From Agapetus fuscipes (Eukaryota > Arthropoda > Insecta > Trichoptera > Glossosomatidae), in NCBI GenBank assembly GCA_951799405.1, contig OX637361.1:8269156-8333155 (forward strand): 64,000 nucleotides of DNA, written 5' to 3'. Shown in pieces: positions 1-64,000 of this stretch; within the stretch, counting starts at the first letter, position 1; every line of letters starts with the position of its first letter. The notes beneath the pieces were generated by a model. The model was not told the DNA's origin and ran no database searches. It saw only the letters and a program-made list of their open reading frames with translations. Both the position numbers and the translations under genes were made by a program.

Positions 1-842
1 AATACAGGAAATGGTTTTGTTATCATTTCCATACATGTATCTCATTCTTTTTAAATATCTTAGATTGCTGCTTTTAGTCCTGAACGACTCAAATATTGTA
101 AGTATTTATGTGGGCTAGGATGGTGCACCATATAGGGATAATGCATAATTTTAATTACCGGAACTTGTATAGCTAATGTATAATTTTTAATAATAAATAA
201 TGATGAAAAATAAATCTTTCTTACCTTTCATTTATTTTTCTGTGTTTCTCCACCCCCATTTGTCTCAAATTGAAAAGAATGTGAATATAAAAAGTGTAGT
301 GCAGCACCATCATCCATACCAATTCAATCCTGCCCCATTTCTTACAGTTTTTTTTAGTTGTTGGCTAACTAACTCCAGGAAGTTTTTCCAGAGATGTTCT
401 CTTGAGATCTTTGTATGATTTACAAATCTAACTCCATCTTATACCGTTTTCATTTCATCACATTATGTTGTTGCCGATTGGGTTCAGCTGCACACTTATT
501 TTGAGGACCATGGTTTTCTAGATGACGAGACAGATAAAGTGGAAAAGATTTCAGCTTGAAGAGTGGAAAGTGGAGAGGTGTAACAAAGCATTGAAAGATC
601 AAAATGCAGATTTTATTATATTATACTTTGTATAAAACTTAATAAATTTACACAAGTACACAGCACTTAAATAACAAATTAAGAAATTGATAAGTAGGCC
701 ATAATTCGTAAAAGTAGAAAGAATTATAAAAAAAATGCCATTGAGTGAACTATTTATTATAATCGTATGGCATTTTTTAAAATTAAAGTAGTTTCTGATT
801 CCAGTCAGTAAAGATTTGTGGTTTTACATAACTTTACTTTTA
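1..842. other. AT-rich stretch, no gene seen
   Basis: No open frame with recognisable protein content and no clear repeat unit. Short ORFs here have low-complexity composition and no family resemblance. Probably intergenic or intronic DNA. Confidence 0.5.
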
Positions 843-1117
843 GACCGGTCCGTAGTCTAGTGGTTAACGCTACGGACTTGTGATTGGAAGGTAGCGGGTT
901 TGAATCCCAGCGGAGCATAAAAAAATATTTCATCTTTCAAATATGATCTTCAATAGATTAAAAAAAATGAATCTACCATTACCAGAGACCGGTCACCATA
1001 CGTCCATCTACAGCAACTGGGTATTGTTTGAGAATTGTCACTTTCTACAGTGACAACCAAGCTCGCGGAGGGCTCTTGAGGTGGGATTCACACAAAAACA
1101 GCGCTCACCAAATAAAT
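843..1117 (+). repeat. tRNA-derived SINE, head A with tail type 1
   Basis: Positions about 845-918 form a tRNA-like head with an A box (TAGTCTAGTGG) and a B box (GGTTTGAATCC). A linker about 150 bp long follows and is shared with the copies at 5.1, 20.1 and 50.5 kb. The copy ends in a tail (CTCTTGAGGTGGGATTCACA ... CACCAAATAAAT) that reappears without a head at 31.07 and 22.83 kb. It is a SINE and not a functional tRNA gene: the acceptor stem is imperfect and the body continues far beyond the head. Confidence 0.8.
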
Positions 1118-1248
1118 CATCCAAATATTATTATTTGTTTTACATGTACCTATGTACTTATACAAAAACAAAATAATACCTACAAATGTGAAAATAATGT
1201 GTAAAGGCGATTTCTTACTTCAATTCCCCTAAAAATTAAAAAAAAATA

Positions 1249-1353
1249 GTTGACACAATCACTCTATTCAGGACAGTTTCGCCCATTGCTCCGATGGGCG
1301 AAAGATTTAACCAGACCACGGCTACATAGCCCGAATAAAGTGATTGTGCCAAC
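1249..1353. repeat. short inverted-repeat element (MITE-like)
   Basis: About 24 bp at the left (GTTGACACAATCACTCTATT) are matched with few mismatches, as reverse complement, by the right end (AAAGTGATTGTGCCAAC). The interior is about 55 bp. A target duplication is not obvious, so the class is unknown. Confidence 0.5.
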
Positions 1354-2029
1354 AAGAACCGGCCGTGAAAGCTTCAATGTACAATTAATAAAATAGTTGT
1401 AAGGTGAAAGAAAAAATAATAAATATAGGTAGTAAAAAGTATTCAAATAAGTACCTTTGCCAAATAACTATGCAATAGTTAACAAAGATGGATGAATAGG
1501 ATTTACTAGAATATTTTACAACAAAAGATCACTGAATATTACTAAAATATATGCATGTAACCTTAATAATAAAATTTTCTTTAAAAAACAATCTTCAATG
1601 TCACTGCAAACATGTAAATATCTAAAAATATCATTTTCAATGGATAACATTTATTTTCTTTGTCAAATACAATAAACATCTTCACATTAGAGTTTTTTTA
1701 TCCACCTGCAGTTGTGTAAACACGATTTTGTTCATTTTCCAACAACAACAAAAAATTTAGGTTTCAAACATTTTCAAAAAGTAAATTTACCATTTTGAAT
1801 CTATTTGAGATTTTAGTCAATTTTAATGCAAATCACATATTTCCATCCATATAAAGTGCATAAAATTTCTTTGGCCTTTCTGAAGTCTTGCGATGGCTGG
1901 TTATTGTAGAAAAATATATTTCATTTTAACCCCTAAATAGCACCATTTATTTTCATTTCAATCTATCAAAACAAAAAAAATGAATAAGTGTTTTTCCATA
2001 TACTTAATTTCTATTTTGAATATTTGAGT
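1354..2029. other. AT-rich stretch, nothing recognised
   Basis: No coding potential or repeat structure that I could support. Confidence 0.4.
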
Positions 2030-2190
2030 CCTATAGAACCAAACGCAGCAATCTGTGATTTTGTCACTAATGAGAAATACATACATACGGAAACAGCGAG
2101 AATGTCATTTTCTGTATTTACATTTACGTTTTTATCTCATTTTAGTCAAAAATTGTAGGTTACTGGCTGCGATTCCATATGACTCATTTA
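2030..2190. repeat. M1 family MITE copy
   Basis: It starts with CTATAGAACCAAACGCAGCA and ends in the near reverse complement (GGCTGCGATTCCATATG). The same terminal pair bounds copies at 4.9, 35.2, 39.8 and 48.7 kb, so I call the family M1. It is non-coding, about 150 bp, and the transposon class is not determined. Confidence 0.55.
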
Positions 2191-2868
2191 CATATTATAC
2201 AACTCATCGAAAAATATTAAAAACAAGAAATTTCATCAATATGCATAGAAAAACAAAATAAAGAAGATAACTAATCTACCTATTTACAATTGAAAACAAA
2301 ACATGAGAATCAACCTTGAATTAAATAAAAATTAAGGAAATTGATTGCATTCTAATCAATTATGTGTATAATATTTAAGTTATAATTGTTATAACAGGTC
2401 GCTTACTTGGTAGATGTACATAAGTACAGAATATCATCCATGTTTACCAATGTTGGCACAAAATTTGAAAACACAAGCATTAAAGTAAATAATACCTTGA
2501 ATTTAAATTCGATATGCTCGTCAATGTTTCAAATGGGACTAAAATTGTTTTAATATTACCTAATGCAGAAAGATAACGCTTCACATGGCAGCAAATAAAA
2601 TTGAAATTTAAAATTACGTTCATAATATCAAGTTCTGCCCTCTTACTTATTAATAAATAAGGTTTTAATTGTCTTGTGTAAGTTGTGATTGTTGTAAGTC
2701 TGGTTTGAAGTCGATTTTTGGTTTAACAAATCTAATGAAGCCTTGCCTCCAGAATGAATATGAAAGATGTGTGTAGGGACGGAAGGAAGTGGCGGTCGAT
2801 CTGTGGTGTTGGCGGCTAGGGTTAGGGTTTTTTAATATTAGAATTTTGTATTCTAGACTCTCTGTGTT
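2191..2868. other. AT-rich stretch, nothing recognised
   Basis: No supported gene or repeat. Confidence 0.4.
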
Positions 2869-3110
2869 CCTTGACTTATAGGTTGGTATGCGGCTGACCA
2901 CCCATGCTGTAAAAATGGTTCACTTTGCCAATGTCACCCCTGTCTCAGGGAAGGACGGCAAGAGTTGCAGGGTGTATGTCCATTTGAGATTTGGTTTTTA
3001 TGTTGTGGGTTCACATGAGGCATGTGCAAGCGCGAACTTGTACGTGTCTGGTTGTGAGAATGCATGTAATGTGAATCTCCAATGTATCATATCCTTGCAA
3101 CTTAGAATAG
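2869..3110 (+). repeat. R1 dispersed repeat, full-length copy
   Basis: R1 begins with CCTTGACTTATAGGTTGGTA and ends near TTGCAACTTAGA, about 240 bp later. Internal landmarks include GGTTCACTTTGCCAATGTCA, a CAGGGAAGG box and GCATGTGCAAGCGCGAACTT. About 18 full or partial copies occur in this window on both strands. There is no clear coding content or terminal inverted repeat. Confidence 0.8.
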
Positions 3111-4154
3111 ATAGAATAGAATAGATGAAGAAGGCAAATAGATTTTGAGAATATGAAATGATGGTGTTCTTTCAATGTTAGCTTGCGTGACTTTGATCTG
3201 CATAAAGTCTACCTGAATATTTCTCAAAAGTTTTTCCTTTTCATTCCGTATAAAGCCACTAAGCTATGTTTGAAACACCAGGGTCTAAATATTATATATT
3301 AAGTACACTTAAGTACATAAAAATAAAGCAAATGAAAAAGTGCATTATGAAAATGCAACAGTATCTTTTGAACAAATATCAAAACATTTTTCTGAAGTCC
3401 TTTATTTTAAAGAAAAGTACTAATTACGATCATGGCTATACTTCTAAGAAAAAAACTGTGCATTTGACTTAACGATAAGAAGTATAAGATTAAAATTTTG
3501 ACTAGAATGTAAAGATTAGTAAATTTACAGTATACTGGCAATAAAATATGTACCCTTGGCTAAGTACTAAATCAATGGCGACATAAAATAATTTGATAAG
3601 GGCCATGCATTTTAATTTTAACAATTTTTTACCATTTTTTTTTTAAATGAACAAATATACTTTCCTTCCACATTCTTTTGGCATCGAATAGTCCAGATAC
3701 TTCAACATCTAAAACATTTTTTTGCCATGAAATATTTTTACAAAAGGTACTTAGATATATTTGATTCCTTTGAGTTCACAGAAAGTAAGGTTCTTCTCCA
3801 ATATTTTTCCCATTTTAACAATTCATATTGAAGAATGGCATTATTGCTGTTTTTTTTTTACATTTTATCATTATGTGTAATATAGAATTAGATTTCATTG
3901 TGGCAAAGCATCATTTAATTAGATTACAGCTTTTAAAAAGGATAGGCCATTTGACCCACAGTAGAGCTCAAAAACTATTACTCATTCTTCAAACATTTCT
4001 GAAAATCAGTGAGAAAACTTCTAGGAGGTCATTAAAGTATGTAGGTAATTTTTTAGGATCCCTTTAAGTGTTTAAGACCCCCATGCTGCAACAATATAAG
4101 ACCCTATTTACACTATCAGGTCCGGTGCCATATCGAAAGTCATATGGGGATGTA
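3111..4154. other. AT-rich stretch, nothing recognised
   Basis: Short ORFs only, with no family resemblance. The last bases before 4155 are the left target duplication of the next element. Confidence 0.4.
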
Positions 4155-4369
4155 CAGGGGCGTGCATCCCATACAGGCACATGCGCCTAATATGTAGGCA
4201 GTATATGGTAAAAAACTATTTCAGCTTGATGTTCAGATTTAAAATTCAAAATTTAAATGCGATTGGAGCCACCATTAGCACTTCAGTCAATTTCAAATGA
4301 GTTATTTTAAGGGAATGGAGAATTTTTTTATTCTGAAATGTATTTGCCTATACCTTATGCACGCGCCTG
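4155..4369. mobile_element. hAT-type MITE (M4) with 8-bp target duplication
   Basis: The ends are CAGGGGCGTGCATCC on the left and TTATGCACGCGCCTG on the right, imperfect terminal inverted repeats of about 15 bp. The 8-bp sequence GGGATGTA flanks both sides (4147-4154 and 4370-4377), which is the duplication length of hAT transposases. The 215-bp interior is non-coding. A second copy, disrupted by another hAT MITE, begins at 61169. Confidence 0.85.
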
Positions 4370-4883
4370 GGGATGTATGTTAGCTTTCACAATCCGGCGT
4401 GGTTTGCGCGGTGGTCCCATACATTTTGTGATTATGTAGACACTATAGAATAGCCGAAGCCGGATCATGTGAAAACCCGTGAAGGTGTCTCCTGCACGTT
4501 AAAAAAAATGCTAATATCAGGAGCAATTTAGATAAAATGGGCATTTTATTCTTACATGAGATAAAATGTTACATCACACTTCAATATATTTACATTTTCC
4601 AATGAATGCTTTGCCAGAACACAGATAATCATAATTAATGTAAAACACGTTTGGTTCAATAGATAGATGTATAATTATTAACGATCATCGTATTCAACAA
4701 TTAGGCACTTGGGTTTTAAAATTTAACATTTGTGTCAACAAATGAACAAAAAAATACTGCTAAAACATGTACGTTTTCATGATACGCATCTAGCATGAAA
4801 TTCAAATTGAAAGAGTTGAATCAAAATGAAAGGAACTCTTATATAATGTGAAAAATCAAAAGCTGTAATTAATTTAACATTTA
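4370..4883. other. Spacer, nothing recognised
   Basis: No gene. The sequence around 4100-4147 and 4378-4490 may be an older element into which the 4155 MITE jumped (CAGGTCCGG and CCGGATCATG are partly complementary), but this is weak. Confidence 0.3.
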
Positions 4884-5306
4884 GTTGTATAAAACCAAAT
4901 GAGGCAATCTAGGAGTTTTTGGAAAAATGAGATAAATATATGAACACTAAGTAAGTATAAAGAAAATTATGTCCTACGTTTTCCCATATATTTATCCAAT
5001 TTTTCGAAAAAATCTAAGAGTGCTGCCTTTTTTTTTTTTTTTTTAAGAAATCCTGTGCGGGAGACTCCCTAGATTCTAAAGACTCTAGGGGTCTATGACA
5101 CTTGTTGTAGTGCCGCAGAGGTGTACGAGCTTGGTCGTCGCTACAAAGCGCCAATACCCTTTGGATGGACCTTTGGTGACCGGTCATTGTTAAAGGTTTA
5201 TGAATTTTTCAACCCAGCGAAGAGCACATTCGAAATATAAATGGTATATTTTTGTGCTCCGCCGGGATCCAAATCCACAACCTTCCATTTGGTTCTATAC
5301 AACTCA
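4884..5306. repeat. M1 MITE split by a SINE insertion
   Basis: The left part (4884-5027) begins TGTATAAAACCAAATGAGGC and reaches GTGCTGCC. The right part resumes at about 5287 with ATTTGGTTCTATACAACT. Joined across the SINE these give the usual M1 ends, so the SINE came later. Confidence 0.6.
5028..5286 (-). repeat. 5'-truncated SINE with poly(A) tail and tail type 2
   Basis: Read on the minus strand it has the B-box half of head A (GGTTGTGGATTTGGATCCCG), then the shared linker (GACCGGTCACCAAAGGTCCA region). A different tail follows (CGTACACCTCTGCGGCACTA and onward) and then a run of about 16 A (plus-strand T run at 5029-5044). The head and linker match the 843 copy, but the tail does not. 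Confidence 0.75.
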
Positions 5307-5459
5307 ACTTATGTTTTTATAATTTAAAGAAAAATTTAAGTGCTGCTTCTCACTTTTACGTCCCTTTTTTTCAAATTTCAACAATCAATATAAAAAATAA
5401 GTATTTCATAACTATTTACACTCATAAACAATTCAAGAAGTCCATTAAGTAGTAGAAAT

Positions 5460-6836
5460 TCAATCTCCCAGATCACTATCTTTATCACCAATGTCATACA
5501 GAACTTTAAAGGCTAAACCGAGCAGCGCTGTTCCAAGCAGATCTCCCAGAGCTGTCAGGTAAGGAATAGCCGAGTTGTCCGGGTCTATTCCCCACTTCCA
5601 CATCTTGACAACTAAAATATGACTGATTGTCAACAATAGCAACACTTGGGTGATGGCCGCACTCATGTAAACTATCAGAAACACAGGAGTAAGAGAAGTG
5701 TGACCAGCTTGCAAGTAGCTTATAGTGTAGGTAAAGATGAGATGTCCAGGAACTACCATCAAAAGTAATAGTTTAGTAGTCTTGCCTAGGACAGGCCCGA
5801 CAACGCCTCCTGTGTGCAAGCATGTAGATAAGCGTGAAGCATGCACAGCCGCCATGTTTCCTCCCACTCCGTTTATCACAAGTTGATACACGGCAATACC
5901 TTTATAACTGAAGACGGTAAAGTTTAAGATGAGTCCTCCGACACTGCTGATTATCATGGCAGATATGACGGGAGACCAGCCTTCTTCCAACACTTGTTTG
6001 GTAAATGTGTTCTTTGCAGCGGCAAACCCACACACTGGCACAATCACGGCCCCAGCAATGATGATCAATCCTGGCAACACTACAGTATCACCCAGAGAGC
6101 GGTACAACAACGATGCGATCCAAGAGAGCAAAGCTAGCGTAGTCAGATCCCCTAAACTTGCAGCAATAGGTGTTGCCACGTTATCAGGGTTTATATTCAG
6201 CTTCTTTGATAGAATGATAACTAGAACCATGATGCACCCTAACACAAAACTTGCCACGGATGCTGTAAGGACACTAGAGGCGCATAACAACATGGCGTGG
6301 TGGATGTCAAACTCTCCTTCCGGCACCCAGCCCATCACAACGGCAGCCATTGCCGCAAGGAATCCTACCAGCACTCCTTGGCACTGGATGAGGCACAGGT
6401 TACCTATGATTAGAGGCGCCATACTGGAGTCCATGTGGCCCATGTGGGCATGAGTAGAAAGCCGAGAAGCCAGAGTCATTTCCAGATTCCCTTTCAGCCC
6501 CAAAAGCGCAGGAACGAGAATATACACCTCCGGGATGTGGATGAAGACGGGCCAATGCTGCACCACATCCAGGAGTAAGCTGGCAGCCACCATCCCAAAC
6601 CCCGCAAGGAGAAACGGAATGAACATTTGAACCCCGACCACCCATAGATTCTCCACAACTTCAACCTTCTTGCTCACATTTTTCAGCAGTTGGTCTGTAT
6701 CGCTACTCTCAGATACATCATTCTCTTTGCGTTTATCTTCACTTTGAGCCATTTTTGAAGTTGGCGCAATATTAGACCTGTGCATATTATTTTTTGTAAT
6801 ATATATTTTTTTAATTCTCTGTTTATTTTTTGTCAC
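5460..6836 (-). CDS. SLC41/MgtE-type magnesium transporter, single exon
   Basis: Integral membrane Mg2+ transporter of the SLC41A1/2/3 family, the eukaryotic relatives of bacterial MgtE, which act at the plasma membrane or inner membranes. The 458-codon frame contains two tandem MgtE-type halves. Each has the family signature: PALLGLKGNLEMTLASRLST and then NPDNVATPIAASLGDLTTL in the first half; GVGGNMAAVHASRLST and then DPDNSAIPYLTALGDLLGTA in the second. About ten hydrophobic segments span residues 45-445, so the transport core is complete. I prefer the in-frame ATG at 6752-6750 (MAQSEDK) as start, because its context is strong (A at -3, G at +4). That gives about 430 aa, while the upstream ATGs add a Lys-rich leader. 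Lack of introns is unusual next to the intron-rich neighbours and may mean a retrocopy, but no A tail is visible, because M1/SINE DNA begins about 150 bp past the stop. Paralogue identity within SLC41 cannot be fixed by eye. Confidence 0.93.
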   Translation of the reverse strand: MTKNKQRIKKIYITKNNMHRSNIAPTSKMAQSEDKRKENDVSESSDTDQLLKNVSKKVEVVENLWVVGVQMFIPFLLAGFGMVAASLLLDVVQHWPVFIHIPEVYILVPALLGLKGNLEMTLASRLSTHAHMGHMDSSMAPLIIGNLCLIQCQGVLVGFLAAMAAVVMGWVPEGEFDIHHAMLLCASSVLTASVASFVLGCIMVLVIILSKKLNINPDNVATPIAASLGDLTTLALLSWIASLLYRSLGDTVVLPGLIIIAGAVIVPVCGFAAAKNTFTKQVLEEGWSPVISAMIISSVGGLILNFTVFSYKGIAVYQLVINGVGGNMAAVHASRLSTCLHTGGVVGPVLGKTTKLLLLMVVPGHLIFTYTISYLQAGHTSLTPVFLIVYMSAAITQVLLLLTISHILVVKMWKWGIDPDNSAIPYLTALGDLLGTALLGLAFKVLYDIGDKDSDLGD

Positions 6837-7627
6837 ACAAAAATTAATGTCTCGACCACTTTGGTGGAGCCCGAATAAATGTTAAAAATACCATTTTGAT
6901 AACGTCACTAATGAGTTCTCATTGCACAACTGAAACATTATTTTTATGCCGATCGGAAAAGTTTACGGCGAGAGAAAATACGAGACGGCGGTGTCACACA
7001 CAGCTGCCGCATCCACAATCATAAAACTCCCGGACTGTTGCTGACACCTGTTAGCGAATAATATCGCTTTACTAATTATTCACATAGATACCGAATTCAA
7101 ATGATAAACAAATGTCAACAAAAGATAACAAAATGTCACTTTGATGTCATAAAATTTAAGGTTATATACACACTATACATATTTGTTATCTTATAAATAT
7201 TCTGCTTTTATTATTTTTTTAAATACATAAATACGTAATCACACACAAAAAAGTAAGAGAGCCTCAATTTTTTGTTAAATTTGTAGATTTATAAGTTCAA
7301 AATATTAAACCGCTTGTCTTATGGCAATGAAATTGTGTAAATAGACAAACCAATATAAGAACTAGCTCGTTTGCCGGTTCAAGAAAAATACTCTTTAAGT
7401 GTTTTGAACATTGACTAATGGTTTTGAAAGTAAATAGTTATTACCTTTACAAAAAAAATATTTTATATTAGGAAAGAAATAAATAAGAAATGTCAGTTAC
7501 TATTTACTTCTAAAAGTTTTAAAGTAAAGGGCTATGCATTTATTTTTCTATTACAACATTGAAATCAATCTTACCAAGACTTTTTTATTTTTTATTTAAA
7601 GATTCCTATTGTTTGAGTTTTTCAGGT
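6837..7627. other. 5' region of the SLC41-type gene
   Basis: Upstream of the minus-strand gene. It is AT-rich, with a GC-richer patch at about 6950-7040 that could be the promoter and 5' UTR. No TATA box or initiator can be assigned with confidence, and nothing else was recognised. Confidence 0.35.
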
Positions 7628-7714
7628 TTGTATGGGACCGCCGTCCTCAGGAACCAAAAACAAAGTATTTGCATGCATTTTTCCAAACAACCCGGCCGGG
7701 TGAAAACACAACAA
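7628..7714 (+). repeat. R3 dispersed repeat, left part, cut by the giant palindrome
   Basis: It contains GTATGGGACCGCCGTCCTCA and CAACCCGGCCGGGTGAAAAC. Related copies lie at 25562-25680, 45125-45262 and 53097-53215. The homology stops exactly where the palindrome starts. A GTGCGGAC box that in other copies follows directly resumes at about 17330, just outside the other palindrome end. Confidence 0.5.
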
Positions 7715-7739
7715 TTAGACTAAGAGCTAGACGTACGAA

Positions 7740-8055
7740 ACCTTACCTCATCGACTACCAGGCAGAGACATGGTCAGGCTGGTAGTTTGCATCGAGTACA
7801 TCATTTTTTCACTGGTCTGCCTTTTCCTATCCTGGAGCGTTTTGGATGCGGCCTCTTCAAAGAGGCCCAAAAAATGGTGCAAACTACCTTATCGACTACC
7901 AGGCAGAAACATGTTTGGGGAGGTGTCCGGCATCGAGTACATGCCTTTTCTGCAGATTTTGGTGATCCTACCCTGGAGCGTTCTGGAGGCGGCCTCTTCA
8001 AAGAGGCCCAAAAAATGGTGCAAACTACCTCATCGACTACCAGGCAGAGACTAGT
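7740..8055 (+). repeat. Tandem subrepeats at the palindrome tip, period about 140 bp
   Basis: ATCGACTACCAGGCAGA recurs near 7748, 7891 and 8031. Between these, GGCCTCTTCAAAGAGGCCCA occurs twice and is itself a short hairpin. The same array, inverted, is at 16988-17300. Subterminal tandem repeats are a hallmark of foldback elements. Confidence 0.8.
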
Positions 8056-8922
8056 AGGAGATGATGACCTACATTATTTACCTGCTTTTTGCATTTAAAA
8101 AAATACTCCAAACCTGGAGCATTTTGAATGCGGTCATTTTTTTAACAAATATATAAATCGATCTTTTGATATAAGTTGTATGAGTCATGAGAATAAAGAA
8201 AAAAATATATATGTTACATTCGTTACTAATAACAATAAAATTAACATACCAAAAATTTGTATTCACAACCCTTCTGGTTCAGTAGAAAAAAAGGTAAAAC
8301 GGTATTTTTTACATTATATTTTATTACTCAAAAACAAAGTATAATAATTGAAATTTTTGTAAATCAAAAATAAGAACGTTAATTTTAAAACAATAATAGT
8401 CTCTTACACATTCTTTCTATCTGCTATAATTTCACGGGAAATGAATTTTAAAGTCAAATATTTTCCAAAAAACTGTACGTCGAGTCCCGTTTTTGGTCAA
8501 AATCTAGCTTAAACGCCTCAGTACTTTATTTTAACAGAATATAAAAAATAATATCGTATAGAAGATTAAACATATATTAAAACTTCATGGATACTTACTT
8601 ACTTATAATGAAGGGTTGTAAATTATCTGTCCTGTTATAGTTAGAATGTTGAAAATAAGTAAATACCTCGTAGCACGAGGGATACGCGTGATATCATCGA
8701 TGTATATATGCATGGATGGGTGACGAAAGCAATCTTTTGAGACGTAAGAATTCCCCAACGCGCGTATCAGAAATTAAATGTACAGTGGACTGCACATGAC
8801 TTTACAGCATAAAATAAAGTTGTTTTGAGGTGATATTTAATTTTCACAACAAAATCTTTAATTTGTATTATTAATGAAGGCAATCTGCTTAAGTAATTTT
8901 AATTCTGCGGTATGATCATTTT

Positions 8923-9166
8923 CCTTGACTTATAGATTTGTATGAGGCTGACCACCCATACTGTAAAAGATGGTTCACTTTGACAATGTCAACCCTATTT
9001 CAGGGAAAGTAGGCAAGAGTAGCAGGGCTTATGTTCACTTGAGATTGGGTTTTTATATTGTAGGTTCATATGCTGCATGTGTAAGCGCGAACTTATACTT
9101 GTCTGCTTATGGGAATACGTTTAATATAAATCTCAAATGATATATATCTTTGCAGCTTAGATTTAG
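8923..9166 (+). repeat. R1 copy inside the left arm
   Basis: Full-length R1, from CCTTGACTTATAGATTTGTA to CTTTGCAGCTTAGATT. Its mirror image at 15876-16119 shows that R1 inserted before the arms were duplicated or homogenised. Confidence 0.75.
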
Positions 9167-9650
9167 ATTATTGGTCACTTTTGTATCAAAAATAACACTT
9201 CAAAGCCTAGTATTTTAAATTAACCTTTTATAATCATTTTTGTATTTTTCTTCTACGTACTTTTTCATTGCTGTATTTTTTATATGGCTGGTCATGTATT
9301 GCACCCTCCACGTGACTAAGCTGCAATTAACATTTTATTATTATTATTGCTATCAAGAAAATTACAATAAATTGTTGTATGGAAATTTTTCGCTTTATAC
9401 GGTGGCTATATTTTACTTTTCGAAAACAATAGTGATAAATAAATGTAGGTTCATATAATGGCTTTCAAATTGGCTGGCGATAATTTTTTATTAACCCTTC
9501 CGCTGCCGAGAAATTTTAAAATATTGTTACTTTATAGCAGTCCGAAGGAGCTATAAAGTGTTGTATTCGTCCGATTTTTTTTTTGAGGTTTCAACGGAAA
9601 TGAGTTGTCCTGCACCAGGACATGCAAAAAAACCTTATTTGTCGAACCTG

Positions 9651-9706
9651 TCCGTGCGTCCGTCCGTCCGTCCGTCCGTCCGTATGTATGTATGTCCGTA
9701 TGCCCT
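9651..9706. repeat. CCGT/ATGT microsatellite in the left arm
   Basis: Perfect CCGT units followed by ATGT units. The mirror copy is at about 15337-15392 as ACGG units. Just outside lies the motif GGAAATGAGTTGTCCTGC, which also occurs at 29839 and, inverted, at 30400. Confidence 0.8.
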
Positions 9707-10721
9707 AGCCGAAACTACTTATCGCAGAGACACCAACTTTTGAATTAAGAGAATTGATAACCACAAATTTTGATGAGCCGACTGGCATGGCACTAACCTG
9801 AAAATTCAACATAGCTGCCATACAAAAAAAACATAAAATTGCACTTTTCTCCAAAACGGCTCTAACGATTTACTTTAAAACTTCAGTGTGATCGTTGCTT
9901 AAATTGTCACTAAGAAAAATAGCTATAGCAGCACTCTTGCCAATCTTCGTCTATGGGTTGCCATATGAAAAAAATAAACAATGGTGATTTTCTCAGAAGT
10001 GAAAGCGTTGACAAAAGAATAATTCTTTACAATACGAGTATTATACATAACATAAAATAATAAATAAAATTAAATATGTTTTTTTAATATAATAACATAA
10101 AGTGACGTTAACATGATATCAAAAATTGAAATTAAAAGGCTACAAGAACCCATCAGAACGCAAAAAACTTTTATATTTCTTAACTTTTATAGAAAGAACT
10201 CTCTTATCACTATAATTCATAGTGAAACATTTTTCAAATTTCAGAAAATTCAAGATGGTTTCCGAACAGCTGAAAGTTTCATATGAGATTTGCTCAAAAA
10301 CGGCTCATACGATTTTCTCTATTTTTTTGCACAATCGTCATTATAATAGTGCTATGTAACAACAATTATCATCGGCTCATAATTTTCTTTGTTTTGGGGG
10401 TTGCCATACAAGAGAAAAAAACAATTTAAAATTTCTTGGCAGAGAAAGGGCTAACTAAAAAATATTGTTCCGCAATTGAAAAGCTCTTATATATACCTAC
10501 ATATATAATTCATTACTTTTTTAAAAAAAATATTATAAAGTATGGCCACCATACAAAGTGACAAATTTCCATAAAAAAAATAATTGTAATATTTTTGGTA
10601 GAAAACGTCTAATACCCATAAATAAACCTACAGAAGGATTCGCCCAAACAAGTGCTATGTAAAAACAATAACAATTGCCTCATAAAACTCATTGTTTTGG
10701 GGGTTGCGATACAAGAGAAAA

Positions 10722-12142
10722 GCTTGCATTACTCCCATTCTCAAAAAACTTCAGTTGGACCCAGAAGACTTTTCAAATTTCCGACCCATCTCGCACTTGT
10801 CGTTTATATCTAAAATAATTGAAAGAATTGTGGCAATGAGACTAACTAGTTATCTACAATCTGAGGGACTTTTGGCCAAGAAACAATTGGCTTTTAGACA
10901 CTCTCATTCAACTGAAACGGGCATTGATCTTATTTTATCTGATCTCACTACTCAAATTGAAGAAGGAAAACATGCCATTCTCACAATGTTGGATATGAGC
11001 GCTTTTTCGAAAATGTCGATCATGATATCCGTACAATAAGATTGGAGAGATTATACGGTTTATCCGGAAAGGCTTTACTGTGGCTCACCGACTACCTGAA
11101 CAATTGGAGTCAGGCTGTCCAACTCCAAAACGGAATGTCCATCTTTATTAATCTCACCACAGGTGTGCCACAGGGATCCGTTCTAGGACCACTATTGTTC
11201 ATCTTATATACGAAGAAACTGGAACATATAGTTGAAGGCTGGAATCTAAAATTCCATTGATATGCTGACGACTGTCAAATTTATACCAGTTACACACCTG
11301 AACAAGCAAAAGACACTGAAACAAGGTTGGTCGGCTGTATTAACGACATTTCTTGTTGGATGGCAAATAATTAATCGATTGGTGTTGAATCCTGACAAAA
11401 TCAAAGTACTCAGAATCGCTACGGCAAGAAAGATTCATTCAATCAGCCAAACACCTATAAGAATTTGTGGGAATGACATCTTTCCTTCAACAAGCGTAAA
11501 ACTTCTTGGTATAGAAATAGACCGCTGTCTGAGTATGGAAGAAAACGTCAGCAAGACTGTTAGAACAGGTTTTTTTAGGCTACGGCAGCTGTACTTCATC
11601 AGAAGATGTCTCCCCACACATGCCATCAAGGCCATGGTGAACTCTTTTGTTATCAGTAAACTTGATTACTGTAACTCAATATTCGCTTCCCAGCCAAAGA
11701 AGCAACTGAAGAGACTGCAGTCGGTCCAGAATGCAGCAGCGAGGCTTATATTTGGTCAGTCAAAATTTTGCCACATAACGCCCCTTCTGTTTGAGCTTCA
11801 CTGGCTTCCAATTTCCCAGAAGATACAGTACAAGCTGTGTGTACTCACCTTCAGAATACTAAATGGAGCAGCATCTCACTACCTGTCTGAACTGGTCACC
11901 AAAATGGATGTTACTACCCGAGGACAGACACTCAGATCCAGGGACTCAAATAAAAGTCTGCTCCAGCTGCCGCGCAGAGCCACAAGGACGGTGTTTGGTG
12001 ATCAAGCCTTTAGCGTTGCTGCTCCGACGGCTTGGAATTCTCTTCCTGTGACCCTCAAGGAGCTGAAGACTGAGGCAGCTTTTCGAAAAGGGCTCAAAAC
12101 TTATTTTTTACCAACATACATGAATCTGTATTTAGGGTAGTA
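10722..12142 (+). pseudogene. CR1/L2-like LINE reverse transcriptase, 5'-truncated and broken
   Basis: Reverse transcriptase and C-terminal region of a non-LTR retrotransposon. Visible blocks in order: FSNFRPISHLSFISKIIER, a damaged finger/palm block (LDMSAFSKM), TGVPQGSVLGPLLFILY, YADDCQIY (catalytic YADD), LNPDKIKVL, then the family C-terminal blocks KLDYCNSIF, QNAAARLIFG, ITPLLFELHWLP and AWNSLPVTL. These are typical of the CR1/L2 group. The reading frame breaks at about 11037-11042 and at 11259 and contains an in-frame stop near 11372, so it cannot make enzyme. The 5' end abuts the palindrome arm exactly at 10721/10722, where homology between the arms also ends. Confidence 0.85.
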
Positions 12143-12464
12143 ATCAGGTTTTATATCCAACACCAATAATTAGTGTTAGATATACAAATACTTCATCTCT
12201 TAAAACAGACGTCAGTATTTCATTTATTTACCTGGATGGCAAAAAAAATTAATGAATGCGAGTGTGTGGAGATGAACGGATTCGTAATTATCTCGTGGAT
12301 TCAGAGAGTGCGGGGATATTCTTATGTTAGGTGTTCTTGTATTATTATTAGTGTTGCAAGATGTAGTTTAGAAATTACGCAAGTTGGCAGCGGATGAAAG
12401 TGCTCCCGTAGTGTATAAAGAGCACAACATTCATTCAATTATAAAATTAATATTTCTTAAAATA

Positions 12465-12695
12465 AAGTTTAAGGTTTCAAGGGAGCAAGCCACTAGCTCC
12501 AGGACTCTAAAGTCAGCTAATGTAGGCTCCGCAAGGCTGAGCTTGCCTCTCAGGGCAACTTCAACTAACTTTGGTGATCGTGCTTTTTCGGTTTCGGGCC
12601 CAATCGTTTGGAACGAATTGCCGGTTGAGGTGAGGAAAGAACGGGACAGGGCAAGCTTCAGGAGGAAGCTGAAGACGCTGTTTGAAAGGTCGTGA
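12465..12695 (+). pseudogene. C-terminal fragment of a second CR1/L2-like LINE
   Basis: About 75 codons, including LPLRATSTNFGDRAFSVSGP, VWNELPVEVR and SFRRKLKTLF, are homologous to the end of the element at 12000-12120 but clearly diverged. It ends in a stop at 12693-12695. It is a 3' stub only, as produced by incomplete reverse transcription. Confidence 0.75.
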
Positions 12696-12972
12696 CTTAA
12701 GTTTAGTGAAAGCGGCGCTTCGGAAAAAAATCAACCAAGTATATATGTATATCCCGTTTGTATCAAAACTAACAATTTGTTTGGTGGGTATACTTTTCAT
12801 TAATATTTTGGAAAGTTATGATTGATTATTATGGGTACTTACTAAATTTTAAGACTCGTAGCCTAGTATTTTATATTAGGCGTTTTAGTACCAAGAATCA
12901 TAATCATAATCATAATCATAAGGTCTTTATTGTTTTTTATCAATATGTACAAAGTATTACAATAAAAATAAA

Positions 12973-13255
12973 TTAAAAAATTGATTATTTTTCAATAAAA
13001 CATTAAAAAATAAAAGAAATTAAAAACTTTGTTTTATTCCACTTTTATTGTTTTTGAGTATGTTACAAACGTTTTCGGAATACCTTCCATCATCGGGTAA
13101 CAACAATTACAGTAACAGTAATTGTTGTTACCCGATGATGGAAGGTATTCCGAAAACGTTTGTAACATACTCAAAAACAATAAAAGTGGAATAAAACAAA
13201 GTTTTTAATTTCTTTTATTTTTTAATGTTTTATTGAAAAATAATCAATTTTTTAA
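12973..13255. repeat. Perfect 138-bp-arm palindrome
   Basis: Arms 12973-13110 and 13118-13255 are exact reverse complements around a 7-base spacer AGTAACA (paired coordinates sum to 26228). Each arm carries a hammerhead-like motif. The palindrome lies near, but not at, the centre of the giant palindrome (12521). It may be a tail-to-tail dimer of a retroelement terminus. Confidence 0.9.
13124..13168 (+). ncRNA. Hammerhead-ribozyme-like motif
   Basis: Order as in a type I hammerhead: stem I strand GTTAC; core CCGATGA (canonical CTGATGA, so C replaces the usual U4); one extra base; stem II GGAA/TTCC with loop GGTA; GAA; the self-complementary stretch AACGTT in the stem III position; T; and GTAAC, which pairs with the first GTTAC. 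The palindromic stem III suggests function as a dimer if active at all. The same motif is mirrored on the minus strand at 13060-13104. Deviations at U4 and the extra base may mean it is inactive. Confidence 0.45.
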
Positions 13256-13643
13256 AATGAATTTCCACAGTGTTTCACAAAAATCTTTTCAAAATTTAAA
13301 AATAAATTTTAAAAATCTAATTACAATAAATACTCCCCAAAGTAAGCATAGCTTGTGTTTTGGGGAGGATTCCAACTTATCTTAACTTAAAATTAATCAC
13401 TTAATAGATAAAAATCATAAAAAACAAAAATAATATATATACACCATTTAGTCATTTACTCAGCAAAAACAGAAAGACAAAAAATAAAGTAAAATAACAT
13501 AAAGAGGTAACATGTTTAAATAGAAAATACAGAAATAGGAATTATACATATATACACACATGTAGATATATGAAAAAAATAACAAAAATAATAATGATAA
13601 GAATAATATACAAAAAACCAATCAAATATAAACACTCAACTAT

Positions 13644-14125
13644 TTACACCTCTTTCAAATATTTGCTGATCATGTACTTAATGGCCCTTGGATCTGCGTG
13701 CTTATCATGCTTATACCTGGAAAAAAGTGCATTGTACCACCTTACACCCAAATAATCGTAGTGATGTTGGCCGGTTGCTGTATTCTTTCTAGGAACTTTG
13801 ATTAGAAGCGACTCTCTACGCGATCTACCACTCGGGATTACAATATCCCCCGGATTATATCCGTGGATAAAGTAATCCTTATGAACTTGGTAGAGAGCCG
13901 CTCTCTTATACAATTGGTCAATTGTTAGCACCGGAAAGTCATGATATAATTGCAATGTGGAATAGTCGAAAGGCTTCTTTAACATTATTTTGATAACCAT
14001 TCTCTGCACCACCCTAAGAGGCTCGAGTGTTGTTTTAAATGTGCCGCCCCATCCGACCATTCCATACTGCATCAATGACTGTCCAAGCGCAAAATAGGTA
14101 GACTTCAAAGTTTTTACCTCTAGAA
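13644..14125 (-). pseudogene. C-terminal fragment of a jockey-type LINE reverse transcriptase
   Basis: The frame reads STYFALGQSLMQYGMVGWGG followed by VVQRMVIKIML, then a basic tail ending YMISKYLKEV and a stop. The Y-F-A-L/YGMVGWGG block is the thumb region of jockey-like non-LTR reverse transcriptases. The catalytic YxDD region is absent, and upstream homology stops near 14125. It is an inert 3' fragment in the palindrome loop. Confidence 0.7.
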
Positions 14126-14129
14126 TATC

Positions 14130-14320
14130 TCTATATTAGAATATTAGAATATTAGAATTATTTTTTGTATGGAAATTTGTCACTTTGTATGGTGGCTACA
14201 CCTTATGATATTTTTTTGAAAAAGTAAAGATTAATATATGTAGGTATATATAAGAGATTCTTATTTGGACACATTATTTTTTAGTAAACTCGTTTTCTGC
14301 CGAGAAATTTGAAATTATTG
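14130..14320 (-). repeat. Extra arm-type tandem unit with no partner in the left arm
   Basis: TTTGTCACTTTGTATGGTGG and the following 170 bp repeat the unit at 14467-14640 with divergence. So the right arm originally continued inward past 14321, and its left partner was lost or replaced where the LINE begins at 10722. Confidence 0.7.
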
Positions 14321-17300
14321 TTTTCTCTTGTATCGCAACCCCCAAAACAATGAGTTTTATGAGGCAATTGTTATTGTTTTTACATAGCACTTGTTTGGGC
14401 GAATCGTTCTGTAGGTTTATTTATGGGTATTAGACGTTTTCTACCAAAAATATTACAATTATTTTTTTATGGAAATTTGTCACTTTGTATGGTGGCCATA
14501 CTTTATAATATTTTTTTTAAAAAAGTAATGAATTATATATGTAGGTATATATAAGAGCTTTTCAATTGCGGAACAATATTTTTTAGTTAGCCCTTTCTCT
14601 GCCAAGAAATTTTAAATTGTTTTTTTTCTCTTGTATGGCAACCCCCAAAACAAAGAAAATTATGAGCCGATGATAATTGTTGTTACATAGCACTATTATA
14701 ATGACGATTGTGCAAAAAAATAGAGAAAATCGTATGAGCCGTTTTTGAGCAAATCTCATATGAAACTTTCAGCTGTTCGGAAACCATCTTGAATTTTCTG
14801 AAATTTGAAAAATGTTTCACTATGAATTATAGTGATAAGAGAGTTCTTTCTATAAAAGTTAAGAAATATAAAAGTTTTTTGCGTTCTGATGGGTTCTTGT
14901 AGCCTTTTAATTTCAATTTTTGATATCATGTTAACGTCACTTTATGTTATTATATTAAAAAAACATATTTAATTTTATTTATTATTTTATGTTATGTATA
15001 ATACTCGTATTGTAAAGAATTATTCTTTTGTCAACGCTTTCACTTCTGAGAAAATCACCATTGTTTATTTTTTTCATATGGCAACCCATAGACGAAGATT
15101 GGCAAGAGTGCTGCTATAGCTATTTTTCTTAGTGACAATTTAAGCAACGATCACACTGAAGTTTTAAAGTAAATCGTTAGAGCCGTTTTGGAGAAAAGTG
15201 CAATTTTATGTTTTTTTTGTATGGCAGCTATGTTGAATTTTTCAGGTTGGTGCCATGCCAGTCGGCTCATCAAAATTTGTGGTTATCAATTCTCTTAATT
15301 CAAAAGTTGGTGTCTCTGCGATAAGTAGTTTCGGCTAGGGCATACGGACATACATACATACGGACGGACGGACGGACGGACGGACGCACGGACAGGTTCG
15401 ACAAATAAGGTTTTTTTGCATGTCCTGGTGCAGGACAACTCATTTCCGTTGAAACCTCAAAAAAAAAATCGGACGAATACAACACTTTATAGCTCCTTCG
15501 GACTGCTATAAAGTAACAATATTTTAAAATTTCTCGGCAGCGGAAGGGTTAATAAAAAATTATCGCCAGCCAATTTGAAAGCCATTATATGAACCTACAT
15601 TTATTTATCACTATTGTTTTCGAAAAGTAAAATATAGCCACCGTATAAAGCGAAAAATTTCCATACAACAATTTATTGTAATTTTCTTGATAGCAATAAT
15701 AATAATAAAATGTTAATTGCAGCTTAGTCACGTGGAGGGTGCAATACATGACCAGCCATATAAAAAATACAGCAATGAAAAAGTACGTAGAAGAAAAATA
15801 CAAAAATGATTATAAAAGGTTAATTTAAAATACTAGGCTTTGAAGTGTTATTTTTGATACAAAAGTGACCAATAATCTAAATCTAAGCTGCAAAGATATA
15901 TATCATTGAGATTTATATTAAACGTATTCCCATAAGCAGACACGTATAAGTTCGCGCTTACACATGGCGCATATGAACCTACAATATAAAAACCCAATCT
16001 CAAGTGAACATAAGCCCTGCTACTCTTGCCTACTTTCCCTGAAATAGGGTTGACATTGTCAAAGTGAACCATCTTTTACAGTATGGGTGGTCAGCCTCAT
16101 ACAAATCTATAAGTCAAGGAAAATGATCATACCGCAGAATTAAAATTACTTACGCAGATTGCCTTCATTAATAATACAAATTAAACATTTTGTTGTGAAA
16201 ATTAAATATCACCTCAAAACAACTTTATTTTATGCTGTAAAGTCATGTGCAGTCCACTGTACATTTAATTTCTGATACGCGCGTTGGGGAATTCTTACGT
16301 CTCAAAAGATTGCTTTCGTCGCCCATCCATGCATATATACATCGATGATATCACGCGTCTCCCTCGTGCTACGAGGTATATACTTATTTTCAACATTCTA
16401 ACTATAACAGGACAGATAATTTACAACCCTTCATTATAAGTAAGTAAGTATCCATGAAGTTTTAATATATGTTTAATCTTCTATACGATACTATTTTTTA
16501 TATTCTGTTAAAATAAAGTACTGAGGCGTTTAAGCTAGATTTTGACCAAAAATGGGACTCGACGTACAGTTTTTTGGAAAATATTTGACTTTAAAATTCA
16601 TTTCCCGTGAAACTATAGCAGATAGAAAGAATGTGTAAGAGACTATCATTGTTTTAAAATTAACGTTCTTATTTTTGATTCACAAAAATTTCAATTATTG
16701 TACTTTGTTTTTGAGTAATAAAATATAATGTAAAAAATACCGTTTTACCTTTTTTTCTACTGAACCAGAAGGGTTGTGAATACAAATTTTTGGTATGTTA
16801 ATTTTATTGTTATTAGTAACGAATGTAACATATATATTTTTTTCTTTATTCTCATGACTCATACAACTTATATCAAAAGATCGATTTATATATTTGTTAA
16901 AAAAATGACCGCATTCAAAATGCTCCAGGTTTGGAGTATTTTTTTAAATGCAAAAAGCAGGTAAATAATGTAGGTCATCATCTCCTACTAGTCTCTGCCT
17001 GGTAGTCGATGAGGTAGTTTGCACCATTTTTTGGGCCTCTTTGAAGAGGCCGCTTCCAGAACGCTCCAGGGTAGGATCACCAAAATCTGCAGAAAAGGCA
17101 TGTACTCGATGCCGGACACCTCCCCAAACATGTTTCTGCCTGGTAGTCGATGAGGTAGTTTGCACCATTTTTTGGGCCTCTTTGAAGAGGCCGCATCCAA
17201 AACGCTCCAGGATAGGAAAACGCAGACCAGTGAAAAAATGATGTACTCGATGCAAACTACCAGCCTGACCATGTCTCTGCCTGGTAGTCGATGAGGTAAG

Positions 17301-17327
17301 GTTTCGTACGTCTAGCTCTTAGTCTAA
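14321..17327 (-). repeat. Right arm of the giant palindrome
   Basis: Reverse complement of 7715-10721 with scattered substitutions. It contains the mirrored ACGG microsatellite, an R1 copy (15876-16119) and the terminal 140-bp tandem units. Confidence 0.85.
15876..16119 (-). repeat. R1 copy inside the right arm
   Basis: Mirror of the copy at 8923-9166. A small number of base differences separate the two. Confidence 0.75.
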
Positions 17328-18809
17328 ATGTGCGGACCGAAATGTTAGAGGTAAATATTAAAAAAAAACGTGTACAATAAGTTTTAATAATAATCGGTAT
17401 CATATGGTTGCTTGTTTTTAAATACTTCAATATCGTAAAGGTAATATCTTAAAGTAACAAATCTTAAAATTTCGTCCGCAATTTTTTTGTCGACGGGGGG
17501 GGGGGGGGGGGGTCGATAGATAAATGATTGAACTAAGTAGTAAGTACCTAAGGATGGATATTTTTTTTAATGGTTGAACTATAATCTATAATCTAAGTTG
17601 CAAGGATATATTTATTTAAAGCTCTCAGATGTATGCCCACAAACTAACAAGTGTAGTTCGCGCTTACAAATGCTGAATGTGTACTTACAAATAAAATCCA
17701 AACCTCAAATGCACATAAGCCCCACAACTTTTGCCGAGCTTCCCTGAAACTTATTGCGCAATATCTATTGATGTCGTCGCGGGCCGAATGAAAGGCTCAC
17801 GCTGGCTACACTGTGGCTGGCGGGCCGTATGTTGGACAGACGTCAACAACAAAAAACATGCAAAAATGTTTTATTTTGACGTTTCAAAATGTGAGCTACC
17901 TCCATCCATGTTTTGTTTTTTCTTTGTTTCAAAATAGTGCTCAGACAACAAGTTCAAAAGCCAATACTTGTAAGAAAATACCAATAAAAATTAAAGATTT
18001 TAATTTTGCTTAACATTTGCTGTCAATAATAGAAATTCGCGAAACATTTTCATTGACAGTTAGGTACTAAAAACATTTTCATTGTCTATGATTATTGTAC
18101 GGATACAACCATGGATACAACAGCCTTCAATAAATTGGCAATAAACAGAAACAGAGCATATGGAATTATCCAAGTTGGAAGGAGACAAACGATGCATTGG
18201 TTTGTATGAAAATGAGAAAGTTTTTCAACATAACTCGTTTGACGTATCGGTATCCGTGAATTTGCTTTGATGGCCGCCAGTGAAGAAGGTATTCTTGTGC
18301 TACGTGTAATTAAACAAGACAGGTGGAACATTGAAAAATGGACATTGTAAACCTTTATTTGTTTTCATTGATTTAATGATTTTTGCCCCGCAATCGTGTC
18401 TCAATATTTCGCAATTTACCATTGACAACAGAGAAACAATTAACATTTTTGTATTTTTACGTGTATCGAGTGAACTTGAAATGAACCAATTTATAAGACG
18501 TGAGTAGGTTTAACTCGTGGCTGTGTACTCGTATAAAAACTAATCTAAAGGTGAATCACTTCACATCTCCACCATTTCACATTTAAATGTTAAGGTTATG
18601 ACGTCCGCAATTCTGTCTAAATATTTTCGTTTTTTTTTCAGATAACTTCAAACATATCTTTTTTCTAAAAAAAAAATACTAGCATGATATCTTAGTAACT
18701 AGTGAGTTTTGTGCCAAGTGATTATCTTTTTATGAAATAAGTAAAAATTCCAAAAAACAAAATTCATGAAAGTTGTATGTGTTTTAAAGTGACCAAATAA
18801 TACAGCACA
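17328..18809. other. Upstream region of the GALNT gene
   Basis: It holds an 18-base G run (17495-17512), a decayed R1 copy on the minus strand (17581-17757) and otherwise AT-rich DNA. The transcription start and 5' UTR of the gene starting at 18810 should lie in the last several hundred bases, but no core promoter motif is convincing. Confidence 0.4.
17581..17757 (-). repeat. Partial R1 copy
   Basis: Begins (minus-strand 3' end) at TAATCTAAGTTGCAAGGATA and fades at TTCCCTGAAAC, so the first third of R1 is missing. Confidence 0.65.
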
Positions 18810-18962
18810 ATGTTTCGGAGTAAGATGCGCATGCACACATGCAGGATTATCCTGTTGACTTCCCTGGTTTGGTTGTTGGTGGATGTTGTGGTCCTCATGT
18901 TTTATGCAGACTGCCTGGGATCCTGGGATTGCGGGAAGAAACCCGGAGAATATGACGTAGAG
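18810..18962 (+). CDS. GALNT exon 1: start and signal anchor
   Basis: Encodes [12 protein letters not shown], then a hydrophobic stretch [18 protein letters not shown] of the right length for a Golgi signal anchor, then a short Cys-containing stem ending GEYDVE. The ATG has A at -3. It ends in phase 0 at GAG|gtaact. Vertebrate GALNT1 begins with a similarly short tail and anchor. Confidence 0.85.
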
Positions 18963-21900
18963 GTAACTTCAACACTTTCTTCATTACATCTTGAACACCA
19001 ACCTCCATTTTATTGTTCTTTATTTAAAAATCAAACACCCTGTGAGGATTCTAAATTTGAATGGATTTAGAACGTTTTCTGCACGGATATTCAAAAATTG
19101 TTTTTTTTGTTGGCGGGTTGAAGTCACACGCCTGATAACTAGGGTCATGAGCAACCAATGAGGTCTAAGCATTTTAAAATGTCAAAAAAGTTTTGATGTC
19201 ACGTTTAAGCTGTGCGTTATTACACACAAGGTTCTGCATGGAGCAGCTCCAGAATATCTGCAAGAGCTCATCAAGAAAAAGTGTGTGGACGAGAGAGGCT
19301 GGACACTGAGGTCAACTCAAACAATTGGCAGCACGCTGGAGCTTCCGAGGAGAAACCCGACTACCGTATTTGGTGATCGTGCTTTCCGTGTTGCTGCGCC
19401 CATGGCCTGGAACACATTGCCAGCAGGACTGCGGACAACAGAAAAAGAGGCAGCTTTCAGAAGGGCCCTGAAAACTCATTTATTCATACAATCTTCAGCG
19501 CCTTTGGGATGACCAACGGTCATGAAAAGGCGCAGAAAAAAATTACCAATAAAAATAATAAGGTTGCTAGGGTAATGGGAACAAATAAATTGTCTTGGTT
19601 GCCAAGCTTAAACTCAGCCTTCACAAGAAATGAGAATCAGCCTCGTCGGGATCTGGGAAACTGTACTTAAGTGTAGTGGTTTTTGCATAAGGCTGCCCCC
19701 CTTACCTGTGAAAATATATAGGTTCCACAGGGGGACTTTTGGGGACGCAACGCAACTAAGCTATACATATAGTGTAACTTCTTGCCTGCGTTATCCCCGA
19801 AGGGATTGCATGTGGCGATTCGGGACCTATTTATTTTTACGGATAAGGGGGCCGGTCTCACACCAACCACTTTCATTTAAAGTGGGGGTTTCCCAGCTCC
19901 CGGGGGAGCTGGTTCTCATTTCTTGTGAAAGCTGAGTAAACCTTGAGGTCGAAAGCTTGCTCTCAGCATGGAATGCAAGCATTCTACCAATTGAGCTATC
20001 GACCTTTTTACGAGCTTGGCCGTCGTCGCTACAAAGCGCCAATTCTCAAGCAAGACCCAGTTGCTGTAAGGCTGGATAGACCTTTGGTGAACGGTCATTG
20101 GTAAAGGTTTATGAACTTTTCAACCCAGCGAAGAGCAAATTTGAAAATATAAATGGTACATTTTTTGTGCTCGAATTCGAACCCACAACCTTCCATTCAG
20201 AATCCAAAGTGTTACCACTGAACTACGGACCGGTCGATGGGGCTATAAGTTGCACTACATGTTCAGCTTAGTTGAGTTGCGATGTAAAGCTGGCCACCTT
20301 ATCTGTAAATGTATCCCAGTGCTACCGCCTTTGAGAATAAAGCATTGGAGAGTTGCATATTAAATTGTGCAACTTAGATTAGGTTCTTACATCAATGCTT
20401 GCTTCACACTTTATATCATTTACTTACCGGTGCATTCATGCTAATTAATTTGTGGTATTTTCAACCTAAATCAGTGAGATTCTGACTGGGCACTTTTTAT
20501 AACTTTAGTGATGAAAATGTTCTTTATAATAAGATGGATTAAACATGTATAATATACATATAATCTACCTTGCATAGATGTATTCACATTTATGATTCAC
20601 ATTAAAGCAATGGTTTCCAAACTTTATGCTACCATGCCTCCCTAAAACAGTTTTTTTTCGCGCCTCCCTCCCTTGGGTTTTTTTTGAAAATTGAAGATCA
20701 TTACCAAAATATATTGTCAGGGGGGGGGTAGGCACGCGATTTCTAAGAGTTAATCTCCTTAAGAGGCGCCTCCCCTAGCCATACCTAGCGCCCCCCAGTT
20801 TGGAAACCGCTGCATTAAAGTATAGTAATACTTCATACTTATGCATTTTAACGCTAAAAAAACAACGCTAAAATGCCCAAAATGGGATGTAAACTTTGAA
20901 TGATCATGAACTCTGTAACTCTTGCCGGCTTTCATTTCCTTTTGGCTGTAACAGGGACGACTTATAATATATAATCTGAGTTGCAAAGATATTTAAAAAA
21001 AACATTTAAGATTCATATAACATGCATTCTCACAATCAGACACATATAAGTTTTGTTCTTACACACGCCGCATGTGGACTTAAAATATATAAAAACCCAA
21101 ATCTCAAATGAACATCATCAAATGGCCGTCCATAAATTACGTCATCGATTTTTGACGATTTTTGACCCCCCCCCCCCCCCCCCCCTTACAATCATCCTAT
21201 AGTCATTATCTAATGCCCCCCCTCCCCCTCTTGCTGTAATAATGGATGAGCTTAATAATTAATAATGTTAAATTACTTACGTAATATTTTGTAGAAATTG
21301 GTATTTACAAGAACGACGTCACTTTTGGTACTCGTACATCATTTGCCATCATCCGCAGACCAGACTACCCCCCCCTTAATACGAATGACGTAATATATGG
21401 GCAGCCCCATATACTCTGCAACTCTTGCCGACCTTCCCTGAAACTGGGGTGACATTGGCAAAGTGAACCATTTTCTACAGCATGGGTGGTCAGCCGCATA
21501 CCAACCTATGAGTCAAGGAACATACACACCAAATTACATTTTTAAATCAACAAATAATAATATGTATGAAGTATGGACATGAAAAGTAAAACATAATCTG
21601 TGTTACTTATAAATTGAGAATAAGATTTATGCCTGGTATAACGAGGGAATAGCAATAAATTGTTACTTATAATCATTTCATAAAGTTAACTCGGGTATAG
21701 ACCTGGCTTAACGACCTAGAGCCATTATTCCTGGTTGGAGGGTAGTATAAGCTTGGAATAACAAGTTTTTGTCAAATGACATCTGTCAAAAGTGTCAATC
21801 GTGGTCAAAAGTATGGATGGATTTTCGCAATTCTTGACAAATTTGAACAGAATTAGCAACATTCGGGCACAAAAAGTATACAAAAAAGAATTATATACAA

Positions 21901-24900
21901 ATATGAAAAAACTATTTTCAAGAATTAAATAGGTAAGTTAATAAGTTTAAGTTTTTTCATATTATCGCAAAAACTATTCACATTATTCTATTAAAAATCA
22001 CACCACCTACTAGAATTTGTATCATTCTATAATTATGAAGAAAATAAAAATTTCCAAAATACAAAACAACAAAATGTGAGCAAAAACTGTATTTAAAAAA
22101 ACAGTTTTTTTAAATATTTTTTGTGGCGTCATTTTTTAAGTTATATAAAAAAAACTAACTTTAAAATTAATATAAAAAATTATTTCACACGCGTGATTTT
22201 TTTCATTAATGTCACTCTTTTACTAAGGCCATAAAGTATAAGAAACATATTTTTTAAAACAACGGGATTTTTAATTTTGAACACAGGCCAAATAGGTATT
22301 ATATCCAGAAAAGTTTTTATTCGGCAGAATTTTTAAATTTAATTTTTTTATACCTTTTGCTTGTGTCAATAAAAACCTAATTAAACATGTGTAGGTACAC
22401 TTTTTGTATAATACTACTTCAGAATAAAACTAGGAAGTTGTTAAGAATATTTTTTTCACAATAAATGTGAATGAACAAATTACAGAGAATATTATTTAAA
22501 AAAAACGTTTTCTTGGATTCATCATCAAAAAAGTAACTCCTGCGTGGTGTGTAAGCTGTCAGATTGGAATGTCAAAAAAATTTAAAATGCGCGCTAGAGG
22601 CATGAATAAAAATCTGCGCATGCGCAGCCTCAGGGTGGTAACATGGAAAAATAATTTCTTGAGAAGAGTAATTCCTTGTTTATGCCATGATTATAAGTAA
22701 GAAATTTTTATGCCAGGTATAACATTTTACACCGGGCATAGCTATGCCCGGTGATAAGCTTAGAATAAGAAAATCTAATAAGTAACACAAAATAAGTACA
22801 AAATTCTTATTTTAAAAACCCTAGTTCATTCACACAAAAATAGCGCTCACCAAATAAATGAGCCTAATATTATTATTATTTAAACTTTTTATTTATTGTA
22901 TGTGTGGTCAGTCTCATGACAATGTATACTTAAGTCAAGAAACAGTACCTACCCGTAGTACGAGTTGTTTCACAATACTCGAAATATTGAGGATTCGAGA
23001 AAAATGTATGTGAACTTGAAAAGCACCTCTGGCGAGTATTGTGAAAAAACTCATACTACGGGTACTGGGAACATGAAACTCAGTTTTTGCCCATTGTCAT
23101 AAAGATCATTGTACGTGTGTCAAGATGTTTTTCAAGCTGATGATGTGTCCTTTACATATATTATAGAAGTCATTTGAGTCGTATTGAAGGAAAGGCTAAC
23201 CGTAATCTAATTAATCAGAATTATCTGCAGGTTTGTTGGCTTAATCTGCTCTTAATCCAGATTATTGAATGCCCAGGTATGTGTACCTATTGTAATCAAT
23301 AATTTGAGCTAGAATTCATTATCACAACAGGAAAAATGCTAGTAACTGTCAAAAATATTTCAAGATAAGACTCAAAAGATTATCCAGGGCCTATTATTTC
23401 CATAATGAACTCGACACAATCAAAATATCCCTCGACTATGTGAAGTCACCTGTGGCGAAGGGTGCCATACAAGTCGATTCCCATCGGTTTCCCTTTTAAA
23501 ATGAGGCAAAAATGATAATAATGTAGACTGCATGGTTTCAATGGGGAAAAAATATGTACCTATTGTTTCTTTGGTTTTAAATGTATTTTTTTACTTAGTG
23601 CCTGTATTTTTTAACTACTTTGTTGCCTCATTTTAAAAGGGAAGCCGATGGGAATCGAGTTGTATGGCACCCCTCGCCTTTGGAAGTCACACATTTATAA
23701 TCTAAGCTGCAAAGATATATTTACATTTAAGGCTTATGTTTAATGCTCACCCACAGGCTGACACATATGTAAGTTCACGCTTGCACATGCTGCATGTGCA
23801 CGTTCAATAAAAAACAAACCTCGCAACTCCTGCCACCCCTCCCTGAAACAGGGGTGGAATCGGCAAAAGTGAGACGATTTTTCCGAGTATGGAGGTCAGC
23901 GGCATTCCAATCTTTTAGTCGAGAAATACGTACCCCATAATAATTTAAAAAGTGAGTTCCCGATAGTTCAGAAATTTTGGTAGTTAACAGCATTATGCCC
24001 TTACATGCATTTGACAATTAAGTTAAATGCATTACATCAAACTACTTTTTTAGATAAAAGTGTTTTCTCAAACCTGAAGAATTTACATGTTGCGTTGAAA
24101 CATTATCATATTATTGCACTTTGTCTCAAGTTTAACATGTTTATCCCTAGTGGGTTGGTGAAGTTAGATTAGAGATGGATTGTGTTCTAATGAATTAGTG
24201 GGAGGATGTATGCGTGTTCTGCCAACTTTTTGATCGCCCTTTAAGTTAGTAATACGACAAAAAAAAAAATTATAATACAACTAAAATATTGTTTCATCGG
24301 TAGGTTCCGGTTGCAAGCCATCTCAAAGCTGAAAACGACGAGTACCACAAAGGTTTCCAGCACGGAAACAGAAAGAGGGAATCCATAGAGGCCGGTCGAA
24401 AGAGCTACGACAGGTTCATAGATGAGAGTAACCTGCAGTCCCTCGGGCCCTATTCCAAGTCACATCTTCAAAGATGGCTCCCTGCCCCCATGGTCACAGA
24501 ACATCCTGGATCCCCCGGAGAAATGGGTAAACTATTAAACTGTATTTTAATCAAGCCATTCTAAATAAAGCCTATTCATATTTAGTATAATGTTTGTGTA
24601 TTAACTCTGAAAATTCATATTGAATCATATAATAAATGACTTTAAAGAAAAATAATTATGGTTTATTTAAGCTCTGTTTTTTACCACTTTTTTCTTTATT
24701 GATTGTAAATTATGAATGCTTACAGCCCTCATACCATTCTCAGATAAATGAAACTTGAAAATTAAATTAGAAAAGAATATTCATATTGTAGAAAAATATA
24801 AGTAGGTACTGATCATTTTTCAATTCTTTATTTGTATATTTTATTCACACTGTTCACACATATACATCTTTACAGGCATGTTAAGATTGTGAACATTTTT

Positions 24901-27900
24901 CTTGTGTAATAATATGTATGCAAATGCAGATTATAGATTCTATATACATAGCTGTAGATACAAGTGAAAATGGGGTACTGTCACAGACCATTAAGTACAC
25001 ATAGAATCTCCATGTGAGCATTAACCATACTGCATACACTTGATTGTGATACCATCTGGACCAATAAACATCGCAGCACAATGTTAACTTGACCGACACA
25101 CAACACTTCTTTCAATTATTCATTATCTGAAACATATTTTATTTCTGTTTTTATCAAAGAAATATCCAACTTGATTGGAATATAATTTTTTTCTTTGACG
25201 CATAGAAATTGTTGCCATGTATTGATAAGTACATCTTGCTTGATTTTGTGTTACCGGGCTTTGACCGTGGTCCATAGTGTTTTTCTTTTCTTCTTTTTCC
25301 TTTTTCTTGTTCTCTATACTTCTTGAAGACTTCAGCTTACGTTTCGTCACCCCTGTGTGCGACTTCTTCGGAGCTCTGCTCCCTTCTGATGTTTGTACAA
25401 AAGGCGGCGTCTATTTATTTGTAATTGCTAAAGGGGCGATTGTTTGGTGTAAAACTACCCTGCGTCACAACTTCAAAGGGTAGTTCGTAAGGGTACTTCG
25501 TAAGGGTAGATTTTACAGTATGGTTGGTCAGCCTCATACCAACATATAAGTCAAGCTATAACCTATAACAAGCAATAACAAAATATTAGTTTGACTTTTC
25601 CCTAGCAACCCGGCCAGGTGGCGACACAATATTGTCTGTCGATTCACGTGCGGACTTCATTAACAGATCTAGGGTGCCACAAGTGGAAAAGTTTCAAAAA
25701 GAGAAAAATAATTCTTGCAAAAATGCTTATGTTTTGAACAAAGTAGGACGCCAAATACACCTGCCATTTTATTTATATCATAAACCTTTCTGAGTTCTGA
25801 CAGTTTGTCAACACCTAGCATGTATGTGTTATCAATGACATATTTTGAGTTTCTCATTGAGTTAAGTTCTAACCATGACTCAAATAGAACTATAAATTTG
25901 AATTTTTAATCTCAATTTCAAGGTTAAATATGTTATTTACCAAATGTTGGCTGTCTTCTAGGTACATTTGCCTGTATGGGATCCACACCCCTGTCACTAC
26001 TCAATATTTTTTTACTGCCAATCTAGGGACTTAAAACTGTGATATTGTGGTGAAGCATTAACCAGGTCATATTGCATTAGACTATTTGGTCATAGCGCCA
26101 ACACATCAATACATTCAATGTCTCAATTAAGTGTTCGGCTATTGTTTTTTATGATCAACGTTTGTCTTATATCAGTTATTGATTGTGTCCAATGAATGAC
26201 TTGAAATAACAGTGAAATTAAATATTAACAATGCATACAGTCTTTTAGTGCCCTATAAAATTATTCATATGTAGTTAACTGTAAGTTGTAGACTTATTTA
26301 CCAAGCTGATAAAATGCTTTTACAGTTGTTATAATAATAATAATAATATCCAATCATGCAGTTTACTCGATTCCCTTTAATCATATTTTTATTGCTTATT
26401 TTAGAACTGTATTGTTATGTGTGGATTGTTTTCATTTCAGGTAAAGCCGTTGTTATTCCGCCAGAAAAGGAAGCAATCATGAAGGAAAAATTCAAAGAAA
26501 ATCAGTTCAATTTAATGGCCAGTGACTTGATATCATTAAACAGATCCCTCACAGATGTCCGCATGGAAGGGTAATTAAATAAACTTTACCCTTTATATTC
26601 CTTGACTTATAGGTTGGTATGAGGCGGACCACCCATACTGTAAAAAATAGTTCACTTTGTCAATGTCACCCCTGTGTCAAGGAAGGTCGGCAAAAAATGT
26701 AGGGCTTATGTTCATTTGAGGTTTGGATTTTATTTGTAAGTACACATTCAGCATTTGTAAGCGTGAACTACACGTGTTTGTTTGTGGGCATGCATTTGAG
26801 AACTATAAATGAATATATCCTTGCAACTTAGATTATAGATTATAGACCCCTAGTACCTATATAATAAAAGCTACAACGCTCACATACTCTGGGTATTGGA
26901 AAATGTATGGAAGTTTGTGTTTGTATTTACGCTCAATGGAGGTGCTGTTGAATCGTTGTTTGGAAATTTAAGAGCGCCTCCAGTGAATGTAAAAGGCACT
27001 CTGAATCTCCATACCTTTTTTAGTATGCGAGCGTAAACCAGTATGTTGTATACTCGGGTACTTATATCTTGTTTTTTCCCCAGTGGAAAGACATGAAAGT
27101 TATGATTATATTTTGATTTTATTGCAGATGCAAAGCAAAGACATATCCGGATCTTTTGCCTACAACTAGTATTGTGATAGTCTTCCATAACGAAGCTTGG
27201 ACCACGCTGTTGAGAACAGTATGGAGTGTAATCAACCGCTCTCCGAGACCACTGCTCAAAGAAATCATTCTAGTAGATGACGCTAGTGAAAAAGGTGAGT
27301 GTATTTACTCAACTGTTCAATATGAACTCAGCTGCTTCACGTTGACCTTCATTGTATATTTAATTAATTAATATTTTTCTCTCGTAGATCATTTGGGACG
27401 TCAGCTGGAGGACTATGTTCACACATTCCCCGTACCTACGTATGTGTATAGAACAGAGAAGAGATCGGGTCTCATTAGAGCCAGATTATTGGGTGCGAAG
27501 CATGTTACAGGAGATGTCATTACGTTCCTTGATGCGCATTGCGAATGTACAGGTAAAACCAATATTATACTATATATCAGTTGCACTGCTGTGCTAATAT
27601 ATTTCAACATGTCTTCCACAAACAGAAGCATATAGCTTACACACTAAATCATTTCAGTAACAATAGGGTACAGTCAATTAAATAGGTAATGAATAGCACA
27701 TAAGGTACCACTCTGAACTATACAACCTGTACCAAGAGGTTGAAATGGTCCAGTCAATAAAAGTCAGCAGGCTGCGTTGGCTGGGTCACATCCTGCGAAT
27801 GGACCATGAAAGCCTGGAAAATATGTTTGTGTTAAGGAATCCAAAAGGGTGCAGGACAGTGGAGAATCCCAGATTAAGGTGGCAGGACAAATTGGTGGCA

Positions 27901-30900
27901 GACTGCCATGGGACAGGAGTATGAGACTGGAAGAGGAAAGCGTTGGACAGGCAGCGGTGGTTGTGGTTGATAAAAGAGGATAAAATCCACCTCGAAGTGT
28001 GCTGCCATTGATGATGAGTTTGATAAACAAAAAGTGACATTCCAAATAACATAATAGGGCTTTCAATTCAACCGGTCTGTCTTGTTATAATTATCTGCTT
28101 CTAAAAAAGTTTAGAAGCTCCACAAAAGACTTTATGGAAGTAAAGAGACAATTAACAAAGATCCCACGAAACACGGATACAAATCTGACAATTATTACTA
28201 TCAATGTCCATTGAATGAAAATTTAAAATAGCTGTAAGTTGTAGCTACTTTGGGAAGCACTGGACGTTTGTTTACTTCATCTCTTGTCATGATATTACTT
28301 GCAAATTCATCATTGCAGTACATGCAATGTCTGTGAAAAAATTGGGTCATTTTCATTCATTGATTAGCACTATTATAGCGTTGCAAAATCTTTTGCAACA
28401 TTAATTTCTTATATACACAAAATTCACTAAATAAAACAATTATAAAATAATATTTCATGTAGTAACAGCACAAAATAAAACAATGAATGAATATTTTTAT
28501 TTTGATTGCATCATAATTTCCAATGAAATTTAAGTTAAAAATTTTGAATGGATATCATTCATTTTTATTGTAGGTCATTTTAATTTTGCTTTCTCAGTGA
28601 AAAAAATAATTTATAGTTAGTTGTATGACACCTTCAGATGCACAATTTGCAGTATAAAGTATAATTCGGTCAGTATTTCCTGTTTAAATATTGTGTCTAT
28701 AATTTATAATCTAAATTGCAAAGATATGTTAGCATTTAAGATGTATATTCAATGCACTTCCACAAGCAGACATATGTATGTTCGCATTTACATTTGCTGC
28801 ATGTGTACTTACAAAATAAAACAATCTTAAAATTAACTCCTGCTGCCATTCCCTGAAACAGAGGTGAATTTTTGTTGTAAGTTTTTACGGCGTAGGAGGT
28901 CATCCCCATACCAGTGTAATGATAGCTTATGATTGATTATTTCCAGAGGGTTGGTTGGAGCCCCTTTTGGCTCGTATTGTGGAGGATCGCACAACTGTTG
29001 TATGCCCGATCATAGATGTCATATCAGACGAGACGTTTGAATACATAACTGCCTCGGACATGACGTGGGGAGGATTCAACTGGAAACTCAACTTCAGATG
29101 GTGATTATACATATCTTACATTATTTGGCTCATTTTCATTGCAACAACTAAAAACTGTGTCATATCGCTGCCTTAGTGCTTGTTTACTGTAAACGCCATT
29201 GAGCTAATTTTACAGGAGCAATGTTTTTGTGTTTTGTTATTGTAATTGACAAAATCGTAATTCAATTGCCTATTTTACCGAAAGTACTGCAGGTCTGGCA
29301 CTATAATAATCGGTAAAAATCATAATAATGTTACGTTTAATACTAAAAAAAGGCGTTTTAAAATGGATATACGTCAAAGATGCGCAACGGAAATTTCGTA
29401 AAGTGGATATACAGTAAAACGATCTTGAGATTGACCGGACGCTCGCAACAATCTTTTAGTGCTTGTTTACTCTATGCGCCAAATCACATATAAAGGGTGT
29501 TCCAGTCACTTCTTCACCGCACATTATATTTGTTGTACTTATTTAATTCATATTACACAGTAGGCTATTGAACTTTCATTTGACTTTTATTTATTTCTTT
29601 ACTTCCTTCCTTTCCTATTAATACTCTAGTGTTACCAAAGAGATGGAAGAGAGAAGTTTATTATCAAAATATTTTTTTATTTTCTTTAAGGTTTTTTTTT
29701 GTTTTTTACTTTCTTGCTCTAGCTGAAGACTAAAAATTTCATTTTTTTCACGAAATGGTGCTATAAAGAAATCATCAACTAATCATCATCATAAAGAAAG
29801 TATTGATTTGGTGTGAAATTTTTTTTTCGAGGTTTTCACGGAAATGAGTTGTCCTGGTGCAGGACATGCCAAAAAACACTATCTTTCAAAAACGTCCGTC
29901 TGTATGTGTGTGTGTGTGTGTGCGTGTGTATGTGTGTCACTTTCCAAAGTATTAGACTTAGAGATACCAAATTTTGGCTACATCAACTCTTTTGAACATG
30001 TTTTAAATATGAATTACACGGCATTACACCAACTTGAAAATTCAAGATGGCTGCCATACAAAAAAAAACATAAAATTTCAGATGGCAACCCATAGACCCA
30101 GGTTTGCAAGAGTGTTGCCATACCTAATTTTTTTAGTAAAAATTTGAGCAACGACCACACTGCAAAAAAATAATCTTGGAGCCGTTTTTGAGAAAAGTGC
30201 AATTTTATGTTTTTTTTTGTATGGCAGCCATCTTGAATTTTCAGGGTGATCCCATGCCGGTCGGCTCATCAAAATTTGTGGTTGTCAATTCTCTAAATCT
30301 AAAAATTGGTGTCTCTGTGATTAGTAGTATCGGCTGGGACATACACACATACGGACGGACAGGTTCGACAAATTAGGTTTTTTTGCACGTCCTGGCGCAA
30401 GACAACTCATTTCCGTTGAAACCTCAATTTTTTTTTCGGACGAATACAATACTTTATAGCTCCTTCTGACTGCTATAAAGTAAAAATATATTGAAAAGTT
30501 CTCAGCAGTTAGAGTGTTAATAAAAAAATACTTTTTAGAAAATTTAAGACAATAATGATAACTTATATGATGTCATTATTATATTTTCCAAAAAGTGAAT
30601 CACATACAAAGTGAGAAATTTCCAGACAAAATGTTTGGTAATAATCAGAGGGTTAAAATTAGATAAAAGGCTGCGATTCTTAAAACTTTCTAAATAGCAA
30701 TAATAATCAGTCGTTACTTTTTCAAAACATGACAAAAAAGTTTACCCACCATACAAAGTCCAAGTTTGCATACAAAAGCGTTCAATGACCATCTATGTAC
30801 ATATGTATAATAATCGAGAATCGTAGTTGCAACGAAATATTAACATTCAAAACTCAGATCAATTGCATGCCCACAAACAGAAACTTGTAAGTTCGCGCTT

Positions 30901-33900
30901 GCAAATGCTGAGTGTGTACTTACAAATTGAAACCAAATCTCAAATGAACATTAAGCCTGCAACTCTGACATTGACAAAGTGAATTATTTTTTACACTATG
31001 GGTGGTCAGCTTTATACCAATCTATAAATCAAGGTTCTTTCTTGTGTAATTGGCGTTTTTTTCAGAGACGACCAACCTCGCAGAGGGCTCTTGAGGTGTG
31101 ATTCACACAAAACGGCGCTCACCAAATAATCTTTTTTTTCTTCTTGAAACAGCATAAACTGGCAAATGATTCTAGCTTTAAATTCGTCATACAGTGAGTT
31201 AATTTATGCAAGAAAGTCGAGTGCAGATTCTGTGCATTTTTTTTTATTATTTTGAAGAAAACATCAATTATATATCAGAAAATATGTTTTTTTAGGACAA
31301 AAGTTGTAGCTTTCTATCTCTTGTGTAAAATGTTTACGAAAGTAAGTCTGTTTTTATTTTGAATTTCCAAATAGTGCGTGAACTACGTTATTGAAAGATG
31401 GAACATTTTTATACGTTTCAATGTTTTGATGTTTGCTAATGATGCTCCTTGCCTGATAGGTTGGTATGAGGCTGACCCCCCATGCTGAAAAAATAGGTTC
31501 GCTTTTGCTTACGCCACCCTGATTTTACGGATATGTGACAGGAGTTGCAAGGTTTATGTTCATGTGAGATTTTGTTGATTTTAATTTTAAATTTAACGTC
31601 AATTTCAATTTTCAGTAAGGATAGGCAGAATAAGAAGAAATGGAGGCAGCTCTGCAGAGGCTCTGGCCACCCCTAGCGGAATGGCGACAGAATTACAGTT
31701 ACAGTTACATATATACATAAATACTTGTTCAGATTATATTAAATTTTTATGAAAATAGAATATGATCTGTAATTTCGGCTGGTACATGCATACATACATA
31801 TACGGACGGACGGGACATTATGTCTTGGGACATTTATCGGTGGGCATTTTGTCGTGGTACCAAAAATATACTGTAAGTTATCCACGTACGTGTCTAATTA
31901 AGCATTTTGTAATCTCGTATGGCAATTATTGTCTATTAATAATTACCTACTGTTTCACGAACTAAAAATGTAGCAACCTGTATGTTAAAATGCCATTACG
32001 TTCATTTCAACATATAATCGACTAACCGTTCACATTGAACAATGCAATGGCAGAAATTGTTTTTGCAGATGGTCGGGAGATGTTTTTCTTCCTATGAACT
32101 ATAATTTTTAAAGGATTTATCTCAGGAATCCCTTGAAAACTTAAATATTCATCTCAAAATTCCGAGCGGGCTACGGTTAAAAAACGATGTTTAGGTGTGA
32201 CGTCACACCCACGCGCGTCTGTGATTGGCAGATACGGCAGCCACTCGTCAGCCACGCATGCGCATCAGCGTTTGTGGCGTATCCAGTAAACAAGCACTGA
32301 GTTGAAATTTCGAACACAGAATATCGTCTGTGAAAATGTTGAATAACTCGCACATTTGAAGACAAATACGTATTTTTTTTAGCTCAGATTGTGTAGAATT
32401 TTATTCTTAAGACAACTGCATCAAAAAGTCATATTTGACAAGATTGGCGTATACAGTAAACAAGAACTGGGGGAGCGATATGTAAACTTCCAGGACTTGT
32501 GGTCGTGGGCTGATATTCTATCAAACAGTATATTAAATATTGCCAGTGAATAATAAATTCAGCACAATAAAAAACCCTTGTCTATGTCACGTCACAAATG
32601 ACTTCTAAATAATCAGGAAATGTTTCTATTTTAAACCATTTTGAAATATTTGCAGTTGACAGTTATGTTTAATGCTGTATGCAGCGCTTTAGTGTCTTTT
32701 TACAAGCTACCTAAATAAAATTGTAATAAAGTCATGACTGTTCTGCCTCTAGCCTGGTTGTGACACGCTATAAAAATTAAATTGAAATCAAGTTCAGGTA
32801 ATTCATCTTGTAAAGAACATTCTAGTGCAGGGGTCAGCAACCTGCGGCTCTTTGGATGTGAAGCTGCGGCTCTTTAGCTGCATACGCAAATATTATTTAT
32901 TTTATCAAAAGCACTTAAAAATCATTCTGAATCGATTAATGAGTATTACGCACCGATTCTATCTCTCAGCTTCTTGTACTTGCTTTTCACCCCCCCCCCC
33001 CTCGCCGACGCTACTTTTTTGTTGGCAAGAAACCATTTGTGGCTCTTTATTCTCTTATTCTCATTGTACTCATTTGTGGCTCTTAATGTTAATGTTAATA
33101 ACACAGCATCAACGGATCAGTCCCAACAGCCTATGCTTAGTATTTAAAAAAAAAAAAAAAAATTGACAGTGGCAACATAATTTTACAGGTATCGTGTGCC
33201 GGAAAGAGAGATGGCGAGGAGAGGCAACGACCGCACGTCTCCCCTGCGCTCCCCCACAATGGCGGGCGGCCTGTTTGCCATAGACAGGGAGTACTTCTAC
33301 AAGGTGGGCTCCTACGATGAAGGCATGGACATCTGGGGCGGCGAGAACCTTGAAATGAGCTTCCGGGTAACATATACTCTTAATCTATTATTACTTAAAA
33401 AAAAATATATTTTATTTTGATTTGAATCTTTTATAAGATTAAGTTTGTTTCTGGTGAAAATCTGTGAAGCCTTGTTTCAAATAGAATTTTTTTTTTGTAC
33501 ATTGGTTGACTTATGGGTTGGTATGAGGCTGACAACACACACTGTAATAATGGTTCACTTGTGTGACCCCTGTTCCAGAGAAGGTCATCAAAAGTTGCAG
33601 GACCTATTTTTATTTGAGATTTTTGTCTTTATTTTGCAAGTGAACATGCGGCATGTGTGAGCGCTATCTTACCCTTGGATTTGAAAAGCCGTTTTCACAT
33701 TGTGAAGTCACTTTTTATGTTTTAAAAGAATCCATTGACTAAAAGTTAAAATTGGTTCACTTGTGCCAATGCCATCCTTTTCTCAGGGAAAATCGGTAAG
33801 ATTTGCTGAGGGTTCTCCTTCATAAGTTCACATGCATATGTGAGTGCGAACTTACACATGTTTACTTATGGGCATGCATGAGGCATAAATGTTGATGTAT

Positions 33901-36900
33901 CTTTGAATTCAAGATCTTAAATACAGATTGTGTATCCCAATTTCACAAGATCCCAGAAACTTGTTTACTCACTGTGGTTTTTTTTACCTGCAGAGAAAAT
34001 ATGAAGTTTAAATGTATTTTACACTGGAGAGTTGCTTCCCGGGATCTGCTGCCATGGTGTATCAGAGCTAAAACTTCCAGACATTTCACCCATGCCTGCG
34101 ACTGGCTTTTCAGCATGAAGATGATAATGTTGATGAAAATGTTTAAACAGATCCTGGAAAGTAACTCATCAATGTCAACCGCGGGCCTAAAATTCCTGTT
34201 AAGTGTATTTTGTTAGACATTGTTAAGTATGCAGTAATAACACATTGATTTCCTGTGGACTGCGGGGTAGGTGTGGCAGTGCGGCGGTATATTGGAGATA
34301 ATCCCGTGTTCCCACGTCGGCCACGTGTTCAGGGACAAATCCCCGTACACGTTCCCGGGTGGCGTAAGTCGAATTGTCCTACACAATGCGGCGCGCGTCG
34401 CCGAGGTCTGGATGGACGAGTGGCGAGACTTCTATTACGCCATGAACCCAGGTTGGCAATCACTGGAGGGACTGTGCATCCCATACATCTCACCCGTGGA
34501 ATCAAAAATTAACAAATCCTAACATCTTTGTATGCAAACATTCATAGCTAATATCATTGACTTAACAACGGTTATTTTGTTACTTATTTTACTAAATTAT
34601 TAGCTAATATCAACTATTCAAAAATTATTTTTGTATGTTCCTTGATATAATAGATTAGTTTCAGAGAAAGGCAGCATGAGTTTCAAAGTTTATGTTCATT
34701 TGAGGCTTAACCGCAGGTGTAACCGCAAATTTACACCTACACTTGTGGGCGTACATGAAGTATGAATTTAAAATGTTCATACATCTTTGCAACTTAGATC
34801 ATAGATAGGATCTTTATTTTTCACTTCACATGTCATCATTAACCGCTTTTGCATGTGAATTAAGACAAGCGTATTCAGAAACAATGCTGCTTTTGAATGC
34901 AAAATCTGATTGGTTCTTATAAACACAAGTACCGATCAGATGCTTGGAATTCACACATAGCACTGTGAAGTCTCACTGCGTCGTTTATGAATACAAATCT
35001 AAGCGTCTATTCACCGCTCAATTTTGCTTATAAGTGGGTTGATCTGAAATTTGTTGGTTTTCCGTAGGAACATTCTCAAATGGCCTAAAGCAAAACTTAG
35101 TTTATATTCTAGTTTTTCAGCAACAAATTACATAATTCCTTGAAATTACATCAAATACAATACAATCTTCTGCACAATAATTAAGATACATGCAGATAAT
35201 TTGTTTCATATAAAACCAAATGCAGCAATCTAGTTTTTTTTGTACATGCTATAAATATATGGAAGCATAGACAATTCCATTTTCTGTGATTCTATACATT
35301 TATCTTGTTTTAAAAAAAATCCTAGATTGCAGTCTTTAGTTCTATACAGTTGAATTGTCATTTTAGAATGCAACATTGTTAGACTAGATTCAGTTTCCTA
35401 TTTAGTAACCAATATCTGTATTCAATTACTCTTTCCATTACTTAGAAACAGTTAATTTTCTTAATTTGTGTTGCCTTTATAAATTATATAAATTATTCAA
35501 GTGGGAGAACATAAAAATGTACAATTCGATACACCAGTTCCAAACTAATGCAAGTCTGAAATTTTACGGTATTGAGTTATGTATGAGGAAATGTGTGAAA
35601 TGATGATATCTACCAGTTCCAAAGACCTACAAGCCGTAATGTCAAGAAAAAATAAATTACAGCACATAAATTACTTTAGAAATATAATTTCTAAACATAT
35701 TTGTCCGTTCCATACTACTTTAATCATTGTTTTCTCGAGATAATGGTTTTTTGAGTTGTGGGAGTTTGGTACTGGTGTATCGATTGATTTGTATCTCTGA
35801 GAAAGCACATAAATATGATTTTATTTTAAATTAATAACTTAGTTAACCGCAGTTTTAGATTCAATATTTCATGTTTGATTCTACATGTTATTTATACAAA
35901 GGAGTTTTATTAGTTTTTAATAACTTTTTATTAGGTAATCAGTTTAAGTAGCATAATCTATGTGTGCCTGGAAGAAAATATTTAGCCGAAACTTATGTTG
36001 TATTGATAATTAATTGTTGTGGTTGATTTGGCTCATCATTTTTTTCCTTATTGTCATTTTGCCACAATCACGAATGTGACTGTCATAATTCAGTTTTAGG
36101 AATCTTCAAATCTTAGGATCTCATGACGTAATAGATTAATTTAGTATTATTTGGCACAAGCTGTAACAATTTTAGGTCAATGAATAAAAATAATAGGTTA
36201 ACCAGTAACAATCATAAAATCGGTAACAATCTTAGGTTGACATTAACAAAAATGGGTTAATCGGTAACAATTATAGGTTGATAGTAACAATTTTAGGTTG
36301 ATAAGTAACAATAATGGGATAATCAGTAACAATTATAAGTTAGTAAAAATCTTTGGTTAATCAGTAACAATAATGGGTTAATCAGTACCAATAATGGGTT
36401 AATCAGTAACAATATTATGTAGGTTGATCAGCAGCAATAATGGGTTATTCAATAACGATAATAGGTTGATCAGTAACAATTCTAACAAATTACATTAACA
36501 AATTACTGTAATGGTCTCTAATATTATTGATAATTGTAGACGGAGTAAATAACTAAACATTTTATTTTTGCAGTTCATCTTACACTCAACTAACACAACA
36601 TTCATCCATCCATAATAATATGTCCAGCATTCAAAATAGCTCATCGCAACAAATCAATGATAAAAAAATATGCATCAATGCAATGGATTTGGAAAGTGCA
36701 TTAAAATCGTAAAATACATAGACAGAAAGAGAATTTTACAAACTTTGAAATGTCTGAATGCTATGGTTCATTTCTAAGTCAAATCCAGCACCTTACAAAA
36801 GAAGACAAAGTTACAAAGTTCACATTCTTACTCGCTCATGACTTTTGATGTGGCTCCAGTGCCTTAAATATAATACATTTACAAAAACTCCCCTCGAATG

Positions 36901-39900
36901 TGTGAATCAAAATGCATGAAATATACGAGAGCACAACTATTGAGTGATAAGTTTTCATGCATTTTAATGATTTACGTTACTGTGGGGAGTTTATTTAATG
37001 CTTTACACTCGGGGTGCAGTAAAACAAAGAGCATCCTTATTTAATTTTATACTTTGAATATAAAAATATGTGTCTTATTTTCCAATTTTGTTGTTGTTGT
37101 TTTGACAATAATTCAATCTCAAGATGTCAATTGATATTTTCTTCATACGAATTGGATGCTTTGGAAACCAATAGTACCTAATAATTTTCACATTGAACAC
37201 TCTGACCTGCACAATGTGTGTCTAACAGTATCATTGATTGCATTATTAACTCAATTAACAAAACAAAATGTACTGAACTACGGAGGGGATTCTAATGGAG
37301 TCTACGCACGGTGTAAGAAACTAATGCATTAGCAGTTGAATGTATGTGTTTTCGAGTATACATACCCACGGAGATCTCACCACTACCTCAACCCAAATGG
37401 TTCTCAATTCGAGCCTTGGCCACCTTCAACCTCTGCCTGTCCTGCGATTCTGCTGTACAGTTCGCAACTTGTAAAAGCTGGGCCAGATCCTTCCCCAGTT
37501 TGTCCCTCTACGATCTCAGATATCAAAATCTACACCTCCCTAAAAATACAAGAGCTCAGGATGTAGAAGAAAATTTTAAATCATAGATGGCGCTGATCCC
37601 AATGCATTACAGCGCTGCGTTCAGATTAAAGTGCTGCCACCTTGACAATTTGCAACTAACTTCAAGCCAGTCTGATTCAAATATTGGAGGGTAGTTTTTG
37701 CCTGTTGTCATTGACGGTTCACACAACTAGACACAACTGACATACACGAAGAATTGTGATTTTGCCCCCCCAGATTGGCAGGGAAAAAACTTGCTAATGT
37801 TTTATGATTGGTTGCTAAGGACCCTATTCACATTGACCTGTGATGTTGGTCTGCCTACAAAAAAACAATTTTGTTACTCCATTTTTGTAGTTTTTACTAA
37901 TGTCTTAGTAAATTATATTGCGTCCATATTTGACAACAGTATTTTCATTCATAGCCTTCTCAATAATATATTAGGGACAATAGATTTATATTAATAAATA
38001 ATATGCATGACGAGCAAAGCCTAATTTGTAAAAAAATTTAGATTACGGTATACTTTAAGCAAATAAAATAAAATGAAAAGCTGGACCAGCTCAACAGAAA
38101 CGTAAGCTTCTGTCTTAGCTGATTCTGACTCATGTAGATGATATCAACCGAGGAAGAGATCTCATTAAAAATAGCCGTTGCCCTCCCTACAGTCACAATT
38201 AAAAAAAAAAAAATTGTACTCTGAAACACATATTAAACTACTGAAGCACTCGATACTCGCATTGTTGTGGCGGGCTTTCTCCTAGAGTCTGTTGAGTTGA
38301 GCACATTTTGTTGACGTGATGTTTGGTCCTCGGTGGCTGGGCAGGTGTGGATGTGCGGGGGTACCCTGGAGATCTCCCCCTGCTCGCACGTGGGCCACGT
38401 GTTCAGAAAGTCCACGCCCTACTCCTTCCCGGGGGGCACGAGCCGCATAGTCAATCATAATAACGCACGACTCGCCGAAGTCTGGCTTGACTCGTGGAAG
38501 AATTTCTACTACAGCATAAACCCAGGTTCATTTGACTAATCCTTCTAACTCATTGCATTACCCGCTTCTGTACCTTTGTGATTTGTTTGCATGGTTAGCA
38601 CTTGGTGTGTAGCTTTTACAATAGCTTAGAAGACTTTAAACAAGAGAAAAAAACTTGGTTCTCATGAGTTTCATTCCCTCTCAAGTACCACAAGTATAAA
38701 ATGTTGCGTAAACTCACCTCAATTGTATAAATAGAAAAAATGTATGTAAACTAAATCACTCACTAAGGGTGCTGTTGAATCTTTTGTACATTTTTCTTTT
38801 ACGCAATCTCTGGGAGCTTACAAAATATTTTATATCCAGGATATTTGTTTTTACTCTGCATAAAGTCGCCAAATTATTGTTAAAACTACACGCCCTTAGT
38901 CAATTTTTCAACAGAATACTAGTTGGGTCTGCAAAAAATAGTCACTTTATGTTTTTAAGTGTTTCAATAAAAACCTTGCTAGTTAGATGTAATTAAAAAA
39001 TAAAAACAATGCACACATCCAATTCGGTTTTTTGTTGATTTGTTGATGCAAATATTGGTGACAAAAATTACCAATCATGTTTGTTTTCTTGACATTCTGG
39101 GCCGTAATTATGATAACACCCCTAGAGGCAGTTATTGCTTTTAAGGCATCTTTCTCTGCATCTATACCACTTTCTCATGAAACAATGCTAAACTGCCGTC
39201 AGCGGCGCCATCAAAATTGTGGCCTTGATTCCAATCTAAATTGAACTACAACTTTTACCTAGTATTCAAAATTCACACACTTTTAGAAAACAGCAGAGAA
39301 GAGTATTTACACAAGTTTTCTCTCTTTGATTTCTGTGCATTCAATGCAATTTTTCCGTCAACTATTTATTTTGAATTTATAATTGCTGTAAAAGCAAAAA
39401 ACTTCATTCACTAAAATTTAATGGTGATTGATGTTTGTGTAATGATTTAGATATTTGGTAAAAAGTTTTTGGTTTATTTTATAGCGCTTTTAGAGTGGCT
39501 ATGTCACAAAAGAAATCACCAACTCATCTTCATCTTTATGTGTCATACTTTAAGTAAACAAATCATTTGCTTTTGTGACATCTTCATACAGCTTATATCT
39601 TATTCATTTGAATCAGCGGATCTTAACCTTTTTGTAGCCAGGGACCACTTTGACCTTTTTCTTTCAATCAGGGTCATTTTATCTTGATGGTTTTGTGGTC
39701 TCAGGGACCATTAATTTGAAAAATTCTATTCCTTGGCTATTCTTTTACGTGTGCTGCATAATAATTCCGAAATTCTCGCATACCACTGGTTAAGAACCAC
39801 TGATTTCTATGTAACTTTTTTAAAAATTTTAAGTTCTATGGAACCAAAGGCAGCAATCTAAGACGTTATTTGAAAATACATAAATAGATGGAAACACACA

Positions 39901-41784
39901 GAATGTAATTTTCTGTGTACTTATACATATACTTTACCCCCTAAAAACATTTCACAATAGAAAAACATATTGTGATATGACATCACTTGTGAGTGATATA
40001 GTTTTCATACATGTTTTAGATTTGAAAGCCATCAAGGGGAGTTTATGTAATGTTTTATACTCGGTGTATTTATCTTATTTTACAAAACTATCCTAGGCTG
40101 CCGGATTTGGTTCTATACGACTTATATATTCTCCTTAACTATTTTTTTATTCAAGTTTTACAAAGAATTGTTTTGATATTGTGTACATATTTTGTTGTTG
40201 TTGTAAAAGTGTATGGACTATTTTAGGTGCTCGGATGGTCCCCGTTGGTAATATAACGGAGAGGAAAGAGCTGAGGGACAAGCTCAAGTGCAAGAGCTTC
40301 AGGTGGTACCTGGAGAATGTGTACCCTGAGAGTCAGATGCCGTTGGATTACTATTATCTGGGAGACGTGAGTACAAATAATGGCATTTTAACAAATAATC
40401 AATTATAGTTTTCCTCTCGAAACGCGAACATCTCTAGGACTCTCTGTCTGTTGCTGCTTCCCTTCATAATGCCCTCACTCCCAGAACTTTGGCGTTGGCT
40501 TCGACATTGTCTGCCCACCGCATCCTGGGACGTCCGATCGGTCTAACACCGGAGGGGGCACACTCCAAGATATTTTTTTATTATCCTGCAGTCCTCTGCA
40601 CTTCCCACGTGTTCGGCTCACTTAAATTCCTCTTCAAATTTGCCTCCTGGAAAAGCTGTGTTGAATCTCTGAGTGATTATATTCTTCATTACAGATACGA
40701 AATGTCCAAACTCAAAATTGCCTAGACACAATGGGCCACAAGTCAAACGAGAACCTTGGCATGTCATACTGCCACGAGTTGGGCGGCAACCAGGTGTTTG
40801 CCTACACCAAGAGGCAGCAGATCATGTCGGATGACAACTGCCTGGACGCTGCGCAGCCCAAGGGTCCTGTGAAGCTGGTGCGCTGTCACGGCATGGGAGG
40901 GAACCAGGCGTGGACCTACGATACAGAGGTAATCATTCTCATACAATTGAAAATCGATCTTGCTAATCATGTTGCAGATAAGGACGGGTTCCTCAATGAT
41001 TCTTTCTTCTGTTTTTTTTTTCTTTTTCAAAAAAGAGGAATGCCTTTTGACAACTTTGGATACGACTTTGACAAAATGTTTAAAAGATAATTCTTTTCTA
41101 TAACGCAGTTCGTAAAATATATTTTTAACTCTTTACAAAATGACCATTATTCTACTTATCATTTGCATTTCAACAAAGTATTAAAATATCTTTTCAAAAG
41201 TGCCTTCCTAGCTTAGCTATTATGCTAGTGTAATAGGAGTCACATAGAATAAGACAGCAATGAAGGATTATTGTTAAAAATGTGATAAATTTATGAGAAC
41301 ACTGAAAATGTTACAGAGAAAACACAATTGCTTACCCGTTCAAACTTACCATCCGAATAACAGGATCTTACAATTTGGTCGGCCTTTATGCTATTGCAGG
41401 AATTCAATTATTCAAGGAACATTTCTGATACTCCCAGTGGAATCAATCCCGAGCTCTCGGCATAGAATGCAAGCATTCTGCCAACTGACCAGACAAAGTT
41501 AGTGTATATGCATTGAAAATAGACACTAAAGATAAGAATAGGGACAGGATAATGTGCCTGTATTGCTAGAAATAACATGATTGATTGTGTGTTTGCAGAG
41601 CAAGACTATAAAGCACAGCAACACGGGGGCGTGCCTGCAGCGCGCGGATGTGTCGGACCCTCAGGTGCCGCTGCTGAGGCCGTGCACCGGGGGCCCAGGC
41701 CAGCAGTGGCTCATGGACACCAAGTTCAAGTGGCAGGCGGACGGCGGGGCGGCAAACAAGCAGCACAACGGCCACGCCAGCTAG
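18810..41784 (+). CDS. Polypeptide N-acetylgalactosaminyltransferase (GALNT1/13 type), whole gene
   Basis: Golgi type II membrane enzyme that transfers GalNAc from UDP-GalNAc to Ser/Thr and so starts mucin-type O-glycans. It has eleven exon positions, all with GT-AG introns and compatible phases: 18810-18962, 24304-24527, 26441-26570, 27128-27294, 27388-27552, 28947-29100, 33189-33366, 34271-34451 or 38345-38525, 40227-40366, 40695-40928 and 41599-41784. The product is about 636 aa if an apparent one-base excess in exon 2 is discounted. Order: short cytosolic N terminus, signal anchor (residues about 11-31), stem, GT-A catalytic domain with DAHCE (the DxH metal motif), the Gal/GalNAc-T motif DIWGGENLE, the CSHVGHVFR metal histidine and flexible loop, then a ricin-type lectin domain with three QxW-like repeats. 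Protein similarity is closest to GALNT1/13. The introns are full of repeats. Oddities are two alternative catalytic-loop exons and the exon 2 frameshift. Confidence 0.93.
19192..19515 (+). pseudogene. CR1/L2-like LINE 3' fragment in GALNT intron 1
   Basis: Frame [38 protein letters not shown] and [14 protein letters not shown], ending in a stop near 19510. It is homologous to the 3' part of the element at 11830-12140. Only the C terminus remains. Confidence 0.75.
19608..19735 (+). repeat. SINE tail module, sense copy
   Basis: ACTCAGCCTTCACAAGAAATG through CCTTACCTGTGAAAATATAT match the tail domain of the 50.4 and 63.1 kb SINEs. It directly abuts the inverted SINE that follows, giving a tail-to-tail pair. 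Confidence 0.65.
19736..20236 (-). repeat. Two-headed SINE: head A, linker, head B, tail
   Basis: On the minus strand: head A with B box GGTTCGAATTC at about 20235-20160, the shared linker to about 20010, head B (GGTCGATAGCTCAATTGGTA, an A-box-like start) at about 20006-19945, then the tail (TTTACTCAGCTTTCACAAGA) to about 19740. The same module order is seen at 50385-51650. Head B is shortened here. Confidence 0.75.
20608..20812. mobile_element. hAT-type MITE with 8-bp target duplication
   Basis: The ends are CAATGGTTTCCAAACT and AGTTTGGAAACCGCTG, the classic hAT terminal pattern. CATTAAAG flanks both sides exactly (20600-20607 and 20813-20820). The interior is non-coding and carries a run of G. 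Confidence 0.9.
20955..21523 (-). repeat. R1 copy split by a 290-bp insertion
   Basis: The minus-strand 3' part (20955-21115) and 5' part (21412-21523) join into one full R1 at the point AACAT/CTCTGCAACTCTTGCC. The inserted element is the one at 21121-21411. Confidence 0.75.
21121..21411. mobile_element. Inverted-repeat element inserted in R1
   Basis: The ends are GGCCGTCCATAAATTACGTC and (as reverse complement) GGGCTGCCCATATATTACGTC. It contains a 20-base C run at 21166-21185 and further C-rich patches. Repeats with 'CCATAAATTACGT' termini are widespread in insects. The class is not fixed, because no clean duplication is readable. Confidence 0.6.
21600..22788. mobile_element. 1.2-kb non-autonomous DNA element with GTGTTACTTAT ends
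   Basis: Left end GTGTTACTTATAAATTGAGA; right end, reverse complemented, GTGTTACTTATTAGATTTTC. Inside are repeated CCTGGTATAAC/CCGGGCATAGC-like boxes, also inverted. The interior is AT-rich with no ORF of note. No certain target duplication was seen. Confidence 0.55.
22829..22862 (+). repeat. SINE tail type 1 fragment
   Basis: TTCACACAAAAATAGCGCTC ACCAAATAAAT matches the end of the SINE at 843-1117. The rest is absent. Confidence 0.5.
22943..23068. repeat. 126-bp inverted-repeat element
   Basis: CAGTACCTACCCGTAGTACG at the left and TACTACGGGTACTG at the right are complementary, and the pairing continues inward to ACAATACTCG/CGAGTATTGT. It is a MITE-like hairpin of unknown class. Confidence 0.55.
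23450..23682. mobile_element. hAT-type MITE (M3) with 8-bp target duplication
   Basis: The ends are CTGTGGCGAAGGGTGCCATA and, inverted, CAAAGGCGAGGGGTGCCATA. GAAGTCAC flanks both sides exactly (23442-23449 and 23683-23690). A related copy is at 61182-61409. Confidence 0.9.
23691..23935 (-). repeat. R1 copy
   Basis: Full-length but diverged: TAATCTAAGCTGCAAAGATA at its minus-strand end, a TCCCTGAAACAGGGGTG box in the middle and CATTCCAATCTTTTAGTCGAG at the start. Confidence 0.7.
24304..24527 (+). CDS. GALNT exon 2: stem region, apparent one-base frameshift
   Basis: It joins exon 1 in phase 0 ([21 protein letters not shown]) and reads a charged stem to [10 protein letters not shown]. After that the entry frame hits a stop at the exon end, while the +1 frame gives [15 protein letters not shown], which matches the conserved GPGEMGK of GALNT1 and is the frame needed by exon 3. 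The switch lies in the C-rich run near 24480-24490. Removing one C makes the whole gene a single frame (exon length 223 rather than 224). Either there is an indel error in the sequence or this allele is broken. Intron boundaries are tag|GTTCCG and ATGG|gtaaac. Confidence 0.75.
25333..25385 (-). ncRNA. Hammerhead-like motif
   Basis: On the minus strand: AGCT, core CCGAAGA, an extra A, GTC...GAC as stem II, GAA, self-complementary ACGT, A, then AGCT, which can pair with the first AGCT. This is the same layout as the motifs at 13.1 and 50.05 kb, and likewise with C at the U4 position. Activity is unknown. Confidence 0.35.
25505..25680. repeat. R1 fragment followed by an R3 copy
   Basis: 25505-25560 is the first 55 bp of R1 on the minus strand (GTATGGTTGGTCAGCCTCAT). 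25562-25680 is an R3 copy with CTAGCAACCCGGCCAGGTGG and CACGTGCGGACTT. Confidence 0.55.
26441..26570 (+). CDS. GALNT exon 3
   Basis: Encodes [40 protein letters not shown] and MEG, the strongly conserved start of the GALNT catalytic domain (GALNT1 has [20 protein letters not shown]). It enters in phase 1 after cag and leaves in phase 2 at GG|gtaatt. Confidence 0.93.
26597..26850 (+). repeat. R1 copy
   Basis: Full-length, TTCCTTGACTTATAGGTTGG to CTTGCAACTTAGATTATAG. It lies only about 25 bp after the exon 3 donor. Confidence 0.8.
26873..27035. repeat. 160-bp inverted-repeat element in intron 3
   Basis: CAACGCTCACATACTCTGGG and the right end TAGTATGCGAGCGTA are complementary with gaps, as are AAAATGTATGGAAG and CTCCATACCTTTTT. 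The class is unknown. Confidence 0.5.
27128..27294 (+). CDS. GALNT exon 4: start of nucleotide-sugar binding region
   Basis: Encodes [39 protein letters not shown] and [17 protein letters not shown] and LVDDASE are signature GT27/GT-A blocks that contact UDP-GalNAc. It enters in phase 2 and leaves in phase 1 at AAAG|gtgagt. Confidence 0.95.
27388..27552 (+). CDS. GALNT exon 5: DxH metal motif
   Basis: Encodes [20 protein letters not shown], then [15 protein letters not shown] and [12 protein letters not shown]. The D and H of DAH are the Mn2+-binding DxH pair of the family, and RSGLIRARL is invariant in active GALNTs. It enters and leaves in phase 1. Confidence 0.95.
27720..28015 (+). pseudogene. 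Degenerate LINE C-terminal fragment in intron 5
   Basis: Reads [20 protein letters not shown] and, further on, [13 protein letters not shown], the 'RLRWLGH...RMD ... RPRxRW' pattern near the end of RTE/jockey-like reverse transcriptase ORFs. Stops follow, so it is inert. Confidence 0.65.
28695..28920 (-). repeat. R1 copy
   Basis: Minus-strand R1 from AATCTAAATTGCAAAGATAT to the CATCCCCATACCAGTGTAAT start. It ends about 25 bp before the exon 6 acceptor. Confidence 0.65.
28947..29100 (+). CDS. GALNT exon 6
   Basis: Encodes [33 protein letters not shown] and [12 protein letters not shown], all near-identical to GALNT1. It enters in phase 1 and leaves in phase 2 at ATG|gtgatt inside the Trp codon. 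Confidence 0.95.
29820..30480. repeat. Degenerate foldback-like inverted repeat
   Basis: GGAAATGAGTTGTCCTGGTG near 29839 is mirrored by GACAACTCATTTCCGTTG near 30401, and AAGATGGCTGCCATAC by GTATGGCAGCCATCTTG. The centre is near 30130. The motifs are the same as inside the giant palindrome arms (9600-9850), including a short ACGG block at 30353-30360. So it is an older, shorter relative. A GT-rich microsatellite lies at about 29906-29940. Confidence 0.7.
30830..31035 (-). repeat. R1 copy
   Basis: Minus-strand, diverged. GGTGGTCAGCTTTATACCAA marks its start. Confidence 0.6.
31060..31130 (+). repeat. SINE tail type 1 fragment
   Basis: GACGACCAACCTCGCAGAGG and GATTCACACAAAACGGCGC match the end of the 843-1117 SINE. 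Confidence 0.65.
31452..31690 (+). repeat. Partial R1 and a LINE tail fragment
   Basis: 31452-31580 is the first half of R1 (GATAGGTTGGTATGAGGCTG). 31612-31690 (AAATGGAGGCAGCTCTGCAG and following) resembles the end of the LINE remnant at 62.4 kb (GTGGAGGTACCGGCCACCCC). Confidence 0.5.
32828..33110. mobile_element. hAT-like fragment
   Basis: CAGGGGTCAGCAACCTGCGG is a typical hAT left end, and repeated GTGGCTCTTTA-type boxes follow. No matching right end was found, so it is probably truncated. A C run lies at about 32990-33001. Confidence 0.5.
33189..33366 (+). CDS. GALNT exon 7: Gal/GalNAc-T motif
   Basis: Encodes [40 protein letters not shown] and [13 protein letters not shown]. The WGGENLE block holds the Glu/Asn that bind the sugar and catalytic water region. 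It leaves in phase 0 at CGG|gtaaca, which lets either of two following exons join. Confidence 0.95.
33505..33930 (+). repeat. Two diverged R1 copies in tandem
   Basis: 33505-33672 (TTATGGGTTGGTATGAGGCT to GCATGTGTGAGCGC) and 33745-33930 (GTTCACTTGTGCCAATGCCA to the end region). Both are worn. Confidence 0.55.
34271..34451 (+). CDS. GALNT exon 8a: alternative catalytic-loop exon
   Basis: 181 nt, phase 0 in and phase 1 out. Encodes [20 protein letters not shown], then [16 protein letters not shown], then [18 protein letters not shown]. It holds the metal-binding HVGH histidine and the flexible loop that in GalNAc-T2 closes over UDP-GalNAc and contacts the acceptor peptide. The donor is CAG|gttggc, which is weak inside the intron. 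The acceptor is ggtag|GTGTGG. If the donor is not used the frame runs 23 more codons to a stop at about 34519. It is 44/61 residues identical to exon 8b by hand alignment. Confidence 0.93.
34640..34808 (+). repeat. Diverged R1 copy between the alternative exons
   Basis: GTTCCTTGATATAATAGATT start and CTTTGCAACTTAGATCATAG end, with internal deletions. Confidence 0.5.
35206..35352. repeat. M1 MITE copy
   Basis: Ends ATATAAAACCAAATGCAGCA and GATTGCAGTCTTTAGTTCTA. Intact, about 147 bp. Confidence 0.6.
36161..36485. repeat. Minisatellite, unit about 20-24 bp
   Basis: Around fifteen imperfect copies of a unit like GTAACAATAATGGGTTAATCA. It sits in the intron between the two alternative exons. Confidence 0.85.
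36868..37013. repeat. M2 MITE copy
   Basis: The left end contains ACATTTACAAAAACTCCCC, and the right end GGGGAGTTTATTTAATGCTT is its near complement. Related copies are at 39940-40069 and 51893-52035. Confidence 0.6.
38345..38525 (+). CDS. GALNT exon 8b: second alternative catalytic-loop exon
   Basis: Same length (181 nt) and same phases as exon 8a. Encodes [20 protein letters not shown], then [16 protein letters not shown], then [18 protein letters not shown]. All metal and sugar residues are kept. Loop residues differ (RKSTPYSF in place of RDKSPYTF), and the N-terminal half differs at Q/M, I/T and I/S. The acceptor is gggcag|GTGTGG and the donor CAG|gttcat. GALNT1 has RKATPYTFPGG, so 8b is closer at the loop. 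Including both exons, or neither, shifts the frame, so the two must be mutually exclusive in functional mRNA. Confidence 0.93.
39614..39802. mobile_element. hAT-type MITE
   Basis: The ends are CAGCGGATCTTAACC and GGTTAAGAACCACTG. The flanking octamers ATTTGAAT (39606-39613) and ATTTCTAT (39803-39810) match at 6 of 8 positions, consistent with an old duplication. Confidence 0.75.
39832..40129. repeat. M1 MITE with a nested M2 MITE
   Basis: The M1 ends are CTATGGAACCAAAGGCAGCA and GGCTGCCGGATTTGGTTCTA. An M2 copy at 39940-40069 (CATTTCACAATAG to GTTTATGTAATGTTTTATAC) sits inside. The insertion ends about 100 bp before exon 9. Confidence 0.6.
40227..40366 (+). CDS. GALNT exon 9: end of catalytic domain
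   Basis: Encodes [39 protein letters not shown] and YYYLGD, the conserved '[13 protein letters not shown]' linker to the lectin domain. It enters in phase 1 and so accepts either exon 8. It leaves in phase 0 at GAC|gtgagt. Confidence 0.95.
40400..40590 (-). pseudogene. LINE C-terminal fragment in intron 9
   Basis: On the minus strand: [20 protein letters not shown] and EAATDRE, the 'GRPxxRWxDxV' end of RTE/jockey-like ORFs. Fragment only. Confidence 0.55.
40695..40928 (+). CDS. GALNT exon 10: lectin domain, alpha and beta repeats
   Basis: Encodes the first two repeats of the ricin-type beta-trefoil: NCLDTMGH ... GGNQVFAYT and [10 protein letters not shown] ... GGNQAWTYD. Both keep the CLD motif whose Asp binds GalNAc in this family. 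Phase 0 at both ends. Confidence 0.93.
41437..41495 (-). repeat. SINE head B fragment in intron 10
   Basis: AGTTGGCAGAATGCTTGCAT and CCGAGAGCTCGGGATTGATT (minus strand) match head B at 63.3 kb. Confidence 0.5.
41599..41784 (+). CDS. GALNT exon 11: lectin gamma repeat and stop
   Basis: Encodes [35 protein letters not shown] and a hydrophilic tail ending NGHAS. QQW is the third QxW motif. The usual CLD is CLQ here, so the gamma site has probably lost direct GalNAc binding. The TAG stop is at 41782-41784. The exon is very GC-rich compared with its surroundings. Confidence 0.93.
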   Translation, partial: SKTIKHSNTGACLQRADVSDPQVPLLRPCTGGPGQQWLMDTKFKWQADGGAANKQHNGHAS

Positions 41785-41881
41785 TCAAGCGTGCAGCGCC
41801 AACAAATTACTGCATAAGTGAGTATACTGTACCAGATGTAAAGCCATTCTAGGATGATTCTGTGGCGTTTAGCTGGAAGGG

Positions 41882-43750
41882 ATTTTTTTTTTTTTTTATT
41901 TTTTATTTTTTTTTTTATTTTTTTTTTTTATTAGACAAACAAACAGTTATACATGTAATATATGGGATAAACAACATAGTTATACAATTTCAAAAACCAG
42001 CAAAGTTTGCAAACATAATGTAGTATAATTTCGTTTAAAGCTTAATTAAGAAGGAGAAACAAGAAAAATTTGGAAAGTAATATGAGAAAAATGAAGAAGA
42101 AGAAAGAAAAAAACAAAGAGAAAACGACTATTAACTTAATCATCACATAAAGAGAGGAAAAGGAATGGGGGGAAGAATAGGAAAGGGAAGGAAAAAGAAA
42201 TGGAAAAGGAAAAGGAAAAGGAAAGGAAAAGGAAAAGCATCCAACGATTAAACCCCATGAGACCCCGCTGTCATAAGGGATCTTTTTACAGCTTCATTGA
42301 ATTGCAGTATGGTGGTGTTAAACAGATCAATGTTGACAAAAAAAATATTGTAGTTATTGCAGGCCCGGTATATGAATGCGCTCTGTAAATAATTAGTTGC
42401 ACAGGTAGGTTGTTTAAATGTAAGCAAGGATCTAGTTCGTCGTATGGGACAGTTCAAAAAAATGTTTTTAAGCAAGTCGGGTGAATCGATTGTATTGTTC
42501 ACTATTTTATGTAGAAATTTCATGTCAGTAACGGTACGTCTATTTTCTAAGGTCATTAATTGATGATATTTGGCAGAAAGGCGGTAGTTGTCAAATGTGA
42601 CACGACATCTATAATTAAGAGACTTTAAAAATTTGTTCTGGACCCTCTCTAGTCTATCAATATACGTAGTATATTGAGGATTCCAAACAACCGTGGCATA
42701 TTCCAGACATGTCCTTACGTACGTAAAATAGAGCAATTTTATTGTATTTAGTAGTTTAAATGGTTTAGAGATTCTCAGAATAAATCCCAGCTGCCTAAGG
42801 GCCCCATTCACTCTCCAATTGATATGAGCCCTGTACGTCATTTTGCTGTCCAGAACAACACCCAAGTCCTTTACCTCACTACACTTTCTAAGGGATATAC
42901 CGTCTATTGTATAGTTAAAATAGTAAGGGGTATTGCGACGAGTAAAAGAAATTGAGCAGCACTTAGCAACGTTCAGAAATAGGCTACTTCTTGAGCAATA
43001 GTGGGACAAACTCTGTAAATCAAACTGAAGTTGTTCGGAATCTTTGGAGCATTTAATTCTTTTGTATATTTTAATGTCGTCAGCATAGATCAAGAAAGAA
43101 GATGATCTGAAACAATGCTGAATATCATTTATGTACAAAATAAATAATACAGGCCCCAAATGTGAGCCCTGTGGAACGCCAGATGGACATTGTTGAAATG
43201 GAGAAGTATTACCCTCTACCGTTACTGCTTGGAGTCTATTAATAATGTAAGAAGATAACCATCGTAGCAGGTTGCCGTGCACTCCATACCTCCCGAGCTT
43301 ATGGATTAATATTTCATGGTTAATTTTGTCGAAGGCTTTCGAGAAGTCCGTACACACGGCATCAACCTGTCCCCCACCACTCATTGAATTGTGTAAGTAG
43401 TCAGTGAATTCAACCAAATTCGAGTCAGCCGATCTGCCTTTAAAAAATCCATGTTGATTTGGAAGAATAAAACTCTTTAACGCTGGAGTCAGTTGCTCTA
43501 CCACGATTTTCTCCATCAATTTGCTGAACAAGGAGAGTTTGGAGATAGGCCTATAGTTCTCTACGTTATGCTTTGGCCCCGATTTATGGATGGGAGTCAC
43601 AAGGATCTCTTCCAAGTATCCGGGAATACTCCAGTTGTAAATGACAAATTAAATAAAATGGAAAGCGGAGCGACCAATTCCTCTGCGCATTTAACGGGAT
43701 GGTGTAAAGTCAATTTTCTATATGCCACAAGTCAAATTAAAAGTTTGTAA
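41882..43750 (-). mobile_element. 5'-truncated jockey-type LINE with A-rich tail
   Basis: On the minus strand it runs from about 43750 through the reverse transcriptase to an A-rich tail (plus-strand T-rich run 41882-41933). Its 3' UTR is purine-rich (GGAAAAGG units around 42190-42240). It inserted about 100 bp after the GALNT stop codon, so it could affect the 3' UTR of that gene. Confidence 0.8.
42248..43615 (-). CDS. LINE reverse transcriptase (jockey type), C-terminal 455 codons
   Basis: Reverse transcriptase domain with successive conserved blocks: PIHKSGPKHNVENYRPIS, NQHGFFKGRSADSN, VCTDFSKAFDKINHEIL, PSGVPQGSHLGPVLFILYIN, YADDIKIY (catalytic Asp pair) and LFLNVAKC, then the thumb LLYFTYVRTCLEYATVVWNP and a C-terminal connection ending TAGSHGV. 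It is open for 455 codons with no stops. Upstream, homologous sequence (KCAEELVAPLSILFNLSFTT, VFPDTW) continues in another frame to about 43700, so there is a frameshift near 43613 and the endonuclease domain is missing. It is not functional alone, but looks fairly young. Confidence 0.9.
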   Translation of the reverse strand: MEEILVTPIHKSGPKHNVENYRPISKLSLFSKLMEKIVVEQLTPALKSFILPNQHGFFKGRSADSNLVEFTDYLHNSMSGGGQVDAVCTDFSKAFDKINHEILIHKLGRYGVHGNLLRWLSSYIINRLQAVTVEGNTSPFQQCPSGVPQGSHLGPVLFILYINDIQHCFRSSSFLIYADDIKIYKRIKCSKDSEQLQFDLQSLSHYCSRSSLFLNVAKCCSISFTRRNTPYYFNYTIDGISLRKCSEVKDLGVVLDSKMTYRAHINWRVNGALRQLGFILRISKPFKLLNTIKLLYFTYVRTCLEYATVVWNPQYTTYIDRLERVQNKFLKSLNYRCRVTFDNYRLSAKYHQLMTLENRRTVTDMKFLHKIVNNTIDSPDLLKNIFLNCPIRRTRSLLTFKQPTCATNYLQSAFIYRACNNYNIFFVNIDLFNTTILQFNEAVKRSLMTAGSHGV

Positions 43751-43869
43751 CTGCACTTATTACAATGTTTAAGTACAAAGATCCCCAAAAAATCATTGTC
43801 TTTTATGTTATTTTGGAAGAATTCACCTGAAAACACGATGCTGACGAAATAAACGCAGTATTACACTAC

Positions 43870-43985
43870 ACTTTATCGGTGTTCTTCACACACAGCAAAT
43901 CCATGGCTCAACCGCCACCTAACGTGAATTTTCCATACAAAAAAATGACGATCCATGGATCAGCTATGGATTAAATGAGTTGTGA
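43870..43985. repeat. 115-bp repeat shared with 46625-46720
   Basis: TTCACACACAGCAAATCCAT and GATCCATGGATCAG are shared with the second copy (GATCCATGGTTCAG). Partly self-complementary. Confidence 0.55.
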
Positions 43986-44089
43986 ATAAACCTGTACGGT
44001 TTTGTTCTTTGACAAATTAAAATTAGATTTTTTTTTAAAAGAAGTGAATTATGAGTTTATTTTCTTAGGAGTTTATTACATATGAATTT

Positions 44090-44295
44090 ATTCCTTGACT
44101 TATATATAGGTTGGTATGAGGCTGACCACCCATACTGTAAAAAATGGTTCACTTTGCCAATGTCATCCCTGTTTCAGGGAAGGTCGACAAAAATGGCAGG
44201 GTTTATGTTCATTTGAGGTTTGGATTTTAATGTGTGAGTACATATGCGGCATTTGTAAGTGGGAACTTATCTTTGCAACTTAGATTATAGTTGAA
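44090..44295 (+). repeat. R1 copy
   Basis: TTCCTTGACTTATATATAGG start and TTTGCAACTTAGATTATAG end, with a shortened 3' half. Confidence 0.7.
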
Positions 44296-45007
44296 GATAA
44301 TATATTAGTACTTATGTTGATTTTGATTGATTCAGAAATGAATAACTTGTTTTGTTTTCTCTGTTTTTCAGTGGTCCTAGGATTCTACTATTGATGTCTT
44401 CCGTCGGGGATATATTTTTGAATAAAGTACTATTGAAATATATATTCTTCGTGTTGTATCAAAAACGAAATTTGACTGCTCATAATTTTCCTTGTAAAGT
44501 AAACTGTTATCTAGTGACTCTGCGGTTCTACGATGAGTGCGAATATTGTGATTTAACAATTCTTTTTTTACTTTTAAAGAAAAATTATCTATATCACTTT
44601 TTTACTTGAAGTACTTATGTAAATGTTGTATGCATATGTGTGCGTGTGTGTGTGGTCAATCTTTCTGTAGCTGCTATTGGGTAACAAAAACCAGTGTCCC
44701 GTTGTAAAACTTTTTGTTTAAACTCAACCATAGCCACGTTTACTAAAGAATGTATGAAAACTTAAATAGCATCTTTGTAGTGTTTTAATTTTCACACACT
44801 TTTGGTAAAATGCTTTGGTTCACTTTAAACATAAAGTTTTATACTCAAGGTACAGGGACAGAACTTTAATTTTTTTATTCCAAATTACATTTTTTATTGC
44901 AAAAATCCAAAGTCTTGATAAAATTAATCACTGTGGATTTTTACAGTAAAAGCTTAAATTGTAAAATATAATTTAGAATAGTTCCGATTCCCTGGTTAAT
45001 TACCCTG

Positions 45008-45487
45008 TTAAAATTTAATGGATTCGTGACATTTTTTTCTTGGTGTAAAATATTGAAAACAGCTATATTTGTTGCTATACAATGAGGTCAATTTTATTTT
45101 GTATTTGGAATTGTTTTCTCGCTGAGCAAACGTCAGCCTTGTATGGGTCCGCCATTCTTTACAAACAATAACAAAATATTTGTTTGCCTTTTCCGTAAAA
45201 CCCGGTCGGGTGACGACACAGTCTATGTCAATTGACGTGCAGCTCTCATTGGATAACATTTTAGAAATGGACAATTGAGAGGAAAATAACTGACATAGTA
45301 AATGATTTAACTTGGAAATTACAGCCATTAGACATTTCATTTTCAACAAATAATGTGTATTACAAACTGTGGAAAAGGTTAAATTTCCCAACGTTTTGTT
45401 GAAGTCGTATCCAGCATCATTAAGAGTTGTGTCACAGCTACGTTGAGGAATTTGACTTTCTGCACTAAAGTCATTTGAAATATCCAT
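45008..45487 (-). CDS. Uncertain 159-codon ORF, partly repeat-derived
   Basis: Open frame beginning MDISNDFSAESQIPQRSCDT with no recognised domain. About the last third overlaps an R3 repeat (45125-45262), so that part is not native coding sequence. The first 80 codons have unremarkable composition. I do not recognise a family. It may be a decayed exon or chance. Confidence 0.2.
   Translation of the reverse strand: MDISNDFSAESQIPQRSCDTTLNDAGYDFNKTLGNLTFSTVCNTHYLLKMKCLMAVISKLNHLLCQLFSSQLSISKMLSNESCTSIDIDCVVTRPGFTEKANKYFVIVCKEWRTHTRLTFAQRENNSKYKIKLTSLYSNKYSCFQYFTPRKKCHESIKF
45125..45262 (+). repeat. R3 repeat copy
   Basis: CAGCCTTGTATGGGTCCGCC, AAAACCCGGTCGGGTGACGA and GTCAATTGACGTGCAGC. Confidence 0.6.
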
Positions 45488-45489
45488 TT

Positions 45490-48400
45490 TACCAACTTGC
45501 TGAGCTGAAGGGCCAAAAAAGAAAGTCTTGTTTTAATTATAAAATAATATGTTCTTCAAAATGATTAGATTATTGAAAGTAAAAATATGTTCATTATTAA
45601 AACCATTTATGTTTTTTTTCTGTTTGTAGATTACATTCAATAAAAATCTCCTGGCTGAGGTCATATTTGAATAAAGAAAAGTATTGCGCTATAAAAAAAA
45701 ACCCTGGATTGTAGGAAATCAATTTCTTTTTTCTTATTGTACACACCAATCAATAGTATGTCACGGGCCCATTAGTTATCCTAGATTTTATAAAACTATG
45801 ACTTCAAAAAAACTGTAAAATATTGAAGATCTTGTATTAGAATAACATCTTATCATTACTGTCACTAATCAATTTAAATTATGTGGTTTGAAATTAATTG
45901 ACGCAATATCATTATGTATTATTTAATTGTAGTTATGGTAATGTCTGAAATGTGATGAGTGCATTTGTCAATAAAATTGATGTTGATAAGGTATTTTCAT
46001 AAGTTTCGAAAAACTGAAATACCTATATCAATTTGATAATCTAAAAATTTATGCATGGTTGAACAATCGCTTGTTCAGGAAAGTCAGGTCTAGAAACCAA
46101 TTTGTATAAAATCATCAAGAGGCCAGATGGAGATTGAAACGGTGATTTGTTACACACTCAGACTACCACCACCTCGTCCGCTCGACCGCAGCGCCGACAA
46201 AAGCAGATGCTCTCATGGCATTTTTGTCTTACCATTAGTATTATTTATTATTTTCTAGAAGTTGCATGTTTTGTAATTTACGTGACACAATGTATGACAT
46301 CTTGTTTGTTATTTTTTCATCTGACACTCTAACAATAATTTGATATTTATTTTATGTATCACTGCATTTAAAAAACATTCCTAAAAATGCCAATATTATT
46401 TTTACTTAGATAGTAATACAGATTACAAAAATATTTTATTTATTAACATTAAAAAAGGAATCCAAATTTTCATATTTATGATTAATAATTTTAGGGAGTT
46501 TATAAATTAATAGATACTAATGTTTGATGGAAGCGAAAAATATGCATGAGTTTTAAAATTTTATTTATGATATAATATAATATACGGCTTAGCATGTGAA
46601 CTTACAACTGAAATATGTATGTTGTTATTCACACACAGCAAATCCATTGCTCAACCACCAACTAACATGTAATGTACATGCAAAAAAACGATGATCCATG
46701 GTTCAGATAGGTTGTAAATTTTAAAGAATGAAAAAAACGGATTTTACTGACCGTGCAAAAGAGAAGAACGATTTTCTCTACGTTTCATCGGAGTCGTTTT
46801 TTGTGTCCACCTGATTGTTAAGTATTAAGAAAAAAATTCAACAAAGTTTTGCTCGGGAAACATAATTTTCGATTGAACACACTACCCGTTGCTTTTTAGA
46901 GAAATCCTGGTTAGTTTTCCTGAATTTCAGTCTAACTAAATAATAAATCAGTATTTTTAATTTTTTGTACACTCGTATTTTTACATTTTGATTATCTAAA
47001 AGAAAAAAAAAATACTAAGTGCCAAGTTTTATAAAAAATCTTCCGTCCTATTTTCACAAAAGCACATGTATTTTTCTAATTAATTACTCCTATTTTTTTT
47101 CACGTAGGTACATAAATATACGTACCTTCAGTGTTGATCAACATTTTTTTTTTAATTTTCAATATTTCTTCCTAACGTAATATAATAACAAATTAGGTAT
47201 TTAGTTAACAAAGTCTGGAGATTTCATAATTGAATTTTCATTTTGATGAACATTAATTTTGTACAGACTGCTTTTTAATGTAAAATACTTATAAATATGC
47301 ACATACCTACCTAGATTACATAAAACAGAATAGATTTTTAACTGCAGGACGTTCTTCAAATGTTTTGTTTATATTTTCATTAATATGCTTTAGAATTCAG
47401 GTACATATTTGCGTGGTTGATAAATGTAATCATTACAAAGAATAAAAATACATATGGAGGGTTAGATTGGTCCTGTGTAAATTTGTATTGTTATGAATAA
47501 TGTAATAATTATTGTTAAATAATGATTAGAATATGGCCTTTCTTAGGCAAGCTCAAATCGTTACATTATAATTATTATCATCAAATTTGGTATGTTCTTC
47601 ATGAAATGTAAAATATAAAATGAAAACATTCTTCAATATCAATTTACCTACGTATGATGCCGATAGAATCTTAGTTGTGTAATTTGTTTAGGTAATAGTG
47701 TATTTTTAACTAACTTTGCCATTTCCTGTAAATACTTATAATTCTATTTTAGTGACAAACCACTTACATCAAGAGAGGAAACTTGTGTCTTATTTAATTA
47801 AATAAATAAGCAAATCATTTTTCATGAATGCATATCAGACACTTTGGTGCAAACTGTAGACAAAATATACTTCATTCAACCTAGAGCAATATAACTCCCA
47901 ACAATTTGTTATAAATCGTAATTTATGTTGGGTACACGGATGATAATGAATGAATTCGAAAACGGAACTACCGACGCCATCTAGTAAAACATTACTTTTG
48001 ATAGTGGACTGTAAAGTCAGCTGTGTCATTTTGCTTTTATATTTTGATAAAAAAAATCATTGATATACCTTTAGTTATAATTGGTCTGACGGAGGTTATA
48101 TTACAAATGAAACAGTATTTTGTTAAAGAAAAACAAAATGAAGATTGTAAATTAACAGTTGCTAGTATCAAATATCAGAGCAGCGCCCTCGCTCAAATTT
48201 CAATCACGTTTATTACAATCCGTGTACCACTGTACTCAAATCTAGTGTGGCAGGGTATGAATATTGAATATACTTATTGTTTTTTTTGTGTAATCTTTGA
48301 ATGTACATATTTATATTAATGAAACTTGCTAGAAATGTATCTGCTATCATGAAATGAAATAGAAAGTGGAAAAATATTATTTTATAACCAGGTATGTTTT

Positions 48401-48740
48401 AATTTATATTTAGTAATACCAATTATATTTTACTCATCATTAGTATATTTAACGCCACAACTTGAGTATTACAAGTGCTTTTTCAAATATGTAAGTTCTA
48501 TTATAAATTAGTTTTCAAAGACTATTTTCTACTCCCTTTTTGCATTTTGAAATACATTCCAGATTATTAAAGTATCCAATTTTTTATATGGAAGTATTGC
48601 TCAAGTTCCTTTCCGAAATATTAGAATTATTTATTTGAATCTATTTCATCTTCAATACCTTTCTTTTTTCTAATCCAAAAAGTAACAAAAAATAAATATA
48701 TTGCATTGGTACATTAACAGGTTATTCATTAACATGAAAT
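45490..48740. other. AT-rich intergenic DNA
   Basis: No gene recognised. It contains the 46625-46720 repeat copy and otherwise AT-rich sequence with only short ORFs that have no family resemblance. Confidence 0.4.
46625..46720. repeat. Second copy of the 43.9-kb repeat
   Basis: TTCACACACAGCAAATCCAT start, followed by CTCAACCACCAACTAACATG and GATCCATGGTTCAG. Confidence 0.5.
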
Positions 48741-48744
48741 AAGT

Positions 48745-48895
48745 CACATAGAATCAAAAGACCGCAATCTAGGATACTATAGAAAATGAACCAAATATAT
48801 GGAAAAACAGAAATTTAATTTCCTGTGTTTCCAGATAGATATCTCATTTTTTAGATAAATCATTGTCGTCTGATTGTAAGTGGCTCCAATATTCA
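48745..48895. repeat. M1 MITE, left part
   Basis: CACATAGAATCAAAAGACCG and GCAATCTAGGATAC match the M1 left end. The right end is not clear. Confidence 0.45.
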
Positions 48896-48931
48896 CCTTA
48901 TAGAAGCATTATTTACATTGTTGCTCTTTTA

Positions 48932-49122
48932 GGCTGGTTTTAGTGCCGCGCTGACAACACGCTGACCGTCAGCGCTGACAGCCAAAATATATGAACTTGT
49001 AGGAAGCGTTTTAGAATGGCGCGTAGCTGTCAGCGCGCACGGCGGTCAGCGTTGACAGCTCAGCGGTTGTGTGCGCAGCTGAGCCGTGAGCGCTGACGGT
49101 CAGCGCGACACTAAAACCAGCC
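48932..49122. mobile_element. PIF/Harbinger-type MITE with TTA duplication
   Basis: The ends GGCTGGTTTTAGTGCCGCGC and GCGCGACACTAAAACCAGCC are inverted repeats. TTA flanks both sides (48929-48931 and 49123-49125). The inside is rich in GTCAGCGCTGACA-type palindromic boxes. It is unlike the ends of the Harbinger element at 58930, so it belongs to another subfamily. Confidence 0.85.
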
Positions 49123-49863
49123 TTAGGTGATTTAGTTGAAAAGTTGCATTTATTTTTATTGATATATCACTACCTTAAAGTTAGAGCTGAATAAGTGCTG
49201 ATTCACTGATTTGAGAAATTGTGGATACAACATTTTATTGGGGGTAACTTCTCATAGTAAGTGAACTAATTTAAGGAACATGACAAACTTCTAACCAACA
49301 GGATTATCACTCTTTTTAGAGTTTTCTCTCATATAAAATAGAAAAAAGTGCATTTATCTGAGAAACCCATGCGAGCCTGTCACCTATGTCCTTATTCAGT
49401 TTTACCTTTAAGGTATCAATATCTGGAATAGTTAACTATACAGTTTTGACATCAAAATTAAACTAAGATTGTCATTCCACCCTTCCTGCTCCACTTCATT
49501 TAGCAGAGTCGTGGGACTCTTCTTTTGAATGGTAAATTGTAAACCCTCTTTATATAAAATGAGAATAAAATTGTTGACTGATTTTTAAATATGTGTTTCA
49601 TTTTCCTCAAGTTTCCTAATGTTTGGAATGGTGTTTTTCTTCACACAAGCTGTAATAAATCTGTGTGACGAAGTAAAGATATATGAATATTAGCATGAGG
49701 ATAGGTGCAAGATAAATATATAACAAAGTAAATATATCTAAGAAAAAATCCTACATTGTCACCTTCGATTCCATTCAGCTCAAATGTCAGAAAGGAATGA
49801 AGCTGGTTCAGAGTAAGTAAGAACCTTTTTAGGTTTCAGTTAGAATTACGGTCGTTTGATATT

Positions 49864-50142
49864 TTGACAATTATATTAATTTTCGGATATTTAACGAACC
49901 GTTCGGTGAGAACTTACATTATTCTCTACGTTTCGTCAGCGACGTAGCCGAAGTCTTCAGGAGAACATCCTATCTGTACGGCGACTGAGGATGAACCAAA
50001 TTCATTCAAGTTGATCCTCAGTCGCCGTACAGATATGAAGTTCTCCTGAAGACGTCGGCTACGTCGCTGACGAAACGTAGAGAATAATGTAAGTTCTCAC
50101 CGAACGGTTCGTTAAATATCCGAAAATTAATATAATTGTCAA
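49864..50142. repeat. Near-perfect 133-bp-arm palindrome
   Basis: Arms 49864-49997 and 50011-50142 are reverse complements with few mismatches around CAAATTCATTCAA. Each arm carries a hammerhead-like motif, as in the unrelated-sequence palindrome at 12973-13255. Confidence 0.85.
50040..50088 (+). ncRNA. Hammerhead-ribozyme-like motif, best copy
   Basis: Stem I TTCTC; canonical core CTGAAGA; one extra C; stem II GTC...GAC with a 12-base loop; GAA; self-complementary ACGT at the stem III position; A (cleavage-site position 17); GAGAA pairing with TTCTC. All core bases of the canonical hammerhead are present. The deviations are the unpaired base before stem II and a loop-less stem III that could only form between two molecules. 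Its mirror is on the minus strand at about 49918-49966. Confidence 0.5.
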
Positions 50143-50384
50143 GAACCTTTTTCTTCTCGTAAACAGCATCAACTCGTTGTCTCTTACTGAACGGCTTTCT
50201 CACACTGGCTGATGCAACTGAAATGTTCTATGAAAGTAAATCACAGCTGGAGTTAATCATTATTTTATAATATGGTCATTGGTAAACTATATCTTTTTGA
50301 GATATACTCAAGGTGAGAAATCTCATACAAAGAATCGTTGATTACCTGCATGTCCCAAATTGTAGTTTGCCATAGTAGACCCGT

Positions 50385-51650
50385 CCGTAATCCAGTGGTA
50401 ACACTTCGGACTCGTGAATGGAAGGTTGTGGGTTTGAATCCCGGCGGAGCACAAGAAATATACCATTTATATTTTCAAATATGCTCTTTGCTGGGTTGAA
50501 AAATTCATATAACCTTTACCAAAGACCCGCCTTTAAAGGCCCATGCAGCCTTACAGCAACTGGGTCTTGCTTGAGAATTGGCGCTTTGCAGCGACAACTA
50601 AGTTCGTAAAAGGTCCGGTCGATAGCTCAGTAGGTATGATGCTTGCGATCGAACCCTAACTGAGAGTTAGGGTTCGATCCCACCGAGGGTGTCAGAAATG
50701 ATTTCCCGTTTCGGTGTGTGGTGCAGTCTGTCTTCAACAAGATATAGAACATACAATGTAGCGCCACTGCATTTCCCCCAGTCGCCTACAACAGAACGCC
50801 ACTGGTCACTGCGTGAATAAAACAATAGACCGCACGGAACGAAAGAATCTATGGCGATCTCTCATTGTCTGACACTAGCTAGACAATTACTGCAGTACAT
50901 GAATAGCAGTACAATTTCAACACTCGACGAGAAGACACAGCTGGACCCTAGGAAAGAAGACTGGACTGCTCTCCAACGGCGAGAGACTTCACTGCCTGGA
51001 AGATCTTGGCATTACCAGCAGACGCGGAGGCGACCGTCTCCTTCGCTGGATAATAATCTACCCAACACCAAAAGGTCCTTTTTAGGACCACATTTTACTC
51101 AAAAGGTATTGGTGTTCTGTCCAGCCCTTCTCCAACATTCCTCCCAGTTTCCAACCTTGAAGAAGCTGTGGAAACACCGTTGGGAGCAACCTGGAGGACG
51201 TCCAACATCGTCCACCTCGCCTCAGCTGATCTTGCTACTGCACCAGGCCACAAGGATCCCTCAGCAGGCGCAACGAGCACTCGCGAGCAAGAACAATCCC
51301 GCCTACAGTCTACAGGAACAGACTGTGGCGCCAAATACATTTGAAAAAACAAACCGAAACATTATACATCCAAAACTCTGTAAATATTTTTCACAACAAA
51401 CCAATGTTCCCACAGGTGTTTATTTCAAACCCAAATACCGGCAAGGCTTACTCAGCCTTCACAAGAAATGAGAACCAGCCCCCTCGGAAGCTGGAAAACC
51501 CCCACTTCAACTGAGTGGTTGGTGAGGCCGGCCCCCTTACCTGTAAAAATAAATAGGTCCCGAATCGCCACATGCGACCCCTTCAGGGATAATGCAGGCA
51601 AGAAGCTACACTATATGTGTAGATTAGTTGCGTTTGCCATACCAATACCT
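50385..51650 (+). repeat. Two-headed SINE interrupted by a solo LTR
   Basis: Head A (50385-50455; B box GGGTTTGAATCCC), linker, head B (50613-50692; GGTCGATAGCTCAGTAGGTA and GGTTCGATCCC), then ATGATTTCCCGTTTCGGTG, interrupted by the LTR. The tail resumes at 51415 (GTTTATTTCAAACCCAAATA, TTACTCAGCCTTCACAAGAA) and ends near GATTAGTTGCGTTTGCC. The 63.1-kb copy shows the uninterrupted junction. Confidence 0.8.
50717..51414 (+). mobile_element. Solo LTR
   Basis: 698 bp starting TGTGGTGCAG and ending TTCCCACA (TG...CA with TGTGG/CCACA ends), flanked by a 4-bp duplication GGTG (50713-50716 and 51415-51418). An AATAAA is present near 50817. No internal retroelement genes adjoin it, so it is the product of LTR-LTR recombination. 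The long ORF across it and into the SINE is chance. Confidence 0.75.
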
Positions 51651-51892
51651 ACCGATTGCAAGGAAACAGCTGATCATTATTATTGTGGGGTGGCCCAATG
51701 GGTGTGTGGCATTTCCATACATCTAGCTCACGTAGTACAAAAAAAATTTTTTTTTTAAATAGATTTGATGCAAAGCAGAATGCAATTCATCAACCTTTTT
51801 TTCTTAGCTAAAATTTCTAATTGATTTCGAAGCATTCTAGATTGAGAGCTGAATAATGAGGTAAGATTTGCTTCCAAAGATATCTGTACCCT

Positions 51893-52035
51893 GAGTATTA
51901 AACAGTACATAAACTCCCATCGTCACATAAAAAAAATAATTAACACTACATTCACTAGGAGTGGCGTCATGTATTCCACACATTTTTAATTTACACGATA
52001 GAGGCGAGTTTATGTAAATGTTTTATACTCGAGGT
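51893..52035. repeat. M2 MITE copy
   Basis: CAGTACATAAACTCCCATCG at the left and GGCGAGTTTATGTAAATGTT at the right are complementary. Confidence 0.55.
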
Positions 52036-52262
52036 CTTCTTCTCTATCTTGTTCCTCATTGCTGAGGGTTGTGACTTGCGTGGAAGCAACCACTCTTCTC
52101 CAGTTCTCTCTTGACTGTGCTGCTCGCAAAACACTCCAACCACTCAGGTGCCTGATGCCGTTTTCACTTGATCGATCCATCGTGTGGGGGATCTTCCCCT
52201 GCAAGCCACCATTACAACCAGTCGTTCCAGGCTATCATCATTGCCATGGATAATGGGTCCGA
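52036..52262 (-). pseudogene. LINE C-terminal fragment
   Basis: Minus strand: WNDWL, GRSPTRWIDQVKTASGT (one frame) and HLSGWSVLRAAQSRENWRRV (another frame). This is the 'RPPxRWxDxI...AQDRxxWR' end of RTE/jockey-like ORFs. Broken by frameshift. Confidence 0.65.
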
Positions 52263-52296
52263 AAAACTGAAGAGAGAATACTGGTAATCAAATCAT

Positions 52297-52520
52297 ACTA
52301 ATCTAAGTTGCAAAGATTGAGGATTCACATTATATGCATTCTCACAAGCAGACACGTATAAGTTCGCGATCGCACATGCTGCATGTGCAAACAAAACATA
52401 ACCAAAATCTCAGTTGAACTCTTGCCGACCTTCCCTGAAACAGGGGTAACATTGGCAAAGTGATCCATTTTCTACAGAATGGGTGGTCAGTTGAATACCA
52501 ACCTAGAAGTCAAGGAACAT
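52297..52520 (-). repeat. R1 copy
   Basis: TCTAAGTTGCAAAGATTGAG to AACCTAGAAGTCAAGGAAC. It ends about 125 bp before the RpL37A stop codon. Confidence 0.7.
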
Positions 52521-52583
52521 AGATAACAAATTATATATTTTTAATACAATGGAATAAAATACAGTATCGGTCTTTAGTTGTTT

Positions 52584-52589
52584 TTTATT
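52584..52589 (-). terminator. Polyadenylation signal of the L37a gene
   Basis: AATAAA on the minus strand, 57 bases past the stop codon. Confidence 0.6.
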
Positions 52590-52645
52590 GTACAGATAAA
52601 ACTTAAATCAAGGTGTGTGTGTTGCAAGGAGGGGCAGGGAGTTGT

Positions 52646-52783
52646 TTATTGTTCCCTGAGACGCCTGACGGCAGACCGCACGGAGCTGGCGGCCACGGTG
52701 GCGTACACCCAGGCTCCTCCAGCCACCACGCGCTTGCAGCGGCGGCAAGACCAGATGCCCACACAAGCACGCTTCATCGCTTC
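52646..52783 (-). CDS. RpL37A: RpL37A exon 3
   Basis: Encodes [34 protein letters not shown] and RRLREQ, then TAA. The acceptor is ttacag|GAAGCG, phase 0. It is GC-rich against an AT-rich intron. Confidence 0.95.
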   Translation of the reverse strand, partial: EAMKRACVGIWSCRRCKRVVAGGAWVYATVAASSVRSAVRRLREQ

Positions 52784-53927
52784 CTGTAACACAAACAACA
52801 CACATTACTTGAGAATGCCTTTAAATATCCTGATAACTAGTGGTACATAGGAAGACAGACAAATTATTGCTGGGCTGGAAGTCTCATCGCCACGGTAATT
52901 CTTACCTACTGACTATCGGTGATATTTGTGTGAAGACCTGTCAATCCAAGATGGCCACAAGTGAACAGCTGATTAATCTTCATACAAATATTACTGATAT
53001 TCGGTAGGTAAGAATTAGCGTGGTGATGAGACTTCCAGTCCTGGCAGACTCCAGTATTCTAATCTGTTATCTAGGCTGCAAGCATATGACGTTAACAATG
53101 GGGCCCCCACATGAATTGGCATAGACAATATTGTGAAAGCCACTCGGCTGGGTCGCTAGGGAAAAGTAAACAAATATTTTGATACTGGTTGTTGAGGACG
53201 GCAGTCCCATTATCATGCATGCTCACAAGTAACACTTCTAAATTATTACAAAAATAAGACTGATTGCTCTTATAACACTGAAAGAAGTTGACGGAAAAAA
53301 GGACATCACAATTTAGTCTGTCAATTAGGTGAGAACTTTTTTACTCAAAAAATATTTCTAATTATTGTTAGCCACAAAATCAGGTCCAATAGCGTTCATT
53401 CAAGGCAGTAGGGACTCATATAACACTTTGTTAGAATCATTGAGTTTCTTACTCTTCTAATATTTAAGTATGCCATTAATGTGTTGGTCCGTTACACTAC
53501 ATGGAGAGTTTTTTTTACACTTCCAAATGTATGTTGGAGTTGGACTACCTACTGTCCTACTCATATTCTAACCTCTCTTCGCAAGTAAACAATGCCAACA
53601 ACATATTTTAATGCAAGTACCTTTCCACAGAAGGAGCAGTTGTATTTAGCGTGCTGTGTGATTTCCATTTTCTTCACCATTTTACGCAAAGACGCACCAT
53701 AGCGAGTTCCGTATTTGCCGGTGATTCCGACCTTTTTCGTACGCTTGGCCTGAAAGACATAGAAAACATAATAATTTTTGACAGTTGATATTGGCTGACT
53801 TATCGTTTTTTAAGAGAAAATAGTGAAACCAAAACAAATTCGGATGGTTAGATTACATTTTAAATTAAAAATATTTCATAAAATTGAGCGGATTATAAGG
53901 ATATTTTAAAATAATAAAACACACCAT
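52646..53927 (-). CDS. RpL37A: 60S ribosomal protein L37a, whole gene
   Basis: Component of the large cytosolic ribosomal subunit (eL43). Three coding exons: 53925-53927 (ATG only), 53621-53749 and 52646-52783. The product is 89 aa against 92 in vertebrates. [20 protein letters not shown] and [10 protein letters not shown] are nearly invariant. The zinc finger is complete: CSFCG in exon 2, CRRC in exon 3. [17 protein letters not shown] matches the family C-terminal half, but the tail is shortened to RLREQ. The 5' UTR has a CTTTTGC tract that could be the terminal pyrimidine start typical of ribosomal protein mRNAs. An MITE sits in intron 2. Confidence 0.95.
52875..53038. repeat. Inverted-repeat MITE in RpL37A intron 2
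   Basis: CTGGAAGTCTCATCGCCACG and CGTGGTGATGAGACTTCCAG are complementary, with pairing continuing through TTCTTACCTACTGA to about 60 bp inward. Class unknown. Confidence 0.75.
53097..53215 (-). repeat. R3 copy in RpL37A intron 2
   Basis: Minus strand: ACTGCCGTCCTCAACAACC, CCCTAGCGACCCAGCCGAGTG and GTCTATGCCAATTCATGTG. Confidence 0.55.
53621..53749 (-). CDS. RpL37A: RpL37A exon 2
   Basis: 129 nt in phase 0. It starts at cag|GCCAAGCG and ends GGAAAG|gtactt. Encodes AKRTKKVG ... [11 protein letters not shown]. Confidence 0.95.
53925..53927 (-). CDS. RpL37A: RpL37A exon 1 coding part: isolated start codon
   Basis: CAAAAATG is followed directly by a gtgtgt donor, so the first exon contributes only Met. 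The intron to exon 2 is 175 bp. The ATG has A at -3. Confidence 0.85.
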
Positions 53928-55579
53928 TTTTGACAGGTGCTCACTGACAGCTCGCAAGATTGCAAAAGAAACTGTCAAAGCTGCAGTGCTGTGAACTCAA
54001 ATTTAAAATGTCTATGGTATTCCCGCATTTCTTTATTTAAAATCATGTTTATGTACAAATAATCTTATTAATATCTTATTGATATAATTTTAAATTATTT
54101 GAGAATTTCGATCAAAAAATATTTATAAACAAAGGTATGAAAATACCTAAATAAATTTTCCCTACATCAAAAATATTCATGCCGTTGTCGATTCCCTTGA
54201 CGTATACATACCTATTAGTTTTATAATGACCTACAGCGGGAAGAAGCAGACCCGGAAGAGTCGGACCTACCTATCGTTATAAAGAGCTTTGACTGCTCTT
54301 ATAAGTAGAGGCGCTAATATCTCAGTTTGACTAAAGGATCATGCGTCTTAATCACCATTTTTGTTCAAGTTTTGGGTCAATGAAGGCAGATATTAGGAAA
54401 TATAAAATACAAGAATCTGTAAAACTTATAACTTCACTGGTTTATGAAATTTTGTTTAAATCGCCGTGTCTAATTCATGATCAAATTATAAAGTGAAATA
54501 TTATTACTACGCTCGCTCTGCATGTAGAAAAATCAACAACATTGAACAGCCATTTCCGTTTGTTGTTTGCATGTCGGTACTTCACCCCGCGCGGAGTGAA
54601 AAAGTTTGTCGTCGATCTAAAAAACGTTAAATATTTAATAAAAAGGACATAATATTCCATCGCTTTAAGTTTTTCTCGTAGAGAAGGTAATATTACACTT
54701 ATTATTATATGGTGAAGTTCATTTGAACCATCCGATACGATATTTTATCATATTGTTATTTTGCAGGTGGGATGCATGTTTTTCTCGACCAGAAGAATTT
54801 CAAGCCGCAGGTAAAAGCGATCCAGGAAGTGTCTCAACTTGAACCAATGTACGTGTATCGCAAAAAACGTGTATTGCCGCTTCCACTTCGAAGAAAACTT
54901 TATTAGAAATCCGTCGGGAAGATTATATGGACCGCTACTCATAAAATGGCATGTGTATTGTTATTTTATTCATTTGCTGAACGCTGTTTATGTTCTCCGC
55001 TGGCAACTTAACTCAAGACCTTTGGATATTGAATCTGTGGCTTCAACCACTAGACTATACACCGGTGAAAAATGTGAAAAAATGTTTTGTGATTTTGTGT
55101 TGTGATTTTGGAGAAAAGTGTCAAAATAAATATTTGTTACTACAATAATTGCTAACCAAGGTCCTTACATAGGTAGTTTAGGTTATATTTTATAATTTTC
55201 TGTATCTGATCTTGTATGTTATCTGCCAATAAATGAAACACGTAAATATTCACTTTTCGTTTTATTTTGTGTACGAAATAGGAGTAGGTATGGAATAATA
55301 ATATGAGGTAATATTATAGGAGCATGGCATAGCGCGTATGTATAAGTGCACTAACACACGCACATAGTACACGCACACGTCGTGGTTAATGCTCTTAACA
55401 CTACGTGGTGCTCGTATCTCGATAAAACCGGAAATACAAAGAAATATTAGGAACTCGGCTCTCTATAAACCTTTACTCTGTGGGAAGAAGGTCGATTGAG
55501 GAAATTCGGTCCGAGGTACAGCTGGGGTGTCAGTTGATTGTTAGTTTTGTAAAGTATTTTGATTAGTTGCTAAGAAAAA
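53928..55579. promoter_or_regulatory. Shared upstream region of RpL37A (-) and the PDH-E2 gene (+)
   Basis: About 1.65 kb between divergent start codons. A CTTTTGC pyrimidine tract about 40 bases before the L37a ATG is a candidate transcription start. A bidirectional promoter is unlikely at this distance. Nothing else is certain except a possible THAP-like fragment at 54767-54960. Confidence 0.4.
54767..54960 (+). pseudogene. Possible THAP-domain fragment
   Basis: One frame reads CIAKNVYCRFHFEENFIRNP. 'C-x-x-HF-x-x-x-x-F' is the third and fourth zinc ligand region of THAP domains (P-element-type DNA-binding fingers). Upstream ligands are not in frame, and a stop precedes at about 54811. It would be a decayed transposon or host exon. 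Weak. Confidence 0.25.
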
Positions 55580-55698
55580 ATGTTGCGAACGATTGCCGTA
55601 CGAAATGAAGTACTGAGAAATGGCCTCAAACGGGTAATCAGAGGAAATGTTATAAGATGTTTGAACACGGAATGTTTGAGACGGAGATATCCCAATGG
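55580..55698 (+). CDS. PDH-E2 exon 1
   Basis: The ATG context is AAAAATG with A at -3. The exon encodes the mitochondrial presequence and ends AATGG|gtgagt. A T-to-L-R pattern with several Arg and no acidic cluster fits import. Confidence 0.8.
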
Positions 55699-58148
55699 GT
55701 GAGTTTTTATCATAATAATAAAATACAAGTTTCATGAATTGATTATAGTTTGATTGATTTCTAAATGATTGACCCTCAACATTGGTTATGCTTCAAATTG
55801 ATTACAATCAATGGCATTATTGTGAATAAAAAATATGTGGAAAATTGCATAACCAACTCCTGTCATTTTGCATTTCCTCCTTTCATTTCATGCTTACGCG
55901 TCAATGTGTGTGTGTGTGTTGACGGAAAAAGTGTAATCAAATCAGTTTTTGAAATAAGCCCTTGACATTAAAGCAATACGAATGTCATCTATGTCTGTTA
56001 TGTGACAAACATTTTCGACATGCTTGTTAGAAAAAAGATTTACTTAAGCATAATATGACAACGTTCATTTTCATAACTTTTAACCAAAATAGATTTTATC
56101 TCTTGCGTTATGCACTACATTGTTATGTATGAACCGTATTTTTGGTTCTTATTTTTCTTTGATATTGAAATCTTGGTTATTACAACCATTTCTTACCTAG
56201 CCACTCTTCACTGCATGAATATGATGAACTGAATATTGTTCATTTCTCTAGGACCGATTCATTCAGCAGTTACGATTAAAGATGCTTAATTATTGATTTA
56301 TGATAATTGTGTATTAGGCTTTCTAAGCCAAGGGTAACACTTTCGGTTTTTCGTTGGAATCTGTTGCCATGGTGCATCATCAATTTTTTTTTTTCCATTT
56401 CTCGACGCAGTTGTTTGACATCACAATTTTTTTGTCTATGGTATTTGTCCTGAATCCATTCTGTACTGAGAGGGTTAAGGATGTATGAGAAGTTTCAGTG
56501 GAATATAAGCAAAATGAAGAACATTTTTATTTCTTGCAGGGAAATAACATTTCTACAAAAGGGCAACCAGGTATTCAGTTGGAATGTCATTCAGTTCCGC
56601 CATTATGCCGATTTACCGTCCCACACCAAAGTCGCTTTGCCAGCATTGTCGCCAACCATGGAAAACGGAACTATCATAAACTGGGAAAAGAAGGAAGGCG
56701 AAAAATTAAATGATGGTATGTGAAGTACTTTTGTTTTATTACCAACCTAGCCCATTGAAGATTCTTGCAAAATATAAGTAAATTATTGCAAATCAGATGA
56801 GGTTTTATGTATTTTATGAATTTATGGAGTTGCTTGGCGAGTGTATAGCTAAGAATCTTTTATGTTCTCCTGGTTTTCAGATTTGTCTCTACTTTATAGG
56901 GATACAAATGTGAGACACCTGTAACATACCTGTATATGGAAGAGATGTCTACAAAATGGCTGATTTTACCTTTAAATATTATACTTCTATTTTCAATGTT
57001 AGAATAACGACTTTAAACTCATGAAAAAAAATACCCACACTATTGGTATAGGTGCGTCCTTTTCATTCAGTATAAAGTCGCCATGCTAATGTTGAAAATA
57101 AAGGGCTAAGCAACGACATGTTAATTTAAAATGCATGAGAATGTGTAGCCAGTTGTTAAAAGTGTTTTTTACTCATCAGTGAGAAAAATTGTCTTATTTC
57201 ATTTGTCAATTGCATCTATCATTGGAAATCATTGAAAAAGTTTGCCAGTTGCTAAAATATTTTTACTGGTCAGTGAGAGAAATTGTATTTCATTTGTCAA
57301 TTGTACTTAACATGACATCATTGATAGATATTTGATTGATTTTTAATTCTCTCAGGTGATGAACACCATGTTGATTCAATCTACATTCAAAATCTAAACT
57401 GGAAATTTTACAAAAATGTGGAAGTTCAGTGTGGCGACTGCAACTTAGTATACATTGGAAAGACTTGCAGAATAGATGAACACAGACATTGCCTATTTAA
57501 TAATAATTTTTCAGAATTTGCCAACCACATTATCAATTCAGGACATACTTTTAATAACCATAAGATAAAATTTCTTCAGGCCAATACATACAGACCGACT
57601 TTAACAGCTCTCGAAACTATACAAATTAATAAATATTAATCAAACTCTGTCAATTCCTTCTTAAATAATATTTTGATACCTAATCCATCTCCTTTCTTGC
57701 CTCTATTTCCAAGATCTTAATAATAATAATTGCCTCACAAGCAGCCCCAACACACTGTCTCTTTCCTCATCCCTCCCACATCCTACCACCCCCAGCCCTT
57801 AGAGAAATTATGCACTGATTGTGTGTTTTTACTTGAGTAATATTTTTAACGTGAAGATGTTTATGAAACTGGTTGTACATGATTAGATTTTATTCACCCC
57901 ATAACCAAAACAATTTATTCTGAATACAATTGTTTTTAGAAATGTTATTTGTTTATTTGTAGGTGATCTTCTTTGTGAAATTGAAACTGACAAAGCCACC
58001 ATGGGCTTTGAGACCCCAGGGGAAGGATACCTTGCTAAGATCCTGACAGCAGCCGGAACTAAAGGTGTCCCGGTGGGCAAACTCATCTGCATCATCGTGG
58101 AGGATGAAGCCAGCGTAGCGGCATTCAAAGATTACACTGATGATGGAA
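55580..58148 (+). CDS. Pyruvate dehydrogenase E2 (dihydrolipoyl acetyltransferase), first three exons
   Basis: Mitochondrial enzyme core of the pyruvate dehydrogenase complex. Its lipoyl arm carries acetyl groups from E1 to CoA. Exons are 55580-55698, 56540-56715 and 57963-58148, with phases 2, 1 and 1 and proper GT-AG borders. Exon 1 gives an Arg-rich presequence ([20 protein letters not shown]). Exons 2 and 3 give the first lipoyl domain: [31 protein letters not shown] and [12 protein letters not shown], with the lipoylated Lys in ETDKATM, then [18 protein letters not shown]. The linker, the E1/E3-binding domain and the catalytic domain are not in the window, so the gene continues past 64000 and the Harbinger element lies in its intron 3. 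It could be E2 of the related branched-chain complex, but [12 protein letters not shown] and [10 protein letters not shown] point to PDH E2. Confidence 0.9.
56540..56715 (+). CDS. PDH-E2 exon 2
   Basis: cag|GGAAATAAC... ends GATG|gtatgt. Encodes the end of the presequence and the first half of the lipoyl domain ([20 protein letters not shown]). Confidence 0.93.
57352..57639 (+). pseudogene. Penelope-like element fragment with GIY-YIG endonuclease
   Basis: Frame [17 protein letters not shown], then [14 protein letters not shown] and [11 protein letters not shown] and a stop. C-x2-C-x3-YIG-x-T-x-R followed by H-x(n)-H and a Glu is the GIY-YIG nuclease of Penelope-like retroelements. The spacing between YIGKT and FANH is shortened. 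The reverse transcriptase that should precede it is absent. Lies in intron 2 of the PDH-E2 gene. Confidence 0.75.
57963..58148 (+). CDS. PDH-E2 exon 3
   Basis: gtag|GTGATCTTC ... GATGGAA|gtgagt. Encodes the lipoyl-Lys hairpin ([20 protein letters not shown]) and the end of the domain. Confidence 0.95.
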
Positions 58149-58206
58149 GTGAGTACCGATTACAAAGTGTCTTAAGGCTTTCACAGCGGGCAGTTGACAA
58201 TCCGGC

Positions 58207-58250
58207 ACATCTCTGAAGAAGCCCATTTCAATATGGGTGGAACTCTGGAA
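58207..58250 (+). ncRNA. Weak hammerhead-like motif
   Basis: CTGAAGA, one extra A, GCCCAT/ATGGGT stem, then GGAAC in place of GAAAC. Stem I pairing is not evident. Downstream of the Penelope-like fragment and on the same strand. Confidence 0.2.
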
Positions 58251-59157
58251 CTAACGGCTTCAATGGACTATGCCTGCAGATCCCAAACTAAACTTTTCAA
58301 GTTTAAATTTCAAATAATACTTATTCAAGTATTAATACATTCTGGGATAAATAGATCTAATGAATAAGTCAATCAATATTTAGAATTATCTTTCTTGGCT
58401 TGGAAATGATTAGGATTAAACCATTTCAAAGGGTTGTTTTGCATTGCCCAAGATTTTTCCATGTGGTTTTCAACGTTATGGAGACTTAATGTGATACAAA
58501 GAGACGAGTATTAGTACTACTCAAAGTATCTAATTTGTCCTTTTTGTAAGTTTTTCCTGCTTTATTCTAAACCGATAGTATGAAGAACTTTTTCTTGTAC
58601 AAGTATCTTGACTGGATTAAATAAATCAATTTTGCATAGGAAAGTTACAAATTATGTGTATTATTATTTTCAGTAATAACATTGCTTGGTTATGTAATGG
58701 AAGAACTGATAAGAACTCACTTTTTATATATGTAAGACTAAAATTAAGCACTGCTTGAAATGTTACATATACTTAAGTAAGATTTGTGCCACTCGCATGA
58801 TCTGAGGTGGTTAACTAAATGTTATGATAATTTGTTATGCATACATTGTCAGATAACAGTTTCAGTTGTATATTTTTTGTACATTTACCTTATTACTTAC
58901 TTCATAATAATTAATAAATGACGTTTTTAGGGCCGGTCTTATAAACGTCCGTTAGTTAAATGTCGTACCAAATTAACCGAAAAATAATACAAACGTCACA
59001 TTTTTCGTCTTATAACGATCCGTTCGTTTAATTTCCGTAAAAAGTTACCGACAGAACTAACCGACAGCCGAGGCAGCGATTAATCGCAGATACCGGCCGG
59101 TAACTTAAGGTTTGAGGTTAGGTTATCTGTCAAAGCATTGTTTCTTTGCGGTGAGTT

Positions 59158-60309
59158 TTGTGTGTCATCCAGTGTAATCCATATCGGACTTCTACGCTCT
59201 GTCCTATTGAAGTGTTTTGTGCTGACTCTAAAATGTTTTCCGACAGTGATAGTGAATTAATTGAGAATGTGCTGTATTCGTCGTCTTCTGACGAGGATGC
59301 AGGAAGACGAAGAAAAAGAGTGTTCAGATGTCGCGTGGACTATTTCAACATCCTAGATGATTTAGATTTTGTGTGTCGCTTTCGATTGACAAAGAGCAGT
59401 GCACAAAATGTATTAAACATGATTGGGAGCACGTTGACCCGACCTACAGCCCGAAATAATGCATTGACACCATCAACCCAACTACTTGTTGCATTGAGGT
59501 TTTATGCGTTAGGGTCAATATTATTAGCCTCTGCGGATTTTGTGGGAGTATCGAAGCAAAGTGCAAGCAATATTGTCTGGGAAGTATCCAAGAAAATATG
59601 TGGCATAAGAGCTCGCTATATAAAAATAACCAATGATAATTCTACCAAAGAATTGTTTTATAACTTGGCCAGATTTCCTTGTGTGATAGGAGCAATCGAC
59701 GGTACGCACATCCGGATTCAGTCGCCTGGAGGACGGGATGCTGAGGCCTTCAGAAATAGGAAGGGCTATTTTTCACTGAATGTGCAGTGTGTTTGTGATG
59801 CCAATTTATGCATCACAGACATTGTTGTGAAATGGCCGGGAGCTTCACATGACTCTCATATTTTCAATTCATCCATGTTGAAGTCCCGTTTTGAGAGTGG
59901 AGAATTTGGAGACTCTATGTTGGTTGGAGACAGCGGATATGCTGTAAAACGGTACCTCATGACTCCTCTTTCCAATCCCCAGACATCAGAAGAGATTCTC
60001 TACAACGAATCCCAAATTCGAACGAGGAATTCTATTGAACGTTGTTTTGGCGTATGGAAGCGGCGGTTTCCAGTTCTTTTCATGCCATTGAGAATAGCTG
60101 TGAATAGAGCTCAGTCTGTCATTGTGGCAACAGCTGTCTTACACAACATTTGCCGATTGAACAGTGAAGACATCCTACCCCCAGATGTCCAAGAAGAGTC
60201 ACCTCAGGATAACGATTTGCCATCAGCAGAAAGTGTTGCATCGGGTCCTGGCACACAAGATTATTACAGAAGAGATTTAATAGATAATTATTTTAAAAAT
60301 TTGGTGTAA
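59158..60309 (+). CDS. Harbinger transposase (HARBI1-like), intact
   Basis: DDE nuclease of the PIF/Harbinger superfamily. 383 codons from 59158. The ATG at 59233 (A at -3), giving 358 aa and MFSDSDSELIENVLY, is the likelier start. Residues in order: a DNA-binding helical region (SAQNVLNMIG, LLVALRFYALGSILLASADF, VGVSKQSASNIVWEVSKKI); first catalytic Asp in PCVIGAIDGTHIRI; second in WPGASHDSHIFNSS; catalytic Glu in RNSIERCFGVWKRRFPVL; and an acidic C terminus. No stop or frameshift. Spacing is normal for the family, so the enzyme could be active. Vertebrate HARBI1 is a domesticated relative, but terminal repeats favour a transposon here. Confidence 0.93.
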   Translation: MCVIQCNPYRTSTLCPIEVFCADSKMFSDSDSELIENVLYSSSSDEDAGRRRKRVFRCRVDYFNILDDLDFVCRFRLTKSSAQNVLNMIGSTLTRPTARNNALTPSTQLLVALRFYALGSILLASADFVGVSKQSASNIVWEVSKKICGIRARYIKITNDNSTKELFYNLARFPCVIGAIDGTHIRIQSPGGRDAEAFRNRKGYFSLNVQCVCDANLCITDIVVKWPGASHDSHIFNSSMLKSRFESGEFGDSMLVGDSGYAVKRYLMTPLSNPQTSEEILYNESQIRTRNSIERCFGVWKRRFPVLFMPLRIAVNRAQSVIVATAVLHNICRLNSEDILPPDVQEESPQDNDLPSAESVASGPGTQDYYRRDLIDNYFKNLV

Positions 60310-60737
60310 TTAAATTTTAATGTAAGAAATTATGACGATGACTTGTAGTTTTGTTTCTCTTGATTGGATATTTAATTTGATTTTTGATTTCTATTTCTTT
60401 CCGATATCTTTGATTTTTATTTTTGTATATTTTGATGTTTGATTTATATTTTTCTTAGATACTCGTAACTTTGATTTTATTTTTTGTACATTCTGATTTA
60501 ATGGGGTCATAATAAAAGGAGAGCTTGTATGAAGAAGGTTATGACTCTGGATAAAATGAAAGAAGTATGCAAGGGCCGAATAAATGGCAGTTAATCGACA
60601 ATGTTGGTGGTTAAGACTTTTAAAAAAATATATACATACCTGTATTATAATGTACTTTGCAGCTCCATGTAGGTAAATGATTTTTCTGTTTTTTTTTTAT
60701 GTACTTATATTAAATATTGCATTTTATAATTTTTGTT

Positions 60738-60975
60738 CGTCGACTTATAAGGTTGGTATGAGGATGGTCACCTACTCTGTAAAAATTGGTTCACTTTGCA
60801 AATGTCACCTCTGTTTTAGGCAATGGTGGCAAGAGTTGCAGGGCTTATTTTCATTTGCGATTTGAGTTTTTATTTTGTAAGGTTCACATGCAGCATGTGT
60901 AAGCACTTGTCTGCTTGTGTGCATGCAAGGTATATGAATCTTAAATGTTAGTATATCTTTGCAAATTAGATGATA
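60738..60975 (+). repeat. R1 copy inside the Harbinger element
   Basis: GTCGACTTATAAGGTTGGTA to CTTTGCAAATTAGATGATAG, nearly full-length. Confidence 0.7.
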
Positions 60976-61168
60976 GGTAAATATATTTTATGAGATTGAA
61001 TATTGATGTTTCTTTTATGTAAATATTACTTTTGTTGTATTTTGAAATGTTTTTTTGTCCATTTTTTAATATATTCCTGAAATCTTAAAACCTTTTGTCT
61101 TATTATTGGGGACACTCCTCTACAAGTATCAATATTACATTACTTATTCATATTATGGGAGAGTTGAG

Positions 61169-61535
61169 CAGGGGCGTGCATCAGTGGTGAAGCGTGCCAT
61201 ACAAGCCGGTTCCCATCGGCTTCCCTTTTAAAATGATGTAACTAAGTAGTTTAAAATATAGGCACAAAGTAAAAAAATACATTTAAAACCAAAGAAACAA
61301 TACATATTTTCCCCCCATTGAAACCATGCAGTCTGCTTTATTATCATTTTTGCCTCATTTTAAACGGGAAACCGATGGGAATCGGCTTGTATGGCACCCT
61401 TTGCCACTGGCGTGCATCCAATAAAGGCACATGTAAGTATAAGGTAGGCAACATATTTAATAAGAAATGCATTTAACATTGAAATAAACCAATTAGAGCC
61501 ATTGTTCCAACTCAAAATAATTTCTAAGGTTTTAT
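61169..61535. mobile_element. M4 hAT MITE split by an M3 hAT MITE
   Basis: M4 begins CAGGGGCGTGCAT at 61169, as at 4155. It is interrupted after GCGTGCAT and resumes at 61410 with the duplicated GCGTGCAT, then CCAATAAAGGCACATG. The right end of M4 is degraded. Confidence 0.7.
61182..61409. mobile_element. hAT-type MITE (M3) nested in M4
   Basis: The ends are CAGTGGTGAAGCGTGCCATA and, inverted, CAGTGGCAAAGGGTGCCATA. The exact 8-bp duplication GCGTGCAT flanks it (61174-61181 and 61410-61417). Same family as 23450-23682. Confidence 0.9.
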
Positions 61536-61799
61536 ATTCATTTTCTTTATTGAACACAGTTAAGGATAAAGTATAGTTTATTACTAATTATTTATTTAAA
61601 AAGTGAACAAGATAATGTACAGAGTTTATAAACCTCAAGATTTTCAACATAAATCATAATTATACAACATAATTTTAATTAATTAAAAAATGTAGGAAGT
61701 GCTTATCTTAAAAGTTATAGAGTAAGTTATGCATATTTGGAATACCACTATTAAATAAATCATAACTATGTGAGGAACTTATAATTAATTTGAATGGAA

Positions 61800-62440
61800 C
61801 AAAAGTTGAAGTAGAAGTAAGTTTGAGGCAAATGGTAAGATGGCGAGAGAATTAGAAAGAGTGCCAGCAAAGAAGATGCGTGATGGGAGCGTTCGGTAGA
61901 ATAGCGAAGAATAAAAGAATCTACAAAAAATTAAAATGGCGGTACACAATTGTATATTGCTGCCGACCCTGATGTATGGAAGTGAGTCGTGGACCGTGAA
62001 TGAAAGAGAAGCAAATAAGGTAAGCACCGTAGAAACAATTCATTTGAGAAGTATGACAGAAAAAAACACTGAAAAATAAATTGTGAAACGAATGGGTTCT
62101 GAATGAATGCGGAGTAAAAGAAAGCGTGAAAGTGAAAGTTTACAGCAATGGTTTGGACATATTGAAAGGATGAATGAAGACCGACTGACAAAAAAGTGTA
62201 TGAAGGGAATGTAATAGGTAAGCGTGAAAGGGGAAGACCTAGGAAAGAATGAATTGATCAGATATGTGAGATTGCGAACAAATGGAATTTACAGAATGGA
62301 AATAAGAGAAGAGCGTGCATGAAAAGAGTGATGAAACTAGATGAGATGAAAGAAGTATGCAAGGACAGAGTCAAGTGGAGGTACCGGCCACCCCTAAAAG
62401 AATGGAGGCAGGATACAAGACAAGACAAGGCAATCTAACT
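61800..62440 (+). pseudogene. Decayed LINE reverse-transcriptase 3' region
   Basis: KMAVHNCILLPTLMYGSESW followed by TVNEREANKVSTVE is the 'LPTLLYGSETW' block of RTE/jockey-like reverse transcriptases. Later pieces (KVKVYSNGLDI, RPRKE) are in shifted frames with many stops. Inert. Confidence 0.75.
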
Positions 62441-62573
62441 GAAGAGCAGCAAATAATAAACTTCAATCTAAATGGCACAGAACAATACATTATTACGCCT
62501 CGCTAATGCCTCAATGATCACAAAAACAAATTTAGTTTTCCAAATTAGCATCTTTTGCTCTATTAAATTGAAA

Positions 62574-63973
62574 TTAAATTTTCTTACTTTCTTTTAATAA
62601 TTCCAATTTATACTCGTAGTAGCTAGCTATAGCATTGTTTCGACGAATTTTTGATTTTGTTAGCTTATTTTTGTCGATTGCTTCTTTTTTTTCATTTCTC
62701 ACTGTCAATCTTGAATCAACAGGTGTTTTTAATGATGCCGGGGTCCACGTCTGCCATTTACTTTCGACATTGCTCACAGGCTCTTCTGGAGGAAAATTAT
62801 CATTTGGTGGCACGTCTATTACAAGCTCCAAAACTGGCTGGCTGGTTGTTGGCTGTGAGACGTACTCAATTTGTATGGCGTCACTATCAAACTGATTTTC
62901 TAGGCCATAGCAACTCAGTTTGATCAGTGATGTCACTTTATCCAGGGTAGCATCCTCGCTTACTGGTAGCATTGGACCTCCACCAGTTGCCCTGTAAACA
63001 AACGTATTATGTTTTATTTTATGCACTATTAACAAACAGAATTTAGGGCAGAAATGTGTCTGGCTAAATGCAACGCAACTAAGCTACACATAAAGTGTAA
63101 CTCTTTGCCGTGTTAGGGTCGCATATGGCGAGTGAACCTATTTGTTTTTACAGGTAAGGGGGCCAGCCTTACGCCAACGACTTCAGTGAAGTGGGAGGTT
63201 TCCCAGCTCCCGAGGGGGCTGGTACTCATTTCTTGTGAAGGCTGAGTAAACCTTGTCGGTTCTTTATTATGAGGTTTGAAATAAACAACAAAACGGGAAA
63301 TCATTTCTGACACCCTCAGCGGGATTCGAACCCGAGCTCACGGGATAAGATGCAAGCACTCTACCAACCGAGCTATCGAGCGGACGGCTAGTGTTATGAA
63401 AATCTAATATTTGTACAGCGAAATGCATTTTGCCATTTTTCAAGCTTCACATGGCAAATGACAATCTATCTATCTATAATCTAAGCTGCAAAGATATGTT
63501 AACATTTAAGGTTCATATTAAGTGCATGCCCACAGACAGGCACATGTAGGTTCGCGCCTACACATTCTGCATGTGTGCATACAAATAAGCAAAACCTCAC
63601 ATGAACAAAAACCTTGCAACTCCTGCCGCCGTTCTATCAATGATGATATTTGGCATGACTGTTAAATGATAATGAACATTTTGGAATCTACAATATTGAT
63701 AAACAATAAAGAATACCTGTAATTGCTGTTGCTAAGTGCTGCTCTTTTCCTTGCGGCCTTCTTCAAATTGTCCCACTTGAGTTTTAACTGGGCCACATCC
63801 CTTGGCACCCTGTTGGTGGCATTAAAGCTCATCGCCAAGCACTGCCACGCTTGTTCTTTAGTGGCGTTTGATGCCACATCCGTCTTCTTCGACAAAAGTA
63901 CGTTGTTATCCTCTAATAACTCAATTAATTTTGTCACCTCCTCTGCCGAGAATTGTTTGCTCCTGCCTTTTGT
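62574..63973 (-). CDS. Harbinger Myb/SANT-like protein, last two exons
   Basis: DNA-binding partner that Harbinger elements use to bring the transposase to the nucleus and to the element ends. Exons 63717-63973 and 62574-62991 join as AATTACAG|G to give NYRATGGGPM, the conserved 'TGGGP' that follows the Myb/SANT-like domain in these proteins. The first exon encodes FSAEEVTKLIELLEDNNVLL, KEQAWQCLAMSFNATN and AQLKLKWDNLKKAARKR, a three-helix Myb/SANT-like fold. The second encodes a low-complexity linker and a basic C-terminal helix (KLTKSKIRRNNAIASYYEYK, LELLKESKKI). At least one upstream exon lies past 64000 (acceptor cag at 63974-63976). The intron has received a SINE and an R1 copy, yet the coding frame is intact. 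Confidence 0.85.
63060..63385 (-). repeat. SINE: head B and tail, inside the Myb gene intron
   Basis: Head B on the minus strand (GGTTGGTAGAGTGCTTGCAT, B box GGTTCGAATCCC), then TGTCAGAAATGATTTCCCGT, GTTTATTTCAAACCTCATAA and the tail TTTACTCAGCCTTCACAAGA to TGTGTAGCTTAGTTGCGTTG. No head A: this is the single-headed version. Confidence 0.8.
63470..63630 (-). repeat. Partial R1 copy
   Basis: ATAATCTAAGCTGCAAAGAT to GCAACTCCTGCC. The 5' third is missing. Confidence 0.6.
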
Positions 63974-64000
63974 CTGAAATTATAAAAATCACATTAGAAG

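Follow-up and report, generated by a model that had tools for sequence, protein, structure and literature searches.

Alternative active-site exons in a caddisfly Pgant5 gene and their probable age

We consider a gene that is, with high confidence, the Pgant5 (GalNAc-T1-type) gene of a caddisfly in which an active-site exon has been duplicated in tandem, with each mRNA taking either copy A or copy B. The switch between the two exons is itself already known; the addition made here is its age, and the protein and exon sequences compared suggest that it is far older than the flies. In the explanation that we regard as reasonably probable, the A isoform with its Asp-bearing loop would be a second GalNAc-T1-type activity, one that would have arisen by one duplication before the millipede split, been kept tighter than B and be no adaptation to the fly salivary gland.

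The gene and its two exchangeable exons

The window (the whole 64-kb stretch of DNA under study) contains a complete GalNAc-transferase gene of 12 coding exons, 11 of which enter each transcript, and an open frame of 636 residues results with exon A as well as with exon B. The exon borders were placed by hand, using the frame, the splice dinucleotides and the likeness to known family members, and all exons lie on the + strand. Coding exon 1 (18810..18962, donor GTAACT) holds the start codon and a hydrophobic membrane anchor of the kind that GalNAc-transferases have at their start, and its beginning is similar to that of Arctopsyche PGANT5; coding exon 2 (24304..24526) encodes the stem and is followed by coding exon 3 (26441..26570). 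The catalytic domain is carried by coding exons 4 (27128..27294, with HNEAW and DDAS), 5 (27388..27552, with DAH), 6 (28947..29100) and 7 (33189..33366, in phase 0 at its end). Alternative exon A (34271..34451) has a loop like that of pgant5A, and alternative exon B (38345..38525) a loop like those of pgant5B and GalNAc-T1. The constitutive exon after them (40227..40366) is entered in phase 1 from either, and a further constitutive exon (40695..40928) with the ricin-type lectin domain leads to the last coding exon (41599..41784), which holds the end of the lectin domain and the stop codon. A Ricin_B_lectin match (3e-20) in the frame spanning 40695-40928 places the lectin domain after the catalytic domain.

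The A form of the protein is identical to isoform X1 of the Arctopsyche grandis PGANT5 at 549 of 629 aligned residues, and the exon A peptide is the same in both. In a protein tree of 36 out of 315 fetched proteins (420 columns, with the swapped exon left out), the window's protein groups with that of Arctopsyche grandis at 100/99, then with moth and flea. From these comparisons the gene is most likely the caddisfly orthologue of Pgant5 (GalNAc-T1-type). Other open frames in the window include one of 473 codons (5460-6881, - strand) that matches an MgtE-type divalent cation transporter (2.4e-39), one of 466 codons (42248-43648, - strand) with a reverse transcriptase domain (4.2e-32) directly downstream of the gene, and one of 384 codons (59155-60309, + strand) with a DDE_Tnp_4 transposase domain (6.3e-32).

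The original prediction, made from the DNA of the window, described A and B as two homologous exons of 181 nt, entered in phase 0 and left in phase 1, with 44 of 61 residues identical. All of this is confirmed: each exon has an AG upstream and a GT downstream, and the identical residues are 43 of the 60 full codons plus the split Gly codon. The two are identical at 126 of 181 nucleotides, and tblastn of each against the other gives an E of about 1e-30, which excludes a chance resemblance; the same searches, with A and with B, find no third copy of the exon in the 64-kb window. By the Nei-Gojobori method, dN is about 0.24 and dS about 1.62 (dN/dS about 0.15), values that fit an old duplication with purifying selection on both copies. 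The use of both exons or of neither does break the frame, as predicted, since with both together the frame ends at 38458, inside exon B, and with neither it ends at 40254, inside the exon that follows. These premature stops lie 442 and 347 nt upstream of the last junction, so that decay of the A+B and the exon-less RNAs would be expected. Each mRNA would then carry A or B, with the other, frame-shifted combinations presumably destroyed.

What is replaced by the exchange? The duplicated exon corresponds to GalNAc-T2 positions 342-401, which include the last of the metal ligands, the flexible loop closing over the substrate and the helix-turn-helix beside the lectin domain. The exons were thought to swap the flexible loop, and the loop does differ, but the swap covers about 60 residues, that is, the loop plus the helix-turn-helix. 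The further claim that both exons hold all metal- and sugar-binding residues stands for the His of GHVFR, which is kept in A and in B, falls at GalNAc-T2 position 359 by alignment coordinates and which we take to be a metal ligand. The loop triplet is DKS in exon A and KST in exon B, giving Asp versus Lys at fly residue 419. Isoform A would join the D-K-S loop to a hydrophobic helix I, and isoform B, the GalNAc-T1-like one, the K-S-T loop to polar residues.

Exon use in relatives and the splice signals

Is exactly one of the two exons used? Both exons are indeed found in related species, where the original prediction had advised looking for them: among the matches listed, 12 insect species are represented by separate records for A and for B with 300 of 300 flanking residues identical, the species being counted by reading the listed pairs, which are mostly predicted isoforms. 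The proteins on listed contigs shorter than 6 kb, which are probably transcripts, carry one exon in 34 of 34 cases (21 A, 13 B). For the gene family, these paired records and one-exon proteins support the idea that one gene can make two transferases by exon choice. The 226 records listed comprise 106 with A only, 103 with B only and 12 with A then B; of the remaining five, two fail to match the pattern, one carries a duplicate A-type copy, another has a second match that is spurious, and the fifth is the millipede pair. Judged by the loop letters alone, both loops occur in 14 of the 226, and 12 of these have two full exon frames. The A-then-B records lie on contigs longer than 100 kb in nine cases and have no listed contig in three; we take the A+B records for gene-prediction errors, a reading that is unproved. 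In Gryllus longicercus, A-only, B-only and A+B records are all present under a single locus name. The insect records are often titled PGANT5 isoform X1 or X2.

We turn to the splice sites. The donors of A (GTTGGC) and B (GTTCAT) start with GTT, as do none of the nine other donors of the gene, and the nine bases before the acceptor's final NAG contain five G in A and six in B, with 0-4 in the nine other acceptors. By a coarser count the A and B sites are no weaker than the rest, with 8/17 pyrimidines (the same as in two other exons) and 6/9 donor matches. The GTT donors and G-rich acceptors are hints of regulated sites. Their departure from the gene's other exons would also suit the reading that Agapetus fuscipes uses a single exon and that the other one is a decaying relic. 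This we consider very improbable, for both exons are open, have their splice sites and keep the conserved His; with the low dN/dS between A and B goes the conservation in the 12 insects, where exon A is identical to that of the window at 55-59 of 60 residues and exon B at 52-54 of 60. In the same insects the 150 residues upstream of the swapped exon are identical at 127-132 and the 60 downstream at 45-48, and A is nearer than B to the window's copy in 12 of the 12 species.

We keep to the choice between the two exons. Steric hindrance between A and B is ruled out as the means of exclusion, the intron between them being 3893 nt long. The region 33367-40226 gives 80 inverted pairs as a raw count with no shuffle baseline, the best among the 25 listed being an interrupted stem; because the count lacks that baseline, we do not take the pairs as evidence for intron pairing as the enforcer of the exon choice. 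The interrupted inverted repeat 38683-38763 / 39989-40071, in the intron downstream of B, may be either a pair of transposons or a stem in the RNA. As for a regulator, pgant5 appears in an altered-splicing table for the fly TDP-43 (TBPH) knockout within the available text of PMC3385985, and TDP-43 may, by analogy, serve as a lead toward the control of pgant5 splicing.

Conservation and age of the exon pair

How old is the pair? We found no dating of the Pgant5 exon pair in the open-licence literature. Our exon lists comprise the best 120 of 672 and the best 120 of 297 hits, ranked by similarity to the window's exons. Among the 121 A and 114 B exons listed (millipede excluded), 16 columns differ in their commonest residue, most sharply at T2 positions 344, 363-365, 373, 378, 381 and 384. 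At positions 378 and 381 the listed A exons mostly have L and A, and the listed B exons N and N, which fits the hydrophobic versus polar helix I of a 2025 preprint on the fly gene (PMC12776162). The DKS loop is present in 120 of the 121 listed A-type exons, and in the records listed the exons bearing it reach damselflies, mayflies, flies, an aphid, a copepod and a lobster. The one A-type exon without DKS is an additional copy in Dendroctonus, which has GQT and lies next to a DKS copy. The Dendroctonus ponderosae record has three loop copies (GQT, DKS, KST) and one partial exon piece, which may reflect an expansion of the cluster in bark beetles or a faulty gene model. In a record of the moth Phthorimaea operculella, B-type exon pieces are repeated, with the loop KTT.

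This distribution bears on the proposal of the same preprint that Drosophila acquired isoform A recently, as an adaptation to its basic salivary mucins. The kinetics and the rescue given in its available text speak for the proposal, but the DKS exon of damselfly, mayfly, aphid, copepod and lobster makes it unlikely that isoform A evolved for those mucins, and we give a recent origin in flies almost no credence.

An exon tree was built from 47 peptides, taken from 33 of the 315 fetched proteins together with the window's A and B, mouse T1 and human T2. It has 17 of 17 A exons on one side of a single branch (94/83) and the insect and crustacean A exons together at 98/90, in a tree of 60 columns with 3 of 41 inner branches well supported, a bootstrap that is unsettled and a root that serves for drawing only. 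A single change is enough to account for the A exons of the insects, the copepod, the lobster and the millipede, and this holds in all 200 bootstrap trees (100%). The tree agrees with a single origin of the A/B pair.

The millipede Chamberlinius has a related exon pair, whose first exon, with the loop DRS, falls with the A exons in the tree; this A-side exon is identical at 43 of 60 residues to A and at 43 of 60 to B. An exon of the pseudoscorpion Cordylochernes scorpioides, with the loop KKT (45/60 to A, 47/60 to B), is the tree neighbor of the A group (92/92). With this placement, an origin as early as the arthropod stem would be conceivable. No A-type exon is seen among the listed chelicerates, as 17 of 17 rows have KST (from the best 120 of 297 hits and the best 120 of 150, where clusters may hide isoforms). 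Further out, a few exons from deuterostomes or nematomorphs resemble A and B about equally: that of Saccoglossus has 41 identities to A and 40 to B, and that of Gordionus 39 and 37 (of 60). Two Gordionus proteins were considered as isoforms and dropped, since they differ throughout and are taken as paralogues. Among the matches listed, 89 further family proteins include none with DKS and 13 with Asp at the first loop position, four of them DRS, and PGANT1 and PGANT8 also have Asp according to the available text of PMC12776162. Asp alone is therefore no mark of A.

Could the A- and B-type exons have come from separate duplications in several lineages? Dendroctonus with its extra copies indicates that further duplications do occur, and most human, fly and nematode tandem exon events are treated as unrelated in what is available of PMC9741552. 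The equal distance of the millipede exon from A and B points the same way, as do the DRS loops among the distant members. Set against the one change in all bootstrap trees and the 16 columns that separate A from B, however, repeated origins appear unlikely to us. We think that there was probably one duplication, and we place it, with moderate confidence, before the millipedes split from the crustaceans and insects.

Function of the switch and comparison with known systems

The original prediction held that such a swap was undescribed for a GALNT1-type gene, and here it was wrong, because the Drosophila isoforms pgant5A and pgant5B have already been described (PMC12776162). In the available text of that preprint the two differ within residues 398-457, the flexible loop plus the helix-turn-helix, with D419-K420-S421 in pgant5A and K-S-T in pgant5B; pgant5A is the main salivary gland form, and a fly knockdown is rescued partly by pgant5A and not by pgant5B. 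The same text reports a higher kcat/KM on the basic Sgs1 mucin repeat owing to D419, and adds that the gain is smaller on Sgs3, where K419D is without benefit to B, and that the two isoforms are alike on neutral T-rich peptides. A different peptide preference between the loops, as had been suggested, is thus borne out in the fly. For the caddisfly gene we infer a charge effect on acceptor preference by analogy, from the same loop triplets. The switch alters the charge at the acceptor groove, and A should therefore prefer basic acceptor peptides; B would be expected to perform at least as well on peptides that are neutral or carry glycans already. Against this explanation as a whole we count the 14 both-loop records, the exon tree with its few well-supported branches, the Asp that is not specific to A and the smaller Sgs3 effect.

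A charge-switching exon conserved far beyond the flies means that its original substrates are to be sought outside the Drosophila salivary mucins. If the origin before the millipedes is true, arthropods would be expected to share a long-standing class of basic acceptor proteins, perhaps in gut, gland or cuticle, and the silk (labial) glands of caddisflies and moths would be one place where the isoform was put to use later. In the available text of PMC12661448, Pgant5 is reported as enriched in the middle silk gland of one moth, and a modification of sericins by it is doubted on the ground that it lacks a signal peptide. The hydrophobic membrane anchor at the start of the caddisfly protein makes a Golgi role plausible. 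The exon pair offers a simple test for glycosylation in caddisfly and moth silk glands.

The closest known system is the Drosophila pair pgant5A/pgant5B, which shares with the caddisfly pair the orthologous gene, the exchanged fly residues, the DKS/KST loops and the hydrophobic versus polar helix I. It differs in that the insect is another one and that expression and kinetics were measured there. In a 2022 study (PMC9741552), Pgant5, GALNT13 and gly-5 are named among the genes with tandem exon substitution events, with the events of human and worm placed alongside cases of convergence, as far as the available text goes. Drosophila pgant9A/pgant9B (PMC6115407) is alike in that a splice switch in a GalNAc-transferase alters the charge close to its active site, but in the accessible part of that paper the swapped exon belongs to the alpha repeat of the lectin domain and not to the catalytic loop. 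GalNAc-T1, unlike pgant5, does not yield two isoforms of this kind according to the available text of PMC12776162. When the caddisfly exons are matched to the structure proteins GalNAc-T1 and GalNAc-T2 (PDB 1xhb, 2ffu), B is closest to T1 (2.8e-28), and A is about equally close to T2 (3.4e-24) and T1 (4.9e-24).
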